Shown here: one piece after another, positions 1 to 37,443 of the stretch | How positions within the stretch are numbered: the first letter of the stretch is position 1 | How the letters are laid out: the number at the start of each line of letters is the position of its first letter | Origin: Lachnospiraceae bacterium Zagget2 | GTDB taxonomy: Bacteria > Bacillota > Clostridia > Lachnospirales > Lachnospiraceae | Reading direction: 5' to 3' | Assembly (NCBI GenBank): GCA_001941045.1 | Contig: MSHD01000049.1 | Coordinates: 1 to 37,443 of the forward strand | Length of the DNA stretch: 37,443 nucleotides | Program-made: the position numbers and the translations under genes | Notes under the pieces: model-generated | The model's input: the letters and a program-made list of their open reading frames with translations, nothing else | What the model was told of the DNA's origin: nothing | Database searches by the model: none

Positions 1-10
1 GTTGTGGAAA

Positions 11-61
11 GTGAGTGCGCAGGCAGCAACCCCACACAGGGTCTGCTGCCTGCGCACTCAC
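11..61. repeat. Perfect 18-bp inverted repeat (hairpin)
   Basis: Arms at 11-28 and 44-61 are perfect reverse complements of 18 bp, beginning GTGAGTGCGC, around a 15-nt spacer. The spacer can add four more pairs (ACCC with GGGT). No T-tract follows on either strand, so it is not a classical intrinsic terminator. It may be the end of a repetitive intergenic element or of a small structured RNA whose gene lies outside the window. No protein gene is visible between 1 and 150. Confidence 0.7.
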
Positions 62-82
62 TATGCAGACTGTCTGTTCGCA

Positions 83-113
83 AAAGCCCGGCGGGATATT
101 TCCGTCGGGCTTT
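83..113. terminator. Rho-independent terminator, probably bidirectional
   Basis: AAAGCCCG at 83-90 pairs with CGGGCTTT at 106-113, and the inner stem continues with GCGGGA against TCCGT around a short loop. The gene at 151-1728 ends 38 bp away on the minus strand, and reading that strand the stem closes with GGGCTTTT. It most likely terminates the lipoprotein transcript and could also serve a plus-strand gene to the left of the window. Confidence 0.7.
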
Positions 114-150
114 CTCAACTTATATCTTCTATTTGGAAACGAGCGGGATC

Positions 151-1728
151 TCAACCTGCGTAGGGGAGCATCTCAAAGTACTCATACTCTGACACGCCGT
201 TGATGTAGAGCTCCCATGCATCCTCCCCGTCGCCGCGCACGTAGGAGATCGTCCCCTTCTCACCGCTGTCCTCGTCGCGGTAATAAGCCGTCCCGGCATT
301 ATCGGAACCGGTGATGCGGATGCGCGTTCCCACCGGCAGTACGCCCGCCTGCCCGTCCACCGTGACCGGCAGCTCCCTCGCCACAGTCAGCACACGCCAG
401 GCGTAACTGTCGGAACGGATCTCAAAGACATCCTCCGTCTGCATGAGTTCTCCGCTCTCCCCGATCACATAATCCATGTAAGCATAGTAGGTTCCCAGCA
501 CATCCAGATGGACGCGCAGTGTCAGGACCTCCGTTCCGGCCGTCCCGCCCTGCAGGCTCACATCCTCAAGGCGACTGCGCAGCACGGGGCTGCCGTCCGT
601 GATCTCGCAGAGGAAACAGACATAATCGTCCGACGCATAGTCGGCGTCAAACAGCACAAAGCTGCGACCGTCGGACAGGCGAAGCAGATACGCGTCGCCG
701 AAGCTGCCGAATTCGCCCGCCTCCAGCGATTCCCCGTTCAGACTCAGAGATACCGGCGCCATTCCATAGTCCTCATCTACAGGCATGTCGATGCGAAGCG
801 TCCCCGCTTCCGTCTCCACGTCCGTGTTCACGGAAAATCTGCCCGCTCCCGTTCCGTTCATTCCCACATAGTCTGCCTTCATATAGGCAGCAAATTCCGC
901 ATAGGGGCAGCTCACAAAGGCCGCACCCATCGCATAAGGGCCCACCTCATAAGGATCAAACACAAAGGTGATGCCCTCCGCGTCCAGATACCAGTCCGGC
1001 TCCGGCTCCCACATAGCCGCAACCGTCTCCTCATAATCCTCGAAGAGCTCGTCCCCATGGTCTGCCGCGAGCTTCTCCACGATCCACCGCTGCGCCGCGA
1101 CCCGAAAGCCATCCTCGTCCGTCAGAATGTCGGAGAGCGTCAGGATTTCTCCACTCTGCGCGTCGAAAGTCACGCCGGTATAGCCGGAATTTCCGTGCGC
1201 GCCACCGGTGTAAGCATAACTCAGAATCGTGAGGCTCAAGGCGCTCCCGTCCACGCGGCAGAGCTCCGCCTCCCGCCACGCGTCATAATAATAACTGTCC
1301 GCATCCCACTCTGTATACGCGGCATCCTCCGCAGCATAGCCGGAAAACTCCCCGCAGCTCTCCCAGAACTCCTCCGTCTGCTCCTCATTCCATCTGGCTA
1401 CGGCCTCGCTGAGAGCCTCATAACTTTTCCCGCTGACAGAAATACTGACAGTTTCCGCGTGCATAAGCCAGCGTATGCCGTCCTCGTCGTACCAGTCCCG
1501 ACAGCTCGTCTCGATCTCTACCCGAGGCGCCACGTTTCCAGAAGAAGATTCCGCCGACTGCTCCTGCGCGTCTTCCTCCGCGGAGGATTCTTCTGCTTCT
1601 GCCTCTGTGTTTTCTACCTCTGTAGCTTCTTCCCCGGGAAGTGCCTCGTTGTCCGCTCCCGCACAACCCGTGAGCAGTACACCGGCCAGTACAAACCCTG
1701 TAAATATCTTTCCGTATTTATGAATCAT
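151..1728 (-). CDS. DUF3298-type lipoprotein (RsiV/PdaC-like)
   Basis: This is a 525-aa predicted surface lipoprotein. It has a basic N-terminus, a hydrophobic segment and a lipobox LTGC with lipidated Cys22. A Glu/Ala/Ser-rich linker follows (about 23-65). Residues about 80-300 look like the DUF4163/DUF3298 pair found in the anti-sigma factor RsiV and in PdaC, including the segment YTGGAHGN and the phrase DAQSGEILTLSDIL. The C-terminal ~220 residues are beta-rich and unrecognised. In RsiV this fold binds lysozyme; here a ligand is only inference, and there is no cytoplasmic anti-sigma segment or adjacent sigma factor. The start is supported by GAGGAGG upstream of ATG at 1728. It lies downstream of the FtsW-like gene, separated by a hairpin. 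In other genomes it could be annotated simply as a DUF3298 protein. Confidence 0.8.
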   Translation of the reverse strand: MIHKYGKIFTGFVLAGVLLTGCAGADNEALPGEEATEVENTEAEAEESSAEEDAQEQSAESSSGNVAPRVEIETSCRDWYDEDGIRWLMHAETVSISVSGKSYEALSEAVARWNEEQTEEFWESCGEFSGYAAEDAAYTEWDADSYYYDAWREAELCRVDGSALSLTILSYAYTGGAHGNSGYTGVTFDAQSGEILTLSDILTDEDGFRVAAQRWIVEKLAADHGDELFEDYEETVAAMWEPEPDWYLDAEGITFVFDPYEVGPYAMGAAFVSCPYAEFAAYMKADYVGMNGTGAGRFSVNTDVETEAGTLRIDMPVDEDYGMAPVSLSLNGESLEAGEFGSFGDAYLLRLSDGRSFVLFDADYASDDYVCFLCEITDGSPVLRSRLEDVSLQGGTAGTEVLTLRVHLDVLGTYYAYMDYVIGESGELMQTEDVFEIRSDSYAWRVLTVARELPVTVDGQAGVLPVGTRIRITGSDNAGTAYYRDEDSGEKGTISYVRGDGEDAWELYINGVSEYEYFEMLPYAG

Positions 1729-1749
1729 GGTTCCTCCTCAAAAGCAAAA

Positions 1750-1788
1750 CTTCACCGGCGTCGCCCATATGAGACGATGCCAGCGAAG
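1750..1788 (-). terminator. Imperfect hairpin with T-rich tail between FtsW-like and lipoprotein genes
   Basis: On the minus strand an imperfect stem (CTTC.CTGGC.TCG against CGA.GCC.G.GAAG) is followed by GTTTTGCTTTT. It sits between the stop of the FtsW-like gene and the start of the lipoprotein gene, so it can act as a terminator or a partial attenuator. The stem has mismatches. Confidence 0.4.
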
Positions 1789-1819
1789 CCATTGTAGCAC
1801 AGATTTCAGCTGCAAAATC

Positions 1820-3181
1820 TTAAGATTTCTGAAATATCATGTCCGGAGTCGCAGACTGATCTCGTCCGGTCTCCATCCGCTGCCCCGGCAAAATGTCCTT
1901 GTAGCGGTACACGCTGAGAACCAGCCCGAGCAGAATATAGGAGCAGACCACATTGCTGCCGCCCTGCGAAAAGAAGGGCAGCACCGTGCTCATCACCGGG
2001 GAGAGCCCCAGTGTCATGGCCAGCGTCAGCAGCGTCTCGAAGAGAAAGACGACGCCGCAGCTGAGTCCTAAGATCATGCCGAGCTGGTTCCTCTGCCGCA
2101 GCGCGGTGCGGAACACGCGGCCGATCAATGAGAGCAGAAAGAGCACGACCGACGCAGCAATCGCAAGGCCGCAGGTCCAGGCGATGCTGACCAGGATATA
2201 CTCGCTGTTCGCGCCGGGCAGCGTATTATAAAGTTCCCCGCCGCTTTGCATACCGATGAGGCTGCTCTCCGTCAGAAACTGCCTGGCGATCTGCTCCGTA
2301 TAAGCCGTCTCCGATGAGCCGGAGACAAAGGCCGCGAGACGCGCGAACTGGTAAGAAGTCAGCCTGCTGCTTACCCCCAGGAAGAGTATCCCCGCGGCGG
2401 GCAGCAGCACCGCGACGCCGCTGAGAAAAACCAACACCTTCCTTTTCGCCACCGCGTACCAGCCCTTCCCGATCGCAAAGGCCAGCACCGCCGCGAGCAT
2501 CAGTCCGAAGAGCGCCGCCCGGCTGAAATACGTAAGCCGCAGCATCAGCAGAACCGGAACCGCCATCCACAGAAGGATTTTCCATAAACAACGGTATCCC
2601 TGCCCACGATAGCTGTACAGCACCGCGCTGAAAAGCGGCACGTAGAGCACCGTGAGGACGCTCAGCGGAATATAGAGGAACGCTACTGAAAGGCCGATCA
2701 CGCTCCCGTTCATCCGAATCCCCGTGGGAATGGCAAGCACCATCAGAATAAGTACGCCTCCCGCCGCCTGTCTGCCGTATTTCGCAAGGACACTGTAGTC
2801 GAGCCGGTAGATCAGCAGCATCAGCGCAAAGCCCGTCACCGTGAAAAGGATATGTCGCAGGGCGAGCGAATTGCCGAGGGAATATTCCTGCGACAGTAAT
2901 AACTGCGCTGCGATGCTGAGCAGACTCAGGATCCCGACAATTCCGAGTGAATGCCAGTCCGTCCGCGGCCGGTGAACGCCGTCCAGCGCGACGCCTGCCT
3001 CCACCGGGTCGCCCATCTCGCGCACTGCCCTCTCAAGGGCCTCCTCCGGGAACAGCCCCTCCGCCTCGTAGGCTTCCGCCTGGTCACGGATGTGCGCCTC
3101 CATCTCCTCACGCACAAAATCGCGCGCCCTTGCGCAGCGGATCTGCTCCGTGACCGTATCAAGATATTCCTCCATCCGCAT
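1820..3181 (-). CDS. FtsW/RodA/SpoVE-like membrane protein with N-terminal HAAS domain
   Basis: This is a 453-aa protein. Residues about 1-60 form a soluble helical prefix (MRMEEYLDTV...VREMGDPVEAG) of the HAAS/permease-prefix type that commonly accompanies PadR regulators. The rest holds about ten hydrophobic helices of the SEDS (FtsW/RodA/SpoVE) type, ending with PFFSQGGSN, the counterpart of the family's PFxSxGGS motif. SEDS proteins polymerise peptidoglycan glycan strands. The loop equivalent to the catalytic LPExHTDF reads LPGANSEY, so Glu327 replaces the usual Asp. ATG at 3181 was chosen because GGAGG lies 7 nt upstream; a GTG at 3187 overlapping the padR stop is the alternative. It is translationally close-coupled to the PadR gene, so it is probably repressed by it and induced by envelope stress or a drug (inference). 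Confidence 0.8.
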   Translation of the reverse strand: MRMEEYLDTVTEQIRCARARDFVREEMEAHIRDQAEAYEAEGLFPEEALERAVREMGDPVEAGVALDGVHRPRTDWHSLGIVGILSLLSIAAQLLLSQEYSLGNSLALRHILFTVTGFALMLLIYRLDYSVLAKYGRQAAGGVLILMVLAIPTGIRMNGSVIGLSVAFLYIPLSVLTVLYVPLFSAVLYSYRGQGYRCLWKILLWMAVPVLLMLRLTYFSRAALFGLMLAAVLAFAIGKGWYAVAKRKVLVFLSGVAVLLPAAGILFLGVSSRLTSYQFARLAAFVSGSSETAYTEQIARQFLTESSLIGMQSGGELYNTLPGANSEYILVSIAWTCGLAIAASVVLFLLSLIGRVFRTALRQRNQLGMILGLSCGVVFLFETLLTLAMTLGLSPVMSTVLPFFSQGGSNVVCSYILLGLVLSVYRYKDILPGQRMETGRDQSATPDMIFQKS

Positions 3182-3183
3182 CG

Positions 3184-3513
3184 TCACACCTCCATCGCCA
3201 GCACGCCTGAGACCGCCTGCGAATAAGTCTCCCACTCTTCCTTCTTCCGCTGCAGCTGCTTTCTGCCCTCTTTCGTGATCTGATAGTATTTCCGGGTCTT
3301 TCCCTGCACCTCGCGCTCGTAGGATATGAGGAAATACTTCTCCTCCAGCCCGTGCAGCAACGGATAGAGCGTCCCCGCCTTCAGCTCGAATACATTCTGT
3401 GAGCGGCTGCGCAGCGCCTCGATCATCTCGTAGCCGTACATGTCCTTCTCTGAGAGCAGCTGCAGAATCATCATCCCCATGCTGCCGGAGAGCAGGGTCC
3501 TGTCGATTGCCAT
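3184..3513 (-). CDS. PadR family transcriptional regulator
   Basis: This 109-aa protein has the short PadR architecture: a winged helix (GSMGMMILQLLSEKDMYGYE, then AGTLYPLLHGLEEKYFL, with a basic wing around GKTRKYYQIT) and a short C-terminal dimerisation helix. Members are ligand-responsive repressors that usually control themselves and an adjacent membrane protein. The stop overlaps a possible GTG start of the downstream FtsW-like gene, so the two form one operon. An 8-bp-arm inverted repeat over the promoter upstream is the likely autoregulatory site. Confidence 0.93.
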   Translation of the reverse strand: MAIDRTLLSGSMGMMILQLLSEKDMYGYEMIEALRSRSQNVFELKAGTLYPLLHGLEEKYFLISYEREVQGKTRKYYQITKEGRKQLQRKKEEWETYSQAVSGVLAMEV

Positions 3514-3600
3514 GTTTTTCGTCCTCCTTCTACAAAATATTCAGGGTTCATCCGCCTTACATCCAGGGCGGAGTTAACCATTCTTTCCCCTTATCTTATA

Positions 3601-3641
3601 TAGATATTCTATATATTATATCGAATATCTACATATGTCAA
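3601..3641 (-). promoter_or_regulatory. padR operon promoter with overlapping palindromic operator
   Basis: Minus-strand promoter: TTGACA at 3641-3636 and TATAAT at 3620-3615, spaced 15 bp (a TAATAT at 17 bp is also possible). An inverted repeat TAGATATT (3601-3608) / AATATCTA (3624-3631) covers the -10 box. The position and AT-rich dyad fit PadR autorepression. This is inference from sequence only. Confidence 0.6.
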
Positions 3642-3652
3642 GACAAAAAGTT

Positions 3653-3680
3653 TTGCTTTTTTGGGGATTTTAAGTATAAT
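3653..3680 (+). promoter_or_regulatory. Promoter of the aminotransferase gene
   Basis: TTGCTT (3653-3658), 16-bp spacer, TATAAT (3675-3680) on the plus strand, about 50 bp upstream of the start codon. An AGGAG ribosome site is at 3721-3725. It is divergent from the padR promoter. Confidence 0.55.
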
Positions 3681-3731
3681 TAGGTAAGAAAATTACTTTA
3701 CAAGGATTTACATAGAAAAGAGGAGACAAAC

Positions 3732-4910
3732 ATGCCACAACTAAGCAGACGCGTAGGAACCTTTACCGACTCGGTCATCCGCCGGATGACCCGCATCAGC
3801 GACCAGTACGGAGCCATCAATCTCTCACAGGGCTTCCCGGACTTTGACCCGCCGAAAGCGCTTATGGACGCGCTCGCGAAAGCCGCCTATGAAGGGCCGC
3901 ACCAGTACTCCATCACCTTCGGCGCCAGAAATTTCCGGCAGGCCCTCGCTGAAAAGCAGGCAAAAGCGATCGGGCGCACGATCGACCCGGAGACGGAGAT
4001 CGTCGTCACCTGCGGCGCTACCGAGGCCATGATGTGCGCGATGATGACCATCTGTAATCCCGGCGACAAGGTTCTCGTCTTTTCGCCTTTCTATGAAAAT
4101 TACGGGGCGGACGCGATCCTCTCCGGCGCGGAGCCGATCTATGTCCCGCTCGTACCGCCGGAATATCAGTTTGACCCCGCCCTGATCGAGGACGGCTTCC
4201 GGCAGGGCGCGAAGGCCATCATCCTCTGCAATCCCTCCAACCCCTGCGGAAAGGTATTTACGAGGGAGGAGCTTGTCACCATCGGGGAGCTCGCGCTGAA
4301 ATACGACGCCTTCGTCGTCACGGACGAGGTCTACGAGCACATGGTCTACGAGCCGAACGTCCACATCTGCATGGCCTCGCTTCCGGGAATGTACGAGCAC
4401 ACGATCACCTGCAACTCCCTGTCGAAGACCTTCTCCATCACGGGCTGGCGGCTCGGCTACCTGATCGGGCCCGCGGATGTCGTCGAGGCTGCGAAGAAGG
4501 TACACGACTTCCTGACTGTGGGCGCGGCTGCCCCGCTGCAGGAGGCCGCCGCGGTCGGACTGCGCTTCGACGAGAGCTACTATGAGGAGCTGCGCGAGCT
4601 CTACACGAAGAAGCGCGACTTCTTCCTGAAAGGACTCGATGAGGCGGGCCTCACGCACAATGTCCCGCAGGGTACCTATTTTGTGATGGTGGATATACAG
4701 GAATTTCTTGATCTTCCGCAGTTCGCGGGCTGGACGGATCTGCAGTTCTGCGAGTGGATGATCCGGAACGTCGGCGTGGCGGCCGTGCCGGGCTCGAGCT
4801 TCTTCCGCGAGCCGATCAACCGCTACATCCGCTTCCACTTCGCGCGGGAGGAGGAGACTCTCTCCGAGGTGATACGTCGGCTGTGTAAAATGAAAGAGCT
4901 GCTGGGGTAA
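3732..4910 (+). CDS. Class I/II PLP-dependent aminotransferase
   Basis: This 392-aa fold-type I aminotransferase resembles the PatA/kynurenine-aminotransferase-like subgroup. Visible landmarks are LSQGFPDFDPP near the N-terminus for substrate closure, CGATEAM (94-100) in the cofactor phosphate loop, NPSNPCGK near 167-174, TDEVYEH with Asp198 and Tyr201, the Schiff-base motif SLSKTFSITGWR with Lys232, and a C-terminal RFHFAR arginine for the substrate carboxylate. Length is normal for the family. It transfers amino groups between an amino acid and a 2-oxo acid in the cytosol; the exact substrate (aromatic, aspartate or diaminopimelate-related) cannot be read from sequence. AGGAG sits 6 nt upstream of ATG. 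It is a single-gene unit that converges on the HEPN gene, 9 bp away. Confidence 0.92.
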   Translation: MPQLSRRVGTFTDSVIRRMTRISDQYGAINLSQGFPDFDPPKALMDALAKAAYEGPHQYSITFGARNFRQALAEKQAKAIGRTIDPETEIVVTCGATEAMMCAMMTICNPGDKVLVFSPFYENYGADAILSGAEPIYVPLVPPEYQFDPALIEDGFRQGAKAIILCNPSNPCGKVFTREELVTIGELALKYDAFVVTDEVYEHMVYEPNVHICMASLPGMYEHTITCNSLSKTFSITGWRLGYLIGPADVVEAAKKVHDFLTVGAAAPLQEAAAVGLRFDESYYEELRELYTKKRDFFLKGLDEAGLTHNVPQGTYFVMVDIQEFLDLPQFAGWTDLQFCEWMIRNVGVAAVPGSSFFREPINRYIRFHFAREEETLSEVIRRLCKMKELLG

Positions 4911-4929
4911 AGCTTCGATTTACCCCAGC
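4901..4929. terminator. Bidirectional terminator-like hairpin containing both convergent stop codons
   Basis: GCTGGGGTAAA (4901-4911) and TTTACCCCAGC (4919-4929) form a perfect 11-bp stem with a 7-nt loop. The TAA of the aminotransferase (4908-4910) lies in one arm and the TAA of the HEPN gene (minus strand, 4922-4920) in the other. The stem ends in A/T pairs in both directions, so it can terminate both transcripts. Confidence 0.6.
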
Positions 4930-5327
4930 TCCGTAAACTCCCCGGCCTTCTCCCGGAACTGCTGAAACAGGGGAATAAAATCGTGGACAATCGTATCAAA
5001 ACAATCCCGCGCCATGCTGCCGTCATAGTCATGGGTGAGTTCATTACGCATGTCCAGCATGTTCATCCACGCGTCGTCCGAAATCAGCTGTACGCTGCAG
5101 GCAGTCCGCAGCGTCTCGCGCGGGGAACCGGTGGCAAAGTTCTGGATTTTGTGATATTTCACGATAATATCCTTCATCACCTTCCAGGCGATGTCGAAGG
5201 TCAGACTGAATTTCTGAACTGTGCCGCTCAGCACGAACTCGTCCGCAGGATCCCTTGCAAGCGCTTTTTCCAGCGCGGAAAGACTGCTGCAGTAGCTGTT
5301 GTATCGGTTAATAAATTTTGCGTCCAT
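4920..5327 (-). CDS. HEPN-type nucleotidyltransferase substrate-binding protein (HI0074 family; toxin-like)
   Basis: This 135-aa all-alpha protein is of the HI0074/NTase_sub_bind type. It ends with the HEPN ribonuclease-like motif R94-NELT-H99 followed by D100-Y101. RX4HXY is the arrangement in which a partner nucleotidyltransferase AMPylates the tyrosine to silence the HEPN RNase in MntA-HepT modules; transfer of that mechanism to this family member is inference. The start overlaps the end of the nucleotidyltransferase gene by 20 bp, so the two are translationally coupled, antitoxin first. It is probably the toxin or substrate subunit of a type VII-like toxin-antitoxin pair. A housekeeping role of solitary HI0073/HI0074-like pairs cannot be excluded. 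Confidence 0.82.
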   Translation of the reverse strand: MDAKFINRYNSYCSSLSALEKALARDPADEFVLSGTVQKFSLTFDIAWKVMKDIIVKYHKIQNFATGSPRETLRTACSVQLISDDAWMNMLDMRNELTHDYDGSMARDCFDTIVHDFIPLFQQFREKAGEFTELG

Positions 5328-5589
5328 AGCGATTCATGTCCTCCTTCAGATATTCATTTCTGCATTTATCATACTCAAAAATGTCAATTTTCTTCAGCGT
5401 CGGGATCCTGTCGATCTCTTCCCTCAGGTCGAAAATCCTGACGCCGCCCTTTATAATAATGTCGATATCGCTGGTCTCAGTCGCCGTGCCGTTCGCGCGC
5501 GAGCCGAAAAGATAGAGATGCTCTACCTCGTGCTTGCGGCACAGGCTCTCCACCTGCTTCAGAATCTCATCAATCGTCAGATTTGCCAT
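5308..5589 (-). CDS. MNT-type minimal nucleotidyltransferase (antitoxin-like)
   Basis: This 93-aa protein is a minimal DNA polymerase-beta-like nucleotidyltransferase. The GSX10DXD signature is complete: Gly29-Ser30, then Asp41 and Asp43 (segment FGSRAN...SDIDI). A third acidic residue in IDIFEYD near 69-72 can complete the metal site. Such proteins transfer AMP to the paired HEPN protein and neutralise it. It is the first gene of the pair. ATG at 5589 has AAGGAG about 7 nt upstream and its own promoter at 5651-5622. Confidence 0.88.
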   Translation of the reverse strand: MANLTIDEILKQVESLCRKHEVEHLYLFGSRANGTATETSDIDIIIKGGVRIFDLREEIDRIPTLKKIDIFEYDKCRNEYLKEDMNRYGRKIY

Positions 5590-5621
5590 GCGCGGCTCCT
5601 TTCCGGGACTTTTCTTTCCTG

Positions 5622-5651
5622 ATTATACATCCTCAGGGCTTTGCCACGCAA
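5622..5651 (-). promoter_or_regulatory. Promoter of the nucleotidyltransferase-HEPN operon
   Basis: Minus strand: TTGCGT (5651-5646), 18-bp spacer, TATAAT (5627-5622). A short dyad TTGCC (5641-5645) / GGCAA (5661-5665) brackets the -35 box and could be an autoregulatory site, as is common for toxin-antitoxin operons. Confidence 0.55.
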
Positions 5652-5678
5652 GGTATGGACGGCAAATTTTGAAAGCCC

Positions 5679-5708
5679 TTGACTTTTTCCGGCATGCGAT
5701 GCTAAAAT
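5679..5708 (+). promoter_or_regulatory. Promoter of the MATE gene
   Basis: Plus strand TTGACT (5679-5684), 18-bp spacer, TAAAAT (5703-5708). It predicts a transcript start near 5715 and therefore a leader of about 75 nt before the ATG at 5791, containing the structured element at 5715-5776. Confidence 0.6.
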
Positions 5709-5714
5709 GCGAAA

Positions 5715-5776
5715 AAGGACGCGACCGTTAGCGAAAAACGTGCAAACCGACTTAAGGCTTGCACGTTTCGTTTTTA
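5715..5776 (+). ncRNA. Candidate guanidine-IV (mepA-motif) riboswitch with terminator stem
   Basis: The leader of the MATE gene holds a small hairpin (CGC at 5720-5722 with GCG at 5731-5733, loop GACCGTTA). A 10-bp hairpin follows (AAACGTGCAA 5736-5745 with TTGCACGTTT 5759-5768), then CGTTTTT, ending just before the AAGGAG ribosome site. The second stem-loop plus T-tract is an intrinsic terminator. CC.UUAG in loop 1 can pair with UUAAGG in loop 2. A two-hairpin, loop-loop RNA with a terminator upstream of MATE genes in Clostridia matches the guanidine-IV class, in which guanidine turns expression on. I assign it by architecture and gene context, not by a covariance-model hit. Confidence 0.55.
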
Positions 5777-5790
5777 TAAGGAGTAAAATT

Positions 5791-7137
5791 ATGGAAAAGA
5801 CAAATAAGATGGCAACCATGCCGATGGGAAAGCTCGTGCTGAACATGTCGCTGCCGCTGATGTTCTCGCTGCTCGTGCAGTCTCTCTACAACATCGTGGA
5901 CGGCATCTACGTGGCACGAATCAGCGAGAAAGCGCTGACCGCCACCTCGCTCGCCTACCCGATGCAGCTTCTGATGATCGCATTTTCTGTCGGCACCAGC
6001 GTGGGACTGAACGCGCTGCTCTCGCGCAATATCGGCGCCAAAAATTATGAAGAGGCCGGGCAGATCGCCACGACCGGGCTTTGCCTGGCCCTCGCCAGCA
6101 CCGTCGTCTTCATGCTGATCGGCGCGTTTGCCGCCACACCCTTCGCCTCGGCCTTCACTTCGGACGCGGAGACTGCCCTGCTCTGCAGCCAGTACCTCAC
6201 AATCTGCATGCTGTTCTGCGCCGGAATCTTCGTAGAGACGCTCGCGCAGCGCCTGCTGCAGGCCACCGGTAATACAATGCTCAGCATGGTTTCCCTCGTC
6301 GTAGGCGCGGTGACAAACATCATTCTTGACCCGATCCTGATCTTCGGCCTCATTGGCTTTCCGGCGCTCGGCATCCGCGGCGCGGCGATCGCGACCGTCG
6401 TCGGCCAGTGGCTCGGAGCCGCAGTGGCGCTCCTTCTGAACGCGTTCCGGAATCCCGAGGTAAAATTCGTATTTCACGGTTTCCATTTTTCCGGGAAACG
6501 GCTGCTCGCCATCTACCAGGTAGGCCTGCCGACAATTGTGATGCAGGCGATGGGCTCGATCATGATCTCCGCCGTCAACAGCATCCTGATGCCCTTCTCC
6601 GCGACGGCGGTCGCGTTTTTCGGCGTCTACTACAAGCTGCAGAACTTCCTGATCATGCCCCTGCAGGGACTCGGTCAGGCCGCGATTCCCATCGTCGGTT
6701 TCAACTACGGCGCAAAGAATGAGAAGCGGATTCTGGAAATGCTGCGCGTGATGCTGCCCGCAGCCATTGTCGTGATGCTGCTCGGCACCGCCCTCTTCTG
6801 TATTTTCCCGGGGCAGCTTCTGCAGCTCTTCTCCGCCGGGGAGGACATGCTCGCGATCGGCGTCCCCGCGCTGCGGATTATCTCCATTACCTTCGCACTG
6901 ACCGCGGTGACGACCATTCTCGGCTACAGCATGTCCGGTCTCGGCGACGGCGTGATCAACATGCTCGGCACCGCGATCCGCCAGCTCATTCTGCTCGTCC
7001 CGATGCTCTGGCTCTTCTCAAAGCTCTTCGGCATCTCGCACGCGTGGTATGCCTTCTGGATCTCGGAGGGCGTGGCGGCGCTCTATGCGGCGCTGGCCTC
7101 GCGGCGGGGACTTAAGAAAAGAAACATTCTCAAATAG
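5791..7137 (+). CDS. MATE family efflux transporter (MepA-like)
   Basis: This 448-aa inner-membrane protein has about twelve hydrophobic helices and a clear internal two-fold layout typical of MATE transporters: PLMFSLLVQSLYNIVDGIYVA near the N-terminus, RLLQATGNT, DPILIFG and, in the second half, LQGLGQAAIPIVGFNYGAKN. These proteins export cationic compounds in exchange for Na+ or H+. ATG at 5791 follows AAGGAG; an in-frame upstream start at 5707 would begin at or before the predicted transcript start and would translate through the terminator hairpin, so it is rejected. The leader RNA suggests control by guanidine or a similar cation. A short AT-rich gap separates it from the next gene. Confidence 0.92.
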   Translation: MEKTNKMATMPMGKLVLNMSLPLMFSLLVQSLYNIVDGIYVARISEKALTATSLAYPMQLLMIAFSVGTSVGLNALLSRNIGAKNYEEAGQIATTGLCLALASTVVFMLIGAFAATPFASAFTSDAETALLCSQYLTICMLFCAGIFVETLAQRLLQATGNTMLSMVSLVVGAVTNIILDPILIFGLIGFPALGIRGAAIATVVGQWLGAAVALLLNAFRNPEVKFVFHGFHFSGKRLLAIYQVGLPTIVMQAMGSIMISAVNSILMPFSATAVAFFGVYYKLQNFLIMPLQGLGQAAIPIVGFNYGAKNEKRILEMLRVMLPAAIVVMLLGTALFCIFPGQLLQLFSAGEDMLAIGVPALRIISITFALTAVTTILGYSMSGLGDGVINMLGTAIRQLILLVPMLWLFSKLFGISHAWYAFWISEGVAALYAALASRRGLKKRNILK

Positions 7138-7181
7138 TATATTGCTATTCTCGATCATTTCTGTTATGCTTAATTCAGTTG

Positions 7182-7196
7182 AATTTGAATCAAATT
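7182..7196. promoter_or_regulatory. Palindrome upstream of the DUF234 ATPase gene
   Basis: AATTTGA (7182-7188) and TCAAATT (7190-7196) form a 15-bp dyad with a 1-bp centre, followed by a further TTGATTTGAAT half-repeat. It lies about 50 bp upstream of the start codon in an AT-rich 106-bp gap that probably holds the promoter. The identity of a binding protein is unknown. Confidence 0.35.
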
Positions 7197-7243
7197 GATT
7201 TGAATAAAATCGAGCTGAATAAGGATGCTTTTGGGATGCTGAA

Positions 7244-8671
7244 ATGTTTATAGGAAGGGAAAAAGAACTTGCCAGTCTGCAGGAACTGTATGACCACGCC
7301 GGTTTCGGAATGTCTGTAATCTACGGCAGAAGAAGAATTGGCAAATCCACGCTGATAACAGAATTCACCAGGGACAAAAAAACCATCTTTTACACCGCGA
7401 CCAAAGTAGGTGCAGCACGCAATCTGGAACTATTCGCACAGCAGGTTCTGTTCTTTTTTGACCCATCCTTAAGCGACATCTCCTTCCCTTCCCTGGAGTC
7501 TGTCTTCGATTATATGACGGGTAAGCTTGGCTCTGAAAAAGTAATTCTCGTGATTGACGAGCTGCCATATTGGGCCGAGAAAAACGAAGCATTTCTGTCA
7601 ATCCTGCAAAAATATATCGACACAGAATGGCAGGATAAAAATCTGATGATCATTCTCTGCGGCTCTGCGCTCAGCTTTATGGAAAACAAGGTTCTGAGTG
7701 AAAAAAGTCCGCTGTTCGGCAGAAGAAGCTCGCAGATCAGACTGGAAGCCTTTGACTATAAAACCGCCGCGCTTTTTGTCCCCGGCTATTCTTTCGAGGA
7801 CAAGGCCCTCTGCTATGGCGTCACAGGAGGCGTCGCCAAATATCTTGCCCTGATGGATCCGGAAACAGACATTCACGATAATATCAAACGGCTTTTTTTT
7901 CAGAGGGACGGATACCTCTATGACGAAACACGAAATCTTCTGATGCAGGAGTTTTCAGAAGTAGCGCTTGTCAACAATATCCTCGAACAGATTGCTTCCG
8001 GCATCAATACCGTCAACCAGATTGCGCAGAAAACCGGCGAAAATCTTTCTACGATTCTGTATTCGCTTGACAAACTGATCCATATTGGTCTTGTCCTGAA
8101 AAAGAAGTGCATCACGGAGGAAAAAAACAAAAAGAAAACGCGGTATATTCTGAAGGATCATATGTTTCAGTTCTGGTACCGGTTCATTCCAAAAGCGGTC
8201 AGCGTTATTGAAATGGGGCAGGGGGATCGCTATTATGACAAAATCGTTCAGAATCAGCTGCACACCTACATGGGCAACGTTTTCGAGGATATGTGCCGAT
8301 ACTACACATTGGAACAGGGAATCCAGGGAGCATTCGGTAATTTTCTGACAAATGTCGGAACCTGGTGGGGAGTCGAAACCCTCGATTCTGCTTCCGGAAA
8401 ATATCAGCAATCTGCAGATATTGATGTTGTGGGAATCTCAGATATTGATAAGACTGTTGTTTTAGGAGAATGTAAATTTAAAAGGGAAAAAGTTGACAAG
8501 GATGTTTACGATACGCTGATCCGGCGTTCGGCAGTCATTCATGGTAAATACCGAATCATCCGATACCTGTTTTTCTCCCTGAGCGGGTATACGGACTGGT
8601 TTAAAGCCCTTCCGGGTAATGACGTCGTGCTGTTCACTCTGGAGGATCTTTATCGCGAAACGCCGACATAG
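7244..8671 (+). CDS. AAA ATPase with C-terminal DUF234 nuclease-like domain
   Basis: This 475-aa protein is of the archaeal-ATPase/DUF234 type. The N-terminal domain has Walker A GRRRIGKST (28-36), a Walker B-like segment VILVIDELPYW near 106 and a sensor region IILCGSALSFM. A winged-helix segment follows (about 250-290, IAQKTGENLSTILYSLDKL). The C-terminal DUF234 portion contains ADIDVVGI, then VLGECKFK, which matches the D...ExK core of restriction-endonuclease-like folds. These proteins are widespread and scattered in anaerobes and their physiological role is unsettled; a DNA-processing, defence or selfish-element role is inferred. GGGA sits 7 nt before the ATG. It forms a loose pair with lnt downstream (35-bp gap) but the functions look unrelated. 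Confidence 0.85.
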   Translation: MFIGREKELASLQELYDHAGFGMSVIYGRRRIGKSTLITEFTRDKKTIFYTATKVGAARNLELFAQQVLFFFDPSLSDISFPSLESVFDYMTGKLGSEKVILVIDELPYWAEKNEAFLSILQKYIDTEWQDKNLMIILCGSALSFMENKVLSEKSPLFGRRSSQIRLEAFDYKTAALFVPGYSFEDKALCYGVTGGVAKYLALMDPETDIHDNIKRLFFQRDGYLYDETRNLLMQEFSEVALVNNILEQIASGINTVNQIAQKTGENLSTILYSLDKLIHIGLVLKKKCITEEKNKKKTRYILKDHMFQFWYRFIPKAVSVIEMGQGDRYYDKIVQNQLHTYMGNVFEDMCRYYTLEQGIQGAFGNFLTNVGTWWGVETLDSASGKYQQSADIDVVGISDIDKTVVLGECKFKREKVDKDVYDTLIRRSAVIHGKYRIIRYLFFSLSGYTDWFKALPGNDVVLFTLEDLYRETPT

Positions 8672-8706
8672 CTTTTCAAAAGTTATAAGAAAGGACAGGT
8701 ATTTCC

Positions 8707-10398
8707 ATGTTTTCAGATCACATTCGCCATTTTCTGGAAAGAATAAAACGGCCCGGCGCTCTCTGGGTCATGGCTTCCGGCGTGCTCACAGCCGCCGCCA
8801 TTATCTATCCCCGCTTTGGTCTGCTCGCCTGGGTATCCCTGATCCCTTATTATCTGACCCTGTATCAGATCAGCAACCCGGAGAGCGGAAAACAGCCTCT
8901 GTTCCGGACAGGCTTTCTGTTTGGCCTGAGCTTCTATCTCCCGCTCTTCACCTTTTTCTGTGCGCTTTATCCTCTGGACTCCGCCGGACTCAGCCCAGTG
9001 GAAGCTTTATCGGTCGTCTTACTTGCCCTCTTCGGATTGTCCGCGTTCTACAGCCAGCCGCACGCGCTTCTGCCCTGCGTCCTGCGGCTGCTGCAAAAGC
9101 GGGGCATCCGCAGGCAGCAGGCGTTTCTTGCCCCATTGGCGATCGCGGCTCTCTGGATCCTTGTCGAATGGGCTGACTCGCAGACCTTCCTTGGCATGCC
9201 CTGGGGGCGACTCGCGGTCTCCCAGTACCGGCTGACGCCGCTGATTCAGAGCGCTTCCCTTTTGGGTTCCTGTTTTGTCAGCTTTCTGATCGCTCTTTGC
9301 AACGCTCTGCTGGCACAGGGGATCCGGCAATCTTTTCTGTCAAATGATACGGTCGCTAAAAACACGATTGTGGAGGAAGAATCTACAGGTAATTCGCCTT
9401 TGAAAAACACAATATCCAACAGGCGAAGCCGCGAAAAACATGGTGGGGTTGTCTGCATCTTGTGTGCCGCTGTGCTTTTTGGGGGAAATTTGTTATATGG
9501 AATCATTTCTCTGAACATAGAACCGACGCCCGCCGAAACCATTTCTGTGGCGATCGTCCAGGGCAATCTGTCCACTTCGGAAAAATGGGGAGACGACGGG
9601 GAACTCCTCTCACTGGAACACTATCTGAACATGACGAAGGAACTGTCCGCGGAAGAAGAAGCAGACCTGATCATCTGGACCGAGAGCTGTATTCCCGTTG
9701 TTCTGAACGGATACCCGGAGATATCGCAGCAGATAGCGGAAACTGCCGTGGACTGCGGCGCGGTCATTCTGGTCGGCGCTTATTATTACGATGGAAGCGA
9801 TCACTACAACGCGGTCTACGCCTTCTATCCGGACGGCACAGTGAGCGATCAGCCCTACTGCAAACGCAAACTGGTGGCCTTCGGCGAATATATGCCTCGC
9901 TCCGCTTTTCTGGAATTTCTGGTTCCCGCGCTGGCGGAGCTCAACCTGATGCAGTCCGCGTTCACACCCGGAACGGACAGCGCTGTCTTTTCTACGGATT
10001 TCGGTTCGATCGGGGGACTCGTCTGCTTTGACGCGGTCTTTGAGGGACCTGCCCTCTCCTCGGTGAGAGACAGAGCGGAGCTTCTGGCGCTGCTGAGCAA
10101 CGATGCCTGGTATGACAGCTCCTATGCGGTCTCCAATCTTCTGGGGCACAGCGTGCTGCGCGCGGTGGAAAACGGCCGCTTTGTCGTGCGCGGCGCGAAT
10201 ACCGGAATATCCGCCATTATCGACGCGAAGGGTCGGATCCAGACAGAATCGAATCTGCGGACCGCGGAAGTGATTCGAGGAGAAGTGTCATTTTACAGCC
10301 ACCGCACCCTTTACTCCTATGTGGGAAATCTTTGGGAGCTGGTCTGTTTTTTATATGTCATTGCGCTTTTAAGTATTTTTTCAAATGCAGCCCGATGA
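8707..10398 (+). CDS. lnt: Apolipoprotein N-acyltransferase
   Basis: This 563-aa membrane protein has an N-terminal bundle of hydrophobic helices (about 18-205 and 248-268) and a nitrilase-like extracytoplasmic domain (about 278-530). The catalytic Glu-Lys-Cys triad aligns as Glu326 (IIWTES), Lys386 (CKRKLVAFGEY) and Cys440 (GLVCFD); the usual CYE after the cysteine is CFD here. The family adds the third acyl chain to the N-terminal Cys of lipoproteins, classically in diderms. A polar insert (about 208-247) separates the last membrane helices and looks lineage-specific. AAGGAC lies upstream of ATG 8707. At least three genes in this window encode predicted lipoproteins that could be substrates, along with an Lgt-like gene at 10796-11581. 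Confidence 0.9.
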   Translation: MFSDHIRHFLERIKRPGALWVMASGVLTAAAIIYPRFGLLAWVSLIPYYLTLYQISNPESGKQPLFRTGFLFGLSFYLPLFTFFCALYPLDSAGLSPVEALSVVLLALFGLSAFYSQPHALLPCVLRLLQKRGIRRQQAFLAPLAIAALWILVEWADSQTFLGMPWGRLAVSQYRLTPLIQSASLLGSCFVSFLIALCNALLAQGIRQSFLSNDTVAKNTIVEEESTGNSPLKNTISNRRSREKHGGVVCILCAAVLFGGNLLYGIISLNIEPTPAETISVAIVQGNLSTSEKWGDDGELLSLEHYLNMTKELSAEEEADLIIWTESCIPVVLNGYPEISQQIAETAVDCGAVILVGAYYYDGSDHYNAVYAFYPDGTVSDQPYCKRKLVAFGEYMPRSAFLEFLVPALAELNLMQSAFTPGTDSAVFSTDFGSIGGLVCFDAVFEGPALSSVRDRAELLALLSNDAWYDSSYAVSNLLGHSVLRAVENGRFVVRGANTGISAIIDAKGRIQTESNLRTAEVIRGEVSFYSHRTLYSYVGNLWELVCFLYVIALLSIFSNAAR

Positions 10399-10455
10399 TT
10401 TGCCGTCAAAGCCAGCGTTCCGACCCTGCGATTTCCCATCTATACATTTAATACC

Positions 10456-10737
10456 TTATCGTTGTTCATCAATGACCTCCTGAATCGACGCATAACCCTT
10501 CTTTGAAAATAATTCGTCGAAGTCTCCCTCGCACCCTAATGCGAAGGCTATCTTGATGAGTGACGACAGTGAAATCTCTCCGGTTCGCTCAAAGCGTTTC
10601 AGCGTGCCAAGACTTACGTCTGAACGCTCGCTTAGCTGCACCTGTGTTAATTTCTTCTCCTTCCTCCGCTGACGCATTCTCATCACAATTTCTTTATTTA
10701 CATCGCCTGGAGATTTTAATAAATCGAAATTATTCAT
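10456..10737 (-). CDS. XRE/HipB-like helix-turn-helix regulator, orphan
   Basis: This 93-aa protein has an XRE helix-turn-helix at about 24-75 (MRQRRKEKKLTQVQLSERSD, then SLGTLKRFERTGEISLSSL) and a short tail. The tail (CEGDFDELFSKKGYASIQEV) resembles HipB-type antitoxins that precede a HipA-like kinase. No hipA follows: only 57 bp separate its stop from the convergent end of lnt, so it is an orphan or the toxin was lost. ATG at 10737 begins 7 nt after the predicted -10 box and has no Shine-Dalgarno sequence, suggesting leaderless translation. A TTG 36 bp upstream is in frame but lies inside the promoter. Perfect 19-bp inverted arms flank the promoter. Confidence 0.85.
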   Translation of the reverse strand: MNNFDLLKSPGDVNKEIVMRMRQRRKEKKLTQVQLSERSDVSLGTLKRFERTGEISLSSLIKIAFALGCEGDFDELFSKKGYASIQEVIDEQR

Positions 10738-10738
10738 A

Positions 10739-10793
10739 GATAAAATATTAACCCAAAATTGCCGTTTTAACAAGTTTGGGTTAATATTTTATC
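10739..10793. promoter_or_regulatory. XRE promoter with paired 19-bp inverted operator arms
   Basis: GATAAAATATTAACCCAAA (10739-10757) and its exact reverse complement (10775-10793) are 17 bp apart. On the minus strand the -35 TTGTTA is at 10773-10768 and the -10 TAATAT at 10750-10745, 17 bp apart. One arm therefore covers the -10 box and the other lies just upstream of the -35. This is an ideal layout for autorepression by the XRE protein. The same stem sits 3 bp downstream of the Lgt-like stop and might also slow read-through, but no T-tract follows. Confidence 0.7.
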
Positions 10794-10795
10794 CA

Positions 10796-11581
10796 TTATT
10801 TCCGAACCACTGATCTGCTTTTTAGTGCGTGAATCACCACAACCAGCAGAAGTACGAGGCTGATCCACTGGCTGGTCGACAGGCCGAACCAGATGCCGCG
10901 GGCCGCATCCCCGCGGAAAAACTCGAGAACAAAGCGCAGGGCCGCATAAGCGCCCATATAGAGAAACAGTAAATCGGATTTCTTTTTCAGCCTGTCCTTG
11001 ACGGCCAGCAGCAGGAAAAACAGCAGCAGATGCCCGGCGGCTTCCACCAGCTGGCTCGGAAAGAGCGGGACGCCCGCCGGAGCCAGCGAACCTTCCGGGA
11101 ACACGACGCCCCAGGAGACCTCGACGCCGTAACAGCAGCCGCCCAGGAAACAGCCGATGCGCGCAATGGACATGAAGAGCGGCGTTGCCGGAACGAAGAG
11201 TTCAATGACGGTCTGCCCATCCAGCTCATAGTGCCTGGTGTACAGCCACTGCAGGAGAATCAGCATGAGCGCGCCGCCGTAAAACACCAGGCTGGAAAAT
11301 GCCACCTCCAGAATCAGGCCGGGATTTGCGCTGTAATAAGCCCAGTTCTCAATGATTCCAGGAAGATTGACGAGGAACCCCATCAGCGTACCGCCCACAA
11401 GAATGCTGATGATACAGTTGGCAAAAAGGCTGATGATATGATAGAGCGGCAGTCTGCGGTTCTCCTCCAGCTGCGAGTTGGCGACATTCAGGTAGATAAA
11501 GACCGCCAGAAGCCCCAGCACTGTCATGAACCAGTATCCGCTGATCCGCAAGTCACCGTATGAAAAGATAATCGGACACAT
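10796..11581 (-). CDS. Divergent Lgt-like (prolipoprotein diacylglyceryl transferase family) membrane protein
   Basis: This 261-aa polytopic protein has about seven hydrophobic segments and the overall Lgt layout. The signature region reads ARIGCFLGGCCYG (140-152), keeping the conserved Arg141 but with Cys/Gly in place of the GNFxNxExxG pattern. The loop FYGG (100-103) has Tyr where canonical Lgt has the His of FHGG. The later RFVLEFFRGD block with Arg and Glu is kept. True Lgt transfers diacylglycerol from phosphatidylglycerol to the lipobox Cys; whether this paralogue does so, or modifies another thiol-rich protein, is open. It is the last gene of the TetR cluster, 43 bp after the acidic-repeat gene, and so is probably co-expressed with the Cys/His repeat lipoprotein. 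Confidence 0.8.
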   Translation of the reverse strand: MCPIIFSYGDLRISGYWFMTVLGLLAVFIYLNVANSQLEENRRLPLYHIISLFANCIISILVGGTLMGFLVNLPGIIENWAYYSANPGLILEVAFSSLVFYGGALMLILLQWLYTRHYELDGQTVIELFVPATPLFMSIARIGCFLGGCCYGVEVSWGVVFPEGSLAPAGVPLFPSQLVEAAGHLLLFFLLLAVKDRLKKKSDLLFLYMGAYAALRFVLEFFRGDAARGIWFGLSTSQWISLVLLLVVVIHALKSRSVVRK

Positions 11582-11624
11582 CAGCTACCTCCTCGTCCGC
11601 TCCTTTGGCCGGATTTGCAGCCGT

Positions 11625-12137
11625 CTACTCAGCCGGGTCTCCATTCGACTCGCCTGCCGGTTCATCCGCTGAATCCTCAGCCGGGTCTTCTGACGGATCC
11701 TCGTCCGGCTCCCCGAACGGGTCTTTCTCCGGCTCGACGATGGCTTCGACCAATGCGACAGCCTGAGGAGTTTCCTCTTCGGAGGCAGCGGCCACTTTCT
11801 GTTCTTCTACCTCCGGTTCTGCCTGCTCTGTAGGAAGGGTGTACCCCGCTTCCGCAGCAGATGCACTGACCTGTACACTGACTGCAACTTCCACTACCGA
11901 TTGGACAGATGGATCATCTTCTTTTTCGCCCTCAGATTCTGCCTGCTCTACAGAAAGGGTATACCCCGCTTCCGCAGCAGATACGTTGGCCTGTACAACA
12001 ACTGCAGTTCCATCTACCAAATAGTAAGATTGATACATTTCATCGCAGTAACCAATGAATTCTCCATCTACTTCTTCCACTCCATGATATTCATCACAGA
12101 ACCAGCCTCCACACTCACATTTGATATGGATGTTCAC
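11625..12137 (-). CDS. Acidic low-complexity protein with Cys-rich start, in frame with the preceding gene
   Basis: This 170-aa protein is of unknown family. Residues 1-45 carry Cys7, Cys9, Cys14 and Cys31 with CECGGWFC, continuing the Cys-rich character of the upstream protein. Two copies of an AAEAGYTL..EQAE unit follow at 40-residue spacing. The last ~60 residues are mainly Glu, Asp, Pro and Ala, with DP/EP steps like a cell-wall-spanning or disordered tail. It starts at GTG with GGAG 8 nt upstream. It has no signal peptide of its own. It lies in the same frame as the Cys/His repeat gene, separated only by a TAG and six sense codons, so the pair may be one ancestral 600-aa protein. A separate cytoplasmic product is the alternative. 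Confidence 0.6.
   Translation of the reverse strand: MNIHIKCECGGWFCDEYHGVEEVDGEFIGYCDEMYQSYYLVDGTAVVVQANVSAAEAGYTLSVEQAESEGEKEDDPSVQSVVEVAVSVQVSASAAEAGYTLPTEQAEPEVEEQKVAAASEEETPQAVALVEAIVEPEKDPFGEPDEDPSEDPAEDSADEPAGESNGDPAE
11818..12012. repeat. Direct repeat of ~75 bp at 120-bp period inside the acidic-protein gene
   Basis: The segment beginning at 11818 (TCTGCCTGCTCT...) recurs at 11938, each copy being similar for about 75 bp including CCCCGCTTCCGCAGCAGAT. The spacing is 120 bp, exactly 40 codons, so it is a coding duplication that keeps frame. Confidence 0.75.
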
Positions 12138-12155
12138 ATACGAAACTCCATACTC

Positions 12156-13424
12156 CTATCCAACCTTCTCATACCATTCTTTAATTTCCTGTTCACACTT
12201 CTCACAACACCCGCAGTCCATTGCATAGCAGGCATAGTGCTCACCCTCACACCCCAACAGGGTACTGTGAATTTCCTCTTCCAGTTCTTCTGCACTCACC
12301 TGACACGCATAATGATCTCCGCAGGCCAACAGACTATGATCCCCCGCCGTGTCTGAGAGATGCCCGCAGGCCATGAGACTGTTGCTCGTTTTGCTTTGAC
12401 CGCAACTGCAGTTTTCGCAGGCATAATGTCCGCAGCCAAGCTGGCTGTGATCGTCTTCGTCCGTACAGGCGAAGTGTCCGCAGGCGAACAGGCTGTGATC
12501 GCCGCTCGAGCACTCATAGTGGCCGCAGGCCAGATTCCCGTGATCGCCGCCCTTGCACGAATAGTGGCCGCAGGAGAGTGTATCGTGATCGCCGCCTGCG
12601 CAGGCGTAATGCCCACACTCGAGCAGGCTGTGATCACCGCCATTGCACACATAATGTCCACAGGCCAGCTGGCTGTAATCGATGCCATCTGAAGTGCATA
12701 CATAATGTCCGCAATCCAGCAGACTGTGATCCCCGTCTACGCACGCATAATGTCCGCAGGCCAGCAACGTATGATCGCCGTCCGCGCAGGAGTAATGTCC
12801 ACAGGCCAGCCTTTTCAGATGAGTCCCTTCCTCACACCCATAATGCCCGCATTTCAGCTTCACATGCAGTCCTGACTCACACGCATAGTGCCCGCAGCCC
12901 ATCTTCGTATGTGATCCTGACTCGCAGGCATAGTGTCCGCAGGCGAGCTGGCTGTGATTTCCCGTAGCCGTGCATGCGTAGTGGCCACAGGCAAGCTGCT
13001 CATCATGATCTCCCTCCTCGCACGCGTAATGTCCGCAGTCGAGCTGACTGTGATCTCCCGAAGCCGTGCACTCGTAATGGCCGCAGGGAAGCTGGGCGGT
13101 ATGATCGATAAAATACCCTATTTCGCACCCATAGTGGCCGCAGGCCATTTTTGAGTGATCGCCCGTACAGATACAATGCTCTCCGCAGGCGCCAAGGCCG
13201 TGTCCGGCATGACACGCATAATTCCCGCAGTTCAGCATTTCATGATCATCCGAATTGGCCGAGTCGCCGGGATCCTCCGAGCTGTGTACTCCACAGGCAA
13301 AATACGTCACGCTGCTATACGTGCACCCCTGAAGCGGCGTCGTAACAGTCAGGCACAAAAACGCCATGATCGAAAGTATGATCGCGCTGCGGCGGGGGTT
13401 CCTCTGTTTCTCTTTCTTTCTCAT
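12156..13424 (-). CDS. Secreted Cys/His-rich tandem-repeat lipoprotein (CGHYxC repeats)
   Basis: This 422-aa protein belongs to no family I can name. The N-terminus is an export signal: basic KKEKQRNPRR, a hydrophobic stretch and LQGC, a plausible though atypical lipobox (Cys34). From residue 64 to about 400 it is made of about 21 units of 15-16 residues with the core [x]-C-G-H-Y-x-C-x-x-G-D-H-S-x-L. Fifteen units have exact CGHYxC, one CGHFAC, one CGHL, and four are degenerate. It contains about 50 cysteines (12 percent). Each unit offers two Cys and two His, so metal or heme-type cofactor binding, or a disulphide-rich rod, is plausible (inference). The C-terminal tail has CGCCEKC. It sits 30 bp after tetR and 18 bp before the acidic gene, so it is the core gene of this operon. 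Confidence 0.85.
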   Translation of the reverse strand: MRKKEKQRNPRRSAIILSIMAFLCLTVTTPLQGCTYSSVTYFACGVHSSEDPGDSANSDDHEMLNCGNYACHAGHGLGACGEHCICTGDHSKMACGHYGCEIGYFIDHTAQLPCGHYECTASGDHSQLDCGHYACEEGDHDEQLACGHYACTATGNHSQLACGHYACESGSHTKMGCGHYACESGLHVKLKCGHYGCEEGTHLKRLACGHYSCADGDHTLLACGHYACVDGDHSLLDCGHYVCTSDGIDYSQLACGHYVCNGGDHSLLECGHYACAGGDHDTLSCGHYSCKGGDHGNLACGHYECSSGDHSLFACGHFACTDEDDHSQLGCGHYACENCSCGQSKTSNSLMACGHLSDTAGDHSLLACGDHYACQVSAEELEEEIHSTLLGCEGEHYACYAMDCGCCEKCEQEIKEWYEKVG

Positions 13425-13454
13425 CCTTCTCCTCCTGCAAAAGCTGTGTGAATC

Positions 13455-14144
13455 CTATCCCTGCTGTTTCGAGCTTTCCTCCAGATAACGAAAGATTCCG
13501 GAAATGGTCTCCTTCGCGACTGCCTGAAAATCAAACTGCTTTACAAAATCGACGGCCTCCTGTATCTTCTCCGGCGGGATATCATACAGGCGAAAGGCAT
13601 TTTTCAGGAAGGCCTCGACCTTCTGATCCATCGTGAACCACATATTGCAGGGCACGGTCATAAAGCCCCGCATGATGCCGCCCGTCGCAATTTCCAGAAT
13701 ATAAAAATCCTTCGTCTGAAGCTCCGGCAGATATTCTTTAAAAATATATTCCATCTTGCCTGTCACCCTCTGCTGGATCAGTGCGGAGGTCTTTGGCAGG
13801 GAGTAGGCGGAGCTGTATACGTCCCGCAGGTTCTCATTCAGCTCCACGATATGCAGCTGCAGCGCCGTCTCCGCCGCGTACAGAAGGAGCTTATCCTCCG
13901 TCTTCCCCGCAAGCAGCTTCTCGGAAGTCGAAAACTGGCTCTCCAGGACAAACACGATCAGCTCGCAGAGCACGTCCTCCTTGGTGCGAAAGTGGCTGTT
14001 GAACGCGCCTATGCTGATTCCAAGCTTCGTCGTGATGCTCCGAACCGTGGTATCGGTAAAACCATTTTCCAGAAAACTCTCTGCCGCGGCGTTCAGAATC
14101 CTGCGCCTCATCGCGTCGCTCTGCTCTTTTGAAGTCTTCGCCAT
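13455..14144 (-). CDS. TetR/AcrR family transcriptional regulator
   Basis: This 229-aa protein has the TetR DNA-binding domain at about 7-58 (RRRILNAAAESFLENGF, DTTVRSITTKLGIS, FNSHFRTKEDVL) and an alpha-helical ligand and dimerisation domain. GGAGAG lies 9 nt before the ATG. It is the first gene of a tight minus-strand cluster with the Cys/His repeat lipoprotein, the acidic protein and the Lgt-like protein, which suggests that it controls them. The ligand is unknown. It has its own promoter with TTGACA and a direct repeat in the early transcribed region. Confidence 0.9.
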   Translation of the reverse strand: MAKTSKEQSDAMRRRILNAAAESFLENGFTDTTVRSITTKLGISIGAFNSHFRTKEDVLCELIVFVLESQFSTSEKLLAGKTEDKLLLYAAETALQLHIVELNENLRDVYSSAYSLPKTSALIQQRVTGKMEYIFKEYLPELQTKDFYILEIATGGIMRGFMTVPCNMWFTMDQKVEAFLKNAFRLYDIPPEKIQEAVDFVKQFDFQAVAKETISGIFRYLEESSKQQG

Positions 14145-14165
14145 CCGTTCTTCTCTCCGTTCTTT

Positions 14166-14198
14166 GACGTGTCTTCTTGTTTAATAAGGACGTGTCTT
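14166..14198. promoter_or_regulatory. Direct repeat GACGTGTCTT, candidate TetR site
   Basis: GACGTGTCTT occurs at 14166-14175 and 14189-14198. The copies are 23 bp apart, about two helical turns, just downstream of the -10 box of the tetR promoter. The position fits a roadblock operator. TetR proteins usually bind palindromes, so the assignment is tentative. Confidence 0.4.
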
Positions 14199-14207
14199 TA
14201 TACGCAT

Positions 14208-14236
14208 ACTCTATCATGTTTCGATCGTGATGTCAA
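14208..14236 (-). promoter_or_regulatory. Promoter of the tetR-Cys/His repeat operon
   Basis: Minus strand: TTGACA (14236-14231), 17-bp spacer, TAGAGT (14213-14208). It lies in the 98-bp gap between the GH3 gene and tetR, so the four-gene cluster has its own promoter. Confidence 0.6.
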
Positions 14237-14242
14237 CAAAAA

Positions 14243-15496
14243 CTATACAATTCCCGCCCGGATCTTCGTCTCCAGAATTTTCTGTACGCTCTGTGTGATC
14301 CGCTCCTCCGTGATCGCGCCGGACTGCAGCGCCTCCTGAATACCCGCGACCGCCTCCTCGAGGTTTTCCGGCATCAGGATCACGTCGACGCCCGCCTGCA
14401 CTGCCAGGACGGCGGCCTCGGCGGAAGACCATCTGTCCGTGATGGCCTCCATCTGCATGGAATCCGTGATCACAAGTCCATCAAATCCCAGGTCATTTTT
14501 CAGGATATCGATCATCGTCCCGGAGAGCGAAGCCGGCACGTCGTCGCCCGTCACCTGCGGGACCGAGATATGGCCGACCATCACAAAATCCGCCCCTGCG
14601 GCGATACCGCTCTGAAACGGCACAAACTCCACCTGATACAGTTCTTCCAGCGTCTTGTTCAGCTCCGTATAGCCCTCATGGCTGTCGGTGGCAGTGTCCC
14701 CATGCCCCGGGAAATGCTTCAGCGTGCTAAGAACACCGCTCTCCTGAAAACCCTGTACTTCTGCCTGGACCATCTCCGAGACGAGGGCGGCGTCCGTGCC
14801 GAAAGAGCGGTCGCCGATCACCGGATTGTCCGGGTTGGAGTCGACGTCCGCGACAGGCGCGAAATCGAGATTGAAGCCCAGCTCTCCGATCTCCGTTCCG
14901 ATCGTATAACCCACGTTCCAGGCTTCCTGCGCATCGCCGCTGTCGCCGATCGCCTTCATATTGGGAAACGAAGTCGTGCCCATCGCACTGTTATTTCCAA
15001 TGCGCGCCACGGTTCCGCCCTCCTCGTCCACCGCGATGAAAAGACCAATCTTCGAATAGGACTGGCTGTTCGCGATCATCTCGCTGCACTGCTCCCGCGT
15101 CACGATATTGTCTGCAAAATAGACAATGCCGCCCACCGGATATGTCTGCAGCGCCTCCTCCGTCGCGCTCCCGGCCTGCGTCGCAACGGACACACCCGTG
15201 ATCTGCTCCGGCGTGACGATGAACATCTGATAAATCTGCTCCTCCAGGGTCATCGTTGCGAGAAGCTGAGCCGCCTGCTTCTCAATTGTCAAAGGTTCGG
15301 CCGGCTCCTCTTCCGCCGGCTCTGTGACCTCCTCCACCGACTGTTTTTCGTCGTTTTGTGTGACCTGCTCCGGGGGCTCGTCCTCTGCCTCCGTGTATGC
15401 GGCATCTGCCGGCGCTTCACTGTTTTCGCTGGACGTGCAGCCGACGAACGCCGATATGATAATACAGATTATGATAAGAAAGCTTATTTTTTTCAT
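14243..15496 (-). CDS. GH3 family beta-N-acetylhexosaminidase-like lipoprotein
   Basis: This 417-aa protein has a signal peptide ending in the lipobox FVGC (Cys20) and an acidic Glu/Pro linker (about 21-75). A glycoside hydrolase family 3 TIM barrel follows. The NagZ-type motif KHFPGHGDTATDSH (260-273) supplies the Asp-His dyad used by GH3 N-acetylglucosaminidases, and Asp345 in VITDSM is the predicted nucleophile. DEEGGTVARIG is also typical. It probably removes GlcNAc from peptidoglycan fragments or other glycans outside the membrane. ATG at 15496 gives the proper signal peptide. No Shine-Dalgarno is visible, and TATACT lies only 6 nt before the ATG, so a leaderless start is possible. It follows the unknown 149-aa gene by 38 bp. 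Confidence 0.88.
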   Translation of the reverse strand: MKKISFLIIICIIISAFVGCTSSENSEAPADAAYTEAEDEPPEQVTQNDEKQSVEEVTEPAEEEPAEPLTIEKQAAQLLATMTLEEQIYQMFIVTPEQITGVSVATQAGSATEEALQTYPVGGIVYFADNIVTREQCSEMIANSQSYSKIGLFIAVDEEGGTVARIGNNSAMGTTSFPNMKAIGDSGDAQEAWNVGYTIGTEIGELGFNLDFAPVADVDSNPDNPVIGDRSFGTDAALVSEMVQAEVQGFQESGVLSTLKHFPGHGDTATDSHEGYTELNKTLEELYQVEFVPFQSGIAAGADFVMVGHISVPQVTGDDVPASLSGTMIDILKNDLGFDGLVITDSMQMEAITDRWSSAEAAVLAVQAGVDVILMPENLEEAVAGIQEALQSGAITEERITQSVQKILETKIRAGIV

Positions 15497-15534
15497 GATG
15501 ACAGTATAACACGGAAATCGGCTCCCGGCTATGT

Positions 15535-15984
15535 TCATTCGGGGCACTTTTCGTCACGCCTCAGGCAGACCGAACGTTTCTCCTCAAGCCGTTCCTCGCC
15601 GCGAAGCATCAAAGCGATGCCCCAGCTATAATCGTCGAGACTGTACGTCTTATCCTCAATGCCGACGCAAGGATCGCCCTCGTACTTCACCCTCCCGACA
15701 TCCTCCATACGCAGTACCAATTCGCGGCTTGCATTCTGGTAAACTGCAAGTCCATTATCATAAATCTCCATCCGGCATTGGTAAGCATTCCTCGCTGCAA
15801 CAATCATTCCGGAGCAGCGGAGTTCCCTGACCGTCATGTCGTCCTGCTCCCCGGTCTTTCTGATCTTCTCCTTCACCTCACTGAGTTTGCTGTCCTCATT
15901 GACGGTAACTACTTTATTGAAGAATTCGCGTTCTTCATCGCTCATGCCTGCATAAACCCCTGCAAAAATATTCTCTTTTTTCAT
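15535..15984 (-). CDS. Hypothetical protein, 149 aa
   Basis: I do not recognise this protein. It starts MKKENIFAGVYAGMSDEERE and has a helical, charged N-terminal half (about 15-60, rich in Lys and Glu). A likely beta-rich domain follows (GMIVAARNAYQCRMEIYDNG, then DVGRVKYEGDPCVGIEDKTY). It has no signal peptide or membrane segment. ATG at 15984 is chosen because AGGAG lies 9 nt upstream; frame remains open for 30 codons further. It precedes the GH3 lipoprotein gene on the same strand by 38 bp. Function unknown. Confidence 0.6.
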   Translation of the reverse strand: MKKENIFAGVYAGMSDEEREFFNKVVTVNEDSKLSEVKEKIRKTGEQDDMTVRELRCSGMIVAARNAYQCRMEIYDNGLAVYQNASRELVLRMEDVGRVKYEGDPCVGIEDKTYSLDDYSWGIALMLRGEERLEEKRSVCLRRDEKCPE

Positions 15985-16236
15985 AGCCGGTCTCCTTTTA
16001 AAATTGTTTTTCAGACGACAAAAAGCCGGGGCAATCTCTTCCGAATCCAGGATTTGCATCGTATTGATGCTCACTCTCCTGGCATTCTTAAGGAAATTAC
16101 TCCGGCTGATTCAGTGACTCATTCTATCTGTTTTGGCCTGTATAGCTGCCTATTTCTGTGCATCTATACGGCGTGGTGGTCCCATTGCTCGGTAGCGCCA
16201 TATTCAGTTTCCATACTCCGGCAAAGCAGCCGGCCT

Positions 16237-16476
16237 CTACATATCATCCTCAACAATCAGTCTGCACTCCATGGTTTCAAGGTTGACCCATGACTTTCTG
16301 CCGCATCTCAGGCACTTCTGATTCGTGTGCCCTCTTGCTGCCTCATCATAGACATGCGTCAGTATCGCCCTGCAGGCCGGGCACTTCGGCTTTCCCTTCA
16401 GCCTGAAGGCTCTCACCTGTCTGAGACTGATCACCTGTACTTGTTCCTTCCACAATCTTCTGTTTTTCTCTGTCAT
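16237..16476 (-). CDS. Small zinc-ribbon protein
   Basis: This 79-aa protein has a CPAC (about 32-35) and CLRC (about 52-55) pair that would form a four-cysteine zinc ribbon around RAILTHVYDEAARGHTNQ, and a basic N-terminus (TEKNRRLWKEQ). It is probably a nucleic-acid-binding or regulatory protein. AGGAA precedes the ATG at 16476, 22 bp after the upstream HTH gene stop, so it is likely co-transcribed. A 252-bp gap follows; it holds a short CCGGC/GCCGG hairpin near the stop but no gene I can support. Confidence 0.7.
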   Translation of the reverse strand: MTEKNRRLWKEQVQVISLRQVRAFRLKGKPKCPACRAILTHVYDEAARGHTNQKCLRCGRKSWVNLETMECRLIVEDDM

Positions 16477-16498
16477 ATAATTCCTTTCCCTGATTATT

Positions 16499-17470
16499 TT
16501 ATGTCTGTGCTTCCATCCATTCTTCTTCATCAAATAATCGGACCGGTTCCCTGTCATTCTTCCTGTTCATAACGTATTCACTGATGATCCTCTGTTCTTT
16601 CTCATCCAAGAGCATGAAGGAAAATGACCCGGTTATGCGCTCTGTGTAATATCTGCTCCTGAGCATTTTGTATGTCATCAAATCCTCCATGTACAACGTG
16701 ACGCGGGTAGCAAGCTCGTCCGTATCATGGAGATACAGCATACCAAAATAATATGACATGCCAAAGTCCGCCTTATCTCCCTTCTCCTTCAAACGGATAA
16801 AAGCCCAACGCTTAACACCTTCCGCCGCCAGAGCATCTGTTGTAATGACAAAATCGGCATTGCAGTTAAATCGGATCCCTTTGATCGCTGTCAGATCTCT
16901 GTCCACCCCTACGCTAAAGCCTCTGGACATCAGTGATTCCTGTACAGCCTGCCGACTTGCCCTGGTTGTGCCGTTCAGACCCGACAGCGCATAAGCATAG
17001 GCGTTTAATCGCCGGTATCTTGCATAAGAGTCCACTGGGTTCCTATCTATAACAAGCTCTGGTTCTTTCTGGGCAGCTTCGTCTGGAACTGTCGTGTTAA
17101 TCGCCTTTTTTTCCGATGTCGCTGCATCCTGCGTAAACAATTCTGTATGCTCAGCCGCAATCTGTGCCAGGGGCTCCCGCGGGTCGGCCGCCCCATCCAC
17201 AGCATAGCGCCCCAGCGCGTTCAGCAGCTCCACTATCGTCACACCGCTGCCCGGATCCGCATTCAACGCAATCTGCGCGAGCAGTTCATCAGATGTCCTT
17301 CCGGCCGTCTGCTGATTAATAATCCGGGTCAGTGTGGATGTACTGACACCGCAGGCCCTGGCAAACTCTGTCACACTGCGATCACCCCTGGCTGCCGCCA
17401 CAAGTCCCGAGAACAGTTCTATATCTGCATCTTTCACCCGGATAAAATCTTCAAACCACTTTCTTCTCAT
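16499..17470 (-). CDS. Helix-turn-helix protein with C-terminal ligand or effector domain
   Basis: This 323-aa protein has an XRE-type helix-turn-helix in the first ~75 residues (RSVTEFARACGVSTSTLTRIIN). A Glu/Ala linker follows (about 115-145), then a C-terminal domain with YALSGLNGTTRASRQAV and the beta-rich stretch RFNCNADFVITTD. I cannot name the C-terminal domain. ATG at 17470 is preceded by GAGG with 9-nt spacing; a TTG three codons earlier is less likely. It has a consensus promoter with nested palindromes, implying autoregulation, and is followed by the zinc-ribbon gene 22 bp later. Confidence 0.75.
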   Translation of the reverse strand: MRRKWFEDFIRVKDADIELFSGLVAAARGDRSVTEFARACGVSTSTLTRIINQQTAGRTSDELLAQIALNADPGSGVTIVELLNALGRYAVDGAADPREPLAQIAAEHTELFTQDAATSEKKAINTTVPDEAAQKEPELVIDRNPVDSYARYRRLNAYAYALSGLNGTTRASRQAVQESLMSRGFSVGVDRDLTAIKGIRFNCNADFVITTDALAAEGVKRWAFIRLKEKGDKADFGMSYYFGMLYLHDTDELATRVTLYMEDLMTYKMLRSRYYTERITGSFSFMLLDEKEQRIISEYVMNRKNDREPVRLFDEEEWMEAQT

Positions 17471-17495
17471 CGCTGGCAACCTCGACTCTTTATTA

Positions 17496-17544
17496 CGAAC
17501 TCATTATAATACGTTGTTGCGGCTTTGTCAAGAGTTCGCAACAA
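17496..17544 (-). promoter_or_regulatory. Consensus promoter with two nested inverted repeats
   Basis: Minus strand TTGACA (17531-17526), 17-bp spacer, TATAAT (17508-17503), a perfect consensus promoter for the HTH gene. Inverted repeat 1: TTGTTGCG (17514-17521) / CGCAACAA (17537-17544). Inverted repeat 2: CGAACTC (17496-17502) / GAGTTCG (17532-17538). Both overlap promoter elements, so binding at either would block RNA polymerase. Confidence 0.65.
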
Positions 17545-17624
17545 TAAAATTTGCAAAAATTTTGCGATACATTTTTTATTTATTTCCATTGCAACAGGTT
17601 ACGTTTTTCTGATTATAAAAGCAC

Positions 17625-17661
17625 AAAAAAATACGGAGACAATGCTGGCACTGTCTCCGTA
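17625..17661 (-). terminator. Intrinsic terminator of the AAA/PD-(D/E)XK gene
   Basis: Arms TACGGAGACA (17632-17641) and TGTCTCCGTA (17652-17661) form a 10-bp stem. On the minus strand it is followed by seven T residues (A-tract at 17625-17631 on the plus strand). It begins 4 bp after the stop codon of the gene at 17666-19246. Confidence 0.9.
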
Positions 17662-17665
17662 AGAT

Positions 17666-19246
17666 TCACCACTTTTCTATCACACAGGAATGAATCTTTG
17701 TAGCCTTGTCATAGTTGATCCCAACGAGGAGAAGGCTTCCCACATAAGCTTTCAACGCGCCATCGTAGCGTTTCTCTTTGATCTGCTGAATTGCGCCGTC
17801 CGCGGACTTATCACATTTCAGCTCCACGATCATCGCCGGTTTGTCCGTATAGGGGAAGGGGATAAAAGCCAGATCAGCAAAGCCCTTGCCAGCCGATAAC
17901 TCCCGGATAATGGTGTAATAATTACGCGCAGTATAATAAGCGATCGTGACAGCGCAGCTCAGAGAATTCTCATCATTGTACTGCAGAATAGACGTTTCCG
18001 CGGAATGAACAGACTCCAAAGCTGCCGCCACTGCATCTTCATTCCCCTCAATCGTCATATTCAGAAGCAGCTCGGATTCTCTGAGCGCCGTGTTCACCCC
18101 GCTCCAACCGGAATTCTGAACCGCAAGCTTGAAAGACTCCGCGACCTCCAGATTCGGAATATAAGCCTGATGCTTCCCGGCATCATAAGCCAGATATCCC
18201 AGATGAATCAACAGCGTCAATACGTCGTCTCTGCCATGAAAAGAAACCATATCATTCTGGAAACTGAGCGTATCGACCAGCACGCGCCCGCCGCCCAGCA
18301 TGGCAATGACAGAATCCTTCAGGCCGTCGAAATTCATGCTGATATATTCCTTCAAAGACTCCCAGGTCTCGGAAGAAGTCCAGTAATTTTTAAATTTCTT
18401 AAATTTAATGGCATTCATAACAGAATTCGGGCTGTATACTGATGCAACATCCTCAAAAGAATATCCATCATACCACTGCTTCATTCTGCCAAAATCCACA
18501 TCATAGCTGTCACAAAGCGCCTGCACTTCCGACTCCGTGAATCCCAGATACGGAGATAGTATCAGAGGATCCGCCATCGTAAATTCTCTGAAATCCGTCA
18601 ATGCGGACTGCGTGCCGTATTTCTTGATCGGCAGAATACCTGTCATATATGCAGCCGCGACTATTTTGTCTGTGATGGGGCCTCCCTTAAAAAGGCCTCT
18701 AAGCAACTGGACATAATCCCTTTGCAGACTCTGATCATCCTTGGCCTCCCGAAACAGAGCGTCCCACTCATCAATGATCACGACAAACTTTCGACCGCTT
18801 TTTTTCACTACGCTCAGCATCGCATCCGGCAGGTAGGTCTCGCCTTCCCTGACGCAGCCCGGAAACATTTCCTGCAGTTCCCGGATCACGGCAGTCTGAA
18901 GATTGGCAACGATATTTCGATCAGAACTTCTGGCCCGGGAAATAAACCAGGTAATATCCAGATAGAGCACGTCATATTGATTGAGATACTCCTCATAGGA
19001 ATCAGCTCCGGCAATCATCAGGTCATCAAACAGCTCCCGTGAATCACAGCTTCTATCATAATAAGCGCACAGCATCTTGGCCGCATAGGACTTTCCGAAA
19101 CGGCGGGGACGGCTGAAACAGGTCATTCTGTCCGGCGAGATGTCAATCGTACTGTTTATAAAATCAATCAGCATAGACTTATCTACATAAATCCCCTTTC
19201 GTATCGCCTTAAATCCTTCATTACCCGGATTGATATAATTACCCAT
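17666..19246 (-). CDS. AAA-ATPase_like protein with C-terminal PD-(D/E)XK domain
   Basis: This 526-aa protein belongs to the AAA-ATPase_like/PD-(D/E)XK (DUF1703-type) family that is expanded in gut anaerobes. Visible are the opening YINPGNEGFKAIRKG.YVDKS, Walker A as RPRRFGKS (46-53), Walker B as FVVIIDEWDALF, and a family block WYDGYSF. The C-terminal nuclease-like core is FADLAFIPF...AMIVELKCDKS with the Asp and ExK residues. No experimental role is settled for the family; roles in mobile elements, defence or nucleotide sensing have been proposed (inference). AGAGG lies 9 nt upstream of ATG 19246; an extension to 19288 is possible. It ends at a strong terminator and is transcribed away from a related gene at 19692. 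Confidence 0.88.
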   Translation of the reverse strand: MGNYINPGNEGFKAIRKGIYVDKSMLIDFINSTIDISPDRMTCFSRPRRFGKSYAAKMLCAYYDRSCDSRELFDDLMIAGADSYEEYLNQYDVLYLDITWFISRARSSDRNIVANLQTAVIRELQEMFPGCVREGETYLPDAMLSVVKKSGRKFVVIIDEWDALFREAKDDQSLQRDYVQLLRGLFKGGPITDKIVAAAYMTGILPIKKYGTQSALTDFREFTMADPLILSPYLGFTESEVQALCDSYDVDFGRMKQWYDGYSFEDVASVYSPNSVMNAIKFKKFKNYWTSSETWESLKEYISMNFDGLKDSVIAMLGGGRVLVDTLSFQNDMVSFHGRDDVLTLLIHLGYLAYDAGKHQAYIPNLEVAESFKLAVQNSGWSGVNTALRESELLLNMTIEGNEDAVAAALESVHSAETSILQYNDENSLSCAVTIAYYTARNYYTIIRELSAGKGFADLAFIPFPYTDKPAMIVELKCDKSADGAIQQIKEKRYDGALKAYVGSLLLVGINYDKATKIHSCVIEKW

Positions 19247-19691
19247 AACCTGTACCTCTTTCAGAGTAAATCGATCATATATTCGCATCTGTCTTTATTC
19301 TAGCGAACAGGAGAAAGGAAGTCAACGGGACTTTTCGCTCTCTCCTGCTTTATAGTGTCTTTATAGCGATCGCTATACCATTTTTTCGCAGTCAACTGCG
19401 TGGTCATGACAAAGAAGAGACTTATGGGAAGAAAAGGAGAAAACATCAGGAAACGCAAGGACGGCCGCTCGAGAAATAAAAGACGATAAAGAATCTGGAA
19501 AGTGTTAAACTTAAAGTAGAAATACAGGTTCCATGTAATAAAATTGGTACAGTTATCACAGATGAGTGATGCGATCCTGCACAATAAGCGAACGCACATT
19601 TGATATTTACATTGCGAAGCTTTTCGGTTTATGATAAGCTTTAGACAGCAAATCTTACGCTGTGCAGTTTGATTGAACGGAGGTGAGCGAT
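19247..19691. other. Intergenic region between two divergent AAA genes
   Basis: About 440 bp with no gene I can support. An open minus-strand frame of 99 codons (19599-19300) has no ribosome site, unusual composition and no recognisable domain. The region contains a 16-bp perfect palindrome at 19362-19377, a short dyad CGCAGT/ACTGCG at about 19388-19401, and must hold divergent promoters for the flanking genes. No convincing -35/-10 pair stands out. Confidence 0.5.
19362..19377. repeat. 16-bp perfect palindrome TATAGCGATCGCTATA
   Basis: Self-complementary 16-mer centred on GCGATCGC, within the spacer between divergent AAA genes. It could be an operator; nothing else marks it. Confidence 0.5.
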
Positions 19692-21398
19692 GTGGAAAAG
19701 AAGAAACTGCCGATTGGCATAGAGGACTTTGCGGAAATAATTACACAGGATTTTTATTATGTTGATAAGACCGGGATGATAAAAGAACTCCTGAGCAATT
19801 GGGGCAAGGTAAATCTTTTCACACGTCCGCGCCGCTTTGGGAAAAGTATAAATATGAGTATGCTCAGGTATTTCTTTGAAATTGGCACAGATAAATCTCT
19901 GTTCGACGGACTGGCTATTTCAGAGGAAACAGAGCTGTGCGAAAGATACATGGGGCAGTTTCCTGTGATTTCCATTACATTAAAAAATATTGATGCCGGT
20001 AATTTTGAAGCAAGTCGTCTGATGATCACCAGAGTCATTAACGAAGAAGCGAGAAGATTCCAGTTTCTTCTTGACAGTGACAGGTTGTCGAAACAGGATA
20101 AACGGGATTTTGAGCTGCTTTTTGACAGAGAGATGGCCGATGACACATTATTCAGCAGCTTAAAATTACTGTCCGAGCTTTTGCAAAAACATTATGGGCA
20201 TAAAGTAATCATTCTGGTAGATGAATATGATGTCCCTCTCGCAAAAGCGAACCAGCGCGGATACTATAAGAATATGGTCGATGTTATCCGAAATATCTTT
20301 CATGCTGCGCTTAAGACCAACTCAAATCTGGAGTTCGCAGTTCTGACAGGTTGTCTGCGTGTGTCCAAAGAGAGCATTTTCACAGGACTCAACAATCCCA
20401 AAATGTATACACTGTCAGAAGCAGAATGTGATGAGCAGTTTGGTTTCACAGATGAAGAAGTCCGGGAAATGCTCGCTTATTATGAACTGAGCAAGTATTA
20501 TGATGTCACCAGAGAATGGTATGACGGATACAAAATTGGTCGCGTCAATGTATATAATCCCTGGGATGTTATTAACTGGTGCAATCAACTTCTGACAAAC
20601 CCCAATAAAGTGCCCAGGAGCTACTGGGCAAACTCCAGCGGCAACGAGGAAGTTCAAAGATTCATACAAAAGATGGGCAACGGTGTAACAAAGGCCCAGT
20701 TAGAAAGGCTCATTTCAGGAGAAACCGTACAAAAAAAGATAGAAGAACAGCTCACTTATGACACTATGTATGACAGTGTAGAGAATATGTGGAGCCTGCT
20801 GTATGCTACAGGTTATCTGACGCAGAGTGAAACACCATCCGGCAATCTGGTTCGTCTTACAATACCCAACACAGAAGTCCGCAACATTTTCAGAGACTTT
20901 GTGTTAAAGCTGTTTGAAAAAGAAATTGCACAGGATGGAGTAACCGTATCGGCATTTTGCGAGGCTTTGAAGAGCGGCAATGCGGCAGAGGCAGAGAAGC
21001 TGTTCACAGCTCTTATGAAAAATACGATCAGCGTAAGAGATACTGCCGTCAGAAAAGAGTTCAAGGAAAGCTTCTACCATGGCCTGCTTCTCGGTATCCT
21101 TGGTTTTAAAGATGGCTGGAGTGTTGACTCCAACAGAGAATCCGGTGAAGGATACTATGACATTGCAATAGAAATCGAAGAAGAAGAGACTGGTATTATC
21201 ATCGAAGTGAAATATGCAGAAAACGCGCAGTTTGATCAGGAGTGTAAAAAGGCGTTAAAACAAATCAACGACAATGATTATACCGCGGAACTGACGAAAG
21301 ACGGTATGCGCACTCTGCTGAAGTACGGGATTGCCTGTTACAAGAGTCAATGTAAGGTTATTGTGGAGAGTGAGGAACACGATCCAATGTTGCCCTGA
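19692..21398 (+). CDS. AAA-ATPase_like protein with C-terminal PD-(D/E)XK domain (second copy)
   Basis: This protein of about 568 aa is of the same family as the gene at 17666-19246 but only distantly similar. It opens with LPIGIEDFAEIITQDFYYVDKT, has Walker A RPRRFGKS near residue 45-52, Walker B VIILVDEYDVPL and the WYDGYKIG block. The C-terminal core is GYYDIAIEI...TGIIIEVKYA, supplying the Asp and ExK residues of a restriction-like fold. GTG at 19692 is preceded by GGAGG with 8-nt spacing and is preferred to GTG at 19683, which abuts the ribosome site; an ATG at 19690 is out of frame. Function is unknown. It is divergent from its relative, and a GC-rich hairpin follows its stop. Confidence 0.87.
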   Translation: MEKKKLPIGIEDFAEIITQDFYYVDKTGMIKELLSNWGKVNLFTRPRRFGKSINMSMLRYFFEIGTDKSLFDGLAISEETELCERYMGQFPVISITLKNIDAGNFEASRLMITRVINEEARRFQFLLDSDRLSKQDKRDFELLFDREMADDTLFSSLKLLSELLQKHYGHKVIILVDEYDVPLAKANQRGYYKNMVDVIRNIFHAALKTNSNLEFAVLTGCLRVSKESIFTGLNNPKMYTLSEAECDEQFGFTDEEVREMLAYYELSKYYDVTREWYDGYKIGRVNVYNPWDVINWCNQLLTNPNKVPRSYWANSSGNEEVQRFIQKMGNGVTKAQLERLISGETVQKKIEEQLTYDTMYDSVENMWSLLYATGYLTQSETPSGNLVRLTIPNTEVRNIFRDFVLKLFEKEIAQDGVTVSAFCEALKSGNAAEAEKLFTALMKNTISVRDTAVRKEFKESFYHGLLLGILGFKDGWSVDSNRESGEGYYDIAIEIEEEETGIIIEVKYAENAQFDQECKKALKQINDNDYTAELTKDGMRTLLKYGIACYKSQCKVIVESEEHDPMLP

Positions 21399-21403
21399 AC
21401 CAA

Positions 21404-21438
21404 GTGGGGCCGGACAGCCTGCGGCCGTCCAGCCCCAC
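21404..21438. terminator. GC-rich hairpin downstream of the AAA gene
   Basis: GTGGGGC (21404-21410) pairs with GCCCCAC (21432-21438), and GGAC pairs with GTCC inside. The T-tract on the plus side is weak (ATCATTATATTC). It lies between convergent gene ends, so it may act on both. Confidence 0.55.
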
Positions 21439-21480
21439 ATCATTATATTCTAAATTCTGTTGACACGCAAATCCACCCAC

Positions 21481-23160
21481 TCAGGAAAAATACTCCTTCA
21501 GCGCCTCAACCACTTTCTGCTCTATCTCTATCGCTGTTTCTTTATCCTCTGCACTGATAGAAATGTAGGTTTTCAGCTTGGGCTCCGTTCCGCTCGGCCG
21601 CACTGTCACAGAACAATTCCCGTCCAGCAGATATTTCAGGACATCCGACTTCGGCAGGCCATCCAGACCCTTACTGTAATCAAGCGTTGTGAGCACCTTC
21701 TTCGGGCCGATTGTATCCAGGCCCTCGTGGAACTTCGCCATAATGGCCTGCATTTTTTCAAAACCGGCAGATCCCTCAAAAGTGAAGGAATGGAGTGTAT
21801 TCAGGCAATAACCAAACTCACCATACAGCTCGTTCAGCCTGTCCAGCAACGAAATTCCCCGCGTCTTATAATAAGCAAGCATCTCGCAGATCAGAAACGA
21901 ACCGTCAACCGCATCCTTGTCCCTGACATAGCTGCCGCTCAGATAACCGTAGCTCTCCTCAAAGCCGAAGATATAGGAATCCGCTTTCCCCTGCTTCTCC
22001 AGAAGACCGATCTGCTCGCCGATAAACTTAAAACCGGTCAGGACATTGACCGTCCTCACACCATACTTTGCGGCAATCCGCTCCGCCATATCGATGGTAA
22101 CGATTGTCTTTACCAGCACAGGATCCTCCGGCATTCTGCCGTGTCTTAAGCGCTGCGAACAGATATAATCCAGCAGGAGCATTCCGGTCTCGTTGCCGGA
22201 GAGAAGAACATATTCCCCTGACTCATTCTTTACCGCGATGCCAACCCGGTCGCAGTCGGGGTCAGTGGCAAGCAGCAGATCCGCATGATACTTTGCCGCA
22301 TATTCCATACCGAGAGCCATCGCTTCCTTAATCTCCGGGTTGGGATAGGGACAGGTAGGGAAACTGCCGTCCGGCTGTTCCTGCTCGGAGACAACCGTGA
22401 TATTGGTATATCCGCTTTCTTTCAGAGTCCGCAGCACCGGCTTCAGCCCCGTACCGTTCAGCGGAGAGTAAACAATAGAAACGTCCCTGTTGATTTCGTC
22501 TCCAAAAAGAACGGACTGCTTTTTCACTTCCTCCACAAATGCAGTGTATACGTCGTCAGAAATACAGGAGATGAGTCCGTCCGCACTGTCAATGCTGTAA
22601 TCTGTGTTTTTCACATCGTCAAAGATGTCCAGCTTTTCGATTTCGGCCAGAATCTCGGCCGCCGCCTCTGTAGTAATCTGGCAGCCATCCGCGCCATAGA
22701 CCTTATACCCATTGTACCGGGACGGGTTGTGGGAGGCCGTCACCATAATACCGGCCGAGCAGCCCAGCGATCTCACGGCATAGGACAGGCACGGCGTCGG
22801 CATCAGTTCTTTATAGACATAGACCCGGATCCCATTCGCAGCAAACACACCGGCGGCAACCTGCGCAAACAAATCGGACTTGATCCGGGAATCATAGCTC
22901 ACTGCAATCTTCCACCTGCATTCCGGAAAGCTCTTCTTCACATAATCAGCGAGCCCCTGGGACGCCTTCGCCACTGTGTAGACATTCATCCGATTGGTAC
23001 CCGCCCCGATGACGCCGCGCAGGCCTCCCGTGCCGAAGGCCAGGTCACGGTAAAAAGCGTCTTCTGTGTCCGCTTCTGTCATGGCCTTTAACTCTTCAGA
23101 AATATCCTTATCAGCTGTGGCTCTCTTCAGCCATCTCCTGTATTTCTCATCGAATTCCAT
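21481..23160 (-). CDS. Phosphoglucomutase/phosphomannomutase (alpha-D-phosphohexomutase)
   Basis: This 559-aa protein is an alpha-D-phosphohexomutase of the long PgcA-like type. It shows TASHNP with the phosphoserine Ser143, the Mg loop DPDCDRVG, the sugar loop GFEESYGYL and the phosphate-binding RPSGTEPKLK. The family interconverts hexose-6- and hexose-1-phosphates. Position as the last gene of a gmd-manA-manC operon suggests mannose-6-phosphate to mannose-1-phosphate, but glucose phosphate may be equally good. ATG at 23160 matches the family's usual N-terminus and has AGG a few bases upstream. An ATG at 23178 overlapping the manC stop (TAATG) would add six residues through coupling. Confidence 0.9.
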   Translation of the reverse strand: MEFDEKYRRWLKRATADKDISEELKAMTEADTEDAFYRDLAFGTGGLRGVIGAGTNRMNVYTVAKASQGLADYVKKSFPECRWKIAVSYDSRIKSDLFAQVAAGVFAANGIRVYVYKELMPTPCLSYAVRSLGCSAGIMVTASHNPSRYNGYKVYGADGCQITTEAAAEILAEIEKLDIFDDVKNTDYSIDSADGLISCISDDVYTAFVEEVKKQSVLFGDEINRDVSIVYSPLNGTGLKPVLRTLKESGYTNITVVSEQEQPDGSFPTCPYPNPEIKEAMALGMEYAAKYHADLLLATDPDCDRVGIAVKNESGEYVLLSGNETGMLLLDYICSQRLRHGRMPEDPVLVKTIVTIDMAERIAAKYGVRTVNVLTGFKFIGEQIGLLEKQGKADSYIFGFEESYGYLSGSYVRDKDAVDGSFLICEMLAYYKTRGISLLDRLNELYGEFGYCLNTLHSFTFEGSAGFEKMQAIMAKFHEGLDTIGPKKVLTTLDYSKGLDGLPKSDVLKYLLDGNCSVTVRPSGTEPKLKTYISISAEDKETAIEIEQKVVEALKEYFS

Positions 23161-23177
23161 CTTTACCTGTCCCCACA

Positions 23178-24488
23178 TTAAAGTGTGTATTTTTTCTTGT
23201 CGGCAGCGCTGATCGTTCTGCCAATCTGCACTTCGATAATATCCAGATCGCTCTGCGCCTCAATCATATGCTTGCAGCCTGCGGCGACGGTGACCACATC
23301 GCCCACTCTCAGGATCTGTTCCATACCGTCTACGATCGATTTTCCGCTGCCGGACACCACAGTCCAGACTTCCTCCCGATAATCATGACTGTGATAACTC
23401 AGATGCTCCCCTGCCTTCATAGACAGTTTTACAGTCATAGAACCAGGCTGCACATCAATCACGGTATACGTTCCCCAGGACTTTTCAGCGAAGTGCACGT
23501 CTGTACTCACCTTTTCAACAAGGGGTTTCATATAGCCGCTGCGCTCTTTATCGGAAACCAGAATGCCGTCGCCACTCGCCGCAATGACCATGTTCTTGCA
23601 GCCCATGGCAATGATGGGAACATTCAGCTCATTGACAATCTGCGTATTCTCGCAGGCCTCGTCCATAATCGCTTTCCCTTTGATGTCGTCGGCCATGACC
23701 TCAGCCATCATATTCCATGTACCGACGTCTTTCCACTCACCAGTGTAGCGGAGCACCTGAATCGACGGTTCTTTCTCCACAACCGCATAATCAAAACTGA
23801 TCTTTGTGAGAGTCTCATACTTTGCATAGAGATCGCGATAGTCCGTGAAATCGACCAGGCTGTGCGCTTTCTCGATCAGATAACCCAGCTGAAAGGCAAA
23901 CACACCGGCATTCCAAAGCGCGTTCTGCCTGAGATATTCTCTTGCCGTATCTGTATCCGGCTTCTCGCGGAACTCCTTCACCCTGCTGATCTCATCCGCA
24001 CTCTCCGGAATGATATAGCCATATTTTTCACTGGGATACGTCGGAGCAATACCCATAAGCGTAAGGTTCGCCCTGCCCTGTTCCACAATATCTCCAAGCT
24101 TCGTCACACACTCATAATAACTGTTGTCAACATAGGGATCCACCGGGCAGACCGCAACAGCCTCATCCAACGCCACTCCTATCTCATCATGGAGATACGC
24201 TGCAGCCAGGAGAATCGCCGGGAACGTATCCCTGCGGCACGGCTCCACACAAATCGCGACCTTGTCGCCCAGCTGATTATTGATCGCGCTCGCCTGCGAT
24301 TTGCTCGTCGCGATCGTGACACTGGCCTGCGGGTTAACCTCCATAATCTGCCGATAGACACGCTGAACCATTGATTCATATCCGCCGTTCTCATCCTTGA
24401 ATAATTTAATAAACTGCTTGCTGCGGACATCATTCGAAAGTGGCCACAGCCGCTTTCCGCTACCGCCTGAAAGTAAAATGATATTCAT
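23178..24488 (-). CDS. manC: Mannose-1-phosphate guanylyltransferase with C-terminal cupin domain
   Basis: This 436-aa protein starts with the nucleotidyltransferase signature LLSGGSGKRLWPLSN plus KQF, which binds GTP and Mg. FREKPD and the NAGVFAF motif of the GMP family are present. Residues about 325-430 form a cupin (GEHLSYHSHDYREEVWTVV...GD) as in the type II fused GDP-mannose pyrophosphorylase/phosphomannose isomerase. It makes GDP-mannose from mannose-1-phosphate and GTP. GGAGAG lies about 8 nt before ATG 24488. A separate manA lies directly upstream, so the cupin may be structural or redundant here. Confidence 0.92.
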   Translation of the reverse strand: MNIILLSGGSGKRLWPLSNDVRSKQFIKLFKDENGGYESMVQRVYRQIMEVNPQASVTIATSKSQASAINNQLGDKVAICVEPCRRDTFPAILLAAAYLHDEIGVALDEAVAVCPVDPYVDNSYYECVTKLGDIVEQGRANLTLMGIAPTYPSEKYGYIIPESADEISRVKEFREKPDTDTAREYLRQNALWNAGVFAFQLGYLIEKAHSLVDFTDYRDLYAKYETLTKISFDYAVVEKEPSIQVLRYTGEWKDVGTWNMMAEVMADDIKGKAIMDEACENTQIVNELNVPIIAMGCKNMVIAASGDGILVSDKERSGYMKPLVEKVSTDVHFAEKSWGTYTVIDVQPGSMTVKLSMKAGEHLSYHSHDYREEVWTVVSGSGKSIVDGMEQILRVGDVVTVAAGCKHMIEAQSDLDIIEVQIGRTISAADKKKYTL

Positions 24489-24519
24489 TCTGTCTCTCTC
24501 CTTTGTCATGGCAGATCTG

Positions 24520-25506
24520 CTAACATCTGATCTTCAGCATCTGTGCCTTTCCAATCACATAACATCGTCCGAGTCCTGCCGGCAGAAACAGGCAATCGCC
24601 CTTTCCGAATCTCACAGGCTCACTCTCACCGGCCTCGATTCCGGCCTCTCCGTCCAGGCAGAGCAATATCTGAAACGAAGCATCATAAACAGTGAATGCA
24701 AAACCATGTGTGACCCGAATATGCTCTGTCTCAAAATATTTGCACCGACAAAGTATTTCCCGGCTGCATCCCTGATAATAGTGTACAAATCGTGACTTCT
24801 TTCTGATATCCGGCGCGATACTCATATCCATAACTTCAACCGCCTGGTCAAAATGAAGTTCCCGCTTTCTTCCATTTTTGTCCACGCGATTGTAATCATA
24901 GACACGGTACGTGACATTCGAACTCTCCTGAATCTCTGCCACCAGGGTTCCGGCACCAATGCCATGAACAGTACCTGCCGGGACATAATACACATCACCT
25001 TTTTCGACCTGTACTTTCTGCAGATGCTTGTCCAGGGTTCCGGTATCCACTGCCTTCCTCAGCTGCTCCCTGCTCATCGGATGCTGAAAGCCGTAGATCA
25101 GACTGGCACCCTTATCCGCCTCCATGACATACCACATCTCCGACTTTCCGTTCTGATTTTCCTTCTCTCTCGCATAATCATCGTCCGGGTGAACCTGGAT
25201 CGACAGATTCTGCTTTGCATCGATGAACTTAACCAGAACCGGCAATTCTCTTTTTCCCTGTGCATCGGGCTTCACCTTACTGCCGATATACTCCGGATGG
25301 CAGTCCAGTACTTCCGCCAGCGTCATGCCCGCAAATACCCCATTCGCCACAACACTCGGGCCATCCGGATGGACTGAGCACTCCCAGGTCTCAGCAAGTG
25401 GCGTCAATGGAATCTGCTTGCCAAATTCTTCCCGCAGGCGCGTACCGCCCCAGAGATAATCCTTTCCGGCCGGCAGGAGCCGCATAATCTCCAGATCTGT
25501 GGCCAT
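24520..25506 (-). CDS. manA: Mannose-6-phosphate isomerase, class I
   Basis: This 328-aa cupin-type zinc enzyme interconverts fructose-6-phosphate and mannose-6-phosphate. Motifs are LLPAGKDYLWGGTRL at the N-terminus, IQVHPDDDYA with metal-binding His and Glu partners, KSEMWYVM, and VPAGTVHGIG. The length matches the short Gram-positive class I form. The ATG abuts the gmd stop with no spacing, so translation is probably coupled. It supplies the mannose branch of this operon. Confidence 0.93.
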   Translation of the reverse strand: MATDLEIMRLLPAGKDYLWGGTRLREEFGKQIPLTPLAETWECSVHPDGPSVVANGVFAGMTLAEVLDCHPEYIGSKVKPDAQGKRELPVLVKFIDAKQNLSIQVHPDDDYAREKENQNGKSEMWYVMEADKGASLIYGFQHPMSREQLRKAVDTGTLDKHLQKVQVEKGDVYYVPAGTVHGIGAGTLVAEIQESSNVTYRVYDYNRVDKNGRKRELHFDQAVEVMDMSIAPDIRKKSRFVHYYQGCSREILCRCKYFETEHIRVTHGFAFTVYDASFQILLCLDGEAGIEAGESEPVRFGKGDCLFLPAGLGRCYVIGKAQMLKIRC

Positions 25507-26556
25507 CTACTTCACCGCTTTTACTGCTGCCTCTCTCTTTGCCAGAGCACGATCATGCTCAGCCATGATACGAATCAGTTCCTCGTAGCTTGTCTTCTGC
25601 GGGTTCCAGCCGAGGGCAGTCTTCGCCTTGGTGGGGTCTCCCCACAGATTGTCCACATCAGTCGGGCGAAACCATGCAGGATTCACTGAGACCAGCAGCT
25701 TTCCTGTCTCTTTATCATAGCCCTTTTCCTCGACACCTGTGCCCTCCCAGCGGATTTCCATCCCGTTGGCAGCAAATGCTTTCTCTGTAAAGTCGCGCAC
25801 CGTATGCTGTTCTCCGGTAGCAATCACGAAGTCCTCCGGCATATCGTGCTGCATAATCAGCCACATACACTCAACATAATCCTTCGCATAGCCCCAGTCA
25901 CGCAGAGAATCCATATTTCCAAGTTCCAGATGATCCTGCAGCCCCTCTGCAATGCGCCCGGCTGCCAGCGTAATCTTCCTCGTGACAAAGTTCTCGCCCC
26001 TGCGCTCAGATTCATGATTGAACAGGATTCCATTCACCGCAAACATGCCGTAAGCTTCCCGATACTCCTTTACAATCCAGAAACCATACTGCTTCGCCAC
26101 TGCGTAAGGGCTGTAGGGATGAAATGGCGTCGTCTCCTTCTGCGGCACTTCCTCCACCTTCCCATACAGTTCTGACGTAGACGCCTGGTACACTTTCGTC
26201 TTTCTGGTAAGGCCAAGAATGCGCACCGCTTCCAGAATTCTCAGTACTCCGATCGCATCAACATCCCCCGAATACTCCGGCACATCAAACGAAACCTGCA
26301 CATGGGACTGCGCTGCAAGATTATAAATCTCATCTGGCTGAACCATTTCGATAATCCGGATCAGGGAGGAAGAATCCGACAAATCGCCATCGTGTAGAGT
26401 AATCGCGTTCCTCGCCAACAGATGATCGATCCTCGATGTATTCGCAAGAGAAGATCGTCTCGTAATCCCGTGCACCTCATAACCCTTCTCCAGCAGAAGC
26501 TCCGCGAGATAGGAACCATCCTGGCCAGTGATGCCTGTTATAAGCGCCTTTTTCAT
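25507..26556 (-). CDS. gmd: GDP-mannose 4,6-dehydratase
   Basis: This 349-aa short-chain dehydrogenase starts with the Rossmann motif [14 protein letters not shown]. The family's GITRRSS lies at strand 2 and the catalytic block is [12 protein letters not shown]...YSPYAVAK with the Tyr-x3-Lys pair; NHESERRG is also typical. It uses NADP to turn GDP-D-mannose into GDP-4-keto-6-deoxymannose, the precursor of GDP-fucose, GDP-rhamnose or GDP-perosamine. No reductase or transaminase for the next step is in this window, so it must lie elsewhere. It is the first gene of the nucleotide-sugar operon, with a promoter immediately upstream. Confidence 0.95.
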
Positions 26557-26592
26557 GATATTTTCAACCTTTCTTCTATTATTACGCGCCTT

Positions 26593-26621
26593 ATTTTAAC
26601 ATAAGTGCATAGAATATTCAA
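26593..26621 (-). promoter_or_regulatory. Promoter of the gmd-manA-manC-phosphohexomutase operon
   Basis: Minus strand TTGAAT (26621-26616), 17-bp spacer, TAAAAT (26598-26593), about 37 bp upstream of the gmd start. It lies in the 114-bp gap after the defence-like operon, so the two operons have separate promoters. Confidence 0.65.
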
Positions 26622-26670
26622 TCGGAACTACGCAGGAATTCGTCTATCTCACTCCATACAGCATCCTGCT

Positions 26671-27321
26671 TTAACCTATAAAGCCCCTTACAAATTTCTG
26701 CTCTAATTCAACCTCTGTGTAAACATAGGCATCCAGAAACAGATAATCCTTCAGGCGCTGCATAAACCCTGGAACATATCTTTCCCCTGCCAATCGGCAG
26801 TCCTTATTTTTTCCATACAGGCGTGGATTTTTTTCAGAACTGCACACTAAAATAAATGTAATATGCTGCTGTGCGAATTCCATCGGCTGATCATATGTAA
26901 ATCCCGGATAGACATGCCCCTTTTGCTTCATGTCATATAAAATATCTAAAAGCATGTACCAGTTTGCATATGCCTTTTTCAGAATGCTATTCTTCAGTCC
27001 ATCCTTTTTGGCCTTGATCTCCGAGTTTTTAAATTCTACAAATGTCCAATTGTCATCCTGATCTACCAGAAAACCATCTGCGGTATTTACTATATTGTTT
27101 TCCCCAGCTTCATCCCTGGCATTTTTTGCTTTTTTATAACCACCTTGAGCAATCGAATCCATATCTATAACAGGCAAATCCCTCTGACCATTGTAAACAT
27201 ATTTAGAGTCCTGTTTATCCAAAGACACAGCATGTAAATTTGACGTCAACACCTCCGTTTCCACTCCATGGTCGGCAAGGTATTCCTTTATAATGCTTTG
27301 TATTTGATCAAAATTATTCAT
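26671..27321 (-). CDS. PD-(D/E)XK-like small protein, partner of the adjacent ATPase
   Basis: This 216-aa protein is of a family I cannot name. The segment TADGFLVDQDDNWTFVEFKNSEIK places Asp82 and Glu96-x-Lys98 in the order seen in PD-(D/E)XK nuclease folds (D, beta strand, ExK). Helices follow, then the strand FAQQHITFILVCSS. No membrane segment or signal is present. The ATG overlaps the last 8 bp of the AAA ATPase gene, so the two proteins are made together, in the style of ATPase-effector pairs. Nuclease activity is inference. It is the last gene of the four-gene AT-rich operon. Confidence 0.65.
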   Translation of the reverse strand: MNNFDQIQSIIKEYLADHGVETEVLTSNLHAVSLDKQDSKYVYNGQRDLPVIDMDSIAQGGYKKAKNARDEAGENNIVNTADGFLVDQDDNWTFVEFKNSEIKAKKDGLKNSILKKAYANWYMLLDILYDMKQKGHVYPGFTYDQPMEFAQQHITFILVCSSEKNPRLYGKNKDCRLAGERYVPGFMQRLKDYLFLDAYVYTEVELEQKFVRGFIG

Positions 27322-28627
27322 CTTCCTCTTCCATCCCGTACCTTAAACGATCCAACAGCATACTTGCCGTTACCATCTGTGCATAAATCTTTTCAAGGTT
27401 ACCTGTTACATTTTCGAAGCTCACCGCGCCATTTTTTTCACTCGAACGATAATAATTGCATTTTTCTTCAATCTTATATTTTCGAGAATACAGCTCTATC
27501 GCCTCCAGAAAATCTCTGCTATGCGTTGTAACCACAATACTCAGATCAAACTGCTTCTGAAGCAGTACAATAATCTCAGCGTATTTTAATTGCCAGTCCG
27601 GATGCAGGTGAATCTCGGGCTCATCCAGAATCAGGACATCCTTCTCTCTCAGGTTCCCGCTCTCCAGCAACATCCTGACTATAAGAAAAGATTTCACTCC
27701 TGCCGAGAGGTTATCCAATAACAAAGAATCTGTCAGTTTTTCCGACCGCAATCGCCAGTCCCCATTCTTCGTGATAATATCACCCCCAGCTACCTCGTTT
27801 AAAATTGCAAATATTTCCCTTAGTCCTTCTTTTGCAACTACCGCATCAAAAATCCCCTCTGTCAAAGTATTCCCCGGCCTCTGCAGACGCTCCTTTAACC
27901 GATCTCGGATTTTCTCTTCTGACATTATACCCGGAAAATAAGCATGCGACGCATCATCCACAATAAAAGGATCATCTATAAAAAACGCCTCGTGTAAAAT
28001 ATTGAACTCCGACTCCAGCGCTACACACTCATTATTTTCAAAACGCAAAACAAGATCCTGATCTTTGATTCGAAGCCTGACCTTTGGGTTTTCATCTACA
28101 TTATTGAGGCTTGCTATTTGCGAGGCAAATACCGACCGAAAGAATCGGGAAATCAATTCCAGTGAAGCTTTATGATCGTCTCCCCTTTGCCTTTCCATAA
28201 TCTTTGAAAACGTCTCTGAAAAATCCTCTCTCTGCAAGGATTCGTAAAGTTCTATTCCATATTGATTAAACTCATCGCAGAATATTTCCCCGAGCAAATC
28301 GTAAGTCAGTTCATTTGCCTCGTAAGATGATAAATGCTCATAAATAGCGACACCAAGCTTTCTGGAAATGGACACTACTGCCTGAGAACCCGGCAATTTC
28401 CCCTGTATCCGAAGTGTTCGCAAAATATTTCTGCACGCTCTTTCGATTTCCTCCCTCTTTTCTGTCTCTATTTTCTCATCCATATTGTACATAGAATTAA
28501 ACACAGAATAAAGAACTTTTCCTACTGTACTTTTCCCTGTATTGTTCTCACCGGCAATGACAGTGAGCCCATCTATTAATATGTCTGCATGTCCAATTTT
28601 AGCAAGATTGTCGATTATCAATCTCAT
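27314..28627 (-). CDS. ABC/OLD-type AAA ATPase (AAA_15/AAA_21-like)
   Basis: This 437-aa soluble ATPase has Walker A GENNTGKST (26-34), an ABC signature-like LSAGVKS (307-313), Walker B VLILDEPEIHLHP (Asp335, Glu336) and an H-loop TTHS (His369). The helical insert between A and signature is long. It resembles ATPases of OLD, Septu PtuA and similar defence complexes, which dimerise on ATP and drive a nuclease partner. The downstream gene overlaps and encodes a nuclease-like protein, in keeping with this. A TOPRIM domain is not present, unlike Gabija GajA or OLD. It starts 72 bp after the coiled-coil gene. Confidence 0.85.
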   Translation of the reverse strand: MRLIIDNLAKIGHADILIDGLTVIAGENNTGKSTVGKVLYSVFNSMYNMDEKIETEKREEIERACRNILRTLRIQGKLPGSQAVVSISRKLGVAIYEHLSSYEANELTYDLLGEIFCDEFNQYGIELYESLQREDFSETFSKIMERQRGDDHKASLELISRFFRSVFASQIASLNNVDENPKVRLRIKDQDLVLRFENNECVALESEFNILHEAFFIDDPFIVDDASHAYFPGIMSEEKIRDRLKERLQRPGNTLTEGIFDAVVAKEGLREIFAILNEVAGGDIITKNGDWRLRSEKLTDSLLLDNLSAGVKSFLIVRMLLESGNLREKDVLILDEPEIHLHPDWQLKYAEIIVLLQKQFDLSIVVTTHSRDFLEAIELYSRKYKIEEKCNYYRSSEKNGAVSFENVTGNLEKIYAQMVTASMLLDRLRYGMEEEDE

Positions 28628-28699
28628 ATAATCTACTTCCTTTTCGTTTTTTGTTAAATTCTAGAAACCCTGTCTTTCACACTCACATATACTCATAAT

Positions 28700-29770
28700 C
28701 TAAAAATCCTTCTCCGGTGATGGAACCCCTCTAAATACACGCTCAATATCTTCCTGTAGCAAATCCTGTGGCAAATACGTATAATTTACATGTTTCTCAT
28801 CCAGTTTTTTCACAGTATCCTGAAGCTGATCCTCCAGAATACTAAAAAAATACTGTCGAGGATTCTGATCAATCCTCCTTTCCAGTTCTTCCCGCTCTCG
28901 CTCTGCCTGGATTCTTTTATTCTCCAGGGCCTTGACCTGCTCTTGAAGATCTGATTTCAAAATGTCAAATTTCTCTTTTCCCAACTGTCTTAGCAATACA
29001 TCAAGTTTCCCATCGCTCCCATTCAAAAACGCCTCAATTTCCTTCATCTCCTGCTGAATTTGCTCCAGTTTCTGATCAATCGGGTAGCACAGCGCTGCCT
29101 CCATCCATTTCTCTACTTTTATGGATAAACTTCTCTGACTGAGGACATTGTAAAATCCTCCCCTATGGCACTCTGCACTATATCGGTCCTTCAGCTGACT
29201 CATGTAGTAATCGGTCGATGTGTTACGACAGTACCATTTTATAGTGTCCGATTTCCATTGTTCTATAAAATTGTCCCGGTTTGAACAATTTCCGACAAAC
29301 CGGATATATTGGCTTAAAGTCTTTCTCAAATCCGCTGAAATCTGAGTCAGTCTTTGATTCAATTTCTCATAATCAGCATCCGTTTCCGGTTTTTCTTTTT
29401 GAATCTGCCTGTTCACCCACTCCCTGAAATTTTGCATCTGAAGTCGATCCTGAAAGCCATTGGCCTCACTTTGGTTGTGGTCAAAAATTGCCCGCAGCAT
29501 CTTGATTTCCTCCAAACGCCACCCCAGAGAACGAAACTGGTACTTATCTTCTTTTTGCAGATACCGCCAATAATGACTGATCACATAGCTTGTATCTACA
29601 GCAAATTTATATAAGTCCTGTATAGCCGTCATAAACTTTGCATCTTCATGTTCTCCATGAAAAAGTGTTGGCTCATAATTACAGCACAAAAAGAGCTGCG
29701 GTGAAATAAATTTCTGAACTTCCCTATTTAGCAGCTGTGCATCGGCGGCAGAAATGACAGGTTTGTTCAT
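28700..29770 (-). CDS. Hypothetical coiled-coil protein of the defence-like operon
   Basis: This 356-aa protein is unrecognised. The first ~220 residues are helical and rich in aromatic residues (CCNYEPTLF, SHYWRYLQKEDKYQF, GWRLEEIKMLRAIF, IKWYCRNTSTDYYM). Residues about 230-310 are a charged coiled coil (KLEQIQQEMKEIEAF, then KRIQAEREREELERRID). The tail is hydrophilic. No catalytic motif stands out. Its ATG overlaps the stop of the 1269-aa protein as ATGA, which indicates obligate co-translation, so it is probably a structural or effector partner of that protein. Confidence 0.6.
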   Translation of the reverse strand: MNKPVISAADAQLLNREVQKFISPQLFLCCNYEPTLFHGEHEDAKFMTAIQDLYKFAVDTSYVISHYWRYLQKEDKYQFRSLGWRLEEIKMLRAIFDHNQSEANGFQDRLQMQNFREWVNRQIQKEKPETDADYEKLNQRLTQISADLRKTLSQYIRFVGNCSNRDNFIEQWKSDTIKWYCRNTSTDYYMSQLKDRYSAECHRGGFYNVLSQRSLSIKVEKWMEAALCYPIDQKLEQIQQEMKEIEAFLNGSDGKLDVLLRQLGKEKFDILKSDLQEQVKALENKRIQAEREREELERRIDQNPRQYFFSILEDQLQDTVKKLDEKHVNYTYLPQDLLQEDIERVFRGVPSPEKDF

Positions 29771-32700
29771 TCTCCCACCTCCCGCTCTCTGCGTCCCGCG
29801 GCAGTGTATACCGAAAATCCTGTGTAGCCAATACCCAGCTCCAAATCCTTCAATACCTGACTTTCATCCGGCATTCCCTTTTTCCATCCCAGATTACGTA
29901 AGTGAAACCGGATCCCCCCGTTCTTATCCTGAATAAATGAAGGGACTTCATTTATGTGAATAAAACCATTCATCTTATTTCGAGTATGCACCCCACGCCC
30001 CGTATACGCATACGGAGTCCCTGTTTCGTCACACAGCATAAAAGGAGTCCTCATCCGCCCATTTGTAAAAGACATTTCGTTAATTGAACGCAAGATGTTC
30101 ATGGTTTCCTCATATCCATTTTTTGAACGATGACTAATCTGGAGCGTTGACAATGCATAAACCAACATAAGCAGTGGCTGCCTGTCATCTCCGGCAACAG
30201 CACTGTAGGATCTGCACAACTGATTTATCTCTGCCCATGCAGTTTCGTCCATCCTTGTTATCTGGCATTCCGGAGTACTTGTCAAAGTCGTTCGATTATA
30301 ACACATCCAACAGACGCGAATCATCATCGCAAGCGAGTATTTACTGGAGCAAATGCATGCGAAATGCTCCTCCTCCTTCATAAATTTATATACTCGTTCG
30401 CAGCTGGAAAACTCGTCCTCGTTCAACTCCCTTCTTCCGCCGGAAGGAATTTTCAACTCTTTCTGACACACAAATGCAATTGCTGCAGGATTATTCGCCT
30501 CCAGCATTTCATCAAAGAGCACCAGAAAGGCCTGTTTTTTCTTATCCTTATTCGAATGGTCGGAACTCTCGCGATACTCCCTGATTGATTCTAATGTAAT
30601 CGGTACCTTTTCGCTAATACTTGTTATTTTGGCCAGATGTACAGAAAGCTCGTCTCGGTTTCCACGGCTCGTGATCTCACTATCCATGGTACGGCAGCTT
30701 TCTACGACCTGCATAATCTCACTCAGGTATTGCAGCCGCAGCGCTTCGGACAGATTCTCTTTTTCATACGTTCGCTCAAATGCCTTGAACAGCGTATTAT
30801 ATGCATATCCATTCAACGGGTCGCTGGCAATAATCTTTTGTAGCTTTTGGTACAGAACACAATAGCTTAACTTTCGTTTACCCAGCTCGAGATCCTCCGC
30901 CATGTGGTTTGCGAGACAGAATCTTTTATACTCATCCATCAGTTCCTCAAGCCGTAGATTACACTGCGCAGCCTCCACTATCAATGAATAGTTTTGATTA
31001 TATAAGTGCTGTCTTTCCCTGTATTCCATATTCAAACGGATCTGGATCCTTTCCGCGCTGCTTTCCGCAAGCGTAATAGCGGAAATCAGTTTTTTTATCC
31101 TGCGCTCATAACTTTCCTTTGAAAAATGCTCCGGGTCATCTATCCATGGTTCGAGATCTTTACCAGAGGTTCCATACCATTTCGACCACAGCCCGCCATA
31201 ATATTCACGCGTAAAAGCTACAATGATAACCGCAAATCCGGCGTCCTCATCAGGTACACCATATACATTCTGCAGAGCTTCAAGCTTCTCTATCACTCTG
31301 TCCAATCTCTTTTCAATCTGTTGATACTCCGGCTTTCTTTCTTCGCGGAAAGGCACGTAAGTCGAGTTTGGCCCCATAAAGCGCAGCAACGACTGCAAAT
31401 ACTTCGTGAACGAAGGATCCTTACATCTGTTTCTCTGATAATCCTCTCCGTAAATATCTATAATTTCACAGAGGAGATCGACCTGTTGATTCCCTGTGAT
31501 GTCATGATTTTCCAGATAAATATCCGCCTCAAGAGAATTGCGAAAACGAAATGTAAACTCTCCCTCTGCATCTACACCATAATGTATCCACGGCAATGAT
31601 GTCGTCACTATATTGTAAAGTTTCTGTCCATTTTCACTGTATGGAAGTACCGTTTCACTATCTGTCAAAAACGTATATGCGAGGCTGTAAGGAATACGGA
31701 GTTTAAAACGGCTGAACATTGCCACACAGGTATTAAATCTGTCAAGTTTTTCCTCAATTGTCCTGTCGGATTCGGACAACATGCCTTCCTTCTCAGCATC
31801 GACAGAAATCCCCCGGGGGTCAACACCCACCCGAAGAAGAGCTTGGTAGATGGCTCCAGATCGCTTATCGGATTGCTCTTCATTATATATCTGCCCAAAC
31901 ATTCTGCTCAGTTCTCTCTTCACATAGGGAGTAATAATTCTTTGTTCCGTACGCAGTTTCTCCTCAAGATTTTCCCGCAGCACAGCGAGCAGATAGTAAT
32001 AATAATTAAAAATCTCATTTTCATTCTTATATTTCTCTTTAAATCGTTCTATTTCGTCTTCATGGATTCCAGAATATTCGCTCACCTTCTCCCAAAACTC
32101 GTCTTTCTCACCGTCACTCATCTCTCTGACTGCCCTGACAATGTAACAGCCATATTCATCCAGAATCTGCGCGACCCTCGAATCACATTTTTCAAACCTT
32201 TCGGAGTTTTCCGTAAACTGATATGCATTTCTGACCGCCTTGTCGTCCGCCTCATACATCGCATAACTGCTGCAAACCATCACAAAGCGACGGCCTCTGT
32301 TCTCCAGCCTCTCCAGTATCCTTCGGATGCGCCCTACATCCATCTTATAGGAAGAACTGTCCCACACAACCAAGATGCGCGTATCAACATTCCCCACTGC
32401 TTTTTGTTCCAACAGCTGCATGGCCTCATCCAGTTCTTCGACTCCGGAACCCATATTGGTGCTTAAATAAGAATCCGCAGAAATGTAGATCACAGGATTG
32501 TTTTTTTCCTGATATATCCTGTATGCCAGCGCTCCCAATGTGATGCTCTTGCTGCTTCCCGGATCACCGCTGAGGATGATCGGGCGATTGGGAACCGGTC
32601 TTCCCTCCACTCCCTTTCCTTCCAGCATTTTCCGCACAAGCCGAACAAGAACCTCCTCGTAGCTTCGTCTGACATAGAAGGTGGATTGCGGCAGGTATCC

Positions 32701-33576
32701 ATACCACTGCGGCCCGTCAGTTGCGCTGAAGTCCAGAAAGTTCGCAAACCAGCGCCTTGACATCGACTTTCCTAAAGGGCGAATCCGGTTCACGGTATGA
32801 TCCGTCAGTAAACTTCCCACATTTTTAAAGACGAGCAGATCATTGAGGGAAATGCTGACCGGCACTTGACCCTGATAATAAATGTCTGTCTCCGGCTCAA
32901 GCTCTTCTCCATAGCCCTCCGCATATGCATCGTTCTCTTCATTGTGAACTTTGATTATTTCCGCAAGGGAGATCTGATAAAATCCAAACTTTTTCCTTGA
33001 GGCAACCTGCTTCAGCGCATCATATTGACGAACATATTGCTGTGGACAGTTTTCCGGCATATCCCAGATCGTCACCAACCCGTCTGTCGTCTTTTCAAAA
33101 AGAAGACGAGTAAGCCCTCCATCGCTGAAAACCTTCCAGTCAAACTCCGAATTTGCGCCTATCACAACCAGCGGGTTGATATAATCAATCATTCCAGGCA
33201 AAAGACTAAGTATGTCACGCGCGGCATGGATATCATAATCAGCACTTCCTACAACCGTAGCTCCCGCGTCCAGCCACGACAGGTCTTCTTTTTCCTCTCC
33301 CTGAATTCCAAACAGACGAATAATCGGCAGTCTGATCCTGCTGAGCGGCTTGGCGGGTATTTTCTCCCGGGAAGTCAACTCGTAAACGCTACGCTTATCG
33401 TCCATAAACATTGTAGCCAACTCGGGATCCTTCCTGCTTGTAATAACGGCGCTCCACGGGCATTGCGAAATCAATTCCCTGATATCATCATCACAGGCAT
33501 TTTGCCCAATATACAAAATCACATGGTTTGAATAAAATCGGTTGTAAAATTCGTCCGCAAGTTTTTTTACATTCAT
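29767..33576 (-). CDS. Large P-loop protein with degenerate SIR2-like N-terminus (STAND-like)
   Basis: This 1269-aa protein has an N-terminal ~250 residues that follow the SIR2-like pattern (VILYIGQNA at 19-27, W41-SAVITSRKD, LPIIRLFG at 83-90, then VVIGANSEFDW). The GAGxS, TTNxD and LHG elements are all altered, so NAD hydrolysis is doubtful. A P-loop NTPase follows with Walker A GDPGSSKS (337-344, Ser in place of the usual Gly) and Walker B-like RILVVWDSS (Asp406). The remaining ~800 residues are helical and presumably sensor or scaffold, as in STAND proteins. Composition is AT-rich. It starts a four-gene operon; ATG 33576 has a strong GGAGGAG only 31 nt upstream, across a hairpin. A defence sensor role is inference. 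Confidence 0.7.
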   Translation of the reverse strand: MNVKKLADEFYNRFYSNHVILYIGQNACDDDIRELISQCPWSAVITSRKDPELATMFMDDKRSVYELTSREKIPAKPLSRIRLPIIRLFGIQGEEKEDLSWLDAGATVVGSADYDIHAARDILSLLPGMIDYINPLVVIGANSEFDWKVFSDGGLTRLLFEKTTDGLVTIWDMPENCPQQYVRQYDALKQVASRKKFGFYQISLAEIIKVHNEENDAYAEGYGEELEPETDIYYQGQVPVSISLNDLLVFKNVGSLLTDHTVNRIRPLGKSMSRRWFANFLDFSATDGPQWYGYLPQSTFYVRRSYEEVLVRLVRKMLEGKGVEGRPVPNRPIILSGDPGSSKSITLGALAYRIYQEKNNPVIYISADSYLSTNMGSGVEELDEAMQLLEQKAVGNVDTRILVVWDSSSYKMDVGRIRRILERLENRGRRFVMVCSSYAMYEADDKAVRNAYQFTENSERFEKCDSRVAQILDEYGCYIVRAVREMSDGEKDEFWEKVSEYSGIHEDEIERFKEKYKNENEIFNYYYYLLAVLRENLEEKLRTEQRIITPYVKRELSRMFGQIYNEEQSDKRSGAIYQALLRVGVDPRGISVDAEKEGMLSESDRTIEEKLDRFNTCVAMFSRFKLRIPYSLAYTFLTDSETVLPYSENGQKLYNIVTTSLPWIHYGVDAEGEFTFRFRNSLEADIYLENHDITGNQQVDLLCEIIDIYGEDYQRNRCKDPSFTKYLQSLLRFMGPNSTYVPFREERKPEYQQIEKRLDRVIEKLEALQNVYGVPDEDAGFAVIIVAFTREYYGGLWSKWYGTSGKDLEPWIDDPEHFSKESYERRIKKLISAITLAESSAERIQIRLNMEYRERQHLYNQNYSLIVEAAQCNLRLEELMDEYKRFCLANHMAEDLELGKRKLSYCVLYQKLQKIIASDPLNGYAYNTLFKAFERTYEKENLSEALRLQYLSEIMQVVESCRTMDSEITSRGNRDELSVHLAKITSISEKVPITLESIREYRESSDHSNKDKKKQAFLVLFDEMLEANNPAAIAFVCQKELKIPSGGRRELNEDEFSSCERVYKFMKEEEHFACICSSKYSLAMMIRVCWMCYNRTTLTSTPECQITRMDETAWAEINQLCRSYSAVAGDDRQPLLMLVYALSTLQISHRSKNGYEETMNILRSINEMSFTNGRMRTPFMLCDETGTPYAYTGRGVHTRNKMNGFIHINEVPSFIQDKNGGIRFHLRNLGWKKGMPDESQVLKDLELGIGYTGFSVYTAAGRREREVGE

Positions 33577-33586
33577 ATCATATGCA

Positions 33587-33614
33587 TAGAGCAGACTGCT
33601 CTATATGCTCCTCC
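33587..33614 (-). promoter_or_regulatory. Ribosome site separated from the start codon by a hairpin
   Basis: On the minus strand GGAGGAG (33614-33608) is followed by TAGAGCAG (33603-33596) / CTGCTCTA (33594-33587), an 8-bp stem with a minimal loop, before the ATG at 33576. No closer ribosome site is visible. Folding would bring the site nearer to the ATG, or a mini-ORF (ATG CAT ATG ATA TGA) overlapping the ATG may couple initiation. Confidence 0.45.
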
Positions 33615-33675
33615 TTATTTTTATGTAATAGGCATTTGTTAAATACAGGAAGTCTTGATTTTAGAGAATTCTGGC

Positions 33676-33705
33676 ATGATAGTGAGTAATCAGCCAGCCA
33701 CTCAA
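33676..33705 (-). promoter_or_regulatory. Candidate promoter of the defence-like operon
   Basis: Minus strand TTGAGT (33705-33700), 18-bp spacer, TATCAT (33681-33676), giving a leader of about 95 nt. The match is moderate and other AT-rich pairs in this region are possible. Confidence 0.4.
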
Positions 33706-33732
33706 TATAAATTAATACTTGAAAAGCCAACT

Positions 33733-33784
33733 GTACTCCTTTAATGTATTTGTACTCAAATAAAACAAAACACAAAAGGAGTAC
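33733..33784. repeat. 10-bp inverted repeat GTACTCCTTT / AAAGGAGTAC
   Basis: Arms at 33733-33742 and 33775-33784; the right arm contains the ribosome site of the transposase relic at 33791. Another GTACTC lies at 33752. It may be part of an insertion-sequence end or a translational control hairpin. Confidence 0.45.
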
Positions 33785-33790
33785 TCTCAA

Positions 33791-33891
33791 ATGGCTTCTA
33801 CCAATACATTACTCAAGAAAATACTAAATGTCAAGAACACAGTCTAATCATAGAAAGCACCTTCCTTATCTATGGATTTTGTCTGTCAACT
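33791..33891 (+). pseudogene. 5' remnant of an ISL3-like transposase
   Basis: ATG 33791, preceded by AAAGGAG, encodes MASTNTLLKKILNVKNTV and then meets TAA. Dropping 5 bases (TAATC) restores IEST. This resembles the N-terminus of ISL3-family transposases of Lachnospiraceae (LLNVKxxVxES), from memory. The rest of the gene is gone. It is the only mobile-element trace in the window and sits at the upstream border of the defence-like operon. Confidence 0.45.
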
Positions 33892-33919
33892 TAATCCTAA
33901 CACAAAGTTGGTGCTTTCT
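33852..33919. repeat. Inverted repeat AGAAAGCACC / GGTGCTTTCT
   Basis: Perfect 10-bp arms at 33852-33861 and 33910-33919 with 48 bp between. On the plus strand the right arm runs into TTTTCTG. It overlaps the transposase remnant and may be a decayed element end or a weak terminator. The remaining 33920-34013 holds nothing I can identify. Confidence 0.4.
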
Positions 33920-34013
33920 TTTCTGTCTATTTAATTTTCCTACAAAAACTTTACCCTTGCGTCATTATAGACAGGCGCCAGTTACGAAAGCTACGAGTTT
34001 AATTCATCTACTA

Positions 34014-36350
34014 TCAAAATGAAAGCAAAACCCGAATAAAACACATGTAATAGTAAATAATCCACATCGGTATCCTGCTAAGCTTATCATAATGTTCCTC
34101 AGAGTATTTTCGATTTTTCTCCGCCAGATAAAAAGCCAGCCTGTGATTCCACCTGCATGTTTCCGAAAGATTCATATCCAGCGCGGCTTCCTCCCCCATC
34201 TTCGCTTTTCTGGCCCTCGCACAGTGAAATTTAAACACCAACGCTCTCTTCTGCCCTCTTATCACATCGGTACTGGAAATATGCGAATCCACAACTGCGC
34301 CATCTCTAACCGCATGCTCATATAGACTCTTTGCCGTTTCGCTCCGGATAATGCAACAGGTACACTTCTTATCTTCCTTCTTCATTTCCTTCAGCCAGAT
34401 GTCTCCCACACTGATATCCGCCATCTTCGCAAAATGATCCTGACAGGTCATGCATCTTTGTTTTTCAAAAAAATATGCATTCTTATAGGCACATATTGTT
34501 TTCGAATAAGAAAAGCTCTGTTCCCGGCCATCATGAAAGACCACCGTTGACTTCCCTCGCCAGTGTCCACGCCTATAATAAATTCTCTTTATATTCTCTA
34601 AGGGGATATGAAGTTTTTCCAAGGGCAGCGACGTTGCTTTTTCCGTATAATTTCCACTACAAAACAGGCCTATTTTACATATAACCTTATTTTTCAGAGC
34701 TTCATCTTTATCCAACGCAGCGCAAAATCCTCTCATCGCACACGGCGTCAGCACTACGGCTACTTTTCCCTCAAATTTCCGTACCAGATTGATGTGCTTC
34801 AATAAAGGCATGTCCATATAAATACTGGTTGCAGCATCCCGTATTTCCTCGATCGTCGTCGCAATAAAGGTGTGATAGCCCAGCTTTCCATCCTTGATCT
34901 CGCTTTTGGTCACCCAGGCACCATCAATTTCCCCTTCCTTCAGCATATGGCAGAGTAAGGCTGTTACTACACCGCCAGATGAGCAGTTATTTCTAATTTC
35001 AGGATCGGAAGCATACCCCTTCCGGCACATAAAATACTCTCCCATATACTTTTCCGGATCAGAAAAGTCAAACAGCCCCCCCCGCTCTCCTTTTTCGTTT
35101 TTCACAGCAACATCAATAAGCTTTTTGATATTCTGTATGTTTCCTCTGGAGCTTTGCATCACCTTATCATAATTCTTCTCAATCTGATCATGTATCTCAT
35201 TTTCTTTTTCCGCGAAGAGCAGGAATTCCTTCTTCAAGGCCTCCAGATTCAGCTGCGAAAAATCAATTGCATACTGCCCCAACCCAAACATATCGAGAAC
35301 TTCCTGGTATTTGTGGCTCCACCCCACCAATAACACCGGCGTCTTCTTTTGCAGCGCGCCGATCATCGCATGGAATCTGGATGCAATTAGAAAACGACAA
35401 CGTCCAATATATTCCCGGATCTCCTCGGCCACCATCTCTTTGTGATACCAGCGTACCATATTCTGATTGGCAACGGCCGCATACACAGCGTCACAAATCT
35501 GAAGGTCATTATTTCTTCTCTTCGTGCTGTTTATTCTGGCAGCATTCGCAATCAATAAAACCTTATATCCACTCTGGTTCAGCCAGTCAATCAGCTCAAC
35601 CATGACCTGCTTATAATCAATCTTCTGCTTTTCACATTTTTTCTCTACCACAGAGCTTAAGGAAAGGCCAACCACCTGTCCATCATAAAATTCCGGTTCC
35701 GCTTCACACACACAGTTTACCATTTCCTGACAGCTTTCATCATCTTTCATGGTAAAAGCGCCATCCGCGCAGAGAATAACGTTTTTCTCAATACCGATTT
35801 CTTTTAAATTCGCAAGCGTAGTTTCTCCCCTCGCACAGATCAGACTCAACTTCGGGAGAATCCACTTTGCAAGAGACCGGTTGCTAAACGTATGAAACGG
35901 CCCCATGGCCTGAGAATATTTGACCACGGAAACCCCGATTAACAGAGGTACCGCCGCGCACACAAAGGCATAGGTATTCATGACAAATCCCCTGCTGTCC
36001 ACAAAGGAAATACCTGCCTCATCAATGACAAGATCTGTATCTCTGTATGCCCTTATAATTCTGTTTTTTTCAATCAGTCGACGCAGGGGGCCACACCACC
36101 GGAACAAATAATGCAGGACAGCCAGCGGGAAAGCAAAAAAAAGAAGCTGCTCTGGCTTACAGGGCACAACTTTGATGAAATCAAACGGAAGCTGCTCTCT
36201 GTCCTCTCCCGGATATACCGACATCAGACGGATATTTAACCGCTCGCCGTACTCATCGTAAAGCTGACTGATCGAGCTTTGCAGCATGGCTGCAGCTCCC
36301 TTATTTCCGCTATAACTGGCTGCCGTTATCGCAATATTAATATCCCTCAT
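34014..36350 (-). CDS. Fusion: polysaccharide pyruvyl transferase + F420-hydrogenase/dehydrogenase beta-subunit-like domain
   Basis: This is a 778-aa two-domain protein. Residues 1 to about 400 are a polysaccharide pyruvyl transferase-type domain: NIAITAASYSGNKGAAAM at the N-terminus, DLVIDEAG, and the typical SRFHAMIGAL near 324-333. Residues about 425-740 match the FrhB/FdhB family (NNCSSGGVVTALLCHML, VVLTPCAMRGF, CMTCQDHFAKMADISVGDIW) but without the usual N-terminal CxxC ferredoxin block. Both families occur as neighbours in capsule and exopolysaccharide clusters; here they are joined. Probably a cytoplasmic glycan-modifying protein. ATG 36350 is preferred because GAGGGG lies 11 nt upstream; ATG 36359 is only 2 nt from it. 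It follows the flippase-like gene by about 45 bp. Confidence 0.85.
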   Translation of the reverse strand: MRDINIAITAASYSGNKGAAAMLQSSISQLYDEYGERLNIRLMSVYPGEDREQLPFDFIKVVPCKPEQLLFFAFPLAVLHYLFRWCGPLRRLIEKNRIIRAYRDTDLVIDEAGISFVDSRGFVMNTYAFVCAAVPLLIGVSVVKYSQAMGPFHTFSNRSLAKWILPKLSLICARGETTLANLKEIGIEKNVILCADGAFTMKDDESCQEMVNCVCEAEPEFYDGQVVGLSLSSVVEKKCEKQKIDYKQVMVELIDWLNQSGYKVLLIANAARINSTKRRNNDLQICDAVYAAVANQNMVRWYHKEMVAEEIREYIGRCRFLIASRFHAMIGALQKKTPVLLVGWSHKYQEVLDMFGLGQYAIDFSQLNLEALKKEFLLFAEKENEIHDQIEKNYDKVMQSSRGNIQNIKKLIDVAVKNEKGERGGLFDFSDPEKYMGEYFMCRKGYASDPEIRNNCSSGGVVTALLCHMLKEGEIDGAWVTKSEIKDGKLGYHTFIATTIEEIRDAATSIYMDMPLLKHINLVRKFEGKVAVVLTPCAMRGFCAALDKDEALKNKVICKIGLFCSGNYTEKATSLPLEKLHIPLENIKRIYYRRGHWRGKSTVVFHDGREQSFSYSKTICAYKNAYFFEKQRCMTCQDHFAKMADISVGDIWLKEMKKEDKKCTCCIIRSETAKSLYEHAVRDGAVVDSHISSTDVIRGQKRALVFKFHCARARKAKMGEEAALDMNLSETCRWNHRLAFYLAEKNRKYSEEHYDKLSRIPMWIIYYYMCFIRVLLSF

Positions 36351-36395
36351 TTCTCTCATTTCCCCTCATCAGCTTCTCTATATTTTCCTTATAAC

Positions 36396-37349
36396 CTATA
36401 TCCTGACTGTCTTTTCTTTTCGCTTCCAGATTATTGCAACAAGGTAGGACACAAAATCTCCGATAATCGTAATCAACCGATGAACTACGGACAGTGTCAA
36501 AATCAGTTCCCGCCCCGTCACGGCACTGAGCAGAGCAACCGAAACAAGCTCCCGAACTCCGATTCCTCCGGATGCTCCGGGGATCAGGAAGCCAAGCACC
36601 CAGGCGATGATAAATCCCGAAATGATCGGCGTCACGCTGTGCCAGTCAGGCTTCCCACCCATATACCAGTACAAAATCACCATAATAAATCCAAGCGCCC
36701 AAAGCACAACCGCATATTTGAGCAAAGCTCCGACCAATGTTCTGGCAAAATTTCCCGCTCCACATTCCTGTATAAGAGATCCTATTTTTTTTCTAAAAAG
36801 AAATAGCAAGCATCCCCCGACAGCGACAGCCAAAACCACTGCCGCCATCAGCACCGCCTGATAGCTTTCTCCAAAAATTTCCTCCAGTGCTGCAAGCAGA
36901 TACTGGAGAGAGAACAGCATCGCCATGAAAAAAGCGATGGCCGCTAATCCGAACATCTCAATAATCGTGCTCGCCGCCATTCGTTTCTGACTGATCCCAA
37001 GATTGGAGGCAAACAGGTTTCTCTCAATATAATGCATCACGTTACCGGGAAGATATTTTCCTATATTCGCCTTCACATAAGCGCTAAGCGCTGCTTTCTT
37101 ATCAAATACTTTCCCGGAAAATAATTTCAGCCAGTCTGTCCATGCCAGGCCCATGACAAAAACCGTTACACTTTTTATCAGAACACAAACAGCGGAGACT
37201 GCCAGAAATCCTGGCCAATTCGTGATCGAGCTGAAATCAAAGCCAAGCTTGTAAACTGCATAGACAATAAACAGAATAGACAGCAGGGATATCACCTTCC
37301 CTGCGGACTTTGCAATCTGTTTGATCTGCTCCATTTCTATCTTTTTCAT
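36396..37349 (-). CDS. LPG-synthase/AglD-type flippase-like membrane protein
   Basis: This 317-aa protein has about eight hydrophobic helices and belongs to the lysylphosphatidylglycerol synthase TM-region family without its C-terminal synthase domain. KANIGKYLPGNVMHYIERN, GASGGIGVRELV and the final helix are family hallmarks. Members are linked to lipid or lipid-linked sugar translocation; here the polysaccharide setting suggests handling of a lipid-linked glycan (inference). ATG 37349 is preceded by AAGGGA at about 8 nt; 15 further in-frame codons upstream are possible. The operon likely begins to the right of the window. Confidence 0.85.
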   Translation of the reverse strand: MKKIEMEQIKQIAKSAGKVISLLSILFIVYAVYKLGFDFSSITNWPGFLAVSAVCVLIKSVTVFVMGLAWTDWLKLFSGKVFDKKAALSAYVKANIGKYLPGNVMHYIERNLFASNLGISQKRMAASTIIEMFGLAAIAFFMAMLFSLQYLLAALEEIFGESYQAVLMAAVVLAVAVGGCLLFLFRKKIGSLIQECGAGNFARTLVGALLKYAVVLWALGFIMVILYWYMGGKPDWHSVTPIISGFIIAWVLGFLIPGASGGIGVRELVSVALLSAVTGRELILTLSVVHRLITIIGDFVSYLVAIIWKRKEKTVRI

Positions 37350-37443
37350 CGGATTTCCCTTCTTCACTTTCTCTAATCTTTCATATTTCTTCAAAAATTT
37401 CTAAGGAAAGCGCTTACGATTTAACAATTTTAGAAAAAGGTTA

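Follow-up and report, generated by a model that had tools for sequence, protein, structure and literature searches.

The window, a 37,443-nt stretch of DNA numbered here along its forward strand, contains a minus-strand unit in which a TetR-family regulator gene is followed by a CGHYxC-repeat ORF, an acidic ORF and an Lgt-like gene, with gaps of 30 bp (TetR-repeat), 18 bp (repeat-acidic ORF) and 43 bp (acidic ORF-Lgt-like). All positions below refer to the window (Table 1). The initial annotation described four genes forming one unit. The strands, coordinates and gaps agree with this, but the acidic ORF encodes the repeat protein's C-terminal tail, and the cluster therefore comprises three genes plus an overlooked lnt gene, convergent with the Lgt-like gene. 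This lnt gene encodes a rarer and steadier enzyme than the Lgt-like protein. The HipB-like ORF between the Lgt-like and lnt genes is missing from a related locus (L009), where the two genes are 13 bp apart; it looks like an insertion remnant and lies outside the set.

Table 1. Genes and candidate control sites of the locus, in window coordinates.
Feature	Position	Strand	Evidence
TetR-family regulator, 229 aa, first gene of the unit	13455..14144	-	Pfam TetR_N 6e-11
CGHYxC-repeat lipoprotein (probable), main part to the in-frame TAG, 422 aa	12156..13424	-	lipobox-like LQGC; 21 repeat anchors
Acidic C-terminal tail of the repeat lipoprotein, behind the TAG; 170-codon GTG ORF	11625..12137	-	frame shared with the repeat ORF
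Lgt-family paralogue, 261 aa, signature RIGCFLGGCCYG	10796..11581	-	PF01790 4e-37
Lnt-family apolipoprotein N-acyltransferase, 563 aa	8707..10398	+	LNT_N 1.1e-23; CN_hydrolase 7.5e-25
HipB-like HTH ORF, between the Lgt-like and lnt genes	10456..10773	-	HTH_3 3.6e-9
Candidate TetR operator AAAGACACGTCCTT, directly downstream of the -10 hexamer	14186..14199	-	GAC-NN-GTC core
Promoter-like site of the unit, TTGACA-17-TAGAGT	14208..14236	-	10/12 consensus positions

The 422 residues of the window repeat ORF include 21 repeat anchors, 15 strict CGHYxC motifs, 51 cysteines and 41 histidines, in agreement with the earlier description of an exported protein with about 21 units and about 50 cysteines. 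The CGHYxC repeat is real and far above chance: when the mature sequence was shuffled 10,000 times, no shuffle contained more than 2 strict motifs, compared to the 15 observed. Proteins of this type contain some 11-21 tandem units, mostly of 15-16 residues. Among 115 units collected from nine sequences or parts, representing seven copies, two cysteines are separated by four residues in 103, a histidine lies between the two in 98, and the first histidine after the second cysteine follows 4-7 residues on in 88; most units thereby offer four potential ligands (C, H, C, H). An extra cysteine three residues upstream (position -3) is found in 7 of the 17 units that lack the first histidine and in none of the 98 that have it (Fisher 4.4e-7, with fewer independent events than units, as the units are related). 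The occurrence of an extra cysteine where the histidine is missing favors the interpretation of the repeat unit as a metal site, with zinc probably the metal, while the 10 of these 17 units that show no cysteine at -3 count against it. Alternatively, the units could be small disulfide-cross-linked loops that form a protease-resistant surface rod without metal, as might be expected of an exported protein with two steadily spaced cysteines per unit. This alternative deserves consideration but is unlikely, since it offers no reason for the histidine between the cysteines, for the histidine soon after them in most units, or for the extra cysteine where a histidine is missing. The metal-site interpretation accommodates part of an earlier proposal of a metal- or heme-loaded repeat: the C/H/C/H pattern is of a metal-binding type, but a multiheme c-type cytochrome or heme c rod was rejected because the 8 sequences or parts inspected contain 0 CxxCH motifs; non-covalent heme is still conceivable. 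AlphaFold models of the full repeat protein (P0001) and of an 82-residue repeat segment (27 rows) have mean pLDDT values of 40.2 and 38.7, respectively, too low to provide a usable fold.

The repeat was regarded as having no named family, and our searches concur. Searches with the window protein gave nothing at E<=1 in Pfam and NCBIfam and nothing at E<=10 among PDB sequences, and three relatives searched against Pfam gave a best E-value of 0.36. The only PDB match to a profile of the repeat is the beta-carbonic anhydrase 1ddz (E 0.073), for which homology is not claimed. In the open-licence literature, no description of a CGHY cysteine-rich repeat was found and, for cysteine-rich zinc-binding repeat lipoproteins of Lachnospiraceae, nothing related was present among the matches listed. 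No relative was matched in 50,697 phage records, and viral contigs contained one stretch with the pattern and no relative of the repeat protein. Several other candidates were rejected as homologues. Three plasmid tblastn matches (H1-H3, 26-36% identity) were attributed to composition; H1 is antisense to an annotated repetitive gene, and H2 has no annotated gene beneath it. Weak profile matches in G026 (E 2.5e-4), G539 (8.5e-4) and G974 (8.9e-4) are devoid of CGHY units and were taken as noise, and a DNA-pattern match on contig C41 of the window's own genome is antisense within an ORF read as an aminotransferase.

By inspection, the N-terminus of the repeat protein has a basic start, a hydrophobic stretch and a lipobox-like tetrapeptide ending in cysteine. 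The tetrapeptide is LQGC in the window, LLGC in L009, L011 and L012, and LTGC in G214, which together are the five loci with a readable start; Q or L is a less common choice for position -2 of a lipobox. These signals suggest that the protein is probably an exported, lipid-anchored lipoprotein, as previously supposed. The acidic ORF is in frame with the repeat ORF, separated from it by a single TAG (stops at residues 423 and 600). Repeats and tail form a single open frame in L009 (651 aa), L011 (683 aa) and G214 (644 aa), and in L010 a single frame spans the equivalent of window residue 39 to the tail. A separate acidic gene was thus rejected: the window protein is cut short by the TAG, which severs a tail that is joined to the repeats in relatives.

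The frame of the repeat protein is interrupted in three of the six copies seen in full: by the TAG in the window, at the lipobox in L010 and within the repeats in L012. Sequence errors are possible in the latter two, as their contigs are at about 6-7x coverage according to the record titles; in the copy alignments, one run of four G versus five is found in L010. These interruptions suggest that the protein may be dispensable or in the course of being lost. Repeat blocks have also been gained and lost between copies. Both features could be explained by on/off selection of a surface protein (e.g. a phage receptor or antigen), where what matters is that the frame breaks and the number of repeats varies, the chemistry of the units coming second. 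This scenario is improbable, however, as each broken copy has a break of its own and dN/dS ranges from 0.04 to 0.31 over the four genes (0.08-0.26 for the N-terminal repeats and <=0.31 for the partners, with no ratio obtained for the acidic tail), showing that the set is under purifying selection.

Orthologues of the TetR, repeat and Lgt-like genes are all present in the identical 4 of the 17 genomes of the genus sample (the window's genome and 16 others), supporting the co-inheritance of the repeat with TetR and the Lgt homologue anticipated by the initial annotation. The set recurs in G214, a genome of a different genus, flanked by other genes. The regulator contains a TetR_N DNA-binding domain, and its orthologues (96-97% identity, dN/dS 0.04-0.10) occur in 3 of the other 16 genomes of the genus, precisely the ones that carry the repeat. 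The candidate operator is found at 2 places in the whole genome; its GAC-NN-GTC core is present in five of the six aligned loci and is a perfect palindrome in G214. It was not found near lnt, the only other match in the window within one mismatch being far off at 30068, and lnt may therefore be regulated apart from the TetR unit. The unit was proposed to have its own promoter, and a promoter-like site does precede the TetR gene. But such sites occur in the region at about the frequency expected by chance (3 found versus 3.2 expected), so that the weight of this assignment rests on conservation across loci, TTGACA being present in five of the six aligned loci (the alignment of the sixth, G214, stops short of the site).

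The Lgt-like protein is, judging by its sequence scores, a PF01790 paralogue and not an lgt equivalog, falling below the NCBIfam equivalog cut-offs (67 versus 118.9 bits for TIGR00544, and 156.4 versus 334 for NF000778). It aligns with E. coli Lgt (5azb, E 1.2e-6), and in our reading of the alignment the places of R143, G154, R239 and E243 are kept (residue names from PMC4728403), but cysteines occupy the places of N146 and E151. The E151A and E151Q variants of E. coli Lgt are inactive, according to the same paper (PMC4728403). The canonical Lgt of the genome, on contig C8 (229.6 bits), keeps GRWGNFFNRE. A tyrosine at the place of H103 was rejected as the mark of a dead Lgt; it sets the Lgt-like protein apart in nothing because the canonical Lgt shares it. 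The cysteine-rich signature noted previously does belong to an Lgt homologue, but it is not a local feature, since RxGC...GCC is common in related paralogues: it occurs in 26 of 28 Lgt-like loci inspected in other genomes, a sample chosen among the best matches to the window protein, the remaining two being unreadable by script. Of all members of the set, the Lgt-like gene is the most loosely associated. It is frame-broken in L011 and G214, and the second copy in G006 lacks it between repeat and lnt (three of seven copies in all), which disagrees with the idea of an obligate partner Lgt. This second G006 copy, whose contig is cut on the 5' side, partly represents the repeat without an Lgt-like neighbor that was expected to speak against such a partnership.

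The Lnt protein contains LNT_N and CN_hydrolase (nitrilase) domains, and its Glu, Lys and Cys triad aligns with that of the PDB Lnt 5n6m (E 3.1e-27). It is present in 5 of the 17 genus genomes, including all four with TetR, repeat and Lgt-like genes; the additional genome, G009, has no match to any of these three, which speaks against the module reading, although its lnt lies on a 4.1-kb contig. LNT_N was detected in only 9 of the 397 genomes of the family sample. Both genomes with true repeats are among these, and the remaining seven Lnt loci have other gene contexts. The lnt gene follows the repeat in all six copies for which the contig includes the 3' side (window, L009, L010, L011, G214 and G006:C86). 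A mobile island of unrelated cargo, with the housekeeping Lgt serving the lipoprotein, would be consistent with the canonical Lgt elsewhere in the genome and with Lgt-like relatives (E<=0.001) in 218 of the 397 family genomes, but is equally as improbable as on/off selection, since an enzyme as rare as Lnt stands behind every such repeat copy in two genera.

We thus consider, with a probability of about 0.5, that the locus is a transferable TetR-controlled lipoprotein module, consisting of a repeat protein built of metal-binding units and two homologues of acylation enzymes. From the sequence evidence we infer that such a module would encode one exported protein, anchored by its lipidated N-terminal cysteine and terminating in a flexible acidic tail. 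C1, H3, C6 and H11 of each unit would jointly bind one metal ion, most likely zinc. The Lgt-family paralogue would travel with the module and often be lost, and the accompanying Lnt would N-acylate the repeat protein. The product could form a metal-braced rod on the external side of the membrane, and this rod may serve as a surface coat or a local metal store. Somewhat more tentative is the broader possibility of a mobile monoderm cassette in which one metal-array surface rod is accompanied by a private N-acyltransferase and, in some copies, by a private diacylglyceryl-transferase paralogue; such a cassette would represent dedicated acylation of one substrate and a new repeat fold with one metal site per 15 residues. 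If correct, a rare Lnt tied to one lipoprotein would allow a substrate-private acylation enzyme to be tested in a single-membrane cell, and the repeat, for which the searched libraries contain no named family, would provide a regularly built scaffold, predicted to hold a metal site roughly once in 15 residues.

Several known systems resemble parts of this module. The CGHYxC spelling is reminiscent of beta-carbonic anhydrases, where, according to PMC6690855, the histidine of HxxC and the second cysteine bind metal; the short motif alone is in common, and no fold similarity is shown. The CHY zinc finger of Pirh2 (PMC10148881) is a likeness that serves as a lead only, the repeat protein having no Pfam match. 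A further parallel is the Aat system of enterobacteria, in which the Lnt homologue AatD acylates a particular exported protein, CexE, within that protein's own system (PMC7943197 and PMC8689077). The residue acylated by AatD, however, is an N-terminal glycine, and the enzyme acts together with export machinery that crosses two membranes, whereas the window-type repeat protein has a lipobox cysteine and not a mature N-terminal glycine, and its host belongs to the Lachnospiraceae. No Aat-type export genes were seen on reading the neighborhood ORF lists. The view given in PMC8689077 is that Lnt is missing from low-GC Gram-positive bacteria and that other enzymes carry out lipoprotein N-acylation in Firmicutes. 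The Lnt of the set resembles apolipoprotein N-acyltransferases in its two domains and aligned triad residues, but differs in its host family, the Lachnospiraceae, and in accompanying a single lipoprotein.

The unit encodes a real repeat protein, unnamed in the libraries searched and predicted to be a lipoprotein. It is co-inherited with a TetR regulator and a rare Lnt, and with an Lgt paralogue in some of the copies. The initial annotation saw this core correctly and placed the four minus-strand ORFs, spaced by 30, 18 and 43 bp, as we find them. However, it split one gene into two, overrated the Lgt-like gene and left the set incomplete by missing the convergent Lnt.

Features of the set and associated loci (positions within the window or the named locus)
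Feature	Location	Positions	Strand	Basis
TetR regulator	window	13455-14144	-	ORF reading
CGHYxC-rich repeat ORF, 422 codons	window	12156-13424	-	ORF reading
In-frame TAG cutting the lipoprotein	window	12156-12158	-	
170-codon GTG ORF (acidic)	window	11625-12137	-	ORF reading
Lgt-family ORF	window	10796-11581	-	PF01790
Lnt ORF, convergent	window	8707-10398	+	LNT_N and CN_hydrolase domains
HipB-like ORF	window	10456-10773	-	
HipB-like ORF	L012	7751-9104 (with the HipA-like ORF)		
HipB-like ORF	L010	7034-7547 (with the shortened remnant)		
HipB-like ORF	L062	2710-4099 (with the HipA-like ORF)		
Additional antitoxin-like ORF	L010	6554-6829		
Second, G214-like repeat and Lnt copy	L069 (G006:C86)	1-2706		
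Third Lgt-family gene	L028 (G000:C50)	4027-6679 (with neighbouring ORFs)		
AAA ATPase	window	27314-28627	-	
1269-aa ORF	window	29767-33576		

The window repeat protein contains 51 Cys and 41 His. It shows 21 repeat anchors, and its strict CGHYxC motifs number 15, whereas 10,000 shuffles of its mature sequence gave at most two such motifs each; the approximately 21 units and 50 cysteines first described are thus borne out. The common unit, C-G-H-Y-x-C-x-x-G-D-H-x-x-L-x, spans 15 residues, with 16 also frequent. In the five loci with a readable start, the N-terminal signal closes with a lipobox-like sequence. As initially noted, no named family is apparent for the repeat, which has no counterpart in Pfam, NCBIfam or PDB sequences.

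The acidic ORF, first described as a separate gene, is the tail of this protein. It shares the repeat frame, which has stops at residues 423 and 600, with a TAG between the two parts. Repeat and tail form a single ORF in loci L009 and L011 (651 and 683 aa) and in G214, a genome of another genus (644 aa). The L010 frame stays open from shortly past the lipobox through to the tail. TetR is also terminated by TAG, consistent with TAG acting as a stop here, and the window copy is therefore interrupted. In L010 the frame breaks where the lipobox lies (five G versus four), and L012 is also interrupted, so that three of the six copies seen in full are broken, each differently. It seems that either gene loss is frequent or assemblies err within the repeats; for L010 and L012, with ∼6-7x coverage according to the record titles, the breaks may reflect either loss or assembly error. 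In the intact proteins the final 120 residues are strongly acidic, with 50 D/E and 2 K/R in G214, 36 and 3 in L009, and 49 and 17 in L011.

Each unit of the lipoprotein likely carries a metal site. We counted 115 units in nine sequences or parts from seven copies, the two Cys being required by the search design. The Cys pair is separated by four residues in 103 units, and a His lies between them in 98. A His precedes the following unit at some point in 113, although some of these stretches are long; by a tighter count, the first His falls 4-7 residues past the second Cys in 88 units, and at five in 69. An extra Cys at -3 occurs in 7 of the 17 units without the first His, compared to 0 of 98 with it (Fisher 4.4e-7, which overstates independence, as the seven are C-terminal, of CxxCxxWxC type and partly homologous). 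No Cys swap at -3 accounts for the remaining ten: five CGNYAC, two CGYYAC, two CGDYAC and, in the window, CGGWFC with a Cys at -2. These patterns are read most simply as four ligands in each unit, C2H2 or C3H, which would make a zinc-type site. The sole PDB match of the repeat profile, a β-carbonic anhydrase, has a chance-level E of 0.073 and is read as a shared motif; HxxC binds metal in these enzymes, according to PMC6690855. The rod loaded with heme that was first suggested is not supported in the c-type sense, CxxCH being absent from the eight sequences or parts checked. Two AlphaFold runs on the repeat protein gave no usable model.

The repeat family is narrow in the samples examined. Its profile (E≤0.001) matched 3/397 family, 3/391 class and 2/348 phylum genomes, in partly overlapping samples that each include the window's own genome (G000); the true matches are G000 and G214 only. 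Further carriers are three genomes of the window's genus, G005, G006 and G007 (L012 = G005:C126, L010 = G006:C163 and L009 = G007:C122, equated by length and sequence and each counted once), and L011, from a pattern-based scan of 84,980 species with one genome each. That scan gave nine pattern matches, including four relatives, all MAGs (three under the name Lachnospiraceae, one under Clostridiales); it missed G214 and is thus not exhaustive. No phage match was found for the repeat, and plasmid matches were rejected.

The set moves together. Repeat and Lgt-like orthologues occur in the same 4 of 17 genomes of the genus, the Lgt search also matching a paralogue on C50 of the own genome (32% identity). 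Among the 16 other genus genomes, TetR orthologues occur in the same three, with only weak matches to other TetR proteins elsewhere. The co-occurrence that the initial annotation put up for testing is supported, more loosely for the Lgt-like gene. Lnt is found in those four and in G009, where Lnt lies on a 4.1-kb contig beside a HipBA-like pair and the searches for the repeat, Lgt-like and TetR gave no orthologue. On the TetR side, the neighbour is a GH3 gene in the window (Pfam), L010 and L012; by ORF reading, as for the latter two, it is PTS-like in L009 and peptidase-like in L011, and G214 has serS-like and parB-like genes one ORF away. On the Lnt side, an ATPase gene (Pfam in the window) is common to the window, L009, L010 and G005. 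All four genes are under purifying selection, with dN/dS versus the window copy of 0.04-0.10 for TetR, 0.08-0.26 for the N-terminal repeats (four loci, without G214), 0.12-0.22 for Lgt-like (L011 up to its frame break) and 0.17-0.31 for Lnt; dS exceeds 1 in the G214 comparisons.

The promoter initially assigned to the unit is represented by a predicted TTGACA-17-TAGAGT site upstream of TetR, followed by a near palindrome, AAAGACACGTCCTT. Its GAC-NN-GTC core is kept in five of six aligned loci (L012 departs), and G214 has a perfect candidate palindrome, AAAGACATGTCTTT. A search of the own genome with the degenerate operator pattern gave two sites, judged to be about chance, so that the evidence for this candidate site is conservation rather than rarity.

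The Lgt-like gene is the loose member of the set. Seven repeat-gene copies were seen; the window, L009, L010 and L012 have an open Lgt-like frame, whereas this frame is broken in L011 and G214. The second G006 copy (C86), in which the contig start truncates the repeat gene, has no Lgt-like gene between repeat and Lnt. An obligate partner Lgt is not supported. Lgt-like searches (E≤0.001) matched 218/397 family genomes; among the matches listed, those besides its own gene and G214 show 30-45% identity, and weaker ones may be ordinary Lgt. The Cys-rich signature noted initially is present but is no local speciality, as RxGC...GCC occurs in 26/26 readable loci of 28 chosen from the best matches. 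In the own genome, PF01790 is represented by the canonical Lgt on C8, the Lgt-like gene of the set and a third gene on C50. By our reading of an alignment with E. coli Lgt, the Lgt-like protein keeps R143, G154, R239 and E243, and has Cys at the N146 and E151 places. PMC4728403 reports a loss of activity for the E. coli variants E151A/Q and H103A/N/Q/R/Y. The H103 place is Tyr in both the Lgt-like protein and the own canonical Lgt; thus, only N146 and E151 set it apart. Its putative activity is diacylglyceryl transfer.

Several observations concern these surroundings. The HipB-like ORF sits between Lgt-like and Lnt, or adjoins Lnt; a HipA-like ORF was read in L012 and L062, and L010 keeps a shortened remnant. 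This gap resembles a site of insertion. G006 has the first kind of repeat locus as well as the G214-like copy. Preceding the third Lgt-family gene are a pseudopilin-like ORF (N_methyl 9e-9) and an ORF of 202 aa that matched nothing in Pfam. A small membrane-type ORF (ALVLGIVGIV sort) adjoins the Lgt paralogue in at least 6 of 28 loci from other genomes (L092, L100, L101, L107, L111 and L115), with only Cys-rich or lipobox-bearing neighbours shown. Elsewhere in the window, the AAA ATPase resembles AriA over nearly the full length (2.9e-19) and other defence ATPases over part of it; with the nearby 1269-aa ORF, which had no PADLOC match, it possibly represents defence genes.

Lnt is rare, not absent, in Lachnospiraceae: LNT_N was detected in 9/397 genomes (8 above the cut-off), including both G000 and G214. 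Because the repeat was the reason for choosing the window, the remaining test is 1/1 versus 8/396 genomes (chance ∼0.02). By our reading, the seven remaining Lnt loci stand among unrelated genes. Lnt enzymes use a Glu-Lys-Cys triad. All three catalytic residues are matched in an alignment of the ORF with a solved Lnt, the triad being described in part in PMC8689077. The nearest way of working is that of AatD of the enterobacterial Aat system, an Lnt homologue that acylates CexE (PMC7943197), although the window set differs from it in the end of the substrate, the export system and the type of cell.
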